Shown here piece by piece: positions 1-64,000 of a stretch of 64,000 nt of DNA. The translations under genes and the position numbers were made by a program. Position 1 is the stretch's first letter, and every line of letters begins with the position of its first letter. This DNA is from Allobosea robiniae (GTDB lineage Bacteria; Pseudomonadota; Alphaproteobacteria; Rhizobiales; Beijerinckiaceae): the NCBI RefSeq assembly GCF_900102525.1, contig NZ_FNBZ01000001.1, forward strand, positions 1 through 64,000. Reading direction: 5' to 3'. The notes under the pieces are model-generated. The model saw nothing but the letters and a program-made list of their open reading frames with translations, was not told the origin of the DNA and did no database searches.

Positions 1-761
1 CCGTGATCGGCGGTGATGACCAGCGTGCAGCCGAGCGCGTCGAGCTTGCCGACATACCCGTCGAACATGGCATAGAACGAGTCCGCCATTTCCGAACCCG
101 GCCCCGCCTTGTGCTGCACATAATCGGTGGTCGAGAGATACATCAGGTCCGGCTTGAAGGTCTCCAGCAGCTTGACGCCGGCCGCGAAGACGAATTCCGA
201 GAGATCGGCCGAGTAGACCGACGGCACGGGCATGCCGACGAAGTCGAGCACGTTCTCGATGCCGTTCTCGGCCTTGTTGGCCTTGTCGGCCTTTTCCGAG
301 GAGAAGGCGATCGCGCTGCCCGAGGCGAAGTCGAGCCCCTTGCCGAGCAAAGTGCGCAACTTGTCCTTGGCGGTGACCATCGCGACCTTGAAGCCGGCCT
401 TCTGGAACTCGGCCAGGATGGTCGGCGCCCGCAGGAAGCGGGCATCGTTCATCATCACCTCTTCCCTGGCCTCGCGGTCGTAGAAGAAGTTGCCGGCGAT
501 GCCGTGCACGGCCGGCGGCCGGCCGGTGATGATCGAGAGGTTGTTCGGGTTGGTGAAGCTCGGAATCACCGAATAGGCATGGGTACTGGCGCCGGTCTTC
601 ATGATCCGGTCGAGGTGCGGCGTCAGCCCCTTGGCGCTGGCGGCCTCGATATAGGACGGCTCCGAGCCGTCCATGCAGATCACCACCGTCGGACGCCGCG
701 GGCGCGCATAATTGCGACCGTTCGCAACAACATCCGAGCCGATCTTCGCGTGCATTGTCAT
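1..761 (-). CDS. phnA: Phosphonoacetate hydrolase, 3' end cut by the window edge
   Basis: This alkaline-phosphatase-superfamily enzyme hydrolyses phosphonoacetate to acetate and phosphate, a late step in degrading 2-aminoethylphosphonate. About 253 residues are visible from an ATG at 761. Metal and nucleophile residues seen are Asp31 (CMDGSEPSY), Thr70 (SFTNPNN), Asp213 and His217 (TTDYVQH) and Asp252-His253 (ADHG); their spacing matches Asp29/Thr68/Asp211/His215/Asp250/His251 as I recall them for the Sinorhizobium meliloti enzyme. The last metal histidine would lie beyond the window. It follows phnW by 11 bases on the same strand, so the two are probably cotranscribed. A phosphonoacetaldehyde dehydrogenase (phnY) would be expected to the left, but that is inference. 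Confidence 0.93.
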   Translation of the reverse strand, partial: MTMHAKIGSDVVANGRNYARPRRPTVVICMDGSEPSYIEAASAKGLTPHLDRIMKTGASTHAYSVIPSFTNPNNLSIITGRPPAVHGIAGNFFYDREAREEVMMNDARFLRAPTILAEFQKAGFKVAMVTAKDKLRTLLGKGLDFASGSAIAFSSEKADKANKAENGIENVLDFVGMPVPSVYSADLSEFVFAAGVKLLETFKPDLMYLSTTDYVQHKAGPGSEMADSFYAMFDGYVGKLDALGCTLVITADH

Positions 762-772
762 CTCGGGGCTCC

Positions 773-1918
773 TTACGCGGCCGACTTCAGGCCGACGCCC
801 ATTTCATCAAGGACGTCCGACACCGTGGCGACGAAGGCGCGCATGTCCTGCGCGCCCAGCGCACCGATGCAGCCGATGCGGAAGCTGTCGGCGACCGTCA
901 GCTTGCCGGGATAGATGACGTAGCCGGCGTCCTTCAGCGCATCGTAGAAGCGCTGGAAGACGAAGTTCTTGTCCTCGGGCATGTGGAAGGTGACGATGAT
1001 CGGCGCCTGCCGGGCGGCCGGCAGCAGCGTGCGGAAGCCGAGGCCTTCCATGCCCTCGATCAGGATGCGGGCGTTCTCGGCATAGCGCTCGCCGCGCCCG
1101 GCGACGCCACCCTCGGCCCAGAACTCCTGCAAGGCCGCGTGGAAGGCGACGATGACATGGATCGGCGGGGTGAAGCGGTACTGGCCGGTGCGCTCGAAGC
1201 CGGCGTTCTGGTCGTGGAGATCGAGCACCAGCGTGGTGGCATTGCCCTTGGTCTCGGCCAGCGCGCTCTTGCGGGCGATGACGAAGCCGAGGCCGGGAAC
1301 GCCCTGGATGCACTTGTTCGAGGAGGCGGCGACCGCATCGAAATAGACCTCGCGGCTGTCGAGCGGCAGGGCGCCGAAAGCGCTCATCGAGTCGACCAGC
1401 AGGCGGCGGCCATGGCGCTTGGCGAGCGCAGCGATCGCCTCGACCGGGTTGCGGATGCCGCTCGTCGTCTCGCAATGGACCGTGAAGATATGGGTGATGG
1501 CGGTGTCCGCCACCAGCATGCGGTCGATCTCGGCGAGGTCGGGCGGGGTGTCCTCCGCGGTCTCGTGCACGGCGACGGCGCGCCCGGCGATCTCGACGAT
1601 GCGCTTGGCGCGCTGGCCGTAGGCGCCGTTGATCAGGATCAGGATCTTGCCGTCACGCGGCACGAAGGTGGTCAGCATCGCCTCGACCGCGAAGGTGCCG
1701 GAGCCCTGCATCGGCACGGTGACGAAGTCCTCGCCGCCATGGATGATCTTCGGAAGCTCTTCCAGGACCGCCTTGTTGATGCCGACAAAGGTCGCGTCGC
1801 GCGAGCCCCAATCATGCACCATCGCTTCCTTGATGGCCTTGCTGGTGGTCAGCGGGCCGGGGGTCAGGAGGAGCGGATCACCGGTTTCGGAGGAGGCAGG
1901 GCGGCGGGCCTGGGCCAT
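773..1918 (-). CDS. phnW: 2-aminoethylphosphonate--pyruvate aminotransferase
   Basis: This PLP enzyme transfers the amino group of 2-aminoethylphosphonate to pyruvate, giving phosphonoacetaldehyde and alanine. The 381-residue protein has the usual family length. It opens with LLLTPGPLTTS, carries the PLP-contacting Asp176 in LLVDSMSAFG and the Schiff-base lysine Lys202 in SSNKCIQGVPG, and shows the class V substrate segment QYRFTPP. It is the first gene of the phnW-phnA unit and is divergent from a LysR regulator at 2026. The ATG at 1918 has no strong ribosome binding site, but no better in-frame start was seen. Confidence 0.95.
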   Translation of the reverse strand: MAQARRPASSETGDPLLLTPGPLTTSKAIKEAMVHDWGSRDATFVGINKAVLEELPKIIHGGEDFVTVPMQGSGTFAVEAMLTTFVPRDGKILILINGAYGQRAKRIVEIAGRAVAVHETAEDTPPDLAEIDRMLVADTAITHIFTVHCETTSGIRNPVEAIAALAKRHGRRLLVDSMSAFGALPLDSREVYFDAVAASSNKCIQGVPGLGFVIARKSALAETKGNATTLVLDLHDQNAGFERTGQYRFTPPIHVIVAFHAALQEFWAEGGVAGRGERYAENARILIEGMEGLGFRTLLPAARQAPIIVTFHMPEDKNFVFQRFYDALKDAGYVIYPGKLTVADSFRIGCIGALGAQDMRAFVATVSDVLDEMGVGLKSAA

Positions 1919-2003
1919 GATGGTCTCGCGATGTCGTTGCGGCGGATGATCGCGAAGCTAGGAGTGCCGTTGACATAGGTCCAATACATCGTTTCCATAT
2001 CCC

Positions 2004-2022
2004 CTATAGACAGGATCTATAG
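2004..2022. promoter_or_regulatory. Perfect palindrome in the phnW/LysR divergent promoter
   Basis: The sequence CTATAGA-CAGGA-TCTATAG is a perfect 7-5-7 inverted repeat containing the T-N11-A pattern of LysR operators. It ends 3 bases before the LysR start codon at 2026, and its spacer holds the only AGGA that could serve as ribosome binding site. Binding would therefore be expected to limit expression of the regulator itself. The role is inferred from position and symmetry. Confidence 0.6.
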
Positions 2023-2025
2023 AAT

Positions 2026-2904
2026 ATGGCCATCAGCTATTCCGGCCTTGCGGCCTTCCATGCCGTCGCCGAGGCGCAGAGCTTCACCGGCGCAGCGAAG
2101 ACGCGCCATGTCAGCCAGCCCACCCTCTCCGCCCAGGTCCGCGGGCTGGAGGATGCCTATGGCGTCAGGCTGTTCGACCGCGCCGGCCGGCAGGTGAAAT
2201 TGACTCCGCTGGGGCAGAGCCTGTTCGTGGTTACGGCACGGCTGTTCGCAGCCGAGGACGAGGCAGAATCGCTGCTCGCCGGCAGCCGCACATTGCAGCG
2301 CGGCCATCTGCGGATCGCGGCCGACAGCGCCACCCATGTGATGCCGGCGCTGGCGCGGATGCGCGAACGCTATCCGGGTCTGACCTTCTCCCTCAGCATC
2401 GGCAACTCCTCCGAAGTCGTTGACCGGATCATGGATTTCGCCGCCGACGTCGCGATCACCGCGCGCGCTAATTCCGATCCGCGCATCCACAGCGTCAGGC
2501 TGCGCTCGGACGATCTGGTCGCCTTCGTCGCCGACCAGCACGAGCTGGCACGGCACGACCAGATCCCGATCGAGGCCTTCGCCGGCCAGGACATCGTGCT
2601 GCGCGAGCGCGGCTCTATTACGCGGGAGGTCTTCGAGAGCCGGCTTTCGCTCGCCGGCATCAAGCCCGCGAACCTGCTGGAGGTGCAATCGCGCGAGGCC
2701 GTGCGCGAAGCCGTCGCTTTTGGTTTCGGGATCGGGGTGGTGTTCGCGGCGGAGTTCAAGCCGGAGGCTGGCCTGAAGCGGATCATCATCACCGGGGCCG
2801 ATTTCGATGTCGGCGAATACATCGTCTGCCGGGCCGAACGCCAGCGCCTGCCGCTGGTGCGCAGCTTCTTCGAGACCGTTCAGGACGTGATCGGTTCGCG
2901 CTGA
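2026..2904 (+). CDS. LysR-family regulator, likely of the phnWA genes
   Basis: This 292-residue protein has a LysR winged helix-turn-helix at residues 1-60 (FTGAAKTRHVSQPTLSAQVRGLEDAYGVRLFDR) and a periplasmic-binding-like effector domain from about residue 90 to the end. It is divergent from phnW with 107 bases between start codons, the usual LysR layout, so control of 2-aminoethylphosphonate catabolism is the likely job. The ligand is not visible from sequence; 2-aminoethylphosphonate or phosphonoacetaldehyde are guesses. A palindrome at 2004-2022 sits directly on its translation start region, which suggests autoregulation. Confidence 0.88.
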   Translation: MAISYSGLAAFHAVAEAQSFTGAAKTRHVSQPTLSAQVRGLEDAYGVRLFDRAGRQVKLTPLGQSLFVVTARLFAAEDEAESLLAGSRTLQRGHLRIAADSATHVMPALARMRERYPGLTFSLSIGNSSEVVDRIMDFAADVAITARANSDPRIHSVRLRSDDLVAFVADQHELARHDQIPIEAFAGQDIVLRERGSITREVFESRLSLAGIKPANLLEVQSREAVREAVAFGFGIGVVFAAEFKPEAGLKRIIITGADFDVGEYIVCRAERQRLPLVRSFFETVQDVIGSR

Positions 2905-2968
2905 GAAAGCCTGCGCACGCGCTTGTTCGAAAGCCCGTCGGCGGAGTACCCTTTGCGGGTTTCGGCCC

Positions 2969-3616
2969 CTATCGCGGCCCTGCGACCGGAGCTGCCGTTA
3001 CCGCGCAACCGAATTCCGCCGCCGATGCGGTGAACCAGGCCCAGAAGCTTCCCGCCATGCTGCGCGGGACCAGGATCTCAAACACAGAACCATCCGGCCC
3101 GTCGGCGAGCCGCCAGATCTGCACGCCGACATGGGCGATGCTGGTCAAGGCGACATCGCCCACCGCGAAGGCCGCAGGGTGGAGATCGAGCATCACGCCC
3201 TTCGCCAGCAGATCGCGGACACGCGGCCCCGAGAGCCTGACGGCGGCGCGCGCATCGCTCTGGTCGCTGACGGCGCCATGGGGGGCGAGCTCGGCGAGGA
3301 GCCCGGCAAAGCCGTCACGCGAGGCGGCGCGCAGCAGCCATTGGTCCGGACCAGCCCAGATCGCATCATGAGCCTGACCCGAGGCGATCTTCGGCGCCTG
3401 CGGCAGCGCGATGCCGAGCCGCGCCTCGACGATCCGCGACAGGGCCGGCGCCGCGCCCGGCGCAGCGATCAGGGTCGCCAGCCCGAAGCCGTCGAGCAGC
3501 GTCGCGAGGACGCCGGCCCCTCCCGTTGCACCGAAGGAGCCGGGCTGCGCGATGCCGGCCCAGGCACCGCGCGGCGCCCAGGAAACCGCTGTCGACACGG
3601 TCGCGATCTCAGCCAT
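2969..3616 (-). CDS. soxG: Sarcosine oxidase gamma subunit
   Basis: SoxG is the small subunit of heterotetrameric sarcosine oxidase and has a GcvT-like folate-binding fold without known catalytic residues. The protein is 215 residues when started at the ATG at 3616 (MAEIATVSTAV), which overlaps the end of soxA by 8 bases. A longer frame reaches 3679 but would run further into soxA. Typical segments include DQWLLRA, VSDQSDARAAVRLSGPRVRDLLAKG and the FEILVPRSMAGSFWAWF tail. It is the last gene of the soxBDAG operon and converges on the LysR gene that ends at 2904. Confidence 0.88.
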   Translation of the reverse strand: MAEIATVSTAVSWAPRGAWAGIAQPGSFGATGGAGVLATLLDGFGLATLIAAPGAAPALSRIVEARLGIALPQAPKIASGQAHDAIWAGPDQWLLRAASRDGFAGLLAELAPHGAVSDQSDARAAVRLSGPRVRDLLAKGVMLDLHPAAFAVGDVALTSIAHVGVQIWRLADGPDGSVFEILVPRSMAGSFWAWFTASAAEFGCAVTAAPVAGPR

Positions 3617-6593
3617 GGAGGCGGGCTCCTTCCGGATCGACGAAGACGGGCGAACAGATCTCGACGACGATGTCGCCATTGCGGACGGGGTCGTAGGCGC
3701 GCACGCGCTCGCCGATGCGGGCTGCGCCTCCCTTGATCAGGCCCAGCCCCATCCAGTGGTTCAGATGCGGGGAATAGGCGACGGAGGTCATGTAGCCCTC
3801 GTCGTTCTCCATGATGTCCGCCTTGCCGATGCCGATGAAATGGGCGCCGGCGCGCAGGCGCTGCGTCGGATCGACCGGCCTGAAGCCGACGAAGGACGGC
3901 CTGTCCTTCTCGATGAGAGCCTGACGGCCCGCCATCAGGCGGCCGAGATAGTCCTTTTTCGCCGACATCATCTTGCCGAGGCCGAGATCGCGCGGCGTGG
4001 TCTGGCCGTTGAGCTCGTTGCCGGCGACATGGCCCTTCTCGATACGCATCACGCCGAGCGCCTCGGTGCCGTAGGGCGTGATGCCGAAGGGTTGGCCGGC
4101 CCGCATCAAGGCGCGCATCATCGCATCGCCATGGTCAGCGGCAACGGCGAGCTCATAGGCCAGTTCTCCCGAGAAGGAGATCCGGAAGAGCCGGGCCGGG
4201 ATTCCGCCACCGACGGTGACGGCGCGCGCCGCCAGATAGGGAAAGGCCTCGTTCGAAATGTCATGCGCGGGATCGACGACGGCACGCAGGGTCTCGCGCG
4301 CCCTCGGCCCGGCGACAGCGACCTGCGCCCATTGCTCGGAGACCGAGACCATGCGGATGTCGAGCTCCGGCCAGAGCACCTGATGGCAGAATTCCAGATG
4401 CTGCATCACCTTGCCGGCATTGGCCGTCGTGGTCGTCATCAGGAAATGGCTGTCGCCGAGGCGGGAGGTCGTGCCGTCATCCATGACGAAGCCGTCCTCG
4501 CGCAGCATCAGGCCGTAGCGCGCCTTGCCGACCGGCAGCGCCTTCCAGCCGTTGATGTAGACGCGCTCCAGGAATTCGGCGGCGTCCGCGCCCTGGATGT
4601 CGATCTTGCCCAGCGTCGAGACATCGCAGAGGCCGACGCCGGCCCGCACGGCCTGGACTTCGCGGTTGACGGTGGTCAGCCAGTCGTTCTCGCCGGGCTT
4701 CGGATAGTATTGCGCCCGCAGCCACTGGCCGGCCTCGACGAAGACGGCGCCCTGCTCCTTCGACCAGTCATGGGTCGGCGCCAACCGTACCGGCCGGAAT
4801 TCCTTGCCACGGTGATGGCCGGCAAGGGCGCCGATCGCCACCGGCGTATAGGGCGGCCGGAAGGTCGTGGTTCCCGTCTGCGGGATCGTCTTACCCGTCT
4901 GCTCGGCCATGATGGCGAGGCCGGAGAGGTTCGAGGTCTTGCCCTGATCGGTCGCCATGCCGAGCGTGGTATAGCGCTTGAGATGCTCGACTGGCCGGAA
5001 GCCCTCGCGCGCCGCGAGCTCGACATCCTTGTCGGTGACGTCGTTCTGGTAGTCGACGAAGGCCTTGCCTTTCGCGCCCTTCACCCGCCAGATCGGCTGC
5101 AGCGCCGTCGCCTCAGGATCGGTCATCGGCACCGGCCCCGCAGCGGCCGGCTTCAACCCAGCCTCGGCAGCGGCCTCGCCGCCAAGCCGGGCACCATCCT
5201 CCAGCGCCTGCCCCAGGGTGAAATGCCCGGCCGCACTGCCGGCGACCGCGAGCCCCGCCGGCAGGGTTCCCGGCACGAAGCATTGCAGAGCCTCGTCCCA
5301 GACCGCCTTGCCGTTCTGATGCGAAGTCAGGTGCAGCGTCGGGTTCCAGCCGTTCGAGACGGCGAGCAGGTCGCAGGCGAGCGCCATCGTCGCGCCGGAG
5401 GCATCGCGAATGGTGACGCCGTCGAGCTGACGGCCGCCCCGCGTGCCTTCGATCACGCCGCCGGCAAACAGCCGCGCCCCGAGCTTGTCGGCGAGCGCCT
5501 TTCGTGCCGGATCGGCTTCACCGCGCGCATCGACGATCGCTGCGACCTTGCCGCCGGCAGCCGCGATGTCGCGCGCCGTCGCCCAGCCATCGTCGCCGGC
5601 CGTGAACAGCACCGTCTCGCGGCCCGGCAGAACGCCATAGCGATTGACGTAAGTACGCGCCGCGCCGGCCAGCATGACGCCCGGCACATCGTTGCCGGGG
5701 AAGACGATCGGCCGTTCCAACGCGCCCGCGGCGAGGATCGCCCGCCTGGCATGGATGCGCCAGCCGCGCTGACGCGGCTGATGGGGCGCCGGCTCCGGCA
5801 GATGATCGCCAACGCGCTCGACCGCGCCATAAATGCCGTGGTCGTAGAGCCCGAAGACGGTGGTGCGCGACATGATCCGCACCTCAGGCAGGTTTTCGAG
5901 CTCGGCCAGTGTCGCGGCCAGCCATTCGGCGGCCGGCTTGCCATCGATCTCGCGCTTCTCCGCCAACAGGCGCCCGCCGAGGCAGAAATCCTCGTCGCAG
6001 AGAATGACGCGGGCGCCGCTCCGTCCCGCCGCCAGGGCGGCCGCGAGACCGGCAGGGCCGCCGCCGATCACGAGCAGGTCGCAGAAGGCGAAGGCCTTCT
6101 CGTAATGGTCCGGGTCTTCGAGGCCGGCCGCGCGGCCGAGGCCCGCGGCACGGCGGATCAGCGGCTCGTAGAGCTTCTCCCAGAAGGCTGCCGGCCACAT
6201 GAAGGTCTTGTAGTAGAAGCCCGCGACGAGCGCCGGCGAGACCAGACCGTTGAGCGAGAGCAGATCGAAGACGAGCGAGGGCCAGCGGTTCTGACTGGCG
6301 GCATCGAGCCCGTCGAACAGCTCGGTGACAGTGGCGCGGGTGTTCGGTTCGCGGCGCGCGCCGGAGCGCAGTTCCACCAGCGCGTTCGGTTCCTCCGGTC
6401 CGGCCGAGAGCACGCCGCGCGGGCGATGGTATTTGAAGGAGCGCCCGACAAGGCGCACGCCATTGGCGAGCAGCGCCGAAGCGAGCGTGTCGCCGGCAAA
6501 GCCCCGGTAGGGCTTGCCGTCGAAGCTGAAATTCAACGCCCGATCGCGGTCGACCAGGCCGCCGGAGACGAGCCGGAAAGACTGCCCGCTCAT
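3609..6593 (-). CDS. soxA: Sarcosine oxidase alpha subunit
   Basis: SoxA is the large subunit of the enzyme that oxidatively demethylates sarcosine to glycine, passing the methyl group to tetrahydrofolate. The 994-residue protein has the expected family length. It contains an N-terminal 2Fe-2S-ferredoxin-like fold, an NAD-binding Rossmann motif (GGGPAG at about residues 177-182) and a long C-terminal aminomethyltransferase-like folate domain from about residue 600. The start is the ATG at 6593 (MSGQSFRLVSGG), overlapping soxD by 4 bases; the open frame runs much further upstream through soxD but that part is not coding. The very long open frame on the opposite strand here is a codon-bias artefact. 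Confidence 0.95.
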   Translation of the reverse strand: MSGQSFRLVSGGLVDRDRALNFSFDGKPYRGFAGDTLASALLANGVRLVGRSFKYHRPRGVLSAGPEEPNALVELRSGARREPNTRATVTELFDGLDAASQNRWPSLVFDLLSLNGLVSPALVAGFYYKTFMWPAAFWEKLYEPLIRRAAGLGRAAGLEDPDHYEKAFAFCDLLVIGGGPAGLAAALAAGRSGARVILCDEDFCLGGRLLAEKREIDGKPAAEWLAATLAELENLPEVRIMSRTTVFGLYDHGIYGAVERVGDHLPEPAPHQPRQRGWRIHARRAILAAGALERPIVFPGNDVPGVMLAGAARTYVNRYGVLPGRETVLFTAGDDGWATARDIAAAGGKVAAIVDARGEADPARKALADKLGARLFAGGVIEGTRGGRQLDGVTIRDASGATMALACDLLAVSNGWNPTLHLTSHQNGKAVWDEALQCFVPGTLPAGLAVAGSAAGHFTLGQALEDGARLGGEAAAEAGLKPAAAGPVPMTDPEATALQPIWRVKGAKGKAFVDYQNDVTDKDVELAAREGFRPVEHLKRYTTLGMATDQGKTSNLSGLAIMAEQTGKTIPQTGTTTFRPPYTPVAIGALAGHHRGKEFRPVRLAPTHDWSKEQGAVFVEAGQWLRAQYYPKPGENDWLTTVNREVQAVRAGVGLCDVSTLGKIDIQGADAAEFLERVYINGWKALPVGKARYGLMLREDGFVMDDGTTSRLGDSHFLMTTTTANAGKVMQHLEFCHQVLWPELDIRMVSVSEQWAQVAVAGPRARETLRAVVDPAHDISNEAFPYLAARAVTVGGGIPARLFRISFSGELAYELAVAADHGDAMMRALMRAGQPFGITPYGTEALGVMRIEKGHVAGNELNGQTTPRDLGLGKMMSAKKDYLGRLMAGRQALIEKDRPSFVGFRPVDPTQRLRAGAHFIGIGKADIMENDEGYMTSVAYSPHLNHWMGLGLIKGGAARIGERVRAYDPVRNGDIVVEICSPVFVDPEGARLHG

Positions 6594-6865
6594 GCTGCCG
6601 CTCCGGTCTTGCGCGACTTCGCGGCCTCGACCGCAGCGATCGCATGGTTGCGGGTATCGCGGGTCACGACCAGCCAGGCATGGCAGCCGGCGCCGTGATA
6701 CCAGAGCTCGCGATGCGTGCCGGCAGGGTTTTCGCGCTGGTAGACGTAATCGGTCATCGCGGCTTCGGTCGCGGCCATGCCGTCGGGCCGCTTGAGGTCG
6801 GCCGCGCCGAGATAGGTGAATTCCTGGGCGTCGCGCGCGCCGCAATGGGGACAGGTGATGCGCAT
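6590..6865 (-). CDS. soxD: Sarcosine oxidase delta subunit
   Basis: SoxD is a small zinc-binding subunit that helps hold the heterotetramer together. The 91-residue protein begins MRITCPHCGARD and carries the zinc ligand set Cys5, Cys8, His57 and Cys61 expected of this family. It lies between soxB (gap of 24 bases) and soxA (4-base overlap), the conserved order of this operon. Confidence 0.94.
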   Translation of the reverse strand: MRITCPHCGARDAQEFTYLGAADLKRPDGMAATEAAMTDYVYQRENPAGTHRELWYHGAGCHAWLVVTRDTRNHAIAAVEAAKSRKTGAAA

Positions 6866-6889
6866 GGCAAGGTCCTCGGCAGCGCGCGG

Positions 6890-8140
6890 TCAGTGCAGGT
6901 TCGGCTGGGCGCCGGCGCCCTTTTCGTCGATCAGTCGCCCGGTGGCGAAGCGATCGAGCCGATAAGCGGCCGCGACCGGATGCGGCTCTCCCGTCGCGAT
7001 CAGATGCGCGAAGCAGAAGCCCGAGGCCGGCGTCGCCTTGAAGCCGCCATAGCACCAGCCGGAATTGAGGTAGAGCCCATCCACCGGCGTCGTGTCGATG
7101 ATCGGCGAGCCATCCATCGACATGTCCATGACGCCACCCCAGTGGCGCAGCATGCGCACCCGGCCGAGGCCCGGCCACAGCGCCATGGCCGATTCCATCA
7201 CGTCCTCGATCACCGGCAGGTTGCCGCGCTGGGCGTAGGAGTTGTAGCCGTCGATATCGCCGCCGAAGACCAGCCCGCCCTTGTCGGACTGGCTGATGTA
7301 GAAATGCCCGGCGCCGAAGGTGACGACGGTGTCGATCAGGGGCTTCAATCCCTCCGACACGAAGGCCTGGAGGACATGGGTCTCGATCGGCAGGCGCAGA
7401 CCGGCCATTGCGGCGACCCGCCCCGAGTTGCCGGCGACCGCCATGGCGATTTTCTTCGCCCGGATCGGCCCGCGCGAGGTTTCGACGCCGACCGCCCGTC
7501 CACCGACCATGGTGATGCCGGTGACCTCGCAGTTCTGGAGCATGTCGACGCCGCGACTGTCGGCGGCGCGCGCATAGCCCCAGGCCACCGCATCGTGCCG
7601 GGCCGAGCCGCCGCGGCGCTGCAATAGCCCGCCCTGCACAGGGAAACGGGCATTGTCGTAATCGAGATAGGGCAGCATCGCCCTCACCTGCTCCTGGCCG
7701 AGCAGTTCTGAATCGACGCCAGCAAGCCGCATCGCGTTGCCGCGGCGGGCGAAGGCGTCCCGCTGCGCGTCCGAGTGATAGAGATTGATCACGCCGCGCT
7801 GGCTGACCATGGCGTTGTAGTTCAGGTCCTGCTCCAGCCCTTCCCAGAGCTTCATCGACAATTCGTAGAACGGCGTATTGCCGGGCAGGAGATAGTTCGA
7901 GCGGATGATCGTGGTGTTGCGGCCGACATTGCCGGAGCCGAGATAGCCCTTCTCCAGCACCGCGACATTGGTGATGTCGTGCCGGCTGGCGAGGTAATGC
8001 GCCGTGGCGAGGCCATGTCCGCCGCCGCCGATGATGATGACGTCGTATTCGGCTTTGGGCTCAGGGTCGCGCCAGGCCGGCGTCCAACCCTTATGGCCCC
8101 GGAAAGCCTGGGCGAGCAGCGAGAAGGCGGAATAGCGCAT
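6890..8140 (-). CDS. soxB: Sarcosine oxidase beta subunit
   Basis: SoxB is the catalytic flavoprotein subunit that oxidises sarcosine and carries FAD plus covalently bound FMN. The 416-residue protein has the FAD-binding motif IIGGGGHGLATAHYL at residues 36-50 and the segment SARHDAVAWGYAR, whose His182 corresponds to the FMN-linking histidine of characterised beta subunits. It is the first gene of soxBDAG and is divergent from a GbdR-like AraC regulator at 8196. Sarcosine is the end of the choline/glycine betaine/dimethylglycine route, which fits that neighbour. Confidence 0.95.
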   Translation of the reverse strand: MRYSAFSLLAQAFRGHKGWTPAWRDPEPKAEYDVIIIGGGGHGLATAHYLASRHDITNVAVLEKGYLGSGNVGRNTTIIRSNYLLPGNTPFYELSMKLWEGLEQDLNYNAMVSQRGVINLYHSDAQRDAFARRGNAMRLAGVDSELLGQEQVRAMLPYLDYDNARFPVQGGLLQRRGGSARHDAVAWGYARAADSRGVDMLQNCEVTGITMVGGRAVGVETSRGPIRAKKIAMAVAGNSGRVAAMAGLRLPIETHVLQAFVSEGLKPLIDTVVTFGAGHFYISQSDKGGLVFGGDIDGYNSYAQRGNLPVIEDVMESAMALWPGLGRVRMLRHWGGVMDMSMDGSPIIDTTPVDGLYLNSGWCYGGFKATPASGFCFAHLIATGEPHPVAAAYRLDRFATGRLIDEKGAGAQPNLH

Positions 8141-8195
8141 CGGATGATCCGGTCGATCTTGTCATCGAGAGATTGACCGACATAAGTTCGACGAC

Positions 8196-9197
8196 ATGCT
8201 TGATAGCGACATGCGATTGTCTGGAAGCGACGACGGCACACCGACCCATGTCGGCTTTCTGCTGATCCCAGATTTCGCGCTGCTGCCCTATGCCTCGTCG
8301 ATCGAGCCGCTGCGGGCCGCCAACCGGTTGTCGGGGCGCCCGCTCTATCGCTGGAGCCATATCTCGATCGACGGAGCGCCCGCCCCCGCATCGAACGGCG
8401 TCGCCATCGCGGCGGATGCTCCCGTCGGGGCCGAGCTTCGGCTCGACTACCTGTTCGTCTGCGCCGGGGGAAATCCCGCTCTCTTCCACCACCAGCCGTC
8501 CTTTTCCTGGCTGCGGCAGCTGGCAAGGCGGGGCGTCCGGATCGGCGGCGTCTCGGGCGGCCCTTATCTGCTGGCGCGGGCTAATCTGTTGAGCGGCTAC
8601 CGGTTCACGATCCATTGGGAGCATGCGGCCGCTTTCCTGGAAGAGTACCCGCGCCTCGACCTGCGCCGCTCGCTCTACGAGATCGACCGCGACCGGCTGA
8701 CCTGCAGCGGCGGCACGGCCCCGCTCGACATGCTGCACGCCGTGATCGCCCGCGAGCATGGCAGCGACCTCGCGCTCGCCGTCAGCGAGTGGTTCCTGCA
8801 AACGCAGGTCCGGGAGGGCGCAGGGCCGCAGCGCATGCCGCTGCGCGAGCGGCTGGGCATCGCGCATGCGCCTCTGCTGCGGGTCATCGCCCGCATGGAA
8901 CAGACGCTGGAGGACCCGGAGCCCCGCGAAGCCCTCGCCCGCCTGGCCAATGTCTCGCTGCGCCAGCTCGAACGCCTGTTCCGCCAGCATCTCGGCCGGT
9001 CGCTGGGCGAGCACTACCTGGCCTTGCGCCTTGACCGGGCGCGCGACCTGCTGCGGCAGACCAGCCTGTCGATCCTGGAAATCGCCCTCGCCTGCGGCTT
9101 CGCCAGCGCCAGCCATTTCTCCCGCAGCTATAGCGGGCGCTTCGGCCATCCTCCCCGATCGGAGCGGCTGCCCCACCACCCCATCGCTCGGCGCTAA
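8196..9197 (+). CDS. AraC-family regulator of the GlxA/GbdR type
   Basis: The 333-residue protein has an N-terminal DJ-1/PfpI-like domain (about residues 15-190, with GVSGGPYLLARANLL and CSGGTAPLDMLHAVI) and two C-terminal AraC helix-turn-helix motifs (about 225-325, ending ILEIALACGFASASHFSRSYSGRFG, with part of that segment diagnostic). This architecture is shared with GbdR, the glycine betaine/dimethylglycine regulator. It is divergent from soxB with only 55 bases between the starts, so it most likely activates soxBDAG. An in-frame ATG at 8211 is an alternative start. The effector cannot be read from sequence. Confidence 0.88.
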   Translation: MLDSDMRLSGSDDGTPTHVGFLLIPDFALLPYASSIEPLRAANRLSGRPLYRWSHISIDGAPAPASNGVAIAADAPVGAELRLDYLFVCAGGNPALFHHQPSFSWLRQLARRGVRIGGVSGGPYLLARANLLSGYRFTIHWEHAAAFLEEYPRLDLRRSLYEIDRDRLTCSGGTAPLDMLHAVIAREHGSDLALAVSEWFLQTQVREGAGPQRMPLRERLGIAHAPLLRVIARMEQTLEDPEPREALARLANVSLRQLERLFRQHLGRSLGEHYLALRLDRARDLLRQTSLSILEIALACGFASASHFSRSYSGRFGHPPRSERLPHHPIARR

Positions 9198-9286
9198 ACG
9201 TCAAGAATGCGTCGCATGGGGTCAATTCTGCGTACCGATCCACCTGAAGTCTAAGGCTTCAAATAAAACACAGGGGATCGCGACCG

Positions 9287-10105
9287 ATGAACAAGCTCAC
9301 CGCTCTCGCGCTGGCGGTCGCCGCCACGCTCGCCGCCGCACCTGCCATGGCGCAGGACACCCTCGCCAAGATCAAGGAGAAGGGCGTCCTCACCGTCGGC
9401 GTGAAGAACGACTACAAGCCCTGGGGCTTCCTCGATCCGTCAGGCAAGATCGTCGGCCTCGAGATCGATCTCGCGCAGGAGGTTGCCGCCAAGCTCGGCG
9501 TCAAGCTGGAGATGGTGCCGGTCATCGCCGCCAATCGCATCGAGTTCCTGCGCCAGGGCCGCATCGACATGATCGCCGCCACGCTCGGGGACACGGCCGA
9601 GCGACGCAAGCAGATCGGCATGATCGAGCCGAACTACTATGCCGGCGCCACCAACGTGCTCGCGCCCAAGAGCGCCGGCCTCAAGAAGTGGGAAGACCTG
9701 AAGGGCCGCAAGGTCTGCGCCGTGCAGGGCGCCTATTACAACCGCCGCGTCTCGCAGGTCTACTCGCCGGAGCTGGTCGTGTTCCCGTCGGTGCCGGACG
9801 GACTGAACGCGCTGCTCGGCAACAACTGCGTCGCCTTCCTCTTCGACGACACGCTGATCGTCTCGACGCTCTCGGGCGGCGACCCGAAATGGGCGAATTA
9901 CGAGATGCCGCTCAACTCGGAAGACCCGCAGCTCTGGGCCATCGCCGTGCGCCTCGACGACCTCGACGGCGCTTTCGGCAAGCTGCTCAAGGAGATGTCG
10001 GTCGACTGGCACAAGAGCGGCAAGCTGCTGGCGCTCGAGACCAAATGGGGCATCAAGCAGAGCCCCTACCTGATCGAGACCAACAAGAAGCTGAAGGGCT
10101 CGTAA
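9287..10105 (+). CDS. Polar amino acid/opine ABC transporter substrate-binding protein
   Basis: This 272-residue periplasmic binding protein belongs to the amino-acid (SBP family 3) group. A Sec signal peptide with cleavage after AMA is evident at residues 1-22, followed by the mature start QDTLAKIKEKGVLTVGVKNDYKPWGF, whose last part is typical for the family. A ribosome binding site (AGGGGATCG) precedes the ATG at 9287. Two permeases, an ATPase and a two-gene flavoprotein oxidase follow on the same strand, an arrangement like opine uptake operons. A REP-like palindrome separates it from the first permease, which may raise its expression relative to the membrane parts. Confidence 0.92.
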   Translation: MNKLTALALAVAATLAAAPAMAQDTLAKIKEKGVLTVGVKNDYKPWGFLDPSGKIVGLEIDLAQEVAAKLGVKLEMVPVIAANRIEFLRQGRIDMIAATLGDTAERRKQIGMIEPNYYAGATNVLAPKSAGLKKWEDLKGRKVCAVQGAYYNRRVSQVYSPELVVFPSVPDGLNALLGNNCVAFLFDDTLIVSTLSGGDPKWANYEMPLNSEDPQLWAIAVRLDDLDGAFGKLLKEMSVDWHKSGKLLALETKWGIKQSPYLIETNKKLKGS

Positions 10106-10134
10106 AACCGCCCGCCGATCCTGCTGCCTCCCTC

Positions 10135-10238
10135 GTCATTCCGGGCGAGCGAAGCGAGACCCGGAATCCATCGTAGAGCACCGACGCCGATCGATGGATT
10201 CCGGCTCCGCGCCGCTCGCGCGGCTTGGCCGGAATGAC
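10135..10238. repeat. REP-like mosaic palindrome between binding protein and permease genes
   Basis: The region has outer arms GTCATTCCGG (10135-10144) and CCGGAATGAC (10229-10238) and perfect 13-base inner arms CCGGAATCCATCG (10161-10173) and CGATGGATTCCGG (10192-10204). The text resembles the intergenic palindromes that recur many times in Bradyrhizobium and relatives. Transcribed, it would form a long hairpin just after the binding-protein stop codon and could stabilise that part of the mRNA or cause partial termination. Only one copy is present in this window. Confidence 0.85.
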
Positions 10239-10260
10239 CCGGAGCCAAACGGAAGAGCTC

Positions 10261-11001
10261 ATGATCGCAGCCTTCTTCGAGCGCCTGAACGATACGCAGG
10301 GGCTCAACTTCTCGATCTTCTACGATGCTTTCGATCGCTCCCGCTTCCTCACGGGGTTGTGGACCACGACCTATATCTGTGTCGTCTCGATCCTGGCCTC
10401 GCTGGCGATCGGGCTCATCGGCGTCTGGGTTGCGGGCAGCGGCTCGCGGCTCGGCCGCCTCGTGGTGCGGATCTATGTCCAGTTCTTCCGCAACACGCCG
10501 CCGCTGGTGCAGCTCTCCTTCTTCTATTTCGCCGTCGGCAGCATGCTGCCGACGGTCTCGGACGGTTTCGGCGGGCAGTCCCCGCTGGTCAGCGGCACGG
10601 GCTGGGCGATCATCGCCTTCTCGCTCTTCGCCGGGGCGTTCAATGTCGAGATCTTCCGCGCCGGGATCGAGGCCGTGCCCGAGACGATGGTCGAGGCGGC
10701 GGAATCACTCGGCTACACCCGCTTCCAGCTCTGGCGTCAGATCGTGCTGCCGCTGGCCTTCCGCATCTGCCTGCCGGCGCTCAACAACAACCTCGTCAAT
10801 CTCGTGAAGACCACCACCCTCGCCTATGCGATCGGCGTGCCCGAACTGCTCTACGCGGCATCGCAGATCTGGTCGGAGATGTTCAACGTCCGCGAGATGA
10901 TGAACGTGCTGCTCGTCGTCTATGTGCTGCTCGTCGCGGTGCTGGTCTGGGTGATGCATCGCTGGGAGAAGGCCATGCGCATTCCGGGCTACATGCCATG
11001 A
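10261..11001 (+). CDS. Amino acid ABC transporter permease (HisQ/HisM type), first
   Basis: This 246-residue inner-membrane protein carries several hydrophobic segments and the cytoplasmic EAA loop EAAESLGYTRFQLWRQIVLP that docks the ATPase (shown as part of a longer loop). The start is taken as the ATG at 10261, preceded by GGAAGAG; an upstream in-frame ATG at 10225 lies within the palindromic repeat and is less likely. It overlaps the second permease by 4 bases (ATGA), so the two are translationally coupled and probably form a heterodimer. Confidence 0.9.
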   Translation: MIAAFFERLNDTQGLNFSIFYDAFDRSRFLTGLWTTTYICVVSILASLAIGLIGVWVAGSGSRLGRLVVRIYVQFFRNTPPLVQLSFFYFAVGSMLPTVSDGFGGQSPLVSGTGWAIIAFSLFAGAFNVEIFRAGIEAVPETMVEAAESLGYTRFQLWRQIVLPLAFRICLPALNNNLVNLVKTTTLAYAIGVPELLYAASQIWSEMFNVREMMNVLLVVYVLLVAVLVWVMHRWEKAMRIPGYMP

Positions 11002-11849
11002 AGGCGGGCGCCACCGATCTCCCGGTCCTGAAACCGTTCCGCGCCGCGCCGATCGCGCCCAGCGGCCTTGCCGCACCGGCCCTGCTGAGCGCCGGCCTCG
11101 TCGCGGGCACGGCGATCGTCTTCGCGGCCTCGCTGGCGGTGGCGCAGGCGAGCGGGCCAGCGGCGCGTGACGGCGCCGTAACCATCCTGTGGCGCTGGGC
11201 GCCGCTGATCTTCCAGGGCTTCCTGTTCAACCTGCTGATCAGCTTCCTCTCGATGGCGCTGGGCACGGCAGTCGGCGTGCTGTTCGGCATCGGCCAGGTC
11301 TCGCCATCCGCGGCACTGCGCAAGCCGGCCTGGGCCGCGACGCAGTTCTTCCGCAACGCGCCCTGGCTCGTCCTGCTGTTCTACGCGATGTTCCTGCTGC
11401 CCTTCGAGATCAGGCTCGGCCCGGTCACGATCGCCTTTCCAGCCTGGATCAAGGCGATCATCGGGCTGGCGCTTCCGGTCGCGGCCAACGTCTCCGAGAT
11501 CGTGCGCGGCGGCATCCGCTCGATCCCCTCCGGCCAGTGGGAATCGGCCGAGGCGCTCGCCTTCACCCGCCGGCAGACGATGTGGATGATCATCCTGCCG
11601 CAGGCCTTCAAGCGGATGATCCCGCCCTGGATGAACCTCTACGCCATCCTGACCATGGCGACGACGCTGATCTCCGTCGTCGGCATCCAGGACGGGCTGA
11701 CGGTGACGCGCGCCGCGCTCGTCGCCGAGAGCCGGCCGGAGCTGATGCTGCCGATGTACCTGCTGCTGCTCCTGATGTTCTTCGCCTATTGCTACCCGAT
11801 CGCACGCCTCACCATGGCGCTCGAACGCCGCTTCAACGTGAAGGGATGA
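10998..11849 (+). CDS. Amino acid ABC transporter permease, second
   Basis: This 283-residue membrane protein is the partner of the permease at 10261. It has an N-terminal cytoplasmic stretch, a first membrane segment near residues 25-45 and the docking loop [20 protein letters not shown]. The start at 10998 overlaps the upstream stop codon (ATGA), and its end overlaps the ATPase start in the same way. It has the length and layout of HisM/OccM-type permeases. Confidence 0.9.
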
Positions 11850-12604
11850 CCATGGTCGCCAGACACCAACTCGGCGAGCCGGTCGTCGTCATCGAAGGGG
11901 TCGAGAAGGCCTTCGGCGCCTTCCCGGTCCTCAGGGATGTCAGCCTCACCATCCGCCGCGGCGAGACCGTCTGCGTCATCGGCCCCTCCGGCTCGGGCAA
12001 GTCGACGCTGCTGCGCTGCATCAACGCGCTGGTGCCGATCAACAAGGGCTCGATCACCGTCGCCGGCCGGCAGGTCAACGATCCCACGCTCGACAAGCTG
12101 GCGCTGCGCCGCGACGTCGGCATCGTCTTCCAGCAATACAATCTGTTCCCGCACAAGAACGCGCTGCAGAACGTGATGATGGCGCCGATCCATGTGCTGA
12201 AGCAGGACCGGGCCGAGGTCGAGGAGCGGGCCAGGCGCCTGCTCGCCAAGGTCGGGCTCTCGCACAAGCACGACGCCTATCCGGGCGAGCTCTCGGGCGG
12301 CCAGCAGCAGCGCGTCGCGATCGCCCGCTCGCTGGCGATGAACCCCAAGGTGATGCTGTTCGACGAAGTCACCGCCGCGCTCGACCCTGAGACCAAGAAG
12401 GAGGTGCTGGTCACCATCCGCGACCTCGCCGCGGAAGGCATGACCTGCATCCTCGTCACCCACGAGATGGGCTTCGCGCGCGAGGTCGCCGACCACGTCT
12501 ATTTCACCGATGGCGGCGTCATCGTCGAGCATGCGCCGCCGGCAGACTTCTTCGGCGCGCCGCGCGAGCCGCGCACGCGCGCCTTCCTCGAACAGGTGCT
12601 CTGA
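11846..12604 (+). CDS. Amino acid ABC transporter ATP-binding protein
   Basis: The 252-residue ATPase powers the transporter encoded just upstream. It has Walker [16 protein letters not shown], the Q-loop in QQYNLFPH, the signature [16 protein letters not shown] and Walker [13 protein letters not shown]. The more common wording of the last motif is DEPTSALD; the catalytic aspartate-glutamate pair is intact. The start ATG at 11846 overlaps the permease stop; an ATG 6 bases downstream is an alternative. Confidence 0.93.
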
Positions 12605-12684
12605 CACGCCACGCCGCACCAACCGGGCCGAACCTCAGCCGGTATCGACCCGAGACTGAACAGCGTCATTCGCGAGGGTGATCC

Positions 12685-14295
12685 ATGAACATCCCGGCCT
12701 CAGACCCCAAATCCGTCACCGGCAAGCCCCTGCCCATCGACGAGACGGTCGACGTGCTCGTCGTCGGCGGCGGACCGGCCGGGCTCGAAGCCGCGATCGG
12801 GGCCGCGGCGCGCGGGCTCGGTGTCCTGCTGGTCGACGAGAACCCGATTCCGTTCACGACGATGGGCGACGATGTGCCCCTGCATTTCGGGCAGGGCATG
12901 GCGGCGAATGCCCGCAACCGCAACGCCATGATGGAGGCCTTCATCGCCTCCGAGCCGCGGATCGAGGAGGCTTTCGAAGCGGGGGTCGACGTCCGCCTCG
13001 GGACGGCCTGCTGGGGGCTCTACGCGAACGGGCCGACGCTCGGCTGGATGCCCGGCCTCGTCGCAGGCCTCGCCGACGCGGAGCGCAGCGTTCTGGTGCA
13101 GGCCCGGCACGTCATCCTCGCCTGCGGCCGGCGCGACATGGGCCTCGGCTTTCCCGGCTGGGAGAAGCCGGGGGTGCTGGGCGCCACCGCTGCCCTCAAT
13201 CTCGCGACGCGCTACGGCGCCTTCGGCCCACGCAAGGTGATCGTTCTCGGCTCGAACACGGAAGCGCTGGTCACCGCGATCGCCCTGCGCGAGGCAGGCG
13301 TCACGATCGCGGCAATCGTCGAGCAGGCGCCAGAACCTGTGGGCGACGAAGACCTGCTGGCCAGCCTGCGCCAAGGCGGCACGGACATCCTGACCGGCCA
13401 TGTCGTGCGCGAGGCGGTGGGCCGCGACGCGGTCGAGGTGGCGATGGTCGCAAGACTGGATGAAAACGGCCGGCCGACCGGCGACGAGCGCGCCATCGCC
13501 TGCGACGGCATCGTGCTCTCGGTCGGCACCACGCCGGTCGTGGACCTGCTCGATGCGGCCGGCGGCAAGGTATCGTTCCAGGCCGAACGTGGCGGCTATG
13601 CCCCGGTTCTGGATGCAGATCAGCGCACCAGCCTCGCCCATGTCCATGCGGTCGGCGATTGCGCCGGGATCTGGCCGGCCAAGACCCGCGACCGCGCGAT
13701 CGCCGAGGCAGAGGCCGCGCGCGCCGTGGCGGCGCTGGGTCAGGTTGCGACGGGAAACAAGTCCGAAAGCCCGCCGGCACCGGCCTACGACATCGGCGAC
13801 TACCGCCTGGCCTGGGTTCGGGCGAGCGTGATCGAGGCGCGGGCCGAATTCCATGTCTGCCAATGCGAGGAGGTGACGGCCCGCGAGATCCTCGAGGTTC
13901 GCCCGCCGCGCTATCTCGACTGGCGGGACGAGCGCCGGAACGATCGCTCGCTGTCGGCGCTGCTCGGCGAAGGCCCGCCCAATCCAGACCAGGTCAAGCG
14001 GCTGACGCGGGCCGGCATGGGGCCCTGCCAGGGCCGCCGCTGCCGCGAGCAGGTCGCAGGCCTGCTGGCGCTGGGCGCCGCGCAACCGCTTTCCGCGATC
14101 CCGCTCGCCGGCTACCGCGCCCCGGTCAGGCCGATGCCGCTGGCGATGACGGCGCATGTGCCGGAGGCGCCCGGTCAGGCCGAGCATTGGGACACCTGGT
14201 TCGGCATGCACGCCCAATGGGTGCCGTTCTGGGAGGTGCCGGAGCGCTACACCGTCGCGAGCAACGACGCGACCGGCCCGGTCGCGAGCGAGTGA
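12685..14295 (+). CDS. Opine oxidase-like flavoprotein, large subunit with 2Fe-2S domain
   Basis: This 536-residue protein resembles the A subunits of octopine/nopaline oxidase, HcnB and LhpE. It has an N-terminal FAD motif (VVGGGPAGLEAA, near residue 26), a second nucleotide-binding motif (VIVLGSNTEALV, near 185) and a C-terminal BFD-like 2Fe-2S domain with Cys392, Cys394, Cys448 and Cys453 (CQC and CQGRRC). The spacing between the cysteine pairs is about 20 residues longer than in the second HcnB-like protein of this window at 54849. The small 2Fe-2S (HcnA-like) partner is not encoded here. It lies 80 bases after an amino-acid ABC transporter and 8 bases before the second oxidase gene. Substrate is unproven. 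Confidence 0.82.
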   Translation: MNIPASDPKSVTGKPLPIDETVDVLVVGGGPAGLEAAIGAAARGLGVLLVDENPIPFTTMGDDVPLHFGQGMAANARNRNAMMEAFIASEPRIEEAFEAGVDVRLGTACWGLYANGPTLGWMPGLVAGLADAERSVLVQARHVILACGRRDMGLGFPGWEKPGVLGATAALNLATRYGAFGPRKVIVLGSNTEALVTAIALREAGVTIAAIVEQAPEPVGDEDLLASLRQGGTDILTGHVVREAVGRDAVEVAMVARLDENGRPTGDERAIACDGIVLSVGTTPVVDLLDAAGGKVSFQAERGGYAPVLDADQRTSLAHVHAVGDCAGIWPAKTRDRAIAEAEAARAVAALGQVATGNKSESPPAPAYDIGDYRLAWVRASVIEARAEFHVCQCEEVTAREILEVRPPRYLDWRDERRNDRSLSALLGEGPPNPDQVKRLTRAGMGPCQGRRCREQVAGLLALGAAQPLSAIPLAGYRAPVRPMPLAMTAHVPEAPGQAEHWDTWFGMHAQWVPFWEVPERYTVASNDATGPVASE

Positions 14296-14303
14296 GAGCC
14301 GGC

Positions 14304-15470
14304 ATGAGCGAGATCAAGGGAGCTTCGGTCGTCATCGTCGGTGGCGGCGTCACCGGCCTCTCCGCCGGCTGGTGGCTGGCGCGGGACGGCGTCGACGTGC
14401 TGGTGCTGGAGAAGGGGCTGATCGGCTGGGAAGCCTCCGGCCGCAATGGCGGCGGCTGCTCGCACCACCATTCGCCTCTTTTCGCCGAGGAGCAGCGGCT
14501 CTGGCCGATCATGGACGAGTTGCTCGGCTACCCCACCGAGTTCCGGGGCGAGCGCATCCGCCTCGCCGCCAGCGAACATCAGATGGCGCTCTATGGACGC
14601 GCGCTGCGCAATGCCGAGCGACAGGGCTTCCAATCGGCGGTGCTCGACGTCAAGCAGGCCAAGGAGATGGTGCCGCTGGCGGGCGACACCGTCGTCGGCG
14701 GCTATCACTACAAGTTCGGCGGCCACGCCAATCCACACCGCACGCTGCAGGGCTATGCCTGGGCGATGCAGGACCATGGTGGGCGCATCCTGCAGCACAC
14801 CACCGTCACCGGGTTCCGCAGCGAGGGCGGGCGTGTCACCGCGGTCGAGACCGATCGTGGCCCGATCGGCTGCGACAGCCTCGTGCTCGCGGCCGGCCCG
14901 CAGACGGGGCGCTTGTCGGCGATGCTCGGGCAGGAGGTGCCGGTGCAGTCCGCCCGCTGCGAGATGATCGTGACGGAGCCCCTGCCCCTGATGCCGCTCG
15001 GCGGCGTCGACGGTTGCGGCCTCTATGGCCGCCAGACGCTGCGCGGCAACCTCGCCTATGGCGGCGGGCCGCATGAATGGCTGGCCCTGGCCGAGGAAGG
15101 CACGCCGGCGAAGCCGACCACCCCGCTGATGCTGCACATGGGCAAGCGCCTGGCCGAGCTTCTGCCCAAGGCCGCCCATGCCCGCATCATCCGCTCCTGG
15201 GCCGGGGTGATCGAAAACACGCCGGATGGCCGCCCGGTGATCGACCGGCTCGATGCGCAGGCGAATGTCGTGGTCGCCACGCTGTCGAGCGTCGGCTTCG
15301 GCCTGTCGCCGGCGAGCGGCCACGCGATCCGCGATCTCGTGCTCGACGGGGCCTGCAGCTTCGCCGACATCTCCTCCTTCAAGCTGTCGCGCTTCGCCGA
15401 ACTGGAGCCTAACTGGCGCGAGCTGCAGGGCTGGCAGGCATCAGCCGCGACGGCCATGCTGAGTGCGTGA
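14304..15470 (+). CDS. Opine oxidase-like FAD subunit (DAO family)
   Basis: The 388-residue protein is a D-amino-acid-oxidase-fold FAD enzyme. It starts at the ATG at 14304 (MSEIKGASVVIVGGGVTGLSAGWW), has the dinucleotide motif GGGVTGLSAG, the flavin-contact segment EASGRNGGGCSHHH and a C-terminal GFGLSPASGHAI that closes the FAD site. It corresponds to the B subunit of octopine/nopaline oxidases, HcnC and LhpB, and follows the likely A subunit after 8 bases. Together they would oxidise a C-N bond of an imported secondary amine or D-amino acid. It converges on the serine hydrolase gene 21 bases downstream. Confidence 0.82.
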   Translation: MSEIKGASVVIVGGGVTGLSAGWWLARDGVDVLVLEKGLIGWEASGRNGGGCSHHHSPLFAEEQRLWPIMDELLGYPTEFRGERIRLAASEHQMALYGRALRNAERQGFQSAVLDVKQAKEMVPLAGDTVVGGYHYKFGGHANPHRTLQGYAWAMQDHGGRILQHTTVTGFRSEGGRVTAVETDRGPIGCDSLVLAAGPQTGRLSAMLGQEVPVQSARCEMIVTEPLPLMPLGGVDGCGLYGRQTLRGNLAYGGGPHEWLALAEEGTPAKPTTPLMLHMGKRLAELLPKAAHARIIRSWAGVIENTPDGRPVIDRLDAQANVVVATLSSVGFGLSPASGHAIRDLVLDGACSFADISSFKLSRFAELEPNWRELQGWQASAATAMLSA

Positions 15471-15491
15471 AACGCCGCTCGACGGCCGTTG

Positions 15492-16655
15492 TCAGCCGCC
15501 CTCCCGAATTCGGTCGAGCACGGCATCCTTGAAGGCGAACCGTTCGGACCTGATATCGATGTCGTAGCTGGCCGCGAACGGGGGCTGGGGCTGGCACGAC
15601 AGCGTCACGATGACGACGTTGGCCTTGCGGTTCACATAAAGCGTTTGCCCGGCGAAACCCACGGCGACCATGGCGCCGTCGGGGTCGATCCACCAGCTGT
15701 AGCCGTAGCCATCGGCACCATAGCTGTTCGTCGACGGATCGAGGGTGAACACGCGCGAACCGGCGTCGTCGAGCCAATTCGGTGGCAGGACGGTCTCTCC
15801 GCCGATCACACCGCCATGCAGCAGAAAAAGCCCGAACCGGCCGAAGTCCCGCAGCGCCATGCCCGCACGGCTGCCGCCGATCTCCTGGCCGCCCTCGGAC
15901 TCGAGCGTGTAGAAGGCATCGAATTCCATGCCGAACCGCGACCAGATCTTGCTGGACATGTAGTCGGCCAGCGTCCGACCCGTGGCTGCCGAGAGCAACG
16001 CTCCGAGAACATAGGTATCGCCGGTGTTGTACAGAAACTGCGAGCCCGGCTTGTGCAGGCCGCGCACGCTTCGCATCAGGGCCAGGACGCCTCCCGGGAC
16101 CTTGTCGCCGAGCGACTTGCTGTAACGATTCACATGGGAATTGCGGTCAGTGTAGTCCTCGTTCCAGTCGACGCCCGACGACATGGTGATGAGATTGCGG
16201 ACGCTGACCGCGTCATAGGCGCTGTCGCGGAGCGCCGGCAGATAGAGCGAGACCGCATCGTCGAGGCTCGCGATGGCTCCGTCCTGAAGGGCGGCGCCGA
16301 CCAGCGTCGTCGTCAACGACTTGATCATCGACATGGATGACCATCGCAGATGCTCTTCCAGGCCCAGCGCATAGCGCTCGAGCCGGATGGTATCGCCCTG
16401 CAAGACGAGAAGCCCGGCGACATTGGCCCGATAGATATAGTCGTCGATGCCCCGGCGCTCGCCGCCCGTTTCGTATTCGACCGCGATTTCGGCAGCCCGC
16501 TTGAGCGGAAAGGCCTGCTGGCCTCGCCGAATGGGCCGGGTGGCGAACATGCTGTCGACATTGCGGTAGGCATGGGCCTGCCATGTCGGCGAGAGCAGGA
16601 GGAAATCCTCGCCTCGGGGGACGTAACGACGCGGCTCCGCCTTGTCCGTGCTCAT
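15492..16655 (-). CDS. NylB-like serine hydrolase (class C beta-lactamase fold)
   Basis: The 387-residue protein resembles 6-aminohexanoate-dimer hydrolase and other carboxylesterase/amidases of the penicillin-recognising fold. The nucleophile motif S-M-I-K is at Ser109-Lys112, Tyr168 lies in NEDYTD and Tyr209 in FLYNTGDT, matching the active-site Ser, Lys and two Tyr known for NylB. The wording VRNLITMSSGVDWNEDY and KIWSRFGM is also NylB-like. No signal peptide is visible, so it should be cytoplasmic. The ATG at 16655 overlaps the stop of the upstream binding-protein gene by 4 bases, tying it to an imported substrate, perhaps an amide or ester. Confidence 0.85.
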   Translation of the reverse strand: MSTDKAEPRRYVPRGEDFLLLSPTWQAHAYRNVDSMFATRPIRRGQQAFPLKRAAEIAVEYETGGERRGIDDYIYRANVAGLLVLQGDTIRLERYALGLEEHLRWSSMSMIKSLTTTLVGAALQDGAIASLDDAVSLYLPALRDSAYDAVSVRNLITMSSGVDWNEDYTDRNSHVNRYSKSLGDKVPGGVLALMRSVRGLHKPGSQFLYNTGDTYVLGALLSAATGRTLADYMSSKIWSRFGMEFDAFYTLESEGGQEIGGSRAGMALRDFGRFGLFLLHGGVIGGETVLPPNWLDDAGSRVFTLDPSTNSYGADGYGYSWWIDPDGAMVAVGFAGQTLYVNRKANVVIVTLSCQPQPPFAASYDIDIRSERFAFKDAVLDRIREGG

Positions 16656-18232
16656 GTCCGGCGCACTCCATAGAACAGCGGCAGGCCCTTCTGCACGCCC
16701 GTCAGATTGCTGCGATAGGCGGTCTGCTGGTAGTAAAGGCCGGTCGGTGCGTATGGCACCGCCTCGAAGGCGACCCGCTGGATCTCGGCGCAGATCGCGG
16801 CCTGGGCCTTTTCGTCCGCGGCCCGGAACCAGTCCATGCGGAGTTCTTCCAGCCGCGGGATATCGGACCAGCCGAAGATGGCGGAGGTGCCGCTCCCCCG
16901 CAGGAAGTTGTTGCTCGACGGGTTGAGCAAGCCGACGCCCGCGGTGAACGTCCCGACAATGTGCCATCCGCCCTTGTCGGGGGCCTCCCGGTTGTTTGCG
17001 CGGGCGAGCACCGTGCCCCAGTCCATCACCTGCATGTCGATGTTGAAGCCGGCCCGCTTGAGTGCGTCGGTCACCACCTCGCCCTGTGCCTTGAGCGTGG
17101 CGATATCGCCCGGCACGAGGTAGACGAGAGGCTCTCCCTTGTAGCCGGCTTCCTTCAGCGTGCGTTGCACGAAGTCCCGATCCGGCGGCTCCTTCTGCGC
17201 GTCGAGACCGATCGTGCTGGCCATCGGTGTGCCGGGAAGGAAATACCCGACCTTGTCGCGCCAGTATTTGGGGTCCTCGCCGATGACCGCGGTCATCACG
17301 TCCTTCTGGCTGATGGCTGCCAATGCGGCCCGCCGGACGCGCACATCGCTCGTCGGCCCCTGCAGGAAGTTGAAGCGGATCACCCCGGCCGAGCCGAACG
17401 TGTCGATCAGGTCGAGCTTGACGTTGTCCTTGGAGGCGAGCAGGTCCCAGTAATCAGAGGCGGGCTGCTCCCACCAATCGATTTCCCCGGTCTGAAGCGC
17501 CGAGGCGGCGGTCGCGACATCGGGCATCACCACCCACTCGACCCTGTCGAAATGAGCGATCTTGGGGCCAGCCAAGGCGCTGGTCTGGCCCCCCTGGCGC
17601 GGCACGTAGCCCGCGAATTTTTCATAGGCGAGGCGGCTGCCCGGCACCCTCTCCCCGGGAACGAAGCGATAGGGGCCGCTGCCGACCATCTCCGTCACCT
17701 GGACGGTCGCCTCCGTCAGCGCGAGCCGCTCCGGCATGATGACCGCGTTGTTGGTCCCGAACTTACCGAGAGCGTCCGGCAGCATCGGGAAAGGCGCCTT
17801 GAGCCGAAAACGGACCGCCCGGTCCGAAACGGCCGAAAGCTCGTCCGTGAGCGCCGCCAGGACCTGGCCGACATTGTCGCGCTTCCACCACCGTTTAAGG
17901 CTTGCGACCACGTCGCGGGCGAGAACCGGCGAACCGTCATGGAAGCGCAGCCCCTCCCGCAAGGTGAGCGTCCACTGCAACCCGCCCTGCTCGACGAGAT
18001 GGCCCTCGACCATCTGCGGCTGGGCCCGGTTATGCTCGTCGGCTCCATACAGCGTGTCGAAAATCAGCATCGCGTGGTTTCGCGTGACGTAGGACACGCT
18101 CATGATCGGATCGAGAATCGCGACATCCGATTGCGGGGCGAATTTGAGGACGGAGGCGCCTTGGGCTCGCACGATGGACGGCATGCTCAGGGCGGATGCC
18201 ATGCCGGCGAGAAATCCGCGTCTTGTGGCCAT
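16652..18232 (-). CDS. Peptide/nickel-type ABC substrate-binding protein (orphan, Tat signal)
   Basis: This about 526-residue SBP family 5 (DppA-like) protein binds peptide-like ligands in the periplasm. The N-terminus MATRRGFLAGMASALSMPS has a twin-arginine motif (TRRGFLA) and cleavage is likely after VRA. The family segment WTLTLREGLRFHDGSPV is present. The start is placed at the ATG preceded by a GGAGG-type site; another in-frame ATG lies 33 bases upstream at 18265. No permease or ATPase is in its operon, so it must borrow those of another transporter, for example the one at 23396-26783. It is cotranscribed with the NylB-like hydrolase and AtuA-like genes. Confidence 0.87.
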   Translation of the reverse strand: MATRRGFLAGMASALSMPSIVRAQGASVLKFAPQSDVAILDPIMSVSYVTRNHAMLIFDTLYGADEHNRAQPQMVEGHLVEQGGLQWTLTLREGLRFHDGSPVLARDVVASLKRWWKRDNVGQVLAALTDELSAVSDRAVRFRLKAPFPMLPDALGKFGTNNAVIMPERLALTEATVQVTEMVGSGPYRFVPGERVPGSRLAYEKFAGYVPRQGGQTSALAGPKIAHFDRVEWVVMPDVATAASALQTGEIDWWEQPASDYWDLLASKDNVKLDLIDTFGSAGVIRFNFLQGPTSDVRVRRAALAAISQKDVMTAVIGEDPKYWRDKVGYFLPGTPMASTIGLDAQKEPPDRDFVQRTLKEAGYKGEPLVYLVPGDIATLKAQGEVVTDALKRAGFNIDMQVMDWGTVLARANNREAPDKGGWHIVGTFTAGVGLLNPSSNNFLRGSGTSAIFGWSDIPRLEELRMDWFRAADEKAQAAICAEIQRVAFEAVPYAPTGLYYQQTAYRSNLTGVQKGLPLFYGVRRT

Positions 18233-18261
18233 TGTCGTTCCCCTCCAGGATTTGTTTGTCG

Positions 18262-18597
18262 TCATGTCAGCGGGTGCCGCCCGGCGTGCGCCAGTTCCGG
18301 CAGTTCGAGATCGAGCAGTGCCGAGCTGAGGCCCTTGCCGTGGGCGTCGAGCGCCAGCGAGCGTGTCACGCCGCCGCCGAGGGCGCCCTTCATGACGAAA
18401 TTCAGGGCGCCGAGCGCAGGCAGCTCGTAACGCGAGACAGGGCCGCTCGCGACGCCGGCGAAGAGCGCCGCCACGCGCGCTGCCGTGACGTGTTCGGCGA
18501 TGAAGGGGTAATCGCCTTCATCGAAGGCAATGACGGATATGGTCGCGACGTTGCCCTTGTCGCCGGTCCGGGAATGCGCGATCTGGCGAAGCTTCAT
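18262..18597 (-). CDS. AtuA-related C-terminal ferredoxin-fold-type protein
   Basis: The 111-residue protein beginning MKLRQIAHSRTGDKGNVATIS matches the small domain that is fused to the C-terminus of AtuA in the acyclic terpene pathway; its conserved AHSRTGDKGN segment is intact. Here it is a separate gene 4 bases after the DUF1446 gene. The biochemical role is not established for either part. A frame open upstream to 18786 lies inside the DUF1446 gene and is not coding. Confidence 0.82.
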   Translation of the reverse strand: MKLRQIAHSRTGDKGNVATISVIAFDEGDYPFIAEHVTAARVAALFAGVASGPVSRYELPALGALNFVMKGALGGGVTRSLALDAHGKGLSSALLDLELPELAHAGRHPLT

Positions 18598-18601
18598 GGC
18601 A

Positions 18602-19936
18602 TCAGGCCTCGAAGAAGCTGAGCTGGGTCGAGACGATGCTCTGGGGCACCAGGGCCGAAGCGATCGCGATGACCGGCCTGACCGATTTCCAGCCCCCGCC
18701 GCCGCCGGCCGGGCCGTTGGTGTAGAGCGTCTCGACCTCGTCCCCGATCGCCCTGGCGCTATCTGCGGCATCGGTGCGCGCGGCAACCCGGATGCGGACC
18801 TCGTAGGGATCGCCGCCGCCCGACAGCTCAGCGCCGTGCAAGGCGTCGACGCCGATCAGATCGAAGCGGGCTTCCGTCATGGGGACGCCGCAGAGCGCTA
18901 GGCGTTCCCGCACGATCTCGAGCGCCAGGCGGCCACGCTCGACTGCGCCGGCCCCCGCATAGGACATCTGCCCCTCACCGACGAACCCGTCGCGATAGCC
19001 GATGGAGACCTTGAGCAGACCGGTGCTGGGCTCTCCGCGCCCGCCTTCGACAGCCACGCGATCGGCTCCTGCCGAATGGACACGCACGCGCGAGAAATCG
19101 GCGACGACGTCAGGCTGAAGATAGCGGGCAGGATCTTCGATCTCGTAGAGCAACTGTTCCTTGACCGTGGCGGTCGTCACGGCTCCGCCGGCCGTGTCCA
19201 GCTTGGTGACGATCAGGTCGCCGTTTTCGCTGACTTCCCCGATCGGAAAGCCCAGCCGCGCGAGACCGGGAACATCCTTCACGCCCGGATCGGCGAAGTA
19301 GCCTCCGGTGATCTGTCCGGCACATTCCAGCAGATGGCCGACCAGCACGCCCTTGCCGAGCTTCTCCCAGTCGTCCGGCTTCCAGCCGAAGGCATGGATG
19401 AGAGGTCCCAGGAACAGGGCGGGATCTGCCGCGCGACCGGTGACGACGACACCCGCCCCGGCGCCCAGCGCATCGGCGATCGGGCGGGCGCCGATATAGG
19501 CGTTGGCGGAGATCACGCGGTCGCCGAGATCGGCCAGCCTGCCGCCTTCCAGGAGCGCGACGTCGCTGCCGCGAATCTGTTCGAGAACGTCGTCGCCCGT
19601 CACAGCCGCAACCTTGAGGCCGGTCAGCCCCTGGCGGCGCGCGACGTCGCGGACGAGTTCGGCAGCCGCCAGCGGATTGGCGGCCCCCATATTGGTGACG
19701 ATCCGGGTGCCGGCGTCGCGGCATGGCTGAAGCACGGCGAGCATGCGCCGTTCGAGCAGGGGATCGTATCCTTTGGACCGATCCGCGAGCCGCGCCTGCT
19801 GGGCCAGCGCGATCGTCCTCTCGGCAAGGCATTCGAAGACGAGATAGTCGAGGCGCCCGTTTCGGGCGAGCTCGATGGCGGGCTCGATCCGATCCCCCGC
19901 GAAACCTGCCCCAGCGCCAAGTCTGATCGATCTCAT
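18602..19936 (-). CDS. AtuA/DUF1446 family protein
   Basis: The 444-residue protein belongs to the acyclic terpene utilisation AtuA (DUF1446) family. It starts MRSIRLGAGAGFAGDR and contains the family segments YLVFECLAERTIA, TNMGAANPLAA, VVTGRAADPALFLGPL and a glycine-rich C-terminal stretch. Family members are implicated in degrading branched or terpenoid acids through acyl-CoA intermediates, but no acyl-CoA carboxylase, ligase or dehydrogenase genes occur nearby, so terpene use is not supported here. It is the first gene of a four-gene operon with the small AtuA domain, an orphan ABC binding protein and a NylB-like hydrolase, and is divergent from a LysR gene. Confidence 0.83.
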   Translation of the reverse strand: MRSIRLGAGAGFAGDRIEPAIELARNGRLDYLVFECLAERTIALAQQARLADRSKGYDPLLERRMLAVLQPCRDAGTRIVTNMGAANPLAAAELVRDVARRQGLTGLKVAAVTGDDVLEQIRGSDVALLEGGRLADLGDRVISANAYIGARPIADALGAGAGVVVTGRAADPALFLGPLIHAFGWKPDDWEKLGKGVLVGHLLECAGQITGGYFADPGVKDVPGLARLGFPIGEVSENGDLIVTKLDTAGGAVTTATVKEQLLYEIEDPARYLQPDVVADFSRVRVHSAGADRVAVEGGRGEPSTGLLKVSIGYRDGFVGEGQMSYAGAGAVERGRLALEIVRERLALCGVPMTEARFDLIGVDALHGAELSGGGDPYEVRIRVAARTDAADSARAIGDEVETLYTNGPAGGGGGWKSVRPVIAIASALVPQSIVSTQLSFFEA

Positions 19937-19971
19937 GCCGCACAGGCTGAGGGCTCAGTTACGATTAAACA

Positions 19972-19987
19972 ATTGAAATAATTCAAT
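19972..19987. promoter_or_regulatory. AT-rich palindrome in the AtuA/LysR divergent promoter
   Basis: ATTGAA-ATAA-TTCAAT forms 6-base inverted arms with T-N11-A spacing and lies in the 71 bases between the divergent AtuA-like and LysR starts, within an unusually AT-rich patch. It is a probable LysR binding site; the role is inferred from position. Confidence 0.5.
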
Positions 19988-20007
19988 CTCTACAATAGCT
20001 TTTTCCT

Positions 20008-20898
20008 ATGGATGTCAGCTTCCGCCAGATCAAGGCTTTCGTGGCCGTCGCGCGATTGAACAGCTTCACGCGCGCAGCTGCGTTGCTGCATGTCGCCCAG
20101 CCGACCTTGACGGTGCAGATCCGGAAGCTCGAGGAGGCGCTGTCGGTCCGGCTGTTCGAGCGAACGTCGCGGTCGGTCACCCTGACCCAGACCGGGCGGG
20201 ACCTGCTGCCGGTTCTGGCGCGCCTGGTCCAGGACCTGGATGGCGTGATCGGGGACGTCCGCAACCAGGGAACCGGCTATCAGGGCCTGGTCAGGATCGC
20301 CGCGCTGCCGACCGCCGCCGCAGGCCTGCTGCCCCGAGCCATCAAGTCATTCCGCATGGTCCATCCCGGAGCCGATTTCCGCATCCGGGATGTCATCGCA
20401 CGCCGCATCCTGTCCCTGGTCGAGGCGGAGGAGGTCGATCTCGGGATCACCGGCGGTCCGGCGAACACAGGCAATGTCGACGTGCTGCTGGCTTTCGAGG
20501 ACAGCATGCATGTCGTCTTCCCCCACACCCACCCGCTTGCGGAGGCGCAAGCCGTGACGCCTGACCTGCTCCTGCTCTACCCGCTGATCATGATGGACCC
20601 CGATACGAGCGTTCGGGCCGTGGTGGAGGCGGGCTTCCACGCCGCCGGCCTGATCCCGACGGCGGCGGGGGAAGCCACGTATATGATGACGGCAGCCGGG
20701 ATGGTGCAGGCCGGGCTGGGCATCACCTTCCTGCCTTCCTCGGCAAAGGAGATCGAGGCATTTCCCAACCTGCGCTCGCGCCCGATAGAGGCCGTCGGCT
20801 TCGTCAGGCAGATCAGCCTCGTCAAGAAAAGCGGCAGGCCGCTGCCTTCGCTGCCGGCCCTGTTCGCGCGTCATCTGCGCGAGATGATCGGTGCCTGA
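20008..20898 (+). CDS. LysR-family regulator of the AtuA/NylB-like operon
   Basis: The 296-residue protein has an N-terminal LysR helix-turn-helix (FTRAAALLHVAQPTLTVQIRKLEEAL, residues about 18-45 with only part quoted as diagnostic) and a LysR effector-binding domain from about residue 90. It is divergent from the DUF1446 gene at 19936, so it most likely controls the 15492-19936 operon. The next 126 bases up to the M24 gene contain no gene or clear signal that I can see. Confidence 0.88.
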   Translation: MDVSFRQIKAFVAVARLNSFTRAAALLHVAQPTLTVQIRKLEEALSVRLFERTSRSVTLTQTGRDLLPVLARLVQDLDGVIGDVRNQGTGYQGLVRIAALPTAAAGLLPRAIKSFRMVHPGADFRIRDVIARRILSLVEAEEVDLGITGGPANTGNVDVLLAFEDSMHVVFPHTHPLAEAQAVTPDLLLLYPLIMMDPDTSVRAVVEAGFHAAGLIPTAAGEATYMMTAAGMVQAGLGITFLPSSAKEIEAFPNLRSRPIEAVGFVRQISLVKKSGRPLPSLPALFARHLREMIGA

Positions 20899-21024
20899 TC
20901 GCGAGCGTCGCAAGAGCCGTCATTCCAACGGCACCCGGCCAGTGTCGCAGCGGGCGATCGCTCATCAAGGCAGTTTGGCCGCCTCGGCACGAAGCGCCAC
21001 GATCCGAGACTGGATCAGCACGAC

Positions 21025-22161
21025 CTACCGCGAGCCGGCCGAAAGCAGCGCGCGCGGCGCCGATGTCAGACGCCGCCCACCGCCCGCCTCCACGACGACG
21101 GTCTCGCTGAAGCCCAGGCCACCTGCCGACACATACATGTGAAAGACCATGCCCTCCTCGAGCTGCCAGCGCGCGTTCGGCAGGAAGACGCGGGAGAAGT
21201 CGCTGGTGCGCGGGGTACGGCCATAGAGACCGAGCGCATATCCGGTGACGTTGTCATAGACCGGGCGCAAGCCCTCCGCGAGCACGGCGCCGCGCAGGAT
21301 CGCATCGACCTCGCAGGCCAGGGCGCCCGGCCGCATCGCCGCAATCTGCCGATCCTGCAAGGCGACGAGACGCGCGGCGAGCGGCGACAGCCCCCGCCGG
21401 TCCGCCCCGATCAGCACCGGCCGCATCAGCCGCGCACCGTAGTTGCGACGCTTCGGGATCAGCTCGACATGCAGGATATCGCCTTCGGCCAGCGGCTGGG
21501 CCGTCATCACGCCATGAAGAAACTCGTGGTCGCCGACGCCCGGCACGATCGGGCCGGTCTCGCCGGTATCGGCTCCGTTCTCCAGGAAACAGGCGGCCGC
21601 GACCGCAGCCGCGGCACGCGGCGAGATTCCCGGCAGGGCCTTCGCGACGATGGCCGCCATCGCCTTGTCGGCGATTGCCGCCGCCTCTGCGATCAGGGCG
21701 ATCTCGGCCGGCGACTTCACCGCCCGCAACAGATCGCTCGTACGCGGCAGGTCGACGAAGCGCGCATCGGGCAGGAGCGCGGCGAGGCGCTCGCGCGTCG
21801 CCGCGGTGAAACCGTAGGAGGCGTGGTCGGCGCCGATCCGAGCCTGCGCGAAACCGCGCCGGCGGATCTCGTCGGCCATGGCCTGATGCGGCTCCGATGT
21901 ATCCGCGAAGCCGACGATATCCCCGAACCAGCAGGCATCCCGGCACGGGCCGGCGTCGAGTTCGCGCAGCGCGAACCAGGGCTCGCCCTCCCTTGGCAGG
22001 AAGGCGGCCCGGTACATCGTCTCGGAGACCGTGTAGCCGGTCAGCCATGCCAGGAACTCGGCATGGTCGACGAGCAGCAGTTCGGCGCCCGCCTCCGTCA
22101 TCGCCGCGCGGGCCTTGGCGACCCGCCCTGCGAACTCCTCGGGCGGAAAGAGCGGGTTCAC
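21025..22161 (-). CDS. M24-family amidohydrolase of the ectoine hydrolase/creatinase type
   Basis: The 378-residue protein has the pita-bread fold signature of M24 (creatinase N domain to about residue 140, catalytic-fold domain after) but lacks most dinuclear metal ligands: the usual Asp sites read HVELIPK and YGARLMR, the GHGIG histidine is replaced in GYALGLYG, and the ExG glutamate region reads HMYVSAG. Only the final glutamate (FSETVVV) is kept. Ectoine hydrolase (DoeA) and creatinase are metal-independent members with similar losses, and the GYALGL and GLGFSETVVV wording is closest to DoeA from memory. Its ATG overlaps the stop of the adjacent M20 gene by 4 bases. The substrate is probably an amide, not a proline peptide. 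Confidence 0.75.
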   Translation of the reverse strand: MNPLFPPEEFAGRVAKARAAMTEAGAELLLVDHAEFLAWLTGYTVSETMYRAAFLPREGEPWFALRELDAGPCRDACWFGDIVGFADTSEPHQAMADEIRRRGFAQARIGADHASYGFTAATRERLAALLPDARFVDLPRTSDLLRAVKSPAEIALIAEAAAIADKAMAAIVAKALPGISPRAAAAVAAACFLENGADTGETGPIVPGVGDHEFLHGVMTAQPLAEGDILHVELIPKRRNYGARLMRPVLIGADRRGLSPLAARLVALQDRQIAAMRPGALACEVDAILRGAVLAEGLRPVYDNVTGYALGLYGRTPRTSDFSRVFLPNARWQLEEGMVFHMYVSAGGLGFSETVVVEAGGGRRLTSAPRALLSAGSR

Positions 22162-23378
22162 GCCACCTCGCAGATATCGAGGATGGTCAGCAGGTAGATG
22201 CGGACCATGTCGAGGAAGTCGCGGATATCGACGCGCTCGTCAGGCATGGTGTTGTAGCGCCCGCCCGGCCCGCAGACGATGCCCTCCATCCCGGCCTCGG
22301 CATAGAGATGGCCGGCATCGGTGCCGAAGAAGCCCGGCGGCTTGATCGCGCCGGTCGGCTGCTTCTCGCCGCGCACCGCCTCGTAGGCCGCGTTGACGGT
22401 CTTCACGATGCGGGCGTCCTTGGCGACCTCGAAGGCCGGCATCGACTGGTGCCCTTCCTTCTTCTCGATGCGGATCGACGCCTTTAGCCCGGGGAAGCGC
22501 TGCTCCAGCGCAGAAAGCTCCCGCTGCATGTCGGCGAGCGCGCCCTCCTGCGTCTGCCCGGGCGCGAAGCGGCCCGAGCCCTTGAGCTTGCAGTAATCCG
22601 CCACCTGCGGCGCGCGCCATTCGTGCAGCTCCTTGCCGAGCGCGCCGTGGACGACGCCGACATGGACGCGGTTGATCGATTCATGCTCGGCCGACGGCGC
22701 GCCCGAGAACGTCATGGCGTTGAGCCGCGGGATCAGGTCGCAGGCTGCCATGATCGCGTCGACCGCCTGCTCGCGCTTGGAGAGATGGCGGGTGTTGCCG
22801 GTGAGTTCGATGATGAAGGAGAAGGCGCAGGCATGCATGGTGACGGCCTGCAGGTCGGTCGGCTCGCTGTTGACGAAGTAGTCGGCGCGGATGCCGTTGC
22901 GGATCGCCGCGACCGTGCCGACGCCACCCTGCAATTCGCCGACGACGAAGGTCAGGATGACGTCGCCCTTCAGCTTCACGCCGGCGTCGATCAGCGTCTT
23001 GACCGCGCAGTAATAGGCCGCGTCGCCCGCCTTCATGTTGGAGACGCCGATGCCGTAGATGAACTCGTCGTCGACCACGCCGCCCCAGGGATCGACGGTC
23101 CAGCCCTCGGTCGCCGGATTGGTGTCGAGATGGCCGTTGAACAGCAGGCTCTTGCCGCCGCCCGTGCCCTTCCAGCGACCGATGGCGTTGGCGCGGCGGC
23201 CCTCGTCGAAGGCCTGCGCCTCCGCCTCGATGCCCATCGCCTTCATCTGGCCGACGACATGGTGGACGAGCGCCTTCTCGCCCTCGGTCTCCGAATAGCT
23301 CTTGTGCTTCACCCAGTCGGAAAGGAGCGCGAGGCAGGCTTTCTCGTCGAGCGAATGGATCAGGTCGCGGGGATTCAT
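22158..23378 (-). CDS. M20-family hydrolase-like protein with altered metal site
   Basis: The 406-residue protein has the M20 (ArgE/DapE/CPG2) architecture, with catalytic-domain segment NGHLDTNP (His83, Asp85) and a central dimerisation domain. Three of the five zinc ligands expected from carboxypeptidase G2 are changed: the bridging Asp is Asn114 (GVSNMK), the glutamate after the general base is Leu149 (GELQGG, base Glu148 kept) and the C-terminal His is Asn376 (RYNTMPDE). Glu172 (NSEPT) is kept. It may be a non-metal or single-metal enzyme or a non-enzymatic binding protein. It is translationally coupled to the M24 gene and lies downstream of a peptide-type ABC transporter. Confidence 0.78.
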   Translation of the reverse strand: MNPRDLIHSLDEKACLALLSDWVKHKSYSETEGEKALVHHVVGQMKAMGIEAEAQAFDEGRRANAIGRWKGTGGGKSLLFNGHLDTNPATEGWTVDPWGGVVDDEFIYGIGVSNMKAGDAAYYCAVKTLIDAGVKLKGDVILTFVVGELQGGVGTVAAIRNGIRADYFVNSEPTDLQAVTMHACAFSFIIELTGNTRHLSKREQAVDAIMAACDLIPRLNAMTFSGAPSAEHESINRVHVGVVHGALGKELHEWRAPQVADYCKLKGSGRFAPGQTQEGALADMQRELSALEQRFPGLKASIRIEKKEGHQSMPAFEVAKDARIVKTVNAAYEAVRGEKQPTGAIKPPGFFGTDAGHLYAEAGMEGIVCGPGGRYNTMPDERVDIRDFLDMVRIYLLTILDICEVA

Positions 23379-23395
23379 GCGTATGGCCTCGAATG

Positions 23396-25015
23396 TCAGG
23401 CGGCCGTGGCCGGGGCGGGCACGGCTTCGAGCAGGGATTGGGTGTAGGGGTGAAGGGGACCGGTCGAGAGCGCCGCGATATCGACGAGATCGACGAGGTC
23501 GCCGCGATACATCACCGCGATCCGGTGGGCGATCTGGCGCACCAGATTGAGATCGTGGGTGATGAACAGATAGGCCGTGCCGAAGCGCTTCTGCAGATCG
23601 ACCAGAAGCTCGACCACAGACGCCTGCACGGAGACGTCGAGCGCCGAGGTGATCTCGTCGCAGATCACGAGCCTGGGCTTGGAAGCGAAGGCGCGCGCAA
23701 TGGCGACGCGCTGCTTCTCGCCGCCGGACAACTGATGCGGATAACGCTCGGCATAGGCAGCCGGCAGCCTGACCTGCTCCAGCAATTCGCCGATCGCAGC
23801 CGCGTCCCGGCGGGAGCCCGGCTCGCCATAGAGCGCGAGCGGCCGCGACAGGATCTCCCGGATGCGCTGGCGCGGATTCAGCGAGGAATCCGGGTGCTGG
23901 AAGATGATCTGGACATCGCGGCGATAGGCCCGGTCCATATCGCCGAGACCGGTGATCCGGCGGCCGGCGAAGCGGATCTCGCCCTCGAAGCGATTGAGCC
24001 CCGTCATCGCCTTGGCGAGCGTCGACTTGCCCGAGCCGGACTCGCCGACGATGCCGAGGATTTCTCCGGGCATCACGGACAGGCTGACCTCCCGGTTGCC
24101 CGTGAACTGTGTGTTGGCGCGACCGAGCAAGGCCCCGAGGAAGGGCTTGCGGCCATAGAGCACGCTGACCTTCTCGACCTCGACCAGCGGCTTCGTTGCT
24201 TCGGTCGCGCTCGTCTCGACCAATCGGCGGTCCGGCCGCGGCACGGCGGCGAGCAGCTTGCGGGTATAGGCATCCTGCGGCCGGGCGAAGACCTCACCGA
24301 GCGCCCCCTCCTCGACGATCCTGCCGCGATGGATCACCGCGACCTTCGTGGCGATCTGCGAGACCAGCGCGAGGTCATGCGAGATGTAGAGCGAGGCGAC
24401 GCCAGTCTCGGCCTGCAGCTCCTTGAAGAGGTCGAGAATCTGCCTTGCCGTGATCACGTCGAGCGCGGTCGTCGGCTCGTCGAAGATGATGCATTCCGGC
24501 TGGCAGGCGAAGGCGGTGGCGATGACCACGCGCTGCTTCTCGCCGCCCGATGCCTCATGGGGGTAGCGCCGCATCATCTGCTTCGGGATCTTCAGGCCGA
24601 CACGGGCGAGCCGTTCCTCGCCCTCGGCCCAGGCCTGTTTCCGCGTCAGGCCACGATGGCGCACCAGCACTTCGGCGAGCTGCTCGCCGAGCGGCAGGGT
24701 CGGGTTGAGCGAGGTGCTCGGGTCCTGGAAGACCATGCCGATGCGCTTGCCGCGGATCGCCTCGATCTCGGCTTCCGAAGCCTTGAGCAGGTCCTGCCCG
24801 GTCAGGCGGATGGCGCCGGCCTCGCGCGCGCTCGCCGGCAGGTAGCGCATGATCGCCCAGGCGAGCGAGGTCTTGCCGGAACCGGATTCGCCGACGAGGC
24901 CGAGCACCTCGCCCTTGGCGACCTGGAGCGTCACGTCGTCGAGGGCGCGCATGAAGCCGGTCGGCGTCGCGTAGTCGAGACCGTAGCCGGCGATGTCGAG
25001 GATCGTTTCGCTCAT
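23396..25015 (-). CDS. Dipeptide-type ABC transporter ATPase, two cassettes fused (DppD-DppF)
   Basis: The 539-residue protein contains two complete ATPase cassettes. The first has Walker [12 protein letters not shown], signature SGGEKQRV and Walker [13 protein letters not shown]; the second has [27 protein letters not shown] and [12 protein letters not shown]. Each carries the C-terminal oligopeptide-transporter extension (LHPYTQSLL in the second). It sits 3 bases after the DppC-like permease gene and completes that importer. It may also serve the orphan binding protein at 16652. Confidence 0.94.
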   Translation of the reverse strand: MSETILDIAGYGLDYATPTGFMRALDDVTLQVAKGEVLGLVGESGSGKTSLAWAIMRYLPASAREAGAIRLTGQDLLKASEAEIEAIRGKRIGMVFQDPSTSLNPTLPLGEQLAEVLVRHRGLTRKQAWAEGEERLARVGLKIPKQMMRRYPHEASGGEKQRVVIATAFACQPECIIFDEPTTALDVITARQILDLFKELQAETGVASLYISHDLALVSQIATKVAVIHRGRIVEEGALGEVFARPQDAYTRKLLAAVPRPDRRLVETSATEATKPLVEVEKVSVLYGRKPFLGALLGRANTQFTGNREVSLSVMPGEILGIVGESGSGKSTLAKAMTGLNRFEGEIRFAGRRITGLGDMDRAYRRDVQIIFQHPDSSLNPRQRIREILSRPLALYGEPGSRRDAAAIGELLEQVRLPAAYAERYPHQLSGGEKQRVAIARAFASKPRLVICDEITSALDVSVQASVVELLVDLQKRFGTAYLFITHDLNLVRQIAHRIAVMYRGDLVDLVDIAALSTGPLHPYTQSLLEAVPAPATAA

Positions 25016-25018
25016 CGC

Positions 25019-25843
25019 TCAGGTCCTCGGGTTCAGCGCATCGCGCAGGCCGTCGCCGAGCAGGTTGAAGCCGATCGCGACCAGCGCGATGGCAAGGCTC
25101 GGCCACAGGATCATCCAGGCGCTCAGATGCATGAAGCGGCGGGCCTCCGAGACCATGAGGCCCCATTCGGACGCCGGCGGCTGGGCGCCCAGTCCGAGGA
25201 AGGAGAGCGTCGCGAACAGCATCACCGCGAAGGCGACGCGGATCGTCATCTCGACGATGATCGGCGCCACCACGTTCGGCAGCATCTCGCGCCCGACGAT
25301 GAAGGCCGCGCTCTCGCCACGCGCCACCGCAGCATTGACGTAATCCTGCTTGCGCACGGACAGCGCGACCGAGCGCGTCACCCGCGCCATGCCCGGCGCA
25401 AAGGCGAGCGCGATGGCGAGCAGCGCGTTGAGACTGCTCTTGCCGAGCAGGTTCACGATCAGGAGCGCCAGCAGCAGGCTCGGGATCGACATGATCGCGT
25501 CGACGGTGCGCATGATCGCTTCGTCGCTGCGCCCGCCGAGGAAGGCCGAGACGGTGCCGATCACGGCGCCGACCAGCGTGCCCAGCGCCGTCGCCAGCAC
25601 CGCCATGACGACGGTGGCGCGGGCGCCGTGCAGCAGGCGGCTCAGGATGTCGCGGCCATACTGGTCGGTGCCGAGCCAGAACTGCGCGCTCGGCGGCTTG
25701 TAGCGCATCAGCGGCGCCATCTTCTCGGGGTCCTGCGGCGCGACCCAGGGTCCGGCGATCACGACGAGCAGGATCAGCCCGACGATCACGAGGCCGAGCG
25801 CGCCTTGCGGCGAGCGCAGCATGCGCCTGAGGATCTCAATCAT
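25019..25843 (-). CDS. Dipeptide-type ABC transporter permease (DppC-like)
   Basis: The 274-residue inner-membrane protein has the DppC features: an N-terminal membrane segment, the periplasmic stretch LGTDQYGRDILSRLLHGAR and the docking loop near AAVARGESAAFIVGREMLPN. The start is the ATG at 25843 (MIEILRRML), which overlaps the DppB gene by 8 bases; a longer frame to 25903 would lie inside that gene. Confidence 0.91.
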   Translation of the reverse strand: MIEILRRMLRSPQGALGLVIVGLILLVVIAGPWVAPQDPEKMAPLMRYKPPSAQFWLGTDQYGRDILSRLLHGARATVVMAVLATALGTLVGAVIGTVSAFLGGRSDEAIMRTVDAIMSIPSLLLALLIVNLLGKSSLNALLAIALAFAPGMARVTRSVALSVRKQDYVNAAVARGESAAFIVGREMLPNVVAPIIVEMTIRVAFAVMLFATLSFLGLGAQPPASEWGLMVSEARRFMHLSAWMILWPSLAIALVAIGFNLLGDGLRDALNPRT

Positions 25844-26783
25844 ACTGGATCCTCCGGTCGAGCCAGGCATAGCAGATGTCGGCGAGGAAATTGGCGACGG
25901 CATAGGTCGTCGCCATGATCAGTGCTCCGGCCTGGATCGAGGGCAGGTCGCGCGCCTGGATCGCGACGATGAGCTGGCGGCCGATGCCCGGCAGGGCGAA
26001 GATCTCCTCGACCACGATGACGCCGCCGAGCAGATAGCCGACATCGAGCGCGACGATCGTGATCGTCGGCAGCAGTGCGTTGCGCAGACCATGTTTGAAC
26101 AGCACCTGCCGCTTCGACAGCCCTTTCAGACGCGCGGCGCGGATATAGTCGGAGTGCAGCACGTCGACGAGCTCCGAACGCACCATGCGCGAGACATGCG
26201 CGATCAGGATCATCGAGACCGTCAACACCGGCAGGACGAGATGCTTCAAGCCGCGCAACGGGTCCTCCGTCAGCGGCACGTAGCCCGTCGCCGGCAGCCA
26301 TTGCAGCCAGTCGGCCAGCACGAGCACGACCAGCGTCGCCGTGACGAATTCCGGCACCGAAACGCCGATATAGGACAGGAAGCTGACGCCGAGATCGGCC
26401 GCCCTGCCCCTTCTCACCGCCGCGACGATGCCGAGCGGGATCGCGACCGCCAGCATCAGCAGGATCGAGAACAGGGCGAGCAGCAGCGAGCGGCCGAGCG
26501 CCTCGATCATCGCCGGCGCGACCGGCTGGCCGGTGCGCATCGAGACGCCGAAATCGCCGCGGACGACGCCGCCCAGCCAGTGCAGATACTGCATCCAGAT
26601 GGGGTCGTTCAGCCCCATCTTGGTCCGCAGGGCCGCCAGCGCATCAGGCGTCGCGTTCTCGCCCAGCATCATCACGGCAGCGTCCGCCGGCAGGATTTGG
26701 GTGATCGCGAAGACGATCAGCGACACGACGAGCAGCGTGTAGCCGATCAGCAGGACCCGCTTGAGGATATAGGCTGGCGACAC
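25836..26783 (-). CDS. Dipeptide-type ABC transporter permease (DppB-like)
   Basis: The 315-residue protein is the DppB-type partner, with an N-terminal membrane helix (LLIGYTLLVVSLIVFAITQI), the periplasmic segment ILPADAA and MGLNDPIW, and the docking loop DYIRAARLKGLSKRQVLFKH. A GTG at 26783 (VSPAYILKRV) is the best start: it lies 19 bases after the binding-protein stop and begins just before the first helix. The frame is open upstream to 26951, but that part overlaps the binding-protein gene and its composition is not protein-like. Confidence 0.9.
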   Translation of the reverse strand: MSPAYILKRVLLIGYTLLVVSLIVFAITQILPADAAVMMLGENATPDALAALRTKMGLNDPIWMQYLHWLGGVVRGDFGVSMRTGQPVAPAMIEALGRSLLLALFSILLMLAVAIPLGIVAAVRRGRAADLGVSFLSYIGVSVPEFVTATLVVLVLADWLQWLPATGYVPLTEDPLRGLKHLVLPVLTVSMILIAHVSRMVRSELVDVLHSDYIRAARLKGLSKRQVLFKHGLRNALLPTITIVALDVGYLLGGVIVVEEIFALPGIGRQLIVAIQARDLPSIQAGALIMATTYAVANFLADICYAWLDRRIQYD

Positions 26784-26802
26784 GCTGGCTCGCCCCGCTT
26801 GC

Positions 26803-28356
26803 TCAGCTACGCTTCGGCGCGTTGGCGCCGAGCGAGACATGGTCGAGCCGGAACACCGCGCCGCGCGGGTGAAGCTGATAACCCTCGACCCATTCGCGCT
26901 GGGCGCCGAGCAGGTCGAAGAAGGCCGGGATGATCGAGGGCACCTCGGCATTCATCAGCTTCTGCGCCTCGGCATAGAGCGCGCGGCGCTTGGTCTCGTC
27001 GACGGTCGCCCGTGCCTCGAAGACGACCTTGTCGAAGGCCGCATTGTTCCAGCGCGTCTCGTTCCAGGCGGCGTTCGAGGTGTAGAGCAGCGAGAAGATG
27101 GCGTCGGCCGTCGCCTGCATGTTGTAGAAGCCGACATAGAAGGAGCCCTTCTTCCAGACCTGATCGAGATAGGTCGCGTGCGGCATGGTCTCGACCTTGA
27201 TGTCGAAGCCGGCGGGCTTGGCCATCTCGCGCAGGGCGACGGCGAGCTGGGTGCGCTGGCCCGGTCGGTCGGAGGCGATCAGCGTCGCCTCGAGCCCCTT
27301 CGGATAGCCGGCTTCCGCCAGCAGCGCCTTGGCCTTGGCGATGTCGGCCTTTTTCGCCGGCAGGTCGGCATAGAAGCGATAGGCCGGGTTGAGCGGCGTG
27401 TCGTTGCCAGGCGAGCCGAAGCCCTCGGTGACGAAATCGACCATGGCGGCGCGGTCGACGGTGAGAGCCAGCGCCTGGCGCACGCGCACATCGTTGAAGG
27501 GCTTCTGGTCGCAGCCGAAATTGACATTGCAGAACTGGCCAGACGGCACGCGCAGTGCCTTGACGCCGCTCGCCTTCTGCAGGCGGCCGAATTCGGTCGG
27601 CGGGGTCGTCGAGATCAGGTCGGTATCGCCTGCGATCAGCGCGGACGCCTCGGCGCTGACATCCGGGAAGACGAGAATCTCGATCCGGTCGAGATAGGGC
27701 CGGTCCTTGTCGTAATAGGCGTCGTTGCGGGCGACGACGATCTGCCGCTCCGGCTCGAAGGAGACGAGCTTAAACGGGCCCGTACCGACGGCTTCGCGGT
27801 CGAGCTTCTGGAGACCACCCTTGATGACCGCGGCCGGCACGATCTTGGCGTTGGTGTAGGCGAGCGTCACCGGCAGGTCGGCGAAGGGAGCCGAGAGGCT
27901 GAAGACAACGGTGGCATCGTCCTTCGCCACGACCTTGGCGATCGGGCCGACATTCTGACGGGCCGGCGAGGCGGTCTTGGCGTCGAGGATGGCCTCGAAG
28001 GTCGCGACGACATCGGCCGCCGTGCAGGGCGAGCCGTCATGGAAGCTCAGGCCCTTGCGCAGAGCGAAGGTCCACTCGGTCAGGTCAGCGGAATTCGTCC
28101 AGGATTCAGCAAGATCGGGCTCGGCGCTCATGTCGGGCTTGAGCCGGGTCAGGTTGGAGTAGAGCAGTTCGGCGACGAGATATTCCGGGTTCACGCGGGT
28201 GACGAGGGGATTGAGCTTGGAAACCGCCTGGTCGACGCTGACGCGCAGCGTGCCGCCCCGGCGTGGCGTCTGCGCGAAGGCCGGAACGCCGGACAGGGCA
28301 AGGCCGCTGAGAGCGGCGGAAGCGGCGAGGAAATCGCGACGATGGATGCTCGGCAT
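26803..28356 (-). CDS. Dipeptide-type ABC substrate-binding protein (Tat signal)
   Basis: This 517-residue SBP family 5 protein starts at the ATG at 28356 (MPSIHRRDFLAASAALSG), preceded by AAGGAG. The twin-arginine motif HRRDFLA and the AFA cleavage region point to export in folded form by the Tat pathway. Family segments include GGTLRVSVDQ, WTFALRKGLSFHDGSP and GTGPFKLVSFEPERQI. It leads the transporter genes dppB-like, dppC-like and fused dppDF-like, and follows an M20 hydrolase gene by 11 bases, suggesting an acylated amino acid or peptide as ligand. Confidence 0.92.
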   Translation of the reverse strand: MPSIHRRDFLAASAALSGLALSGVPAFAQTPRRGGTLRVSVDQAVSKLNPLVTRVNPEYLVAELLYSNLTRLKPDMSAEPDLAESWTNSADLTEWTFALRKGLSFHDGSPCTAADVVATFEAILDAKTASPARQNVGPIAKVVAKDDATVVFSLSAPFADLPVTLAYTNAKIVPAAVIKGGLQKLDREAVGTGPFKLVSFEPERQIVVARNDAYYDKDRPYLDRIEILVFPDVSAEASALIAGDTDLISTTPPTEFGRLQKASGVKALRVPSGQFCNVNFGCDQKPFNDVRVRQALALTVDRAAMVDFVTEGFGSPGNDTPLNPAYRFYADLPAKKADIAKAKALLAEAGYPKGLEATLIASDRPGQRTQLAVALREMAKPAGFDIKVETMPHATYLDQVWKKGSFYVGFYNMQATADAIFSLLYTSNAAWNETRWNNAAFDKVVFEARATVDETKRRALYAEAQKLMNAEVPSIIPAFFDLLGAQREWVEGYQLHPRGAVFRLDHVSLGANAPKRS

Positions 28357-28367
28357 GGAACGCTCCT

Positions 28368-29690
28368 TCAGCTCTTGGGGGATAGATCGGGGTTGATGTC
28401 GGGCCTGAAATCGGCGGCGAGATAGGACAGCACCGCCCGCGCCAGCGAGACGATGTCCGGCACCGTGGTGTATTCGCCCGGCGAGTGGACGTTGCGGTCG
28501 GGCCGGCCGAGCCCGCCGAGCAGCACCTCCTGCCGGCCGGTCGCGCGCTGGACCCAGCCGAAATCGGAGCAGCTCGCCGCGCCCCATTTGCGGAAGTCCT
28601 CCGGCGCATAGCCGAAGCCCTGCCCCATCGCGGCCTGCCAGCGCGGCCAATGCGGCCCGGCCGGGTCGGCGGTCGGCATCAGGTGCCCGACCAGCGTCGT
28701 CTCGATCGAGAGATCGGGCACGGTGGCGGTGCTGCGGCTGATCACCGCCTCGATCTCGGCCAACGCCTCCTCGAAGCGCTCCTCCGGGGCATAGCGCCGG
28801 TTGAGCGTCAGCTCGACGAGGGCCGGAACCTGGCCGCCGGCCGTGCCGCCCTGGATCGCGGCGAGGTTGAGCTGGGCTGCGAGCGGCGGCTTGCCGGGCG
28901 GCGGCGGCAGGGCCGAGACACGGGTCGCGATCTGCGCCTTCAGCTCCGTCAGTGCGTTGAGCAGCGGCAGCGTTCCATCGATCGCATTGACGCCAGAACC
29001 CTTGCGGTTGCCTTCGCCGGCATGGACGGCCTGGCCATGGATGCGGACGAGCAGGTTGAACAGGCCGAAGCAGCCGGCCCAGACCCGCGCCTCGGCGCTG
29101 CCGTTGAAGTTGAGGATGTGCTCGGGAAGGCGGCCCTGCTCGGCGAGGTAGCGGATGCCGGGATAGAGGCCGCCCTCTTCGTCGGTGCAGAACAGCAGCA
29201 TCGGGTCGTAGGCGAGTTCGACGCCGCAGGTCCGGGCGGCGCGCAACGCCAGCAGGATCGCGGCGACGCAACCCTTCATGTCGGCTGCGCCCAAGCCGAT
29301 CAGGCGATCGCCGTCGCGCTCCATGCGCAGCGGATCGGTTTTCCAGCCCGCCGCGGCCGGCACCGTGTCGACGTGGAAATAAAGGCCGCAGACCGGCCGC
29401 CCGCCGGCGCGGCTGGCGATCAGGTTCGTGCGCGGGCCGGCCCCCGGTCCATTCGGCACCTTCCACAGGCTCTCGGGCACCGTGACCCGTTCGGCCTCGA
29501 AGCCGAGCGGGGCGACGAGCGCCTCCATCAGCCCGGCGAAATCATCGTAGCCCAGGCCGGGCGGGAACGAGGTGTCGACCGCGATCATCCGGCCGAGCCC
29601 GGCGACCGCATCGTCGGCATTGGCGGCAATCCAGCCGCAGGCCTCCGCCAGCGCCGTCTCGTTTTGTCGGAGGGATACAGGCTCGACCAT
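28368..29690 (-). CDS. M20-family deacylase/peptidase with complete metal site
   Basis: The 440-residue protein has all canonical M20 catalytic features: FHVDTVPAA, GAADMKG, CTDEEGG and a C-terminal VHSPGEYT. It resembles ArgE/DapE-type N-acyl amino acid deacylases or dipeptidases, cytoplasmic and zinc- or cobalt-dependent. It is the first gene of the 21025-29690 operon and is divergent from a GntR/HutC regulator. The same operon ends with a second M20 protein whose metal site is altered, so the two are not redundant. Confidence 0.88.
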   Translation of the reverse strand: MVEPVSLRQNETALAEACGWIAANADDAVAGLGRMIAVDTSFPPGLGYDDFAGLMEALVAPLGFEAERVTVPESLWKVPNGPGAGPRTNLIASRAGGRPVCGLYFHVDTVPAAAGWKTDPLRMERDGDRLIGLGAADMKGCVAAILLALRAARTCGVELAYDPMLLFCTDEEGGLYPGIRYLAEQGRLPEHILNFNGSAEARVWAGCFGLFNLLVRIHGQAVHAGEGNRKGSGVNAIDGTLPLLNALTELKAQIATRVSALPPPPGKPPLAAQLNLAAIQGGTAGGQVPALVELTLNRRYAPEERFEEALAEIEAVISRSTATVPDLSIETTLVGHLMPTADPAGPHWPRWQAAMGQGFGYAPEDFRKWGAASCSDFGWVQRATGRQEVLLGGLGRPDRNVHSPGEYTTVPDIVSLARAVLSYLAADFRPDINPDLSPKS

Positions 29691-29800
29691 CGTTCAGCCC
29701 AGCGACGCCGCGCTTGTCCGGCGCCCGTACGATCTGCGATGGAGCAATCGAAATGCCGCTTCTGGCAATGCCATTTGCGGTCCCCTCTCTTTCATATAAA

Positions 29801-29808
29801 CTATATAG
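29801..29808. promoter_or_regulatory. Probable GntR operator region in divergent promoter
   Basis: The palindrome CTATATAG lies in an AT-rich patch (about 29792-29814) 18 bases upstream of the GntR start and within the 135-base divergent promoter of the M20 gene. HutC-type GntR proteins commonly bind AT-rich short palindromes. The assignment rests on position and composition only. Confidence 0.4.
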
Positions 29809-29825
29809 AAATAGGACTCAGCGGC

Positions 29826-30638
29826 ATGCCCCCTGTCAATGCCAAAAATGCGACGGCCGCTGCGGCCGGAACGGGCAGCGATGCCAGAGCCGCGGCGCCG
29901 ACCCTGCCGAATTTCGGCGCCGGCGAAGCCGCGCCGCTCTATGAGCGCGTGAAGCGACACATGTCGGAAGCGATCCTGGTCGGCGAATGGCAGCCGGGGA
30001 TGGTTCTTCCCAGCGAGACGTCCCTCGCCCAGGGCTTCGGCATCGCGGTCGGCACGGTGCGCCGCGCGATGAGCGATCTGGTGGCGGAGGGACTGCTGAC
30101 GCGCCGCCGCAAGACCGGCACGGTCGTGACCGGCCGGACGCCGCATCACAGCCTGCGCTTCTTCTTCCAGTATTTCCGCCTGCACCGGGCCGATGGCAGT
30201 CTCGTCCGCTCGACCAGCCGGTTCCTGAGCGTCGAGGCCCTGCCCGCCACGCCGGCACAGGCGGAGGCGCTGCAGATCAGGGCCGGAGGCGTGATCAGGA
30301 TTCGCCGCATTCGCCATGTCGATGGCCGTCCGGTGATGCACGACAGGATGATCATGGCACAGGAACGGCTGCCGGACTGGCCGTGCGGCACCACCGACCT
30401 GCCGCCCCTGCTCTATCTCCACCTGCTGGAACGCTACGGTATCCGGATTTCCGCGGTTCGCGAACAGATCACCGCCGATCTCGCCGATGACGAGGATATC
30501 GCGCTGCTCGAGCTCGGCGGGCGCGAAGCCGTGCTGACGATCGACGAGGTCGCCTACGATCAGGCGGGCGTTCCCACCATCCTCGGATGGCATCGCGCGA
30601 CGACGGCCGCTCACGCCTATGTCAACGAAGTCAGATAG
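29826..30638 (+). CDS. GntR-family (HutC subgroup) regulator
   Basis: The 270-residue protein has a winged helix-turn-helix (about residues 38-105: PLYERVKRHMSEAILVGEW, LPSETSLAQGFGIAVGTVRRAM in part) and a C-terminal UTRA ligand-binding domain (about 115-265). An N-terminal low-complexity stretch rich in alanine precedes the DNA-binding domain. The start at 29826 is the first ATG after the AT-rich promoter; the frame is open far upstream only because it is antisense to the M20 gene. It should control the divergent 21025-29690 operon. Confidence 0.87.
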   Translation: MPPVNAKNATAAAAGTGSDARAAAPTLPNFGAGEAAPLYERVKRHMSEAILVGEWQPGMVLPSETSLAQGFGIAVGTVRRAMSDLVAEGLLTRRRKTGTVVTGRTPHHSLRFFFQYFRLHRADGSLVRSTSRFLSVEALPATPAQAEALQIRAGGVIRIRRIRHVDGRPVMHDRMIMAQERLPDWPCGTTDLPPLLYLHLLERYGIRISAVREQITADLADDEDIALLELGGREAVLTIDEVAYDQAGVPTILGWHRATTAAHAYVNEVR

Positions 30639-30663
30639 GCCCGTGCCCCATCCGGGCATGGGC
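30639..30663. terminator. Stem-loop between convergent GntR and acetyltransferase genes
   Basis: GCCCGTGCCC (30639-30648) and GGGCATGGGC (30654-30663) form a 10-base stem with one G-U pair and a 5-base loop, starting immediately after the GntR stop codon. No T-tract follows, so termination may be weak or factor-assisted. Confidence 0.45.
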
Positions 30664-30689
30664 CCGGCGCCAGCCTCCGGGTGGCCTCG

Positions 30690-31595
30690 CTAGCCGAGCG
30701 CCTGACTGGCGAGCGCGATGCGGCGCGGACCGCCCGGGATCGACGGCATGTAGGGAGCCCGTCCCAGCCCCATCGATGTGGCGCTGTCGTGGATCTGCAT
30801 GCCGCTGGCGACGAGGAAGTTGGTGAAGGCGGTATTGCAGGCCGGCGTGTCGGCTCGCAGGAACCTGCCGGCATGGACCTCGACATAGGGGCGCGAGACC
30901 GCGATCGCATCGGCCTCGGTCGCAGCGATGACCGGGCCGATGACATGCCCTCGTCCGAACGGCCGGCAAAGGGCGAAGGAGACGATCTCCTCGTTGCGGA
31001 TCAGGACATGTCCCTCGGATACCGGAAGCAGGGAACCGAAAACGGCGGAGCGATCCAGGCCGATCGCCGCACAGTCGAGCCGCAGAAGGCTGTCGTGATC
31101 CTCGGCCTGGAGCGGACGAAGCGAGCCTTCCGTCCTGGCGAAAGGCATGACCTTTCCAGGATTGAGCGCATCCGGGGCGGCCTCCCCCTGACAACGCAGG
31201 ACCTTCTGCTCGTACCCGTAGCCGAGCGAGCGATAGAGCCGCTTCGCCTCCCGCGTCGCGGTGAGCCCGAAAACGACGCCCGGATTCAGCTCATGCGCCT
31301 TCTCCATGAGCCAGCTTCCCGCCCCTTGCTCCTGCAGGCGGGGCAAGGTGATCAGCATGCAGACCATGGCGAAATCCGGCCTGTAGCGGAGCCACATCAC
31401 GGTTCCGACGACCCGTCCGATCTCGTCGACAGCGGCAAGCCCTTGCCCCAGATCGAGCAGCATCTGCCAGTCGCCTTCCCGATGCGGCCAACCCACCGAA
31501 ACGGACAGCGCATGCAGCAGCGTGGGATCGACCTGCCTGATGTCGCGCAAGCTGAGCTCGAACGTGTCGATATGCAGTCGGGCGATCGTCTCCAA
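30690..31595 (-). CDS. GNAT acetyltransferase with YitH/HsnAT-like second domain
   Basis: The protein has an N-terminal GNAT domain with the acetyl-CoA loop RLQEQGAGSWL and a C-terminal second acetyltransferase-like domain (RPFGRGHVIGPVIAATEADA). It is about 301 residues if the TTG at 31595 is the start, which has GGAGG six to seven bases upstream; an in-frame ATG at 31703 gives a longer but atypical N-terminus. Its C-terminus (ALASQALG) and overall layout match the acetyltransferase at 39662, so the two are paralogues. Substrate is unknown. The 281 bases between this start and the TTG of the GhrA-like gene hold no clear gene or signal. Confidence 0.75.
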   Translation of the reverse strand: METIARLHIDTFELSLRDIRQVDPTLLHALSVSVGWPHREGDWQMLLDLGQGLAAVDEIGRVVGTVMWLRYRPDFAMVCMLITLPRLQEQGAGSWLMEKAHELNPGVVFGLTATREAKRLYRSLGYGYEQKVLRCQGEAAPDALNPGKVMPFARTEGSLRPLQAEDHDSLLRLDCAAIGLDRSAVFGSLLPVSEGHVLIRNEEIVSFALCRPFGRGHVIGPVIAATEADAIAVSRPYVEVHAGRFLRADTPACNTAFTNFLVASGMQIHDSATSMGLGRAPYMPSIPGGPRRIALASQALG

Positions 31596-31876
31596 ATCGC
31601 AGCCTCCGCCGTGTCCACGGCTCTGCCCGGCTGCCGATTCCAGCCGGGTACCGATCGGTTCTAAACCAATCCCGCAACAGGAAGCACCGTTATTCCACGG
31701 CAATTCGGCAGGGAAGTCCGCGAGGCGGTGCCGAAACGATGCGAAGGCCGGTGCGCCGGCCCTATCATGTCGCCAACGCCGCCTTGACCCGGAGCCGCCC
31801 GCGACGGGATGCGCGAACGGCCCGGCGCAGAATTCGTGCAGGAACAGCCTGATCTTCCGATCTCACGGAGCTCGCC

Positions 31877-32800
31877 TTGACCTTCCTCTTCAACTCCACC
31901 GATGAGCGGGCCCGGGTGTTTTCGGCGCGCTTCGCCGAGGAATTGCCGGATATCCGCTTCCTCAAAGCCGGCGATGCCTATGATCCCGCCGATATCCGCT
32001 ATCTCGTCACCTGGACGGCCCCGGACGATCTCCACCGTCTTGCCAATCTCGAAATCCTGTTCTCGATCGGCGCCGGCATCGACCAGATGAAGACGGACGG
32101 ATTGCCGCCCGGCGTCCTCGTCGTCCGAATGGTCGAGGAGGGCATCACCCGGATGATGCAGGAATACGTGACGCTCGGCGTGCTCGCCCTGCATCGGCAA
32201 TGGCCGCTCTACATCGCCCAGCAGAACGCCGCGCATTGGGAGGCGTACGATATCGTATCCGCCACCGACCGCCGGATCGGCGTGCTCGGCCTGGGCATGA
32301 TGGGATCGGCCGTCATCGACCGCCTGAAGCCTTTCGGCTTTCCGATATCCGGCTGGAGCCGCTCGCCGCGATCGATCGACGGGATTCGCTGCCTTCATGG
32401 CGCGGCGGGCCTGTCCACCCTGCTCGCCGAGACCGATATCCTGATCTGCCTGCTGCCGCTCACGCCCGAGACGACCGGCATTCTGGATGCGGAGCTCTTT
32501 GCGCAACTCCCCGTCGGGGCGGGCCTCGTGCATGTCGGCCGCGGCCAGCATCTCGACCAGGCTGCCCTGCTCGATGCACTCGACAGAGGCCATCTGTCCG
32601 GCGCCGTGCTCGACGTCACGGAGCCAGAGCCGCTTCCGCCCGGCCATCGCCTGTGGAGCCATCCCAAGGTGATCCTGACGCCGCATATCGCCAGCAAGGT
32701 GGAGGCCGAGCCCGCAGCCAGGGCCGTCATCGAGAATATCCGTCGCCATCGCTCCGGCCTGCCGCCGATCGGCCTGGTCGATCGCAGCCGCGGCTACTGA
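31877..32800 (+). CDS. D-2-hydroxyacid dehydrogenase, GhrA-like
   Basis: The 307-residue NAD(P)-dependent reductase resembles glyoxylate/hydroxypyruvate reductase A. It has the nucleotide motif [11 protein letters not shown], the arginine segment HVGRGQHLD, the glutamate segment [11 protein letters not shown] and the catalytic histidine in LTPHIAS. The start is a TTG at 31877 with ACGGAG 8 bases upstream. It begins a forward run with cupin, two aldehyde dehydrogenases and a TtuC-like enzyme, and would handle a 2-keto or 2-hydroxy acid made there. Confidence 0.83.
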
Positions 32801-32829
32801 ATCCTCCTGCCCAACGAAAGGCTTATCCC

Positions 32830-33183
32830 ATGTCTCTTCTCGTCAAGCTCGACCTCGCCGGAACCGGCGAGCCCAAGCATTCAAAGGCGGCCGCGGACCG
32901 CCTCATTTCCGGCGATCCGTCGTTCAAGACCTGGGCGCAGGACGAATCCCGCAAGGACCCCGTCCGCACGGGCGTGTGGGAAGCCACGCCGGGCGAGACC
33001 CGCTCGATCAAAGGCGAGACGATGGAGTTCTGCTACATCCTCTCCGGCGTCGTGGAGCTGACCGAGGAAGGCCAGCCGCCGCGCATCTTCCGCGCCGGCG
33101 ACAGCTTCGTGATGAAGCCCGGCTATGTCGGCGTCTGGAAAACGATCGAGACCGTCCGGAAGATCTACGTCATTGCCGGCTGA
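32830..33183 (+). CDS. Small cupin-domain protein
   Basis: The 117-residue protein has a single cupin barrel of the EutQ/DUF861 type (TRSIKGETMEFCYILSGVVEL in part, and FRAGDSFVMKPGYVGVWKT). The start ATG at 32830 lies 29 bases after the GhrA-like gene, with GAAAGG upstream. Only one glutamate and no clear His-His pair of the metal-binding cupin motif is visible, so it may be a metal-free binding or isomerase-like protein. Its role in the operon is unknown. Confidence 0.8.
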   Translation: MSLLVKLDLAGTGEPKHSKAAADRLISGDPSFKTWAQDESRKDPVRTGVWEATPGETRSIKGETMEFCYILSGVVELTEEGQPPRIFRAGDSFVMKPGYVGVWKTIETVRKIYVIAG

Positions 33184-33184
33184 G

Positions 33185-33209
33185 GGCGCGCCGAAGAATC
33201 GGCCGCGCC
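33185..33209 (+). terminator. GC-rich hairpin after the cupin gene
   Basis: GGCGCGCCGA and TCGG-C-CGCGCC form a 10-base stem with a single bulged C and an AGAA loop, one base after the cupin stop codon. No T-tract follows. It could attenuate reading into the aldehyde dehydrogenase gene 104 bases further on. Confidence 0.35.
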
Positions 33210-33312
33210 GCGCGGAGCAAACGGGATTTCCGATCGGCGCCGGCACGTTCAGAGGCGCAAACTGCGGGTGTGGCCGATCTAGCCTGACACGACCGCCAGC
33301 TGGAGATCCGCC

Positions 33313-34776
33313 GTGTCGCTAAGTTTCGATCCCTCCTCGGTCACGCTCCCGCGCGGCCATTTCATCGGCGGCGAATGGGTCGATGCCAAGGATGGCATCG
33401 ACCTGCATCGCCCTTCGGACGCGGCCGCTTTCGCCGCTTGCCCGGTCGGCGATGCCGGCCTCGTCGACCGCGCCGTGGCCGCCGCGAAGGCAGCCCTGGC
33501 CGAGAGCGGCTGGGGGCGCCTGGCGCCGCGGGAACGCGCCCGCGCGCTGCATCGCTGGGCCGACCTCATCGAGGCGGAAGCGGAAACGCTGGCGCGGCTG
33601 GAGGCCATCGCCTCGACCCGGCCGATCTCCGAGCTCATGGCGGGCGATGTTCCGGTGACCGCGGAGCAGATCCGCTTCTTCGCCGAATTCGCCGACAAGG
33701 AAGGCGGCAATCTCGTCCCGACCGGCTCCGACAGCTTCGGCATGATCGCGACGGAGCCCTATGGCGTCGTCGGCGCAATCACGCCCTGGAACTTCCCGAT
33801 CAACATGGCCGGCTGGAAGCTCGGCCCGGCGCTCGCGGCCGGCAATGCCGTCGTGCTGAAACCCTCGGAGATGACGCCTTTCGCCACGCTCTACCTGGCG
33901 GAGCTGTCGGTGCGCGCCGGCTTGCCGGCCGGCCTGGTCAATATCGTGCTCGGCGACGGCCGGACCACCGGCACCGCGATCACCGGCCATCCCGACATCG
34001 CCAAGGTCTCGTTCACCGGCTCGACCGCCGCCGGCGCCGCGATCATGGAAAACATCGCCCGCACAGGCATCAAGCCGATGACGCTCGAACTCGGCGGAAA
34101 AAGCCCGCAACTCGTCTTCGCCGATGCCGACCTGCCGCTTGCGGCCGGCGCCATCGCCCGCAGCATCCTCGGCAATGCCGGCCAGGCCTGCGTCGCCGGC
34201 TCGCGGCTGATCGTGGCGGAGAGCGTCGCGGAGGAGCTCGTCGGGCTCATCGTCGAGCGCATGCGCACTGTCCGCCCGGGCGCGACCTGGGACGCAGCGA
34301 GCGCCTATTCGCCGATCATCTCCGAGCGGCAGATCGGCCGCATGACTGGCATCGTCCATGCGGCGGTGGCGCGCGGCGCCACTTGCCGTCTGGGCGGCGA
34401 ACGCCTCGACCATGCCGGCTATTTCTATGCGCCGACCGTGCTGGAGGGCGTCGACGCCAGTTCGCCCGCCGTGACCGAGGAAATCTTCGGACCGGTCCTG
34501 ACCGTCCAGACCTTCCGGGAGGAAGAGGAAGGGCTCGGGCTCGCCGATCATCCGACCTATGGGCTCTGCGCCGGCCTCTACACGCGCGATCTGTCGCGGG
34601 CGCTGCGTGCGATCGACCGCCTCCAGGCCGGCACCGTCTGGGTCAACCGCTATGGCCGCTCGCGGGACCACATCCTGCCGACCGGAGGCTACAAGCAGTC
34701 CGGCCTCGGCAAGGATCTCGGCCGCGAGGCCTATCTCGCCAATCGCAAATCCAAGAGCGTCCTGATCGCCGTCTGA
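33313..34776 (+). CDS. NAD(P)-dependent aldehyde dehydrogenase
   Basis: The 487-residue enzyme oxidises an aldehyde to the acid. Catalytic residues are all present: Asn160 (ITPWN), Glu259 (LELGG) and Cys293 (NAGQACVAGSR). The start is a GTG at 33313 with GGAG upstream. It resembles aldehyde dehydrogenases for gamma-glutamyl-aminobutyraldehyde or betaine aldehyde, but family alone does not fix the substrate. It is 12 bases upstream of the TtuC-like gene. Confidence 0.9.
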   Translation: MSLSFDPSSVTLPRGHFIGGEWVDAKDGIDLHRPSDAAAFAACPVGDAGLVDRAVAAAKAALAESGWGRLAPRERARALHRWADLIEAEAETLARLEAIASTRPISELMAGDVPVTAEQIRFFAEFADKEGGNLVPTGSDSFGMIATEPYGVVGAITPWNFPINMAGWKLGPALAAGNAVVLKPSEMTPFATLYLAELSVRAGLPAGLVNIVLGDGRTTGTAITGHPDIAKVSFTGSTAAGAAIMENIARTGIKPMTLELGGKSPQLVFADADLPLAAGAIARSILGNAGQACVAGSRLIVAESVAEELVGLIVERMRTVRPGATWDAASAYSPIISERQIGRMTGIVHAAVARGATCRLGGERLDHAGYFYAPTVLEGVDASSPAVTEEIFGPVLTVQTFREEEEGLGLADHPTYGLCAGLYTRDLSRALRAIDRLQAGTVWVNRYGRSRDHILPTGGYKQSGLGKDLGREAYLANRKSKSVLIAV

Positions 34777-34788
34777 GGAGACTGCACC

Positions 34789-35832
34789 GTGAAATCCTAC
34801 AAGATCGCCCTGATCCCGGGCGACGGCATCGGCACCGCCGTCATCGACGCGACCTGGCAGGTGCTGAACAAGGCGGCGGCCGGCGCGGGCTTCGCGCTCG
34901 ACGGCACGAGCTTCCCCTGGTCCTGCGATTTCTACGAGAAGACCGGCGCGATGATGCCGCCGGACGGCATCGAGACGCTGCGCGGCTTCGATGCGATCCT
35001 GCTCGGCGCGGTCGGCTGGCCGAAGCGCGTGCCGGATTCGGTCTCGCTCCACGGGCTCCTGCTGCCGATCCGCAAGGCCTTCGTGCAATACGCGAATATC
35101 CGCCCCCACCGACTGCTGCCGGGCGTCGAGGGGCCGCTGCGCGCCAGTGCCTTCGACATCCTCTGCATCCGCGAAAACACCGAGGGCGAGTATTCGGGCG
35201 CCGGAGGCCGCATCCATAACGGCACGGGCGACGAAGTCGCGGTCGAGACGGCGATCTTCACCCGCAAGGGCGTCGAACGCATCCTGCGCTTCGGCTTCGA
35301 GCAGGCCCGCAAGCGCCGGGGCAAGCTCGCCTCGGTGACGAAGTCGAACGCGCAGAAATATTCGATGGTGTTCTGGGACGAGGTCACCGCCCAGGTCGCG
35401 GCCGACTATCCCGATATCGAGGTCGCGAACTACCATATCGACGCCATGGCGGCGCGGATGGTGATGGCGCCGGAAAGCCTCGACGTCGTCGTCGCATCGA
35501 ACCTGTTCGGCGACATCCTGACCGATCTCGGCGCAGCCATCCAGGGCGGGCTGGGCTATGCGGCCTCCGCCAATATCAACCCCGAGCGCAACGCGCCCTC
35601 GATGTTCGAGCCGGTGCATGGCTCGGCCCCCGACATCGCCCATCTCGGTATCGCCAACCCGATCGCGGCGATCTGGTCCGGCGCGATGATGCTGGACCAT
35701 CTCGGGGAATCGCGCGCGGCAGCCGCCGTGATCAGCGCTATCGAAGCCGCAACCGCTCGTGGCATCGGCACGAAGCCCGGCCAGCACAAGACAACCGAGA
35801 TCACCGGCGCCATCGTCGCGGCGCTGGCTTGA
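34789..35832 (+). CDS. Tartrate/D-malate dehydrogenase-like enzyme (TtuC/DmlA type)
   Basis: The 347-residue protein belongs to the isocitrate/isopropylmalate dehydrogenase family and reads most like tartrate dehydrogenase/decarboxylase or D-malate dehydrogenase. It shows LIPGDGIG at the N-terminus, the RENTEGEYSGAGGR phosphate/substrate loop, the YHIDAMAARMV metal-site segment and EPVHGSAPDIA. The start is a GTG at 34789. It would decarboxylate a 2-hydroxy acid NAD-dependently; flanking aldehyde dehydrogenases suggest one pathway. Confidence 0.85.
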   Translation: MKSYKIALIPGDGIGTAVIDATWQVLNKAAAGAGFALDGTSFPWSCDFYEKTGAMMPPDGIETLRGFDAILLGAVGWPKRVPDSVSLHGLLLPIRKAFVQYANIRPHRLLPGVEGPLRASAFDILCIRENTEGEYSGAGGRIHNGTGDEVAVETAIFTRKGVERILRFGFEQARKRRGKLASVTKSNAQKYSMVFWDEVTAQVAADYPDIEVANYHIDAMAARMVMAPESLDVVVASNLFGDILTDLGAAIQGGLGYAASANINPERNAPSMFEPVHGSAPDIAHLGIANPIAAIWSGAMMLDHLGESRAAAAVISAIEAATARGIGTKPGQHKTTEITGAIVAALA

Positions 35833-35845
35833 GAGGACAGCAGAG

Positions 35846-37306
35846 ATGACCATCGAAGGCCTTCGCGACCCCGGACTCGTGCAGGAAGCCTGCCTTGTCG
35901 GCGGCGAGTGGATCGGCGCGGCCTCGGGCCGCACGCTCGACGTCGTCGATCCCGCCACGCAAGCGGTTCTCGGCACGGTGCCGGACGCCGGCACGCCTGA
36001 GACCCGCGCCGCGATCGACGCCGCCACGGCCGCTTTCGAGAGCTGGCGCGCCCGAACTCCGGCCGAGCGCGCGGCGCTGCTGGAAGCCTGGCATGGCCTG
36101 ATGCTCGAGCATCTCGAGGATCTGGCGCTGATCCTGACCCGCGAACAGGGCAAGCCGCTCGCCGAGTCCCGCGGCGAGATCCGCTACGGGGCTTCCTTCG
36201 TGAAATGGTTCGCCGAGGAAGCCCGGCGCATCTACGGCTCGACCATCCCCGCCCCGACCGCCGACCGGCGCATCGTCGTGCTCAAGCAGCCCGTCGGGGT
36301 CTGCGGCATCGTCACGCCCTGGAACTTCCCGAACGCGATGATCACCCGCAAGGTCGCGCCGGCTCTTGCCGCCGGCTGCACCGTCGTGATCAAGCCTTCG
36401 GAACTGACGCCCTATTCGGCGCTGGCGCTCGGCGTTCTGGCGGAGCGGGCCGGCATCCCGGCCGGCGTCGTCAACATCGTCACTGGCCTGCCGACCGAGA
36501 TCGGCGCCGAGCTCACCGGCAATCTCGGCGTTCGCAAGATCTCCTTCACCGGCTCGACGCGCGTCGGCGCGCTCCTGATGCGGCAGGCCTCCGACAGCAT
36601 CAAGCGGCTCAGCCTGGAACTCGGCGGCAACGCACCCTTCATCGTCTTCGACGATGCCGATCTCGACCTCGCGATCGACGGCATCCTCGCTTCCAAGTTC
36701 CGCAATGGCGGCCAGACCTGCGTCTGCGCCAACCGCATCCTGGTGCAGGACGGCATCTATGACCGCTTCGCCGAGAGGCTTTCGGCCCGCGTCACGGCGA
36801 TGAAGGTCGGCCCGGGGACCGAGACCGGCATCGATATCGGCCCGATGATCAATGCCGCCGCGCTGGAGAAGATCGAGCGCCATGTCGACGACGCCCTCGC
36901 GAAGGGCGCCAGGCGCCTGGCCAGCGCGGCCGGGATGCCGGACGGCAAGCAATACGCCACGCCGACTGTCCTTGGCGAGGCGACGACCGAGATGCTGCTG
37001 GCGAGCGAGGAGACGTTCGGCCCGGTGGCGCCGCTCTTCCGCTTCCGCAGCGAGGCGGAGGCGATTACCGTCGCCAACGGCACGCCCTTCGGCCTGGCCG
37101 CCTATTTCTTCACGCAGGACATGCGCCGCTCCTGGCGCGTCGGCGAGGCACTGGAATTCGGCATGGTGGGCCTCAATACCGGCGCGATCTCGATGGAAGT
37201 CGCCCCCTTCGGCGGCGTCAAGCAGTCCGGCCTCGGCCGCGAGGGCTCGCAGCTCGGCATCGAGGAATATCTCGAGGTCAAGGCCTTCCACATCGGCGGT
37301 CTCTGA
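35846..37306 (+). CDS. gabD: NAD-dependent succinate-semialdehyde dehydrogenase-like
   Basis: The 486-residue aldehyde dehydrogenase has the GabD wording FRNGGQTCVCANR with catalytic Cys292 and the nearby Cys294, plus Asn160 (VTPWN) and Glu258 (LELGG). This cysteine pair and the C-terminal GMVGLNTGAIS and KQSGLGREGS segments are typical of succinate-semialdehyde and glutarate-semialdehyde dehydrogenases. The start is the ATG at 35846 with AGAGGACAG upstream, 13 bases after the TtuC-like gene. It would pass a C4 or C5 semialdehyde to the TCA cycle. Confidence 0.88.
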   Translation: MTIEGLRDPGLVQEACLVGGEWIGAASGRTLDVVDPATQAVLGTVPDAGTPETRAAIDAATAAFESWRARTPAERAALLEAWHGLMLEHLEDLALILTREQGKPLAESRGEIRYGASFVKWFAEEARRIYGSTIPAPTADRRIVVLKQPVGVCGIVTPWNFPNAMITRKVAPALAAGCTVVIKPSELTPYSALALGVLAERAGIPAGVVNIVTGLPTEIGAELTGNLGVRKISFTGSTRVGALLMRQASDSIKRLSLELGGNAPFIVFDDADLDLAIDGILASKFRNGGQTCVCANRILVQDGIYDRFAERLSARVTAMKVGPGTETGIDIGPMINAAALEKIERHVDDALAKGARRLASAAGMPDGKQYATPTVLGEATTEMLLASEETFGPVAPLFRFRSEAEAITVANGTPFGLAAYFFTQDMRRSWRVGEALEFGMVGLNTGAISMEVAPFGGVKQSGLGREGSQLGIEEYLEVKAFHIGGL

Positions 37307-37311
37307 AAACA

Positions 37312-37344
37312 GAACAGGCGCCGGGCGTTTCCCGGCGCCTGTTC
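37312..37344. terminator. Strong bidirectional stem-loop between convergent genes
   Basis: GAACAGGCGCCGGG (37312-37325) and CCCGGCGCCTGTTC (37331-37344) form a perfect 14-base stem with a CGTTT loop, between the convergent gabD-like and PuuB-like genes. AAAA precedes it, giving a short U-run for the reverse transcript; the forward transcript has none. Confidence 0.8.
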
Positions 37345-37369
37345 ACGCTGTCGCGACAGTGCGATGCGG

Positions 37370-38647
37370 TCACTGAATCCGGTCGAGCGCCTTGTAGTAA
37401 AGCCCCACCAGCGGCAGGAACCAGGGCTTGCCGAAATGGCCCGGAACCGGCGGCCAGGACAGCCCCTTCAGCGGGTTGCGATCCGGCCGGCCGAGGATCG
37501 CATCGGCCATGATCATGCCGAGATGGGTCGACATCTGCGCGCCGTGCCCGGAATAGCCCATCGCGTACCAGACACCATCTTCGTAGCCGGCGCGCGGATA
37601 ACGATCCTTGGTCATGTCGACCAGCCCGCCCCAGCAATAGTCGATCTCGACATCCCTGAGCTGCGGGAAAATGCCGGCAAGGCTCGCACGCAGGATGGCT
37701 CCGCTCTTTGCATCGGAGGTCTGGTCGGAGGTGGCGGAGAAGCGCGCCCGGCCGCCGAAGATCAGCCGGTTGTCGGGGGCGAGACGGAAGTAGTTGCCGA
37801 TATTCAGCGAGGTCACGGCCGTGCGGTTGCCCGGCATGGTCGCAGCGGCCTCGGCTTCGGTGAGCGGCCGCGTCGCGATCAGGAAGCTCCCGACCGCGAT
37901 GACGCGCCGGCGAAACCAGGCGAAGGGGCCGGAGGTATAGGCGCCGGTCGCGACCAGCACATCCCTGGCGGAAACGCTGCCGTGCGGCGTGTCGAGGATA
38001 TGTCGCCCGGCCTCCTGCCGCCGCCCGGTGACCGGGGCGTCTTCATGGATGACCGCGCCGTGGCGCGCCGCGGCGGTGGCGAGCCCGGCGACGAAGCGGC
38101 CCATATGCATCATCGCGCTCTTCTTCGAGAGCATCGCGCCATGGAAGCCGTCGGAGCCGATCTCGTTCTTGAGCTCGGCCCGGCTCAGCATCGCGGTATC
38201 GGGATCGGCTTCGCGATGCAGCACCTCGAAATTGCGGGTGAGCGAGGCGACGTGCTCCGGCTTCGAGGCGAGCTTGAGCTTGCCGGCGCGGCGGAAGGCA
38301 CAGTCGATGCCCTCCTCCGCCACGATCCGCTCGATCGTATCGACCGAGTCGTCGAAGGCCTTGTAGAGCGCGACGGCGCGCTCTGTGCCGAGCGCCTCCT
38401 TGGCACCGACGAAGCTGTGGGCGAGACCGTTGTTGAGATGGCCGCCATTGCGGCCCGAGGCGCCGTAACCGACGCTTCGGGCTTCCAGGACGACGACTTT
38501 CGCACCGGCCATGGCCAGCTGGCGCGCCGCCGCGAGACCCGTGAAGCCGCCGCCGATCACCGCCACGTCATAGCTGCCCTCGACCGGCCCGGAGACGGCG
38601 CCGTCGAAGGGCGCCGCCGTATCATGCCAATAGGACTTGAACTGCAT
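37370..38647 (-). CDS. PuuB-like FAD-dependent amine oxidoreductase
   Basis: The 425-residue DAO-family flavoprotein resembles gamma-glutamylputrescine oxidase. It starts at the ATG at 38647 (MQFKSYWHDTAAP) and has GGGFTGLAAARQLAM, GASGRNGGHLNNGL and the C-terminal YSGHGAQMSTHLG and GKPWFLPLVGLYYKALD segments seen in PuuB. It would oxidise an amine or N-alkyl amino acid to an aldehyde plus amine or ammonia. It is 25 bases downstream of the HAD gene and converges on gabD-like. The gamma-glutamyl ligase (PuuA) needed for the classic pathway is absent from the window. Confidence 0.85.
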   Translation of the reverse strand: MQFKSYWHDTAAPFDGAVSGPVEGSYDVAVIGGGFTGLAAARQLAMAGAKVVVLEARSVGYGASGRNGGHLNNGLAHSFVGAKEALGTERAVALYKAFDDSVDTIERIVAEEGIDCAFRRAGKLKLASKPEHVASLTRNFEVLHREADPDTAMLSRAELKNEIGSDGFHGAMLSKKSAMMHMGRFVAGLATAAARHGAVIHEDAPVTGRRQEAGRHILDTPHGSVSARDVLVATGAYTSGPFAWFRRRVIAVGSFLIATRPLTEAEAAATMPGNRTAVTSLNIGNYFRLAPDNRLIFGGRARFSATSDQTSDAKSGAILRASLAGIFPQLRDVEIDYCWGGLVDMTKDRYPRAGYEDGVWYAMGYSGHGAQMSTHLGMIMADAILGRPDRNPLKGLSWPPVPGHFGKPWFLPLVGLYYKALDRIQ

Positions 38648-38672
38648 CGCGCCTATGTCCCCTGCCCTTGCC

Positions 38673-39341
38673 TCAGAGGCCGAAGACGCCGGGCAGGCCG
38701 CCGATGTCCTTGATCTCGGTATAGCCGTAATACGGGTTTGCCGGCTCGTGCCCGCGATTGACCCAGACCTTGTTCTTGATGCCGAGATCATGGGCCGTCA
38801 TCAGGTCGTAGCGGAACGAGGACGAGACGTGGCAGACGTCCTCCGGCCCGCAGCCCAGCATGTCGAACATGTATTCGAAGCCCTTCATGCGCGGCTTGTA
38901 GGAGCGAGCCTGCTCGGCCGTGTAGACGGCATGGAAAGGCGCGCCGAGCCGGGCGACATTGTGCGGAATCTGGTCGTCATCCGCATTGGAGAGAATGACG
39001 AGCGGGATTTCCTTCGCCACCTTGGCGAGCCCGGCCGGCACGTCCGCATGCGGTCCCCAGGTCGGCACCTGCTCGTAGATCCAGCGCGCATCCTCGGGGC
39101 GGAAGGCGACGCCGTTGCGGCGGCAGGTCCGCTCCAGCGAATTGTAGACGACCTCCTCATAGGGCTTCCAGTCGCCGAGGATCTCGTCGAGCCGATAGGC
39201 CGAGAAATTCGTGATGAAGCGCTGCATGGCCGGCTCGTCCAGCTTGTCGCCATAGAGCGCGCGCGCCGCCTTATCCATCGCGAAATAGATCAGCGTGCCG
39301 TGGCAATCGAAGGTGACGAATTTCGGCTTGAAGACAGTCAT
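38673..39341 (-). CDS. HAD-family type II haloacid dehalogenase-like hydrolase
   Basis: The 222-residue protein has the HAD motifs VTFDCHGTLI (nucleophile Asp in motif I), ILSNADDD (motif II) and a lysine/acidic C-terminal part (YKPRMKGFEYM and SSSFRYDL). It resembles L-2-haloacid dehalogenase-like proteins that often occur in amine and amino-acid clusters with unproven function. It is paired with the PuuB-like gene on the same strand. A second type II HAD gene lies at 42194. Confidence 0.82.
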   Translation of the reverse strand: MTVFKPKFVTFDCHGTLIYFAMDKAARALYGDKLDEPAMQRFITNFSAYRLDEILGDWKPYEEVVYNSLERTCRRNGVAFRPEDARWIYEQVPTWGPHADVPAGLAKVAKEIPLVILSNADDDQIPHNVARLGAPFHAVYTAEQARSYKPRMKGFEYMFDMLGCGPEDVCHVSSSFRYDLMTAHDLGIKNKVWVNRGHEPANPYYGYTEIKDIGGLPGVFGL

Positions 39342-39661
39342 CCGCGCAAATCCCCTGTGGCGAAACGGTTGTGGCCGTTGCTCGGATCATAGACGGGCCT
39401 CAAACGGCGCGAGCACCGCATTGCCCGCGGCGGGAAGCACAAACTGCCGTCCGCCCCCGGGGCTATGGCACAGTGTTGCGCCTCTCCACCGCGGCCAATG
39501 TGCCTCGCGAGGCGGCCCCCGCCCCTTTCCGCCTGGCCGTGGCATTCCATGCGGTCGCCGCACGTTCCTACGGCCGAAGATATCGCCTGAGCCCGTTCCT
39601 CGGGAGGAACTGCGCCGGCATGCGGCTTATCCATGATGCAACGGATACGAAGCGAAGCAGC
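39342..39661. other. 320-base intergenic region, divergent promoters
   Basis: This stretch separates the reverse-strand HAD gene and the forward acetyltransferase gene and must contain both promoters. No RNA gene, strong palindrome or convincing small ORF was seen. If the acetyltransferase used the in-frame ATG at 39620 (GGGAGGA 12-13 bases upstream), the gap would be shorter. Confidence 0.5.
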
Positions 39662-40510
39662 ATGGACCAGGAAACGATCGATCTCGTCGCGTTCGAGGAA
39701 CGCCATCTCGACGGCGCCCTTCAGCTCTCGCGCGAAGCGGGCTGGCCTCACCGGCGCGAGGACTGGGCGATGCTGCTCGCGCTCAGCAATGGCTTCGTCA
39801 TGCTCCAGGGCGAGGTCGTGGTCGGCACCGCCATGATGACCCCGTTTGCCGACGAATCCGCCAGGATCGCCATGGTGATCGTGGCTGCAACGATGCGCGG
39901 CCGCGGACTCGGCCGCCGGCTGATGGATGCTGCCTTGCAGGCTTGCGGCGAGCGGGAATGCTGCCTCACGGCGACTGCAGACGGCCTGCCCCTCTACGAG
40001 AAGCTAGGTTTCCGCGCGGCTGATGAGATCCGCCAGCATCAGGGGCATCTCCGCGAGGGGACAGCGATCCCGGTCCCGATGCGCGGCATCGCATGGGCGC
40101 GTGCCGAGGATTTCGCCACTATTGCCGCCCTCGACCGCCAGGCGCTCGGATTCGATCGCCGCACCCTGCTCCACCTCCTTGCCGAGACCGCGCAGGTCGC
40201 GATCCTGCGCGAAGGAGACCGCATCACCGGCTTCGGAGCCTTGCGCCCGTTCGGGCGCGGCGAGGTGATCGGCCCCGTGATCGCGGAGACCGAAACGCAG
40301 GCGCAAGCCATTCTGTCGTTCCTGATCAATGCCCGGGCCGGCACCTTCCTGCGGGTCGACACGCCCTTGCCCGCCGGGCTCTCCCCCTGGCTCGCCGCGT
40401 GCGGCCTCGCGCATGTCGGCGGCGGCATCGCCATGCGCCGCAACGCGGCAAGCCGACAGCCGATCGGGCCCGCGAAACCCTTCGCTCTCGCCAGTCAGGC
40501 GCTCGGATAA
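39662..40510 (+). CDS. GNAT acetyltransferase with YitH/HsnAT-like second domain
   Basis: The 282-residue protein has an N-terminal GNAT domain with acetyl-CoA loop MRGRGLGRRLMDAAL and a C-terminal domain with FGRGEVIGPVIAETETQA. It ends ALASQALG, the same as the protein at 30690, and shares SREAGWPHRREDW-type wording with it, so the two are paralogues. The start is placed at the ATG at 39662 (MDQETIDLV); 39620 is an alternative. It lies 14 bases before a class III aminotransferase, implying an amine or amino-acid substrate. Confidence 0.8.
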   Translation: MDQETIDLVAFEERHLDGALQLSREAGWPHRREDWAMLLALSNGFVMLQGEVVVGTAMMTPFADESARIAMVIVAATMRGRGLGRRLMDAALQACGERECCLTATADGLPLYEKLGFRAADEIRQHQGHLREGTAIPVPMRGIAWARAEDFATIAALDRQALGFDRRTLLHLLAETAQVAILREGDRITGFGALRPFGRGEVIGPVIAETETQAQAILSFLINARAGTFLRVDTPLPAGLSPWLAACGLAHVGGGIAMRRNAASRQPIGPAKPFALASQALG

Positions 40511-40524
40511 GCTGGAGAACCGCC

Positions 40525-41901
40525 ATGTTGAGCAATTCCCTGATCGAACTCGATCGCGAACACTGGATTCATCCGGTCGCCTCCTATCGCGGCCATGAGA
40601 AGGCCGGGGTTCGCGTGCTGCGCTCGGCGAAAGGCGCGACCATCACGGATGCCTCCGGCAAGCAGCTCATCGACGGATTCGCCGGGCTGTGGTGCGTGAA
40701 CGCCGGCTACGGGCATGACAGCATCGTCGAGGCGGCTGCGAACCAGATGCGCGAGCTGGCCTATGCGACGGGCTATTTCGGCCTCGGCTCCGAGCCCGCG
40801 ATCCGGCTGGCGGCCGAGCTCGCCGAGCGTTCGCCGGGCGATCTCAACCGCGTCTACTTCACGCTCGGCGGCTCGGACGCCATCGACAGCACGGTCCGCT
40901 TCATCCGCTACTATCAGCAGGCGCGCGGCAAGCCGCAGAAGGACCAGTTCATCTCGATCGAACAGGGCTATCACGGTTCGTCGACCGTTGGCGCCGGCCT
41001 CACCGCCCTGCCCGTCTTCCATGCCGGCTTCGGCGTGCCCTATGACTGGCAGCATAAAATTCCGTCGCATTACACCTACCGCAACCCGGCGGGCTCTACG
41101 CCGGACGCCGTCATCGCCGCGTCGCTGGCGGCGCTCAGGGCCAAGGTCGAGGCCGTGGGCGGCGCCGAGCGGGTCGCAGCCTTCTATTGCGAGCCGATCC
41201 AGGGCTCCGGCGGCGTGCTCGTTCCGCCGCCCGGCTGGGTCAAGGCGATGCGCGAGCTCTGCCGCGAGCTCGACATCCTCTTCGTCGCCGACGAGGTCAT
41301 CACCGGCTTCGGGCGCACCGGCCCGCTCTTCGCCTGCGAGGACGAGGACATCGTTCCCGACCTGATGACCGTCGCGAAGGGACTGACCTCCGGCTATGTG
41401 CCGATGGGCGCCGTGCTGATGTCGCAGAAGGTCTACGCGGTCATCGCGGACGGAGCGGGCGCGGCGGCGGTGGGCCATGGCTACACCTACTCGGCTCATC
41501 CGGTCAGCGCCGCAGTCGGCCTCGAGGTGCTGCGCCTTTACGACAACGGCCTGCTCGACAATGGCCGCAAGGCCGGCGCGCGCCTGATGGCCGGGCTGGC
41601 AAGCCTCGGCGATCATCCCCTCGTCGGCGAGGTGCGCGGCCGCGGCATGCTGGCCGCCGTCGAACTCGTGACCGACAAGGCGAGGAAGACGCCGCTGCCG
41701 GCCACTTCCGCGCCGGCCCAGCGCATCTTCGACCGCGCCTGGGACAAGGGTCTGGTGATCCGGGCCTTCGGCAACGGTGTGCTGGGCTACGCGCCGCCGC
41801 TGTGCTGCACCGACAGCGAGATCGACGCGATCGTCGAACGGACCCGTGCGACGCTCGACGAGACGCTGGCCGACCCGGATGTGCGCGCCGCGATGGCGTG
41901 A
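40525..41901 (+). CDS. Class III aminotransferase (amine--pyruvate type)
   Basis: The 458-residue PLP enzyme begins at the ATG at 40525 (MLSNSLIELDREHW) and shows DGFAGLWCVNAGYGH, the PLP phosphate-binding YFTLGGSDAID, the aspartate in LFVADEVITGFGRTG and the Schiff-base lysine in VAKGLTSGYVPMGAV. It resembles omega-aminotransferases that move amino groups from diamines, taurine or beta-alanine to pyruvate, such as SpuC. With two aldehyde dehydrogenases nearby, diamine or omega-amino acid catabolism is likely. Confidence 0.88.
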   Translation: MLSNSLIELDREHWIHPVASYRGHEKAGVRVLRSAKGATITDASGKQLIDGFAGLWCVNAGYGHDSIVEAAANQMRELAYATGYFGLGSEPAIRLAAELAERSPGDLNRVYFTLGGSDAIDSTVRFIRYYQQARGKPQKDQFISIEQGYHGSSTVGAGLTALPVFHAGFGVPYDWQHKIPSHYTYRNPAGSTPDAVIAASLAALRAKVEAVGGAERVAAFYCEPIQGSGGVLVPPPGWVKAMRELCRELDILFVADEVITGFGRTGPLFACEDEDIVPDLMTVAKGLTSGYVPMGAVLMSQKVYAVIADGAGAAAVGHGYTYSAHPVSAAVGLEVLRLYDNGLLDNGRKAGARLMAGLASLGDHPLVGEVRGRGMLAAVELVTDKARKTPLPATSAPAQRIFDRAWDKGLVIRAFGNGVLGYAPPLCCTDSEIDAIVERTRATLDETLADPDVRAAMA

Positions 41902-42193
41902 CCGCCAGGTCCATCACGTCATCGGGAGCGGACGCAGCTTCTCCTCGCGCCCGCTTCCGCAACAGCCGATATTCCGCGAACTCCGCGAATTCGGAATTTT
42001 GTGCCGCCCGGTTTTCGACATTCGGTGAATCCGGCGAGCCAGCGGTGGGAAACTCATTCACGGCCGGCGCAGAGCGGCCGGGGAACAGAACGCAACCGTC
42101 GCGACCAGCGACCGAGCAACCCCGAGGCGACGCGACCGCGCTCGCCGACGATCACGGATCCCCGCACGCAAAAGCGGGAGAAGCGGAGAAGCG
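41902..42193. other. 292-base intergenic region upstream of HAD/ABC genes
   Basis: Within this gap lie inverted arms ATTCCG (41971-41976) and CGGAAT (41992-41997) enclosing two direct CCGCGAA repeats, followed by an AT-richer patch. It could hold a promoter and operator for the 42194-48152 genes. No RNA gene or ORF is supported. Confidence 0.4.
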
Positions 42194-42910
42194 ATGGCTA
42201 AGGGTTTCGGCGACTTCCGCTACATGACCTTCGACGTCGTGGGCACGCTGATCGATTTCGAGGGCGGCCTTGTCGGCAGCCTCGAAGCCATCGCCCGCGA
42301 GGCCGGGGTTCCCTTCGACGGCGAGGAGGCACTGAACCTCTACCGCGCCGCCCGCTATATGCCGGATGTCCAGCACTTCCCCGACGATCTCGTCCGGGTC
42401 TACGGCGTGATCGCGCCGAAGCTCGGCCTGCCGGCAGGCGAGAGCCATGCGCAGCGCCTGCGGGACGCCGTCAAGGACTGGCGCCCGTTCCCGGACAGCA
42501 CTGATGCCCTCGCCCGGCTGGCGAAGCGCTACAAGCTGATCGCGATGACAAATGCCCAGCGTTGGGCTTTCGAGCACTTCTCCCGGGCCCTCGGCAACCC
42601 GTTCCATGCCGGCTTCACCGTCGACGACACCGGCACCGAGAAGCCGGACCCGGCCTTCTTCGAGCAGGTCTTCGCCTTCGTCGAGAAGGAGGGCGGCTCG
42701 CGCGAGCAGATCCTGCATGTCGCGCAGAGCCAGTATCACGACATCGGAATCTCCCGGAAGCTCGGCCTGACCAATTGCTGGATCCAGCGGCGCCACGCGC
42801 AAGCCGGCTATGGCGGCACGATCGAACCTGAACGCTTCACCGAGCCTGACTTCCACTTCACCTCGATGGGCGCGCTCGCCGATGCCGTCGAGAGCCGTCT
42901 GGTGGCTTGA
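42194..42910 (+). CDS. HAD-family type II haloacid dehalogenase-like hydrolase
   Basis: The 238-residue protein has motif I TFDVVGTLID, motif II MTNAQRW and a motif III/IV region with EKPDPAFF and QSQYHDIG. The ATG at 42194 is preceded by GGAGAAG. It lies 64 bases upstream of a dipeptide-type ABC transporter. Its relation to the HAD protein at 38673 is distant. Activity and substrate cannot be told from sequence. Confidence 0.82.
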   Translation: MAKGFGDFRYMTFDVVGTLIDFEGGLVGSLEAIAREAGVPFDGEEALNLYRAARYMPDVQHFPDDLVRVYGVIAPKLGLPAGESHAQRLRDAVKDWRPFPDSTDALARLAKRYKLIAMTNAQRWAFEHFSRALGNPFHAGFTVDDTGTEKPDPAFFEQVFAFVEKEGGSREQILHVAQSQYHDIGISRKLGLTNCWIQRRHAQAGYGGTIEPERFTEPDFHFTSMGALADAVESRLVA

Positions 42911-42974
42911 AGGAACCCGCAACGAAGAAGACCAACGCCGGCGCAACGGCGCAAATCAGAAGAGGGGAATGAGC

Positions 42975-44588
42975 ATGACCGACAAGATTTCTTCCAGCTG
43001 GACGAGCGCCGACGACGCCATCGTCGAGAATGCGATCCGCCGCGGCGCCAGCCGCCGCGACCTCCTGCAGATGCTAATGGCCGGCGGCCTTGCCGCTTCC
43101 GCCAGCAGCCTCGTGCTGGCGCGCGCCACCTCCGCGCTCGCCGCCACGCCGGTCAAGGGCGGCAACCTGAAGGCGGCCGGCTGGTCGTCCTCGACCGCCG
43201 ACACGCTCGACCCCGCCAAGGCCTCGCTGTCGACGGACTATGTCCGCTGCTGCGCCTTCTACAACCGCCTGACCTTCCTGGACGGCGACGGCAAGCTGCA
43301 GATGGAGCTCGCCGACAAGTTCGAGACCAAGGACGCCAAGGTCTGGACCGTCACGCTCAAGAAGGGCGTCACCTTCCATGACGGCAAGCCGCTGACCTCG
43401 GCCGACGTCATCTACTCGCTGAAGCGCCATCTCGACCCCGCCGTCGGCTCGAAGTCGAACTCGCTCGCCAAGCAGATGACCGAGTTCAAGGCGGTCGACC
43501 CGCTGACCGTCGAGATCACGCTCGCGGCGCCGAACGGCGACCTGCCGACCATCCTGTCGACACACCACTTCATGATCATCGCCGACGGGACCACGAATTT
43601 TGCCAAGGCGAACGGCACCGGTGCCTTCACCTGCGAAAGCTTCGAGCCCGGCGTGCGCTCGATCGCCGCCCGGAACAAGAACTACTTCAAGTCCGGCGGG
43701 GCGAACCTCGATTCCTTCGAGTTCTTCGCGATCACCGACGACACGGCGCGCGTCAACGCGCTGCTCTCCGGCGATATCCATATGGCCGCCGCGATCAATC
43801 CGCGCTCGATGCGCCTGGTCGAGAGCCAGCCGAACGTCGTCTTGTCGAAGACCACGACCGGCAACTACACGAACCTCAACATGCGGCTGGACATGGCGCC
43901 CGGCAACAAGGCGGATTTCGTGGCCGGCATGAAATACCTGCTCAACCGCGAGCAGATCCAGAAATCGGCTTTGCGCGGCCTGGCCGAGATCGCCAACGAC
44001 CAGCCCGTTCCGCCGATGAACGTCTATCACAACAAGGATTTGAAGCCGAAGGCGTTCGATCCCGAGCGGGCCAAGTCGCTGTTCCAGAAGGCCGGCGTGC
44101 TCGGCCAGTCGATCCCGATCGTCGCCTCGGACGCCGCCGGCTCGTCGGTCGACATGGCCGTGCTCGTCCAGCAGGCCGGCAATGCGATCGGCATGAAGTT
44201 CGACATCCAGCGCGTTCCCTCGGATGGCTACTGGTCGAACTACTGGCTGAAGGCCCCGGTCCATTTCGGCAACATCAACCCGCGGCCGACGCCGGACATC
44301 CTGTTCTCGCTGCTCTACGCCTCCACCGCGCCGTGGAACGAGAGCCAGTACAAGTCCGAGAAGTTCGACAAGATGCTGCTGGAGGCGCGCGGCTCGCTCG
44401 ACGAGGCCAAGCGCAAGCAGATCTACGGCGAGATGCAGGTGATGGTCGCCGACGAGGCCGGCACCGCGATCCCGGTCTACATCTCGAATGTCGATGCCAT
44501 CTCGAACAAGCTCAAGGGCCTGCTCCCGAACCCGCTCGGCGGGATGATGGGCTACGCCTTCGCCGAGTACGTCTGGCTCGAAGGCTAA
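42975..44588 (+). CDS. Peptide-type ABC substrate-binding protein (Tat signal)
   Basis: The 537-residue SBP family 5 protein has a long N-region and a twin-arginine motif SRRDLLQMLMAGG at about residues 26-38, with cleavage likely after ALA. Family segments are KVWTVTLKKGVTFHDGKPL and NGTGAFTCESFEPG. The ATG at 42975 has GAGGGGA eight bases upstream; the ATG at 42969 is too close to it. A terminator at 44607-44635 separates it from its permease genes and should keep its expression higher. Confidence 0.91.
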   Translation: MTDKISSSWTSADDAIVENAIRRGASRRDLLQMLMAGGLAASASSLVLARATSALAATPVKGGNLKAAGWSSSTADTLDPAKASLSTDYVRCCAFYNRLTFLDGDGKLQMELADKFETKDAKVWTVTLKKGVTFHDGKPLTSADVIYSLKRHLDPAVGSKSNSLAKQMTEFKAVDPLTVEITLAAPNGDLPTILSTHHFMIIADGTTNFAKANGTGAFTCESFEPGVRSIAARNKNYFKSGGANLDSFEFFAITDDTARVNALLSGDIHMAAAINPRSMRLVESQPNVVLSKTTTGNYTNLNMRLDMAPGNKADFVAGMKYLLNREQIQKSALRGLAEIANDQPVPPMNVYHNKDLKPKAFDPERAKSLFQKAGVLGQSIPIVASDAAGSSVDMAVLVQQAGNAIGMKFDIQRVPSDGYWSNYWLKAPVHFGNINPRPTPDILFSLLYASTAPWNESQYKSEKFDKMLLEARGSLDEAKRKQIYGEMQVMVADEAGTAIPVYISNVDAISNKLKGLLPNPLGGMMGYAFAEYVWLEG

Positions 44589-44606
44589 AGCCCTTTTTCT
44601 CCTGCG

Positions 44607-44635
44607 GGCCGGGCGCGTGCGCCCGGCCCCCTTTT
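44607..44635 (+). terminator. Intrinsic terminator/attenuator after the binding-protein gene
   Basis: GGGCCGGGCG (44607-44616) and CGCCCGGCCC (44621-44630) form a perfect 10-base stem with a CGTG loop, followed by CCTTTTC. It lies 18 bases after the stop codon of the binding protein and upstream of the DppB-like permease, fitting partial termination within the operon. Confidence 0.8.
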
Positions 44636-44677
44636 CGTGTCACACTCCACCTGGAGGTGTCAGCTGCGGGAGCGTCG

Positions 44678-45628
44678 ATGAACCTTCACCTGTTGTCCCT
44701 GCTGGGCGGACGGCTGCTCGTCGCGCTGCTGACGCTGCTGATCGTCTCGTTCGTGGTGTTCTGCGCCACCCAGATCCTGCCCGGCGACGTGGCGGAGGTG
44801 CTGCTCGGCCAGGCGGCGACGCCGGAGGCCGTGGCTGGCCTTCGCACGGCGATGCATCTCAACGACCCGGCCATCATACGCTTCTTCCGCTGGCTCGGTG
44901 GAATGCTGACCGGCGATCTCGGCATATCCTACGCCAATAACCGGCCGATCGCGGAGCTCATCGCCGGGCGGCTCGGCAATTCGCTCCAGCTCGCGGCCGC
45001 GACCGCCCTCTTCTCGGTGCCGATCGCGCTTGCGCTCGGGATCACCTCCGCCATGCTGCGCGGCACGCTCTATGATCGCTCGGTCACGATGGCGACGATC
45101 ACGGTGATCTCGGTGCCGGAATTCATGATCGCCACGGCGGGCGTGCTGATCTTCGCCGTCTGGCTGAAATGGCTGCCGGCGCTGTCCTTCGCGCGTGACG
45201 TCCACTCCTTCGGCGAGATGCTGCGCATCTATGCGATGCCGGTGTTCACGCTGAGCTTCGTCATCTCCGCGCAGATGATCCGGATGTCGCGTGCCGCCGT
45301 CGTCGAAACCCTCGACACGCCCTATGTCGAGATGGCGCAGCTCAAGGGCGCCTCCCGCACGCGGGTCGTGCTGCGCCATGCGCTGCCCAACGCGCTCGGC
45401 CCGATCGTCAACGCGGTGGCGCTGTCGCTCTCCTATCTGCTCGGCGGCGTCATCATCGTCGAGACGATCTTCAACTATCCCGGCATCGCCAAGCTGATGG
45501 TCGATGCCGTGGCCACGCGGGACCTGCCGCTGATCCAGAGCTGCGCCATGATCTTCTGCGTCGTCTACCTGCTGCTGATCACGACGGCGGACGTCATCGC
45601 CATCTTGTCGAACCCGAAATTGCGCTGA
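44678..45628 (+). CDS. Peptide-type ABC transporter permease (DppB-like)
   Basis: The 316-residue protein has an N-terminal membrane helix (LLVALLTLLIVSFVVFCATQ), the periplasmic segment ILPGDVAEVLLGQAAT and docking loop YVEMAQLKGASRTRVVLRH. It starts at the ATG at 44678 and is followed two bases later by the second permease. Together they form the membrane pore of the importer. Confidence 0.92.
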   Translation: MNLHLLSLLGGRLLVALLTLLIVSFVVFCATQILPGDVAEVLLGQAATPEAVAGLRTAMHLNDPAIIRFFRWLGGMLTGDLGISYANNRPIAELIAGRLGNSLQLAAATALFSVPIALALGITSAMLRGTLYDRSVTMATITVISVPEFMIATAGVLIFAVWLKWLPALSFARDVHSFGEMLRIYAMPVFTLSFVISAQMIRMSRAAVVETLDTPYVEMAQLKGASRTRVVLRHALPNALGPIVNAVALSLSYLLGGVIIVETIFNYPGIAKLMVDAVATRDLPLIQSCAMIFCVVYLLLITTADVIAILSNPKLR

Positions 45629-45630
45629 CC

Positions 45631-46485
45631 ATGGCAACCGACGCCACCACCACGATCTTCAAGCCGCGCCGGGCGGGATATCGGTTCAACCTCACGGGCT
45701 GGATCAGCCTCGTCATCATCCTTGCCTGGGCTGCGATCGCGATCCTTGCGCCCTACGTGACGCCCTACGGCATCAGCGACATCGTCGACACCGACTATTT
45801 CGGCCCGATGAGCCTGCAGTTCCCGCTTGGGACGGACTATCTCGGCCGCGACATGCTCTCGCGCATCCTGTTCGGCGCGCGCTACACCGTTGGCATCTCG
45901 CTGGCGGCGACGCTGATCGCCTGCTCGATCGGCGTCACGCTCGGCATGGCCGCTGCCGTCAGCGGCGGCTGGTTCGACACGGTGCTGAGCCGCTTCATCG
46001 ATGCGCTCAGCTCGATTCCCAGCAAGCTGTTCGCTCTCGTTGCCGTTGCCGGCGTCGGTTCCTCGATCCCCGTCCTGATGCTGATCCTCGGCATCATCTA
46101 CACGCCGGGCTCCTATCGCTTCGCGCGGGCGCTCGCGGTCAACGTCAACACCACGGATTTCGTCACCGTGGCGCGCATCCGCGGCGAGAAGCTGAGCTAC
46201 CTGATCCGCGCGGAGATCCTCCCCAACATCATCGGGCCGGTACTCGCCGATGTCGGCTTGCGCTTCGTCTTCATCGTGCTGCTCTTGTCCGGCCTGTCCT
46301 TCCTCGGGCTCGGCGTACAGCCGCCGGAGGCCGACTGGGGCTCGCTGGTACGCGAGAATATCGGCGGCCTGCCCTTCGGTGCGCCGGCCGTGATGGCCCC
46401 CTCCTTCGCCATCGCCAGCCTGACGATCGCGGTCAACCTGCTGATCGACAACCTGCCGCAGAAAATCCGCGACCGGAGCGAATGA
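45631..46485 (+). CDS. Peptide-type ABC transporter permease (DppC-like)
   Basis: The 284-residue membrane protein carries the DppC-type periplasmic stretch PLGTDYLGRDMLSRILFGAR and docking loop VARIRGEKLSYLIRAEILPN. Its stop overlaps the start of the fused ATPase gene by 4 bases, so they are translationally coupled. Confidence 0.92.
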   Translation: MATDATTTIFKPRRAGYRFNLTGWISLVIILAWAAIAILAPYVTPYGISDIVDTDYFGPMSLQFPLGTDYLGRDMLSRILFGARYTVGISLAATLIACSIGVTLGMAAAVSGGWFDTVLSRFIDALSSIPSKLFALVAVAGVGSSIPVLMLILGIIYTPGSYRFARALAVNVNTTDFVTVARIRGEKLSYLIRAEILPNIIGPVLADVGLRFVFIVLLLSGLSFLGLGVQPPEADWGSLVRENIGGLPFGAPAVMAPSFAIASLTIAVNLLIDNLPQKIRDRSE

Positions 46486-48152
46486 TGAGCCCTCTCGTGG
46501 AAATCCGGGACCTCAAGGTCGAGGCGACCACCGATGCCGGCCGGCGCGTCGAGATCATCAAGGGCCTGAGCTTCGAGATCGCGCCGGGCGAGATCGTCGC
46601 GCTGATCGGCGAGAGCGGCTCGGGCAAGACCACGATCGCGTTGACCCTGCTCGGCTATACGCGGACCGGCTGCCGTATTGCCGGCGGCACCGTCAGCGTC
46701 GACGGGCGCGATATGGCCAACCTGCCCGAGAAGGATCGGGCGAAAATCCGCGGCGTCACGGTCTCCTATGTGCCGCAGAGCGCGGCCGCCGCCTTCAATC
46801 CGGCGCAGCGGATCATGGACCAGGTGATCGAGATCACCCGCATCCACGAACTGATGCCCCGCGCCGAAGCCGAAGCCAAGGCGGTGGACCTGTTCCGCGC
46901 GCTGTCCCTGCCTTCGCCGGAGACGATCGGCACCCGCTACCCGCACCAGGTGTCCGGCGGCCAGCTCCAGCGCCTGTCCGCGGCCATGGCCCTGATCGGC
47001 GACCCGAAGGTGGTGATCTTCGACGAGCCGACGACCGCGCTCGACGTCACCACGCAGATCGAGGTTCTGCGCGCCTTCAAATCCGTGATGCGCCAGGGCC
47101 GGATGGCCGGCGTCTACGTCTCGCACGACCTGGCGGTCGTCGCCCAGATCGCCGACCGCATCGTCGTGCTGAAGGGCGGCGTCATCCAGGAAATCGGCGC
47201 CACGGCCCAGATCCTCTCGGCGCCGAAACATCCCTATACCCAGGAATTGCTCGCAGCCTTCGCTCCGCCCGGGCGCGTGCCCGTGCAAGTCGCAAGCCCC
47301 AACGGCACGGCGCCACGGCCCGTCCTGGAGCTTGCGTCCATCAGTGCCGGCTACGGCAAGCCGCGCGCTGACGGAACGCCGCTGATCCTGGCGGTCGACA
47401 AGGTCAGCTTCAAGCTGGAACGCGGGCGCAATCTCGGCATCATCGGCGAATCCGGCTGCGGCAAGTCCACGCTCGCGCGATCGATCGCCGGCATCATCCC
47501 GCCCTCCTCCGGAACGATCTCCTTCGACGGCAAGCCGATGGCGCCGCGGGCGCAGGACCGGAGCGCCGATGAATTGCGCAAGCTCCAGATCGTGTTCCAG
47601 TCGGCCGATACGGCGCTCAATCCGGCCAAGCCGATCGAGGATATCCTCGGCCGGCCCCTCACCTTCTACCACGGCCTGCGTGGCGCCGCCCGCGACGCGC
47701 GCATCGACCGGCTGCTCGAGCTGGTGCATCTGCCCCGCGCCCTGAAGCACCGGCTGCCGAGCGAATTGTCGGGCGGGCAGAAGCAGCGCGTGAACCTGGC
47801 CCGCGCGCTCGCCGCGGACCCCGAGCTGATTCTCTGCGACGAGATCACCTCCGCGCTCGACACGGTGGTCGCCGCCGCCATCATCGAACTGCTGAAGGAC
47901 CTGCAGCGCGAGCTCGGCCTGTCCTATCTCTTCATCAGCCACGACCTCACGACGGTGCAGGCGATCTGCGACGAGGTCGCGGTCATGTATCGTGGCGTGA
48001 AGGTCGAGCAGCTGCCTGCGGACCAGGTCGGCAGCACCACCGGCCACCCCTATTCGCGCCTGCTGATGTCGTCCGTGCCCAAGCTCGACCCGGCCTGGCT
48101 CGACAAGCTCGAACGCGACCCGGAACTCGTCGCGGCCTTCGCGAAACGCTGA
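46482..48152 (+). CDS. Peptide-type ABC transporter ATPase, two cassettes fused
   Basis: The 556-residue protein has two ATPase cassettes: first with [11 protein letters not shown], signature [15 protein letters not shown] and [12 protein letters not shown]; second with [26 protein letters not shown] and [12 protein letters not shown]. It begins ATGATG and completes the importer encoded from 42975. The signature of the first cassette (GGQLQRL) is slightly unusual. It converges on the Lrp gene with 7 bases between them. Confidence 0.93.
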
Positions 48153-48159
48153 GGCCGTC

Positions 48160-48654
48160 TCAGGTCGCGACCGTGGCCGTGACCGGAAACAGGCTGGTCA
48201 ACGGCATATGCGGCTTCACGATCGGCGATTTCAGCACGACGAAGCTGAAATACTTGTCGATGCCGATATCGAGGTCGATCAGCCGCTCCATCAGGGTCTG
48301 GTATTCGATGATGCCGCTGGTGACGAACTTCACGAGATAGTCGTAACCGCCCGAGACCAGATGGCATTCGATCACCTGATCGAGCTTCTCGATGGCGGCC
48401 AGGAAGCGGGCGAAGTCGATCTGCCGGTGGTTCTTCAGCGTCACCTCGGTGAAGACGGTCAGGGTCTGGCCGAGCTTGCCGACGTTGATGCGGGCGGAAT
48501 AGCCGGTGATGTAGCCGTCCTGCTGCAGCTTCTTGACGCGCATCAGGCAGGGGCTCGGCGACAGGTTCACCAGCTCGGCCAGCTCGACATTGGTGATCCG
48601 GCCGTTCTTCTGCAGCTCGTAGAGGATCTTGATATCGATCTGGTCAAGCTTCAT
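48160..48654 (-). CDS. Lrp/AsnC-family regulator
   Basis: The 164-residue protein has the AsnC helix-turn-helix (ILYELQKNGRITNVELAELV and LSPSPCLMRVKKLQQDGYI) and a C-terminal RAM effector domain (about residues 70-150). The start at the ATG at 48654 (MKLDQIDIKILYEL) is standard for the family. It is divergent from a FAD oxidoreductase with a 249-base gap that contains repeated heptamers and a palindrome, so it likely controls that gene and itself in response to an amino acid. Confidence 0.9.
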   Translation of the reverse strand: MKLDQIDIKILYELQKNGRITNVELAELVNLSPSPCLMRVKKLQQDGYITGYSARINVGKLGQTLTVFTEVTLKNHRQIDFARFLAAIEKLDQVIECHLVSGGYDYLVKFVTSGIIEYQTLMERLIDLDIGIDKYFSFVVLKSPIVKPHMPLTSLFPVTATVAT

Positions 48655-48715
48655 GCGGGCCTCGTCGGGCTTGGCGCTGCCGGGGCGGCGCGCCCGCCGG
48701 CTCTTCGACGGACCA

Positions 48716-48762
48716 TGCCGCAAACCGGCACATGCGGCAATCCGGCAGCAGATAATGCCGCA
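48716..48762. promoter_or_regulatory. Three alternating TGCCGCA/TGCGGCA heptamers
   Basis: TGCCGCA occurs at 48716-48722 and 48756-48762 and its reverse complement TGCGGCA at 48733-48739, just upstream of the Lrp gene. Centre-to-centre spacings are 17 and 23 bases, compatible with multi-site Lrp binding. The role is inferred. Confidence 0.45.
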
Positions 48763-48789
48763 CTTAAAAAACAGGCGCGCAGGGGGCTT

Positions 48790-48815
48790 GCCCGATATTC
48801 ATCGCGAAATCGGGC
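48790..48815. promoter_or_regulatory. GCCCGAT/ATCGGGC inverted repeat upstream of FAD oxidoreductase
   Basis: Perfect 7-base arms (48790-48796 and 48809-48815) are separated by 12 bases in the divergent Lrp/FAD-oxidoreductase promoter, about 90 bases upstream of the oxidoreductase start. It could be an operator for the Lrp-family protein. Confidence 0.45.
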
Positions 48816-48903
48816 GATCAAAGCGAAGGAAATGCCGTGCCGGCGCGATCTGCGGTGCACGGACAGTTTCGCCGCCGGCTAGTCTCCTGGCAAGGAGACC
48901 GTG

Positions 48904-50229
48904 ATGCCGGCGCCACTGTTCGAGATCGAAACCAGCCCCGCTTTGCCCGAGAGTGCTGATGTCGTCGTCATCGGTGGCGGCATCGTCGGCACCTGCGCCG
49001 CCTATTATCTCGCACGGCGCGGCGTGAAGGTCGCGCTCATCGAGAAGGGCCGGATCGGCGCCGAGCAGTCGAGCCGCAACTGGGGCTGGTGCCGGCAGCA
49101 GAACCGCGACGCGCGCGAACTGCCGATGGCGACCGAAAGCCTGACACTCTGGGATCGCTTCGCCGGGGAGATCGGACAAGATCTCGGCTTCCGTCGCTGT
49201 GGCCTGCTCTATCTGAGCGATGACGACGCACAGCTCGCCAGTTGGGCGAAATGGCGCGATTTCGCCCGCGGCGAGGGTGTCGTCACCAACATGCTCTCGC
49301 CGGAGGAAGCCGCGAACCGCGGCAGCGCGACCGGGAAGCGCTGGAAGGGCGGCGTGTTCTCGCCGACGGATGGCACGGCCGACCCTGCCCGGGCCGCACC
49401 GGTGATCGCGCGCGGCATCCTCAAGGCCGGCGGGACCGTGCATCAGTTCTGCGCGGCGCGCGGCATCGAGACGGCGGGCGGGCGCGTCTCGGGCGTCGTG
49501 ACGGAGAAGGGCACGATCCGCACCGCGACCGTGATCCACGCTGGCGGTGCCTGGGCGTCCTCGTTCCTCAACCAATATGGCATCCGCTTCCCGCAATCCT
49601 CTGTCAGATCGTCGATTCTATCGGTCGCGCCCGGCGCGACCGGCCTCCCGGACGCTCTGCATACGGCGGCGGTCTCGGTGACCCGGCGCAGCGATGGCGG
49701 CTACACGCTGGCGATCAGCGGCGGGGCCCGCGTCGACCCGACGCCGCAGCAATTGCGCTTCGCCCGCCAGTTCGTGCCGATGTTCCTGCGGCGCTGGCGC
49801 AACCTGGCCATCGGTGGGCTGGACGGCTGGAAGGCCGGCCATGAGACGCTTGCGCGCTGGAAGCTCGATGCGCCGACGCCGATGGAGGCCAACCGCATCC
49901 TCGATCCGAGGCCCGATCCGCGCCAGATCGCCGAAACCCATAAGCGGGCGCAGCGTCTGCTGCCCGCCCTGAAGGCCGTGCCGGTCGCGGCGCGCTGGGC
50001 TGGCTATATCGACTCGACGCCGGACGGCGTGCCGGCCATCGGAGAGCTCACGGGCCTGCCGGGCTTCATCCTCGCAGCCGGGTTCAGCGGCCACGGCTTC
50101 GGCATCGGTCCCGGCGCCGGCCACATGATCGCGGATATCGTGACCGGTGCGAAGCCGATCGTCGATCCGGCGCCCTATCGGCCGGAGCGACTGGAGGGCT
50201 CGGCCTTCGGCAAGGTGGCGGAGTTCTAG
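48904..50229 (+). CDS. DAO-family FAD-dependent oxidoreductase
   Basis: The 441-residue protein has the FAD motif VVIGGGIVGTCAAYYLARRG near residues 20-40, the segment SSRNWGWCRQQ and the C-terminal GFSGHGFGIGPGAGHMI. It resembles D-amino-acid dehydrogenases and N-methyl amino acid oxidases. The ATG at 48904 is preferred to the GTG at 48901 because AGGAG lies six bases before it. Control by the divergent Lrp-like regulator suggests an amino-acid substrate. No electron-transfer partner is adjacent. Confidence 0.85.
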   Translation: MPAPLFEIETSPALPESADVVVIGGGIVGTCAAYYLARRGVKVALIEKGRIGAEQSSRNWGWCRQQNRDARELPMATESLTLWDRFAGEIGQDLGFRRCGLLYLSDDDAQLASWAKWRDFARGEGVVTNMLSPEEAANRGSATGKRWKGGVFSPTDGTADPARAAPVIARGILKAGGTVHQFCAARGIETAGGRVSGVVTEKGTIRTATVIHAGGAWASSFLNQYGIRFPQSSVRSSILSVAPGATGLPDALHTAAVSVTRRSDGGYTLAISGGARVDPTPQQLRFARQFVPMFLRRWRNLAIGGLDGWKAGHETLARWKLDAPTPMEANRILDPRPDPRQIAETHKRAQRLLPALKAVPVAARWAGYIDSTPDGVPAIGELTGLPGFILAAGFSGHGFGIGPGAGHMIADIVTGAKPIVDPAPYRPERLEGSAFGKVAEF

Positions 50230-50257
50230 ACCGGCGGAACGATACACGCCCGGACCG

Positions 50258-50274
50258 CATAAGCCCGGCTTATG
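50258..50274. promoter_or_regulatory. CATAAGC-N3-GCTTATG palindrome upstream of ABC/oxidase operon
   Basis: This perfect 7-3-7 palindrome lies 102 bases upstream of the binding-protein start at 50376. The same core (CATARG-N5-CTTATG) recurs at 60675-60691 in the hydantoinase/oxidoreductase divergent promoter, and T-N11-A spacing fits LysR proteins. The LysR gene at 53906 is the obvious candidate to bind both. Confidence 0.6.
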
Positions 50275-50375
50275 GGCCCGGAAAAAATCCGTCTTTTCGC
50301 TCGCTGCGCCGGGCACGGATGCTGCATGGGCCGGTTCGGAAAGACGAGCGAATTCGAAGCAAAAAGGGGAATGGG

Positions 50376-51122
50376 ATGATCGGGTTCAGGACAACGGTCG
50401 CGGCGCTCGCCATGATGGCCGCCGCGGCGACCGCCCAGGCACAGACGGTCTACAAGGTCGGTTCGACACCGACGGGCACGCCGTTCACCTTCCTCGACGC
50501 CAAGACGAACACCATCCAGGGGATGATGGTCGACGTGATCGAGGAGATCGGCAAGGACGCCGGTTTCAAGGTCGAGATCCAGCCGATGCAGTTCTCGACC
50601 CTGATCGCCTCGCTGACCTCCGGCAAGATCGATATCATTTCCGCCGCCATGTACGGCTCGCCGGAGCGCGCCAAGGTCGTCGACTTCAGCGAGGACGTCT
50701 ACGCTTATGGCGAGGGTCTCGTGGTCAAGTCGGACGACTCCAAGGATTATGCCGGCTTCGCGGATCTCAAGGGCAAGAAGGTCGGCGGCCAGATCGGCAC
50801 ACGCTATATCGACGCCCTCAAGGCCTCGGGCGCGCCAGCCGAGGTCGGTGCCTATGACAGCCTGCCCGACATCCTGCGCGACGTCTCCAACGGCCGGCTC
50901 GATGCCGGCATCGGCGACTATCCGATCCTGGCCTACAACCTTGCGCAGGGGCGCTTCCCGCAACTGCGGCTGGTCAAGTCCTACAAGCCCTCGGTGCCGG
51001 GACCGATCAACATCGCCGTCAAGCAGGGCAATGCCGAGCTGCTGGGGAAGATCAACACCAGCCTCGCGAACATGAAGAAGGACGGCCGCTTCGAGACGAT
51101 CCTGAAAAAGTGGGGTCTCTGA
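50376..51122 (+). CDS. Amino acid ABC transporter substrate-binding protein
   Basis: The 248-residue SBP family 3 protein begins at the ATG at 50376 (MIGFRTTVAALAMMAAAATAQAQ), a Sec signal peptide with cleavage after AQA. An in-frame upstream ATG at 50319 would place 19 charged residues before the signal peptide and is rejected. The mature part has GTPFTFLDAKTNTIQGMMVD and DIISAAMYGSPERAKVVDFS. A single permease and ATPase follow, then a FAD oxidase that probably acts on the imported ligand. Confidence 0.92.
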   Translation: MIGFRTTVAALAMMAAAATAQAQTVYKVGSTPTGTPFTFLDAKTNTIQGMMVDVIEEIGKDAGFKVEIQPMQFSTLIASLTSGKIDIISAAMYGSPERAKVVDFSEDVYAYGEGLVVKSDDSKDYAGFADLKGKKVGGQIGTRYIDALKASGAPAEVGAYDSLPDILRDVSNGRLDAGIGDYPILAYNLAQGRFPQLRLVKSYKPSVPGPINIAVKQGNAELLGKINTSLANMKKDGRFETILKKWGL

Positions 51123-51141
51123 GCGCGCCATCCATCCAGTC

Positions 51142-51798
51142 ATGACGCATTTTCTCAGCCAGGTTCCGACATACCTGCCGATCCTGATGCAGGGTGTCTA
51201 CCTCACGCTGCTGGTCACGCTCGGCGCCTTCGTCCTCGCGACGGCGCTGGGCCTGGTCTGGGCCTTCATGCGGGTGAGCGGCATCGCGCCGCTCGCCTGG
51301 ACGGCGCGCACGATCATCGTCATCGTGCGCGGCATCCCGGGTATCGTCACCCTCTTCTACATCTATTTCGTGCTGCCGGATCTCGGCCTGTCGCTGACGG
51401 CCGTCCAGGCCGCCATCATCGGCCTCGGCATCGCCTATTCGCCCTATATGGCCGAAGTCTTCCGCTCCGGCATCGAGGCGATCGACCGCGGCCAGACGGA
51501 AGCAGCGCTTTCGATCGGCATGGGCTGGGGCCTGCTGATGCGGCGCGTCGTGCTGCCCCAGGCGATCCGCGTGGCGCTGCCGCCCTATGGCAGCACCATG
51601 GTCATGCTGCTCAAGGATTCCTCGCTCGCCTCGACGATCACCGTCGCGGAGCTTTCTCTGCAGGGCAAGCTGCTGGCATCCTCCACCTTCGAGAACACCA
51701 CGATCTTCACGATGGTCGCCCTGATCTACCTCGCGATGAGCCTGCCGCTCACCGCCTTCAACGGCTGGCTCGAACGCCGCCTGAGGCAGGCCCGATGA
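51142..51798 (+). CDS. Amino acid ABC transporter permease
   Basis: The 218-residue HisM/GlnP-type permease has membrane segments and the docking loop [20 protein letters not shown]. As it is the only permease gene of the set, it should work as a homodimer. It overlaps the ATPase gene by 4 bases. Confidence 0.92.
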
Positions 51799-52529
51799 GC
51801 ATCATCGAACTGCGCAATATCAGAAAATCCTTCGGCACGGTCGAGGTCATCCACGATGTCTCCTTCTCGGTCGAGAAGGGCGAGGTGGTCTGCATCATCG
51901 GACCGTCCGGTTCCGGCAAGTCGACCCTCCTGCGCTGCATCAACGGCCTAGAGACCTATCAGGGCGGCTCGATCGCGGTACACGGGCAACGGGTCGACAC
52001 AGGATCCTCCGCCATCCGGCAGTTGCGGACCCGCGTCGCCATGGTGTTCCAGCGCTTCAACCTGTTTCCACACCGGACAGCACTGGAAAATGTCGCGGAA
52101 GGCCCGATCTTCGTGAAGAAGGAGCCGCGCGAGGAGGTGCTGAAGCGCTCGCGGGATCTGCTCACCCGTGTCGGGCTCGGCGCCAAGATCGACGCCTATC
52201 CCGCCCAGCTCTCCGGTGGCCAGCAGCAGCGCGTCGCGATCGCGCGTGCGCTCGGCATGAAGCCCGACGCGATCCTGTTCGACGAGCCGACATCGGCGCT
52301 CGATCCGGAGCTCGTCGGCGAGGTCCTCGCCGTCATGCGGTCGCTCGCCGACGAAGGCATGACGATGGTCGTCGTCACCCATGAGATGGGCTTTGCCCGC
52401 GAGGTCGCCGACCGCGTGCTGTTCCTCGATGGTGGCGTCCTCGTCGAAGAAGGGCCGCCCGACGAAGTTCTAAGCCGTCCGCAGAACCCGCGTACGCAGG
52501 ATTTCCTGCGGCGCATCCTGCCTTCGTGA
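51795..52529 (+). CDS. Amino acid ABC transporter ATP-binding protein (GlnQ-like)
   Basis: The 244-residue ATPase has Walker [20 protein letters not shown]-loop QRFNLFPH, signature [16 protein letters not shown] and Walker [13 protein letters not shown]. It is coupled to the permease gene by an ATGA overlap and followed after 10 bases by the FAD oxidase gene. Confidence 0.94.
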
Positions 52530-52539
52530 GGACATACGC

Positions 52540-53850
52540 ATGGCTCGCCTGACCGGCCCGTTCTTCAGCGATGATGCGGTCGACACACCCTTTTGGTGGG
52601 ATGCTGCGAAACCGGCAGCCCCGGCAGCGACCGAACTGCCGGCGCAGAGCGAAGTCGTGATCGTGGGGGCCGGCTTCACCGGGCTCAACGCCGCGCTGAC
52701 GCTGGCCCGGGCCGGCAAGCAGGTCACCGTTCTGGATGCGGAAGCTCCCGGCTGGGGCGCCTCCTCCCGCAATGGCGGCATGCTCGGCCCGGGCTGGGCC
52801 ACCTTCGACACCGCGATGGCCTATGGGCCGGACAAGGCGCGTGCCATCGTCGAGGAAAGCTTCCTCGCCTTGCAGCACGTCAAGGATGTGGTGGCCCGCG
52901 AAGCCATCGCCTGCGACCTTGCGGTGGTCGGCTATTTCCGGGGCGCGATGACGCCGCGCCTCTACGACGCGATGGGGCGCAATCTCGACCGCATCCGGCA
53001 GGTCATGCCCTGCGATGCCTATCTGGTCCCGCGGGCCGAGCAGCTGGGCGAGATCGGAACCGAGCTCTATCATGGCGGCCTTGCCATGCCCGGCTATGCC
53101 GGCCTGCACCCGGCCCGCTATGTCGCCGGCCTTGCCGAGGCCGCACGCCGCCTCGGCGTGCAGATCATCGGCGGTGCCCGCGTCACGGCCATCGCATCGC
53201 AGGCCGGTGGGTTCGGCCTCTCCGTCGGCGGGCGGACGATCACGGCGAAGCAACTCCTGGTCGCGACCAACGGCTATACCGGAGCGCTCCTGCCCTTCCT
53301 GCAGCGGCGGATCATTCCGATCCGCAGCGCGCTGATCGCGACCGGACAGCTACCGGCCGAGGTGATGGATCGCCTCATGCCGAAGCGGCGCATGCTGGCG
53401 GGCAGCCAGCGCGTCGTGACCTATTACCGCCCCTCGCCCGACGGGACCCGGATTCTCTTCGGCGGGCGCGTGCTCAAGGTGACCGGCGAGAATGTCGGCC
53501 ATGCCAATGCTACCCATCTGCGCAAGCAGATGCTGCAGGTCTTCCCCGAGCTGGAACGGACGCCGATCACGCATTACTGGCACGGCCAGACCGGCTTCAC
53601 CTTCGACAAGCTGCCCCATCTCGGCGAGCAGGAGGGCATCTTCTACGCCTGCGGCTACAATGGCACCGGCATCGCGCGGGCGAGCTGGTTCGGCCACAAG
53701 ATCGCGCAGCGCATGCTCGGCAGCACGGATGCGCCCAGCGCCTATGCCGACCTGCCCTTCAGCAGCCGGCCGCTCTATTACGGCAAGCCATGGTTCCTGC
53801 CGCTCGCCGTGCTCTTCTACGAAATGCGCGATCGCTGGGACCAGCGATAA
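52540..53850 (+). CDS. PuuB-like FAD-dependent oxidoreductase
   Basis: The 436-residue flavoprotein resembles gamma-glutamylputrescine oxidase and related N-alkyl amino acid oxidases. It has GAGFTGLNAALTLARAGKQV, GASSRNGGMLGPGW and, near the C-terminus, CGYNGTGIARASWFG and YGKPWFLPLAVLFYEMRDRW. It is in the same operon as an amino-acid ABC importer, 10 bases after its ATPase, so it should oxidise the imported compound. It is related to the protein at 37370 but in a different module. Confidence 0.86.
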   Translation: MARLTGPFFSDDAVDTPFWWDAAKPAAPAATELPAQSEVVIVGAGFTGLNAALTLARAGKQVTVLDAEAPGWGASSRNGGMLGPGWATFDTAMAYGPDKARAIVEESFLALQHVKDVVAREAIACDLAVVGYFRGAMTPRLYDAMGRNLDRIRQVMPCDAYLVPRAEQLGEIGTELYHGGLAMPGYAGLHPARYVAGLAEAARRLGVQIIGGARVTAIASQAGGFGLSVGGRTITAKQLLVATNGYTGALLPFLQRRIIPIRSALIATGQLPAEVMDRLMPKRRMLAGSQRVVTYYRPSPDGTRILFGGRVLKVTGENVGHANATHLRKQMLQVFPELERTPITHYWHGQTGFTFDKLPHLGEQEGIFYACGYNGTGIARASWFGHKIAQRMLGSTDAPSAYADLPFSSRPLYYGKPWFLPLAVLFYEMRDRWDQR

Positions 53851-53905
53851 CCCGGGAGGCCAGCCCAGCGGCGGTTGAGACTGGACATCCGCGTCGACGG
53901 CGGCG

Positions 53906-54838
53906 ATGTCTGCGCTATCGCCGTTGATGGGACGACAGATGCGGGCGCGCCAACTCGAAGTCTTCTGCACGCTGATGCGCTGCGGCACGGTGACCGGCGC
54001 GGCCGCGATGCTGAACATCTCGCAGCCGGCCCTGAGCCAGATCCTGCTCCATGCCGAGGACCAGCTCGGCTTCAAGCTGTTCAACCGCGTGCGCGGCCGG
54101 CTGGTGCCGACGCAGGAGGCCGAGGAGCTCTACTCCCAGGCCGAGCACATCTTCGGCGAGCTCGATGCGCTCCGGCGCCGGACGATCGACATGCGGCACG
54201 GCCGCACCGGCCTCGTCCGGCTCGCCGCCTCAGCGCCGCCCTCCATGTCGATCGTGCCCCGCGCCCTGACTGCCTTCAGGGAGGAGCATCCCGAGATCGT
54301 GGTGCGCTCGCTGATCGCCTCGCAGACGGCCATCGTCGAAATGCTGCGCAATGGCGAGGTGTCGCTCGGCATCGCCATGAACAACCTGCCTCATGCCGGC
54401 ATCCATGCCGAGACGGTGGGGCGCGCCACGCTGGTCTGCGTCGTCTCGGCCGAGCATCGGCTGGCGGGGCTGGACTGCGTCCGTTTCGCCGATATCAGCG
54501 ACGAGACCCTAATCTCCTATCGCGCCGACACCTTGCCGGGCCGGCTGCTGGCAGCCTCGGCCGAAGCCGAGGACTTCGCCTATGCACCGGCGATCGAGAT
54601 CGATCTGTCGATCACGGCCCTGCCCTATGTGCGCGACGGGCTGGGCATCGCCATCGTCGACAGCCTCCTGCCCTGGGAGCAGTTCAACGGCGTCGTGACG
54701 CGGCCGTTCGAGCCCCGGATCGAGGTGCCGATCGCGATCCTGACCAGCAATGACCGGCCGCTCTCGGCCAGCCATGAATTGATGCGCGATTGCCTGCGTG
54801 CCGCCTGCCGGGACCTCGGCCGGCCCGGCAACGCCTGA
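53906..54838 (+). CDS. LysR-family regulator
   Basis: The 310-residue protein has a LysR helix-turn-helix (RARQLEVFCTLMRCGTVTGA and LNISQPALSQILLHAEDQLG) and an effector domain from about residue 100. The reading frame also offers ATGs at 53927 and 53939; the last (MRARQLEVF) gives the most typical LysR N-terminus. It is 55 bases after the PuuB-like gene on the same strand and converges on the HcnB-like gene. It is the best candidate to bind the shared palindromes at 50258 and 60674. Confidence 0.86.
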   Translation: MSALSPLMGRQMRARQLEVFCTLMRCGTVTGAAAMLNISQPALSQILLHAEDQLGFKLFNRVRGRLVPTQEAEELYSQAEHIFGELDALRRRTIDMRHGRTGLVRLAASAPPSMSIVPRALTAFREEHPEIVVRSLIASQTAIVEMLRNGEVSLGIAMNNLPHAGIHAETVGRATLVCVVSAEHRLAGLDCVRFADISDETLISYRADTLPGRLLAASAEAEDFAYAPAIEIDLSITALPYVRDGLGIAIVDSLLPWEQFNGVVTRPFEPRIEVPIAILTSNDRPLSASHELMRDCLRAACRDLGRPGNA

Positions 54839-54848
54839 ATACGCCGCT

Positions 54849-56231
54849 CTACCCCTCGACAACCGCATCCTGAAGCAAGGCTGCGACCGGAACCGGCCTC
54901 ACCGGGGCCTGACCGCGCAGCCGGCCCGCCGCTGCGACACAACCATGGCCCGCGCTGCCGGCGACGATCTCCGCCGCGGCGATCTCGCAATAGCGTCCCT
55001 GGCAGCGCCCCATGCCGACACGCCCCAGCGATTTCGCGCGATTGACCTCGCCGCCGCCGAAATCGACGGTCTTGCGCAATTCGCCGGCCGTCACGCCTTC
55101 GCACCGGCAGATCACCGTCTCATCAGGCAATCCCGCCGCCGCCTCGGCCGGCCAGGGAAAGGCCTCGGCGACGCCGCGCGCAAAGCGGCTCAATCGCGCG
55201 AGACGGCGCCTGTCGCCCGCCATGTCCGGTGCCGGCAAGCCGAGGTCCTGCAAGCATGCCGCGGCGGCCAGGCGTCCGGCGACCTCAGCCCCGTCGGCGC
55301 CGAGAATCCGGAGGCCGTCACCGGCGAGATAGACGCCCGGTACCGCCCGGCCGACCGCATCGGCCTTCGGCAGCCATTGCCGCCAGGTTTCGTCATAGGC
55401 GAAATCGCAGCCCGCCAGGTCCGCGAGGCGGGTCTCCGCCCGCAGATGCCAGCCCAGGCCGACCGCATCGCAGGCCGTGCGCTGCTCCCGGCCACGGGGG
55501 TCGCGCCAGAGCAAGGCAACCGGGCCACGCTCATCGGCCTCGATACGCTCCAGTTGGACACCGGCATGGTAGAGCCCGGCAAGGCGCCGGCGCATCATCA
55601 ACCCGCGCAAGGCAAAGAGCGGCCTCGCCGACAGACCGGGAAAGCCGCGCAACTGCCGGCGCATGGGCGCCGTGTCCAGCACCGCCGCGATCTCTGCTCC
55701 GGCCTTCAGCAACTGCACCGCGAGCAGGGTCAAGAGCGGCCCCGACCCCGCCAGCACGAGGCGCCGCCCCAGCGCCGCCCCTTGCGCCTTCAAGGCGATC
55801 TGCATCGCGCCGAGCCCGTAGACGCCCGCATTCTGCCAGCCCGGCACGGGCATGACGCGATCCATCGCTCCGGTCGCGAGGATCAGCCGATCATAGGCGA
55901 TCCAGCGCGAACCCGCCCCGTCGAGCACCTGCAACCGCCCGTCCGCGATGGCGACGACGGAGCTGCGTGGATGATGAGCGAGGCGGCCTGTCGCCGCCAT
56001 GGCGTCGAAGGTCTCGTGCAGGGCGACCGCCTTCGCGGTCTCCGAGCCGTAGAGGGTCTCGGGCGGGCGCGTGAAACCTTGCGGCGGCCTGCGATAGATT
56101 TGGCCGCCCGCCCGCTCGCCCTCGTCGATGACAACGGGCTTCAGGCCTGCGGCGACCAATGTCTCGGCGGCGCGGATGCCGGCAGGTCCCGCGCCGACGA
56201 CGACCACGCGCAGTTCGTCGGGACCGCTCAT
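54849..56231 (-). CDS. HcnB/LhpE-like FAD-NAD oxidoreductase subunit with 2Fe-2S domain
   Basis: The 460-residue protein has two nucleotide motifs (VVGAGPAGIRAAETL near residue 12 and VLAGSGPLLTLLAVQLL near 160) and a C-terminal BFD-like 2Fe-2S domain with Cys375, Cys377, Cys410 and Cys415 (ICRCEG and RCQGRYC). It matches the middle subunit of HcnABC hydrogen cyanide synthase, D-hydroxyproline dehydrogenase and opine oxidases. The ATG at 56231 overlaps the HcnA-like stop by 4 bases; a TTG at 56237 is possible. Cyanide synthesis is unlikely, since the context is catabolic. Confidence 0.84.
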   Translation of the reverse strand: MSGPDELRVVVVGAGPAGIRAAETLVAAGLKPVVIDEGERAGGQIYRRPPQGFTRPPETLYGSETAKAVALHETFDAMAATGRLAHHPRSSVVAIADGRLQVLDGAGSRWIAYDRLILATGAMDRVMPVPGWQNAGVYGLGAMQIALKAQGAALGRRLVLAGSGPLLTLLAVQLLKAGAEIAAVLDTAPMRRQLRGFPGLSARPLFALRGLMMRRRLAGLYHAGVQLERIEADERGPVALLWRDPRGREQRTACDAVGLGWHLRAETRLADLAGCDFAYDETWRQWLPKADAVGRAVPGVYLAGDGLRILGADGAEVAGRLAAAACLQDLGLPAPDMAGDRRRLARLSRFARGVAEAFPWPAEAAAGLPDETVICRCEGVTAGELRKTVDFGGGEVNRAKSLGRVGMGRCQGRYCEIAAAEIVAGSAGHGCVAAAGRLRGQAPVRPVPVAALLQDAVVEG

Positions 56232-56539
56232 GGCCAATCGCCGGGAATGTCGGACAGGAGGCGCATGCCTTCAACCAGAGGCGTCGAGCAGGCCCGCAGC
56301 CGCGACCCATCCTCCTGCCAGATCCAGCAATCCTGGCAGGCGCCCATCAGGCAGAAGCCGGCGCGAGCCTCCGGGCCGAACTCCGAGCGGCGCAAAGCGG
56401 GCGCAACCGAGAGCACCGCGCTGAGTACGGTGTCGCCCGCCAAGGCGCGATGCTCGGCGCCATCGAGGACAAAGCGCAGCGGCGCGCGATCCGTTTCCGT
56501 CAGCCGAACCAGCCGCCCCATCGCCTCTCCTGCAGCCAT
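56228..56539 (-). CDS. HcnA/LhpF-like 2Fe-2S protein
   Basis: The 103-residue protein is a small ferredoxin-like subunit with the ligand pattern Cys63-x4-Cys68-x2-Cys71 and Cys84 (GFCLMGACQDC and RAC). It corresponds to the small subunit of HcnABC-type dehydrogenases and carries electrons between flavins. It is 2 bases after the hydantoinase B gene and overlaps the HcnB-like gene by 4 bases, so all four genes form one operon. The first HcnB-like protein in the window (12685) has no such partner. Confidence 0.87.
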   Translation of the reverse strand: MAAGEAMGRLVRLTETDRAPLRFVLDGAEHRALAGDTVLSAVLSVAPALRRSEFGPEARAGFCLMGACQDCWIWQEDGSRLRACSTPLVEGMRLLSDIPGDWP

Positions 56540-56541
56540 GC

Positions 56542-58536
56542 TTATTCCGCCGCCTCGGCATAGGATAGCCGAGGCTGCGGCATCTCGGGAAACCGAACCC
56601 TGGCTGCGGCAAAGGCCTCATCCACACCCTGGGCACCGACCCTGCCGGTCATGCGGCGGAAGATCTCGGTCTTGGCGAAGAAGCGCCAATGGGTCGGCAG
56701 GCCGGCGAGGATCGCCGTCAGCCTGTCATAGGCGCCGGGCGTCCATTGCGCCTCGTAGCCCTCGCGCTCCGGGCCGAAGTGGAAATGGCCGGATACCGGC
56801 GAGCGGTCGGCGCGCCTTGCCTTCGTCGCTTCCTCGTCCAGGACTTCGCCTTGCATGACGACGCCGTAATCCCGCTCCGCCGCTTCCGGCGAAACATAGC
56901 CACGCACGACATCTTCCGCGACGCGCCAGGCCTCGCGGTCGAACGGGTGCCCCCGGCCACCGCCGCCGGCCGAGCGGATTTCCAGCACGTCGCCGGGCTG
57001 GAGGACGGCGGTATCGATATTGCCGAGCCGCCGCGCTTCCGGCTGCCCCGGATTGACCACCATGTCGGAGAGGCCCGCCGCCTTTCCGCCCAGCACGCCC
57101 CAAGGCCGGAAGAAGCTGCGGTCCCGGTTGCGGGCGGTGATGCGGCTGTCGGGCGCGAAGACGCGGAACGCCATTTCGGTGGCAAGGCCACCGCGCCAGC
57201 GCCCGGCGCCGCCGCTGTCCTGCGCCAGCCCGTATTTGACGAATTCCACCGGCGTCTCGGTCTCGGTGATCTCGATCGGCGTGTTCTTGAGATAGGCGGC
57301 ATCTGCGCCGGAGCCGTTGGTGCCGTCGCGATGGGGCATGCCGCCGCCGCCGCCCACCACCGGGTTGACCGCGGCGATGACGGTCCGGCTGGTGCGCTCG
57401 TCGGTGGTCATCACGTTGACGATGCAATTGTTGCCGGCGGGCGCGGCCGGCAGCCGTTCCGGCACAGCCTGGGAGAACGCCCCGAAGATCACCGAGCGCA
57501 GCCGCGCACAGGTCAGCGAGCGCATGCCGACCGCAGCGGGGAAGACCGGGTTCAGGACCGTTCCCTCGGGCGCAATGCAGGTGAAGGGGCGCGTCAGCCC
57601 GGTATTGAGCAGGATCTTCGGATTCAGCGTGTAGAGCACGTAATAGACCCCGACCAGCAGGATCGTATGCCGGGGATTGCCGCCGCTCGGCACGTTGAGC
57701 GAGGAGCCGAGCTGCGGATCGGAGCCGGTGAAGTCCAGCACCGCCTCGTCGCCGCGAATGGTGAGCTTGAGCTTCAGGCGGCAGGGATTGGCCTCGACCG
57801 AGTCCTCGTCGGCGTAATCCGCGAACTCCCAGGTGCCGTCCGGCATGCCGCGCAGCACCTCGCGCGCCTGCGCCTCGGCATGGTCGAGCAGCGCGTCGAC
57901 GCCTTCGAGGAAGGCCTCGCGGCCGAACTTCTCGATCATCGCCAGAACCTTGCGCTCGCCGGTGTTGAGCGCGCCGACCAGCGCCTTGATGTCGCCGATG
58001 TTGAGGTCCGGCTTGCGGACATTGGTCGTCATGATCCTGAGGATCTGCTCGTCGAAGACGCCTTCGTTGACGAGCTTCATCGGCGGGAAGCGGATGCCCT
58101 CCTGATGGATCTCGGTCAGCGCCCGCGAGAGCGAGGCCGGCACCGCGCCGCCCATATCGGTGTTGTGGATGTGGCCGCCGGTCCAGGCGACGATCTCGCC
58201 CTCGTGGAAGACCGGCTTCCAGAGATGGGTGTCGGGCGCGTGGGTGGCGACGAAGCAGGAATAGGGATCGTTGGTGAAGGCGACGTCGCCCGGCTTGTAG
58301 TCGTCGACCATCGCCAGCGCCGGCGCCCAGGACAGCCCGGGGTACCAGGTCGCGCCCAGCTCCATCGGCACGGCGAAGGTGTCGCCGCGCCGGCTGATCA
58401 GCATCACCGTGAAATCCTCCGTCTCCTTGACGAAGGCGGAATGGGCGGTGCGATGCAGCGTATGCGCCATGTTCTCGGCGGCGGCGCGCGCATGATTGGC
58501 GAGCACCTGAAGCTTCATCCGGTCGAACATCGGCAT
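56542..58536 (-). CDS. Hydantoinase B/oxoprolinase-family subunit
   Basis: The 664-residue protein is the B-type subunit of ATP-dependent hydantoinases, 5-oxoprolinases or related carboxylases. It carries the family segments NDPYSCFVATHAPDTHLWKP, GHIHNTDMGG, VGGGGGMPHRDGTNGSGADA and GGAGRWRGGLATEM (quoted in parts). A C-terminal tail of about 90 residues after RDYGVVMQGEVLDE, with THWRFFAKTEIFRRM, goes beyond the usual 520-590-residue length. The ATG at 58536 shares one base with the hydantoinase A stop; a GTG at 58539 is equally possible. It needs the A subunit for activity. Substrate is not fixed by sequence: N-methylhydantoin, 5-oxoproline-like lactams or a ketone are possible. Confidence 0.86.
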   Translation of the reverse strand: MPMFDRMKLQVLANHARAAAENMAHTLHRTAHSAFVKETEDFTVMLISRRGDTFAVPMELGATWYPGLSWAPALAMVDDYKPGDVAFTNDPYSCFVATHAPDTHLWKPVFHEGEIVAWTGGHIHNTDMGGAVPASLSRALTEIHQEGIRFPPMKLVNEGVFDEQILRIMTTNVRKPDLNIGDIKALVGALNTGERKVLAMIEKFGREAFLEGVDALLDHAEAQAREVLRGMPDGTWEFADYADEDSVEANPCRLKLKLTIRGDEAVLDFTGSDPQLGSSLNVPSGGNPRHTILLVGVYYVLYTLNPKILLNTGLTRPFTCIAPEGTVLNPVFPAAVGMRSLTCARLRSVIFGAFSQAVPERLPAAPAGNNCIVNVMTTDERTSRTVIAAVNPVVGGGGGMPHRDGTNGSGADAAYLKNTPIEITETETPVEFVKYGLAQDSGGAGRWRGGLATEMAFRVFAPDSRITARNRDRSFFRPWGVLGGKAAGLSDMVVNPGQPEARRLGNIDTAVLQPGDVLEIRSAGGGGRGHPFDREAWRVAEDVVRGYVSPEAAERDYGVVMQGEVLDEEATKARRADRSPVSGHFHFGPEREGYEAQWTPGAYDRLTAILAGLPTHWRFFAKTEIFRRMTGRVGAQGVDEAFAAARVRFPEMPQPRLSYAEAAE

Positions 58537-60599
58537 CACTCCGCGAAGGTCAGGTGCAGGTTGAGATGGCTGTCGATCCGCGCCGTCGCTCCGGCGGGGA
58601 TGGCGACGGTGGTATCCTCCTGCGCGACGACGGCCGGCCCGGCAAAACGGCTGCCGGGTTTCAAGTCGGCCCTGCGATAGAGACCGACCGCCCTCCGGGC
58701 GCCGCCGGTATGGATCGTCAGCTCGCGCTCCGGTACGGCGACCGCATCGACCGCCTCGGCCTCCGGGAAAGCGAGAGCCGGGCCGGCGCCGATGGCGGAA
58801 AGGCGCAGGTTCACAATCTCGACGCGCCCATCCGGATCATCGAAATCGTAGATGCGCGCATGCGTGCGATGGAACTCGGCGGCAATCGCCGCCGGGTCGC
58901 CGGCTTCCAGCCAGGCCGGCAGCAAGGGGACCTCGATCTCGTAGCTCTGGCCGACATAGCGCATATCCGCCGAGAACCTGAGATCGGCGGGGCCGGCATG
59001 CCCCTGGGCCGCCAGCCAGTTGCGCCCATCCTGGATCATCACGGCCGCTGCCGCCTTCAGTTGCGGCAAAACCGCAGCCGAGAGTTCGGCGAAAAGCGTG
59101 CGGACGAAATCGCCGCGCAGATCGGCGACGAGGCCGCCCAGCGCGGAGACGACGCCCGGCCGGCGCGGCGCCAGCAACCTGTTCATGCCGAGTTCGCGGG
59201 CGAGGAAGGCACCGAGCATCGGGCCGCCGCCGCCGAAGGGCATCAGGGTGAAATCCTTCAGGTCGACGCCAGCCCGCGAGGACAGCTTCTCGACCTCGAC
59301 GAACATCTCGGAAACGGCGATGTCGAGGATCGCCTGCGCCGTGTCCTCCAGCGGCCGCCCGAGCTTTTCGGCCAGCCGCCCGACGGCAGCGCGGGCAAGG
59401 CCCGCATCCATCTTCAACTGGCCATAGGCCATCTCGCTATGGCCGAGCCAGCCGCAGACCACCATCGCGTCGGTGACGGTCGCCTGCTCGCCGCCGCGGC
59501 CATAGCAGGCCGGCCCCGGCGTCGAGCCCGCCGATTCCGGTCCGACGCGCAGCACGCCCTGCCCATCGACCGAGGCGATCGAGCCGCCACCGATGCCGAT
59601 CGAGCTCACCGAGACCGAGGGGATATAAAGCGGGAATTCGCCGATCATCTCGCCAGTGCCGTATTGGGGCTCGCCGTCGATGATCAGGGCGAAATCGGCC
59701 GAGGTGCCGCCGATATCGAGCGTCAGGACCCGCTTCTCGCCGGCCTGGCGCGCGAACCAGGTCGCCCCGATGACGCCCGAGGCGGTGCCCGAGAGCAGCA
59801 TGGAGACGCAGGCGCGCTTGCCCTCGGCAGCGTTCATCACGCCACCGTTCGACTTGGTCAGGAGCGCGCGGGCCGGCACGCCACGATCCGCGAGCCGCTG
59901 TTCCAGCGCCGTCAGGTAGCCGGCGATGCGGGGGTGCACATAGGCGTTGAGGATCGCCGTCGTCGTCCGCTCGTATTCGCGGATGACCGGCCAGACCTCG
60001 GCCGAGGTGAAGACGAAGAGCTCCGGAGCCAGCCGGGCGATCGCGGCCTTGACCGCCTCCTCCTGCGCGCCGTCGCGCCAGGCGTGCAGGAAGGCGATGA
60101 CGATGCCGACGGCTCCCCGCGCCTTCGCCGAAGCGACAGCGGCTGCGACCGCGTCGAGATCGGGCCTGACCGTCTCGCGCCCGTCAGAGCGCATCCGGGC
60201 CGGGATGCCGAACACCCTGTCGCGGGTGATGAGCTGCTCCGGGCGGCAGCAGAACAGCGAATAGGTCTCGGGCATGCGCAGCCGGGCCAGCTCGATCACA
60301 TCTTCGAAGCCGGCATTGGTGAAGAGCGCAAGCGGCGCCCCCTTGCGCTGGATGATGGTGTTGACGCCCACAGTCGTGCCGTGGACGAAGCGGGTGACGG
60401 CGCGGGGATCGAGACCCTCACGCTCGGCCAGCAGCGACAGGCCGGTCATCAGCTCGGCGCCGGGATCGTCCGGCGTCGTCAGCACCTTCAGCGACGCAAC
60501 CTGGCCCGAATGCGTTTCGAGCGCGCAGAAATCGATGAAGGTGCCGCCGATATCGACGCCGACCTTCCAGTCCGCACTCGGCACAGTTCCGCCGTCCAT
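58536..60599 (-). CDS. Hydantoinase A/oxoprolinase-family ATPase subunit
   Basis: The 687-residue protein has the actin-like ATP-binding phosphate motifs VGVDIGGTFIDFCAL at residues 13-27 and VLTLDIGGTSADFALI near 300, plus FVHGTTVGVNTII and GPACYGRGG. It uses ATP to activate an amide or lactam carbonyl together with HyuB. The start is the ATG at 60599 (MDGGTVPSADWKVG); the longer frame upstream to 60677 overlaps the operator region. It is the first gene of a reverse operon with HyuB, HcnA-like and HcnB-like and is divergent from the HcnC-like gene. Confidence 0.89.
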   Translation of the reverse strand: MDGGTVPSADWKVGVDIGGTFIDFCALETHSGQVASLKVLTTPDDPGAELMTGLSLLAEREGLDPRAVTRFVHGTTVGVNTIIQRKGAPLALFTNAGFEDVIELARLRMPETYSLFCCRPEQLITRDRVFGIPARMRSDGRETVRPDLDAVAAAVASAKARGAVGIVIAFLHAWRDGAQEEAVKAAIARLAPELFVFTSAEVWPVIREYERTTTAILNAYVHPRIAGYLTALEQRLADRGVPARALLTKSNGGVMNAAEGKRACVSMLLSGTASGVIGATWFARQAGEKRVLTLDIGGTSADFALIIDGEPQYGTGEMIGEFPLYIPSVSVSSIGIGGGSIASVDGQGVLRVGPESAGSTPGPACYGRGGEQATVTDAMVVCGWLGHSEMAYGQLKMDAGLARAAVGRLAEKLGRPLEDTAQAILDIAVSEMFVEVEKLSSRAGVDLKDFTLMPFGGGGPMLGAFLARELGMNRLLAPRRPGVVSALGGLVADLRGDFVRTLFAELSAAVLPQLKAAAAVMIQDGRNWLAAQGHAGPADLRFSADMRYVGQSYEIEVPLLPAWLEAGDPAAIAAEFHRTHARIYDFDDPDGRVEIVNLRLSAIGAGPALAFPEAEAVDAVAVPERELTIHTGGARRAVGLYRRADLKPGSRFAGPAVVAQEDTTVAIPAGATARIDSHLNLHLTFAE

Positions 60600-60673
60600 G
60601 TCTGCTCCTCTTGCTGGCGGCCGGAAGCTGGCACGGAAGCGGCGGCGTGGTCCAAGAGACATGCGGGGCAGGA

Positions 60674-60692
60674 CCATAGGTTGGACTTATGG
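60674..60692. promoter_or_regulatory. CCATAGG-TTGGA-CTTATGG palindrome in divergent promoter
   Basis: The near-perfect 7-5-7 palindrome (one mismatch per arm pair) is flanked by GGCAGG and CCTGCC, so the symmetry extends further with a one-base shift. It lies between the divergent hyuA-like (60599) and HcnC-like (60783) starts and shares the core CATARG-N5-CTTATG with 50258-50274. Confidence 0.6.
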
Positions 60693-60782
60693 CCTGCCGG
60701 CCATCGCGTCTTTGACGGTTCCGTGCGCCCGCGTCAGGTTCGGTGGCGTGGACATTGCCGCCTTTGCGGCAAGAGGCTGGAC

Positions 60783-61925
60783 ATGGATGTGATCGTGCTC
60801 GGCGGCGGCCTGATGGGGACTGCCGCAACCTTCTTCCTGAGACGGCGCGGCCTGAAGGTCACGCTCATCGAACGCAACCGTGTCGGAACGGGCGCCACCG
60901 TCGCCTCCTTCGGCAATATCCGCCGCACCGGGCGCCATCTCACGCAATTGCCGCTGGCGCATCGCTCCCGCACACTCTGGGGCGAGGCGGAGCGCCTGCT
61001 CGGCCGCGACGTCGAATTCCGCTCCACCGGCCATCTCCGGCTAGTCTTCGAGGAGGACGCGCTGGTGGACATGCGCGCCTATGCCGATGCCGCCCGGCCC
61101 TGGGGACTAGAGCTGGAGGAGCTCGGCGCCAACGAGATCCGCGCGCGCTTTCCCGGCCTCGGCCCCGGAGCGATCGCGGCTTCCTTTTCCCCGCGTGACG
61201 GCTCCGGCAATCCGCGCCTGATCGCGCCGGCCTTCGCCGATGCGGCGCGGGGGCTCGGTGCGGAAATCGTCGAGGACTGCGAGGTCGGCCGCATCGAGAA
61301 GACCGAAGCCGGTTTCTGCGTTTCCACCTCGAAGGGCGTGTTCGAGGCCGGGAAGCTGCTCAACACCGCCGGAGCCTGGGGCGCGCGGATCGCCGCGCAA
61401 TTCGGCGAGCCGGTTCCCCTCACCTCGCGCGGGCCGCAGATGGGCGTCACCGAGCCCTTGCCCCATCGCATCCTGCCGGTCGTCGGCATCTGGACCCGCC
61501 GACACGGAACCGACGCCTATTTCCGGCAGGTCGAGCGCGGCAACATCGTCTTCGGCGGCGCGGCCGAACGGGTCGATGTCAATCTCGATCCCGGCCATGC
61601 CAGGGCCGATCCGGCGCGGCTGCCGGCGCAGCTTCGCGCCCTGCGGCAATTGCTGCCGGCCCTGGACAAGGTCTCGGTGATCCGCACCTGGTCGGGCTGC
61701 GAAGGCTATCTCGCCGACATGCTGCCGGTCATGGGTCCATCGGGCACGACGCCTGGGCTGTTCCACGCCTTCGGCTTCAGCGGGCACGGCTTCCAGCTCG
61801 GTCCGGGCGTCGGCGACACGATGGCCGACCTGATCGCGACGGGCGCGACGGACATCCCGCTCCACGACTTCCGGATCGAGCGCTTCGCCAATGCGGAATG
61901 CGGCCGCAACCCCGCCGCGGCTTGA
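60783..61925 (+). CDS. HcnC/LhpB-like FAD oxidoreductase subunit
   Basis: The 380-residue DAO-family protein starts at the ATG at 60783 (MDVIVLGGGLMGTAATFFLRRRG in part) and has the flavin segment GTGATVASFGNIRRTGR and the C-terminal GFSGHGFQLGPGVGDTMADL. The frame is open for over 2 kb upstream, but that part is antisense to hyuA. It is divergent from the hyuAB-hcnAB-like operon and likely supplies the missing third (substrate-oxidising) subunit of the HcnABC/LhpBEF-type dehydrogenase. It converges on the OYE-type gene after 13 bases. Confidence 0.83.
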   Translation: MDVIVLGGGLMGTAATFFLRRRGLKVTLIERNRVGTGATVASFGNIRRTGRHLTQLPLAHRSRTLWGEAERLLGRDVEFRSTGHLRLVFEEDALVDMRAYADAARPWGLELEELGANEIRARFPGLGPGAIAASFSPRDGSGNPRLIAPAFADAARGLGAEIVEDCEVGRIEKTEAGFCVSTSKGVFEAGKLLNTAGAWGARIAAQFGEPVPLTSRGPQMGVTEPLPHRILPVVGIWTRRHGTDAYFRQVERGNIVFGGAAERVDVNLDPGHARADPARLPAQLRALRQLLPALDKVSVIRTWSGCEGYLADMLPVMGPSGTTPGLFHAFGFSGHGFQLGPGVGDTMADLIATGATDIPLHDFRIERFANAECGRNPAAA

Positions 61926-61938
61926 TCCTGACGACCGC

Positions 61939-63993
61939 TCAGAGCTTCGAGCAGAGCCGGTAGGCTTCGTAGATCGCGGAATAGAGGTCCCGGCTCGAGA
62001 CCGCGTCGCCGATGCGGTGCAGGAGGAAGCCTCCCGGCTCCGGTGCAGCCGCCTCCGCGCTGCCGAGCATGAAGGCGATATCGGTCACTCCGTCATTGGC
62101 GGAAAGATGCCGCAGGTCGTGGTAGATCTCGGCGGCCGGCAGCGTGCCGTATTCGACGACGACCTGGCTGGCCTCCACCCTGCTTTCGGCGCCGGTCAAC
62201 TCGTTGCGGAACGTGGCCTGCAGCGCGTTGCCGCGGCGCTCGACCTTCTCCAGCCTGACATCGACGAGCGAGCGGATGCCGAGCTCGGCGAAGCGCTTCC
62301 GGAAGCTCGACTTGTCGATATAGGACATCTCGACGGCAAGCGCGTCGTCGGGCGTCGCGATGCAGACGGCCTTGCCCTGCCGGGCGAGCTGCAGCGCACA
62401 GGACGCCGCCGCCTGCCGGCCGGTGCCGTCATAGACGAGCACGTCGGCCTTGCCCGGCACCGTGCCGGTCAGCACATCCCAGACGCTGTCGCAGAGGTCC
62501 GAACCTTCGAACCAGTCGGTATCGGGAATGCCGCCGGTGGCGACGATCACGAGGTCCGGCATCTCGGCACGGACGGTGTCAGCCTCGGCATAGCAATTCG
62601 TCCGGACATCGACGCCAAGCCGTTCGAGTTCGGCGATGCGCCAATCGACGATGCCGATCAGGTCGCGGCGTTCCTCGGCAGCCGTAGCGACGAGCAACTG
62701 CCCGCCGAGCTTCGCCGCAGCCTCGAACAGCACGACCGAATGCCCCCGCTCGGCGCAGACGCGGGCAGCTTCGAGCCCGGCCGGTCCGCCGCCGACCACC
62801 ACGGCCTTCAGGCGGCGCGAGGCCGGCGCGACCTCATGGCCGAGCACGGTTTCGCGGCCGCTGGCGGCGTTATGGATACAGTTGACCTTCTTGTAGAGAC
62901 AGTACGAGGCGCCAACGCAGGGCCTGATGCGCTCCTCCTCCCCGCGCCTGATCTTCTCGACCAGATGCGGGTCGGCGATATGAGCGCGCGTCATGCCGAC
63001 GAGGTCGACGACCCCCTCGCGGATCGTATGGCGCGCGGTCGCCACGTCGCGGATGCCGCCGGCATGGATCAAGGGCAGCTTCGTCTCGCGGCGGAACTGC
63101 GCCACCGAAGCGAGATAGGGCGCGTTGCGCTGGAATAGACCGGGCATGTTGTCCTCGGCCAGCGCGAGATCGGTATCCATGCGGCCATAGATGCAGTTGA
63201 AATAGTCGATATGGCCTTCGCGTTCGAAGATCCGGGCAAGCTCGAGGCAATCGTCGAAATCCGAACCATCTGCGACACCTTCGTCGATCACGAAGCGGAT
63301 GCCGACGATCGCCTCGTCGCCGACGCGCTTGCGGATCGCCTCGTGGACCATGAGCCCGAAGCGCGCCCGATTTTCCGCCGAGCCGCCGAAACCATCCGTG
63401 CGCTTGTTGGTGCGCGGCGAGAGGAACTGGCCGATCAGATGGCCTCCGGTCACGGTCTCGACGCCGTCGAGCCCGCCCTGCAGGCAGCGCAGCGCCGCAT
63501 CGGCATAGTCCCGGATGATCCGCGCGATATCCGCATCGTCCATCTCCTTGGGGAAATTGCGGTTGCGCGTTTCCCTGACGCGCGACGGCGCCAGCACCGG
63601 AAGCCAGTTCCAGCCATAGGAGGTGGCGCGGCGACCGAGATGCGACACCTGGCACATCACGGCGGCGCCATGGCCGTGAATGCACTCGGACAGCGCCGCC
63701 AGATGCGGAATGATGCGGTCACTGGAGAGATCGAGCTGGCCGCCACCCCAGCTGGAATCCGGCGAGGTCATGGCGGAGCCGCCGATCATCGTCATGGCGA
63801 GGCCGCCGCGGGCCTTTTCCTCGTGATAGCGCTGATAGCGTTCGAGCGGCAGGCCGCCTTCGTCCAGCATCGAGGCATGGCTGGTGCTGACGATGCGGTT
63901 GCGCAGCCGGAGGCTCTTGATCGCGAAGGGTTGAAGCAGGGGGTCGCCGGCGACAGCCGAACGACGATCTGCTGTGACGATGGCCTCGTTCAC
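61939..63993 (-). CDS. Old Yellow Enzyme/TMADH-family N-demethylase-like protein
   Basis: The 684-residue protein has an FMN-binding TIM barrel (residues about 15-345, with GGHLIGQFLSPRTNKRTDGFGGS in part), an iron-sulfur segment and an NAD(P)/FAD Rossmann part (VVVGGGPAGLEAARV near residue 398). This layout is shared by trimethylamine dehydrogenase, dimethylglycine demethylase DgcA and N-methylproline demethylase StcD. The cluster region shows Cys359, Cys365 and Cys372 (CVGASYC and NCIHN), with Ala in the second TMADH cysteine position and a shorter loop. The start is a GTG at 63993, 7 bases from the window edge, so a true start further right cannot be excluded. Confidence 0.83.
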   Translation of the reverse strand: MNEAIVTADRRSAVAGDPLLQPFAIKSLRLRNRIVSTSHASMLDEGGLPLERYQRYHEEKARGGLAMTMIGGSAMTSPDSSWGGGQLDLSSDRIIPHLAALSECIHGHGAAVMCQVSHLGRRATSYGWNWLPVLAPSRVRETRNRNFPKEMDDADIARIIRDYADAALRCLQGGLDGVETVTGGHLIGQFLSPRTNKRTDGFGGSAENRARFGLMVHEAIRKRVGDEAIVGIRFVIDEGVADGSDFDDCLELARIFEREGHIDYFNCIYGRMDTDLALAEDNMPGLFQRNAPYLASVAQFRRETKLPLIHAGGIRDVATARHTIREGVVDLVGMTRAHIADPHLVEKIRRGEEERIRPCVGASYCLYKKVNCIHNAASGRETVLGHEVAPASRRLKAVVVGGGPAGLEAARVCAERGHSVVLFEAAAKLGGQLLVATAAEERRDLIGIVDWRIAELERLGVDVRTNCYAEADTVRAEMPDLVIVATGGIPDTDWFEGSDLCDSVWDVLTGTVPGKADVLVYDGTGRQAAASCALQLARQGKAVCIATPDDALAVEMSYIDKSSFRKRFAELGIRSLVDVRLEKVERRGNALQATFRNELTGAESRVEASQVVVEYGTLPAAEIYHDLRHLSANDGVTDIAFMLGSAEAAAPEPGGFLLHRIGDAVSSRDLYSAIYEAYRLCSKL

Positions 63994-64000
63994 CGAATGA

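What the first reader, a model, noticed from the sequence alone, without database searches (positions are those of the whole stretch)
54849..61925. Hydantoinase/oxoprolinase pair fused by operon to an HcnABC/LhpBEF-type dehydrogenase
HyuA, HyuB, HcnA-like and HcnB-like genes are packed with overlaps of 1-4 bases, and the HcnC-like third subunit is divergent across one operator. HcnABC-type enzymes oxidise secondary amines or D-amino acids; HyuAB-type enzymes use ATP to open lactams or cyclic imides. Joining them suggests a pathway for a cyclic N-compound: ring oxidation followed by ATP-driven ring opening, or the reverse order. I know of no named pathway with precisely this gene set.
Basis: inference. 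Interest (0 to 1): 0.75.

Follow-up and report, generated by a model that had tools for sequence, protein, structure and literature searches.

The report
Ring-opening, amine-cleaving catabolic gene cluster
Five neighbouring genes, kept together in 79 of 80 related bacterial loci, encode relatives of an ATP-driven ring-opening enzyme and of a three-part amine-cleaving enzyme, and they likely form the upper steps of a larger pathway predicted to digest azetidine-type amino acids such as the plant metal chelator nicotianamine.

Summary
HyuA-HyuB-HcnA-HcnB are packed as one predicted operon; HcnC is divergent across a conserved 19-bp palindrome. All five genes occur in 79 of the best 80 HyuB loci (79-96% identity); the exception is a 6.8-kb contig. 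The palindrome's core, ATA-N9-TAT, is in 91 of 91 HcnC upstream regions scored (1.2 expected). The module lies in a larger cluster (about 28-64 kb): two HAD hydrolases whose best or near-best solved relative is L-azetidine-2-carboxylate hydrolase, an aminotransferase, SSADH, a tartrate/D-malate-type dehydrogenase, an Opp importer and three more flavin amine oxidases. In 67 Bosea genomes HyuB and these HADs co-occur (33/33 v 2/34; 32/33 v 1/34), but HyuAB and HcnABC also occur without each other elsewhere. The enzyme pair has a published precedent, lactam-opine catabolism on pTiEU6 (PMC6733357), so the kind is not new; our paper searches listed nothing on this azetidine-linked form. Most likely HyuAB opens a lactam and the dehydrogenase cleaves the exposed secondary amine. 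A nicotianamine/mugineic-type substrate is the boldest fit, untested.

The parts
54849..56237 (-). HcnB-like alpha subunit (FAD/NAD-binding, BFD-type [2Fe-2S])
   Evidence: Pfam PF07992, PF04324, PF17806; C-x-C-x32-C-x4-C
56228..56539 (-). HcnA-like gamma subunit (ferredoxin-like [2Fe-2S])
   Evidence: Pfam PF13510; C-x4-C-x2-C-x12-C
56542..58539 (-). HyuB, metal-site subunit of an ATP-dependent lactamase
   Evidence: PF02538; D42, H100, D103, H125 align with caprolactamase CapB D41, H99, D101/102, H124
58536..60599 (-). HyuA, ATPase subunit of an ATP-dependent lactamase
   Evidence: PF05378, PF01968, PF19278; best solved relative N-methylhydantoinase 7hk5, E 2.2e-117; D-x-GGT motifs at 16 and 295
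60674..60692 (.). palindrome CCATA-N9-TATGG between HyuA and HcnC, predicted LysR operator
60783..61925 (+). HcnC-like beta subunit (FAD amine dehydrogenase)
   Evidence: PF01266; best solved relative 1y56_B, E 3e-39; Arg-x-Trp motif RTW at 301
53906..54838 (+). LysR-type regulator (start may be 53939)
   Evidence: PF00126, PF03466; a relative in 69 of 80 loci
50259..50273 (.). second ATA-N9-TAT dyad, upstream of the amino-acid ABC/DAO2 genes
50319..51122 (+). periplasmic binding protein, family 3 (start more likely 50376)
   Evidence: PF00497
51142..51798 (+). amino-acid-type ABC permease
   Evidence: ORF, kept next to SBP3 in 7 of 8 Bosea relatives
51795..52529 (+). amino-acid-type ABC ATPase
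   Evidence: ORF, kept in 7 of 8 Bosea relatives
52540..53850 (+). DAO2, FAD amine oxidase
   Evidence: PF01266; NCBIfam best is L-pipecolate oxidase, far below cut-off
48901..50229 (+). DAO1, FAD amine oxidase
   Evidence: PF01266; in 63 of 80 loci
48160..48654 (-). Lrp/AsnC regulator
   Evidence: PF13412, PF01037; in 62 of 80 loci
42969..44588 (+). Opp-type solute-binding protein
   Evidence: best solved relatives 5u4o, AapF, YliB, AgaA; in 38 of 80 loci
44678..45628 (+). Opp-type permease B
   Evidence: ORF; in 50 of 80 loci
45631..46485 (+). Opp-type permease C
   Evidence: ORF; in 55 of 80 loci
46482..48152 (+). Opp-type fused ATPase
   Evidence: ORF; in 59 of 80 loci
42194..42910 (+). 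HAD1, azetidine-2-carboxylate-hydrolase-like
   Evidence: best solved relative 3smv/8ywo/9v14, E 6.7e-43; in 20 of 80 loci
40525..41901 (+). class III aminotransferase
   Evidence: NF004625 856.1 bits, cut-off 729
39662..40510 (+). GNAT acetyltransferase 2
   Evidence: PF18014 and others; only weak matches to solved structures
38673..39341 (-). HAD2, related HAD hydrolase
   Evidence: PF00702; best solved relatives 8hp5 and 3smv
37370..38647 (-). PuuB/OrdL-like FAD amine oxidase
   Evidence: PF01266; the PuuB/OrdL name is recalled
35846..37306 (+). succinate-semialdehyde-type dehydrogenase
   Evidence: TIGR01780 667.6 bits, cut-off 646.35
34789..35832 (+). tartrate / D-malate-type dehydrogenase (TTC)
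   Evidence: TIGR02089 571.7 bits, cut-off 470.4
33313..34776 (+). aldehyde dehydrogenase
   Evidence: several NCBIfam aldehyde dehydrogenase models, each below its cut-off
32830..33183 (+). cupin (probable member)
   Evidence: PF05899
31877..32800 (+). D-2-hydroxyacid dehydrogenase (GhrA-like)
   Evidence: PF02826; NF012013 below cut-off
30690..31595 (-). GNAT acetyltransferase 1 (probable member)
   Evidence: PF18014
28368..29690 (-). M20 deacylase (possible member)
   Evidence: PF01546; in 4 of 80 loci
61939..63993 (-). NADH:flavin oxidoreductase (OYE), optional member
   Evidence: PF00724; in 18 of 80 loci

Best explanation
The five genes encode a HyuAB-family pair and a three-subunit flavin/iron-sulphur dehydrogenase of the opine-dehydrogenase type, arranged divergently around one conserved palindrome, and they likely form the lactam-opening and secondary-amine-cleaving steps of a larger conserved pathway predicted to degrade azetidine-containing, aminobutyrate-chain amino acids of the nicotianamine/mugineic-acid type. 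Shown by the calls: gene families, layout, conserved neighbourhood, conserved palindrome, co-occurrence with azetidine-hydrolase-like HADs. Inferred steps: (1) import by the Opp-type and amino-acid-type ABC transporters; (2) HyuAB phosphorylates and hydrolyses a gamma-lactam closed from a 4-(alkylamino)butyrate unit; (3) HcnABC, with DAO1, DAO2 and the PuuB-like oxidase, oxidises the exposed C-N bonds and releases an amino acid plus an aldehyde or keto acid; (4) the HADs open the azetidine ring to 4-amino-2-hydroxybutyrate; (5) the class III aminotransferase gives malic semialdehyde, SSADH or the aldehyde dehydrogenase gives malate, and the TTC enzyme decarboxylates it to pyruvate. That a ring-opening HAD would invert the carbon and so give the D-malate that TTC-type enzymes use is recalled chemistry, not tested. 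My estimates: one shared pathway that includes HAD-type ring hydrolysis, about 0.75; nicotianamine/mugineic-type substrate, about 0.3.
For: Five genes together in 79 of 80 loci and in the 8 same-genus relatives with HyuB at 92% or more (L041-L048). Palindrome core in 91 of 91 regions, about 87 distinct, against 1.2 expected from base shuffles; the full consensus CCATAAG-N6-CTATGG has one exact match in the genome, this site; a second dyad precedes the SBP3/DAO2 genes in 11 of 11 loci (7 distinct) and the window. Of 23 plasmid records with HyuB at 80-90% I opened 6: all hold the five genes, 5 of 6 also aldehyde dehydrogenase, tartrate dehydrogenase and SSADH, 4 of 6 HAD-IA hydrolase and an Opp-like importer. 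HAD1's best solved relative is L-azetidine-2-carboxylate hydrolase. In 67 Bosea genomes HyuB at 69% or more v HAD2: 33/33 v 2/34; v HAD1-like at 42% or more: 32/33 v 1/34, also where HAD1 lies over 800 kb from HyuB (G065, G009). Metal ligands and ATP motifs kept. The Pseudomonas AZC hydrolase gives 2-hydroxy-4-aminobutyrate and AZC is used through GABA catabolism in Aspergillus (PMC8016842 passages). Dehydrogenases of this subunit type cleave opines (PMC4575208 passages). The HyuAB plus opine dehydrogenase logic is published, as a proposal, for lactam opines (PMC6733357). A distant HcnABC-HyuAB-Opp operon lies in the same genome (L092).
Against: No substrate was tested. HcnABC relatives at 41-54% mostly lack HyuAB: of 17 class-level loci fetched, 1 (L102) has HyuA within its stretch. 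HyuAB relatives at 50-71% mostly lack HcnABC: 12 of the 13 loci mapped (L049-L056, L058, L059, L060, L116 lack it; L057 has it). Within 10 kb of the 80 loci the lower-pathway genes are rare: ALDH 14, SSADH 8, TTC 6, HAD2 2, PuuB 1, class III aminotransferase 0; the short flanks explain this only in part. A close TTC is in 8 of 9 type I Bosea genomes and no type II genome, and TTC and SSADH were not seen in the extended type II loci. HAD1's close solved relatives include entries labelled (S)-2-haloacid dehalogenase; HAD2's similarity is weaker. GNAT2 matched no AZC acetyltransferase. The Opp binding protein's best solved relatives are general peptide-type binders. With one mismatch allowed the operator has 2 genome matches but the backwards control has 4. 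The tree's 3 forced label changes may be one gain and two losses. Identity cut-offs for the Bosea tally were set after seeing the lists, and shared ancestry makes the Fisher values too strong. A seawater host (Pseudosulfitobacter) fits a grass chelator poorly.
Confidence: 0.4

Rival explanations
1. Catabolism of a lactam opine in the succinamopine sense: HyuAB opens the lactam of an N-(carboxyalkyl)amino acid and the flavin opine dehydrogenase splits it into an amino acid and a keto acid; the azetidine-type genes serve a neighbouring, separate pathway.
For: Same kinds of gene plus LysR and ABC transporters on pTiEU6 (PMC6733357 section 15); most subunit motifs of flavin opine dehydrogenases present; HcnC 35.6% identical to a flavin oxidoreductase of a 176,375-bp A. 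tumefaciens record, the length given for pTiEU6; family-3 binding protein with its own dyad; lower-pathway genes rare within 10 kb of the 80 loci.
Against: HADs co-occur with HyuB nearly perfectly across Bosea, also when unlinked; G117 keeps HAD1, HAD2, SSADH and TTC in the same stretch as the pair, and four Rhodobacterales records keep HAD, SSADH and tartrate dehydrogenase beside it.
Confidence: 0.25
2. N-alkyl lactam or hydantoin catabolism (N-methylpyrrolidone, N-methylhydantoin, creatinine type): HyuAB opens the ring and the dehydrogenase demethylates or deaminates the N-alkyl amino acid, SSADH finishing the route.
For: nmpABCDEF has the same logic and an nmpB knockout loses NMP degradation (PMC12866759 passages); best solved relative of HyuA is N-methylhydantoinase; SSADH in the cluster.
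Against: NMP is a synthetic solvent (recalled) while this module is conserved in many genera; the nmp passages read name no HAD, tartrate dehydrogenase or Opp importer. The window proteins were not compared with Nmp sequences.
Confidence: 0.12
3. Free azetidine-2-carboxylate is the only substrate; HyuAB and HcnABC handle side products such as 3-hydroxy-2-pyrrolidone.
For: AZC hydrolase plus GABA-type catabolism is an established AZC route and AZC occurs in Fabaceae (PMC8016842 passages).
Against: Does not explain four flavin amine-oxidising systems and two importers in one cluster.
Confidence: 0.1
4. One reading: a D-proline/hydroxyproline-like ring oxidation by an LhpBEF-type enzyme followed by ATP-driven opening.
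For: Subunit architecture is shared with D-hydroxyproline dehydrogenase (PMC4575208 passages).
Against: No family expected of a hydroxyproline-type deaminase (recalled: dihydrodipicolinate-synthase-like) appeared among the 20 cluster proteins scanned with Pfam; oxidation of a ring amine gives an imine, which needs no ATP-driven opening (recalled chemistry).
Confidence: 0.05

Closest known systems
Succinamopine catabolism region of Ti plasmid pTiEU6 (sacEFGH, hydantoinase A/B pair, LysR)
   Same: HcnABC/Nox-type flavin opine dehydrogenase, HyuAB pair proposed to open lactam opines, ABC import, LysR (PMC6733357, section 15 read)
   Different: Here HyuAB and HcnAB are one tightly packed gene string, found in many alphaproteobacterial genera, with azetidine-hydrolase-like HADs, aminotransferase, SSADH and tartrate dehydrogenase; HcnC is 35.6% identical to the match on the pTiEU6-sized record; the other subunits were not compared
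nmpABCDEF N-methylpyrrolidone pathway
   Same: hydantoin-amidohydrolase pair, amino acid oxidase and SSADH in one cluster (PMC12866759 passages)
   Different: Three-subunit dehydrogenase here; additional HAD, TTC, Opp and LysR genes; sequences not compared
Caprolactamase CapAB / ATP-dependent lactamase family
   Same: Pfam domains, metal ligands and ATP motifs
   Different: 415.3 and 256.1 bits, far below the CapA/CapB equivalog cut-offs of 1000; CapB Tyr136 aligns with Leu
D-hydroxyproline dehydrogenase LhpBEF, HcnABC, OpnDH
   Same: alpha, beta, gamma subunits with mostly the same cofactor motifs
   Different: Gene order gamma-alpha with a divergent beta gene, HyuAB in front
L-azetidine-2-carboxylate hydrolase (Pseudomonas sp. 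A2C; AzhA)
   Same: HAD1 matches it over residues 6-233, 150 bits
   Different: In a large cluster; activity untested; HAD2 more distant
Agropinic/mannopinic acid catabolism genes agaE-G
   Same: Recalled: lactam opine opened, then secondary amine cleaved
   Different: Recalled only; the listing and the passages of one paper did not describe these genes

Membership tests
Flavin-containing three-subunit dehydrogenase (OpnDH/D-HypDH/HcnABC type) | beta subunit of Pfam DAO with N-terminal GxGxxG and an Arg-x-Trp FMN-site motif | tested here: met
   PF01266; GGGLMG at 7; RTW at 301 (a second RPW at 105) (definition from PMC4575208 passages)
Flavin-containing three-subunit dehydrogenase (OpnDH/D-HypDH/HcnABC type) | gamma subunit C-x4-C-x2-C-x11-12-C | tested here: met
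   CLMGACQDCWIWQEDGSRLRAC at 63
Flavin-containing three-subunit dehydrogenase (OpnDH/D-HypDH/HcnABC type) | alpha subunit with FAD site and C-x-C ... C-x4-C (spacing printed as 15-20) | tested here: inconclusive
   Motif present but with spacing 32; Fer2_BFD 26.3 bits against cut-off 26
Flavin-containing three-subunit dehydrogenase (OpnDH/D-HypDH/HcnABC type) | oxidation of an opine with artificial electron acceptors | not testable with these tools
   needs purified enzyme
ATP-dependent lactamase (hydantoinase/oxoprolinase) family | HyuA ATP-site Asp residues (CapA D11, D295) | tested here: met
   D-x-GGT at 16 and 295 (residues from PMC8453981 passages); matched by motif, no CapA alignment was printed
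ATP-dependent lactamase (hydantoinase/oxoprolinase) family | HyuB Asp-His-Asp-His metal site | tested here: met
   D42, H100, D103, H125
Caprolactamase CapAB | NCBIfam equivalog cut-offs | tested here: not met
   415.3 and 256.1 bits against 1000
L-azetidine-2-carboxylate hydrolase | closest relative among solved structures is the AZC hydrolase, over nearly the full length | tested here: met
   3smv/8ywo/9v14, E 6.7e-43, residues 6-233; other close entries are labelled (S)-2-haloacid dehalogenase
L-azetidine-2-carboxylate hydrolase | hydrolysis of azetidine-2-carboxylate | not testable with these tools
   assay needed
Succinamopine (lactam opine) catabolism | Nox-type dehydrogenase, HyuAB, ABC importer and LysR together | tested here: met
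   gene set from PMC6733357
Succinamopine (lactam opine) catabolism | close sequence relation to sac/lec/nox proteins | tested here: not met
   HcnC, the only subunit compared, 35.6% to the match on the 176,375-bp Agrobacterium record
nmpABCDEF NMP pathway | orthology to Nmp proteins | not tested
   Nmp sequences were not fetched

The most novel reading that the evidence does not exclude
This is the bacterial nicotianamine/phytosiderophore catabolic pathway: an importer plus HyuAB, an opine-type dehydrogenase, azetidine-opening HADs and a malic-semialdehyde branch that let rhizobia, azospirilla and other alphaproteobacteria eat plant metal chelators, with HyuAB opening lactam forms of the 4-(alkylamino)butyrate units.
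Probability: 0.28. Interest if true: 0.85.

Novelty: new variant of a known kind. Interest (0 to 1): 0.6.

Why it matters
A 2021 study inferred that a Pseudomonas degrades mugineic acids on grass roots and offered three unvalidated candidate genes (PMC7786132 passages), so the genes for this were open there. If the cluster acts on such compounds, it names the genes, gives a palindrome for finding the regulon, and makes the competition between grass iron uptake and rhizosphere bacteria testable by gene deletion. Even if the substrate differs, the work links a HyuAB clade, an opine-type dehydrogenase clade and azetidine-hydrolase-like HADs into one conserved pathway whose genes, in the annotated records opened, bear only general names such as 'hydantoinase B/oxoprolinase family', 'FAD-binding oxidoreductase' and 'HAD-IA family hydrolase'.

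Tried and rejected
Ideas dropped or weakened: a Mpr1-type AZC acetyltransferase role for GNAT2 (five weak matches, none of that kind; GNAT1 not tested); recognition of the Opp binding protein as a metallophore binder (best matches 5u4o, AapF, YliB, AgaA; nickel/metallophore binders much lower); OYE as a core member (18 of 80 loci); HyuAB as an obligate partner of HcnABC (searches show many of each without the other); free prolines as substrate. The first paper search for agropinic-acid genes listed chemistry and other unrelated papers, the second Agrobacterium papers; passages of one of them did not describe the genes. The rows they listed (capped at 10-20 of up to 681 papers) showed none on bacterial nicotianamine, mugineic acid or azetidine gene clusters of this make-up; that is a statement about those listings in an open-licence library. 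PMC5315480 looked relevant by its listing but its opine dehydrogenase is an NAD-type homologue tied to nickel soils, with no hydantoinase or nicotianamine in the text.

Full report
What is there. The window lies on contig C17 of a 5.28-Mb genome. Its closest named relatives are mostly Bosea. HyuA, HyuB, HcnA and HcnB are packed on the minus strand and HcnC is divergent. Two junctions overlap by 4 bases and one has a 2-base gap. HyuB keeps the four metal ligands shown to be essential in caprolactamase, and HyuA has two D-x-GGT motifs where CapA has its ATP-site aspartates (PMC8453981 passages). HcnA, HcnB and HcnC carry the iron-sulphur, FAD and Arg-x-Trp motifs listed for flavin-containing opine dehydrogenases (PMC4575208 passages), with one departure: the alpha-subunit cysteine spacing is 32, not the printed 15-20.

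Conservation. A scan of named genomes with HyuB found 320 relatives and kept the best 80, at 79-96% identity. All five genes are present in 79 of 80; the exception, L215, is a 6.8-kb contig. Within about 10 kb LysR is in 69, DAO1 in 63, Lrp in 62, the Opp ATPase in 59, HAD1 in 20, OYE in 18, ALDH in 14, SSADH in 8, TTC in 6, HAD2 in 2, the PuuB-like oxidase in 1 and the class III aminotransferase in none. Short flanks and cut contigs limit these counts, but the lower-pathway genes are clearly not next door in most of these loci. Hosts include Bosea, Mesorhizobium, Rhizobium, Neorhizobium, Azospirillum, Ancylobacter, Phyllobacterium and several Rhodobacterales. Of 23 plasmid records with HyuB at 80-90% I opened six, with 12-kb flanks: all six show the five genes and five show aldehyde dehydrogenase, tartrate dehydrogenase and SSADH. 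A 53.7% HyuB relative (Paroceanicella) has no Hcn genes.

Regulation. The HcnC-HyuA intergenic region contains one CCATA-N9-TATGG palindrome, 60674-60692. Of 94 loci given, three were not scored (L193 and L213 had no neighbour within the limit, L215 lacks HcnC); ATA-N9-TAT was found in 91 of 91, with 1.2 expected from base shuffles, and the 10-base form in 76. The consensus CCATAAG-N6-CTATGG has one exact match in the whole genome, this site; with one mismatch it has two, against four for the backwards control, so only the exact site and its conservation carry weight. A second dyad, 50259-50273, precedes the SBP3-permease-ATPase-DAO2 genes and is kept in 11 of 11 loci tested, 7 of them distinct. 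The spacing T-N11-A is that of LysR boxes (recalled), so LysR binding is a prediction.

The larger cluster. From about 28.4 kb to the window end lie an aldehyde dehydrogenase, a tartrate dehydrogenase (TIGR02089, 571.7 bits, cut-off 470.4), an SSADH (TIGR01780, 667.6, cut-off 646.35), a class III aminotransferase (NF004625, 856.1, cut-off 729), two HAD hydrolases, a GhrA-like dehydrogenase, GNAT enzymes, an Opp-type importer and three further FAD amine oxidases. HAD1's best solved relative is L-azetidine-2-carboxylate hydrolase, E 6.7e-43; the next group, 8hp5-8hp7, is labelled (S)-2-haloacid dehalogenase, best E 2.5e-38; the remaining HADs are at E 8.8e-10 or worse. HAD2's best are 8hp5, E 2.8e-18, and the azetidine hydrolase, E 4.3e-16.

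Architecture in other genomes. G117, of another family, has LysR, HcnABC, HyuAB, TTC, SSADH, PuuB, HAD2, M20, GNAT2, AT3, GhrA, HAD1, Opp, Lrp and DAO1 in one stretch. Eight Bosea type II loci were mapped (HyuB about 70%): none has HcnABC; in four with extended flanks (G009, G065, G027, G038) HyuAB stands with two DAO1-like oxidases, HAD2, ALDH, PuuB, Lrp, AT3 and GhrA, and no SSADH or TTC was seen. G078 has HyuAB with HAD1, HAD2, Opp, SSADH and TTC, and a DAO2-like oxidase instead of HcnABC. G323, G200 and G419 have HcnABC with HAD2, PuuB and Opp (G323 and G200 also ALDH, SSADH, TTC and GNAT) and no HyuAB in the 60 kb mapped for each. So HyuAB and HcnABC look like two exchangeable modules of one pathway, and each also occurs without the other.

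Co-occurrence. In 67 Bosea genomes, HyuB at 69% or more is in 33 (9 type I, 24 type II). HAD2 is in 33 of these 33 and in 2 of the other 34; HAD1-like proteins at 42% or more in 32 of 33 and 1 of 34; close HAD1 (90% or more) in exactly the 9 type I genomes; close TTC (87% or more) in 8 of 9 type I and 0 of 58 others, while a TTC paralogue of about 53% is in most genomes (tallied). The identity cut-offs were set at gaps seen in the lists. In G065 and G009 HAD1 is over 800 kb from HyuB, so linkage alone does not explain it. Shared ancestry inside a genus still makes the Fisher values too strong.

Recurrence of the pair. In the same genome a distant operon-like string HcnA-HcnB-HcnC-HyuA-HyuB-OppABCDF at 28-38% identity lies at C17:164420-176640 (L092), and a third place has HyuAB about 9 kb from HcnABC (L091). 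A tree of 40 HcnC proteins, picked from 38 loci, needs 4 changes of the HyuAB-neighbour label, 3 of them forced by well-supported branches, which may be one gain and two losses. Against a fixed pairing, only 1 of 17 class-level HcnC loci fetched has HyuA within its stretch.

Mechanism. The most economical reading is the lactam-opine logic proposed for pTiEU6: HyuAB opens a lactam and the flavin dehydrogenase splits the secondary amine (PMC6733357 section 15). The azetidine-hydrolase-like HADs, aminotransferase, SSADH and TTC add a route from an azetidine ring through 4-amino-2-hydroxybutyrate (reported for the Pseudomonas enzyme, PMC8016842 passages) to malate and pyruvate (inferred). Nicotianamine and the mugineic acids are secondary-amine acids built from aminobutyrate units with an azetidine ring (recalled; biosynthesis passages in PMC7786132) and could use nearly every gene in the cluster. 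This substrate is inferred, not shown, and a seawater host is a difficulty. N-methylpyrrolidone catabolism has the same amidohydrolase, oxidase and SSADH logic (PMC12866759 passages).

Verdict. The kind of module has precedents, so it is a new variant; nothing on its azetidine-linked, widespread form appeared in the rows listed by the ten paper searches made.

Noticed in passing
L092 (G000:C17:164420-176640): A second, distant HcnABC-HyuAB-OppABCDF string with two LysR-like genes upstream in the same genome, at 28-38% identity to the window's proteins.
   Followed up: partly
window 50259-50273: A second copy of the operator-type dyad before the amino-acid ABC/DAO2 genes, kept in the Bosea loci tested.
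   Followed up: yes
window 61939-63993: OYE-type NADH:flavin oxidoreductase convergent with HcnC, present in only some relatives; an ORF that looks LysR-like by eye follows at 64159, outside the window (no family search).
   Followed up: no
G000:C20:145074-147107: A HyuA paralogue (51% identity) whose match has one TGA inside, next to a HyuB paralogue without Hcn genes in its 20-kb stretch.
   Followed up: no
L010 (G000:C17:66032-71347): Just outside the window, ORFs that by eye resemble a type I secretion pair and a large repeat-type protein, then polysaccharide-type genes (no family search).
   Followed up: no
L102 (G379): Three HcnC-like and two HcnB-like genes and a HyuA gene within about 17 kb, beside an Opp importer.
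   Followed up: no
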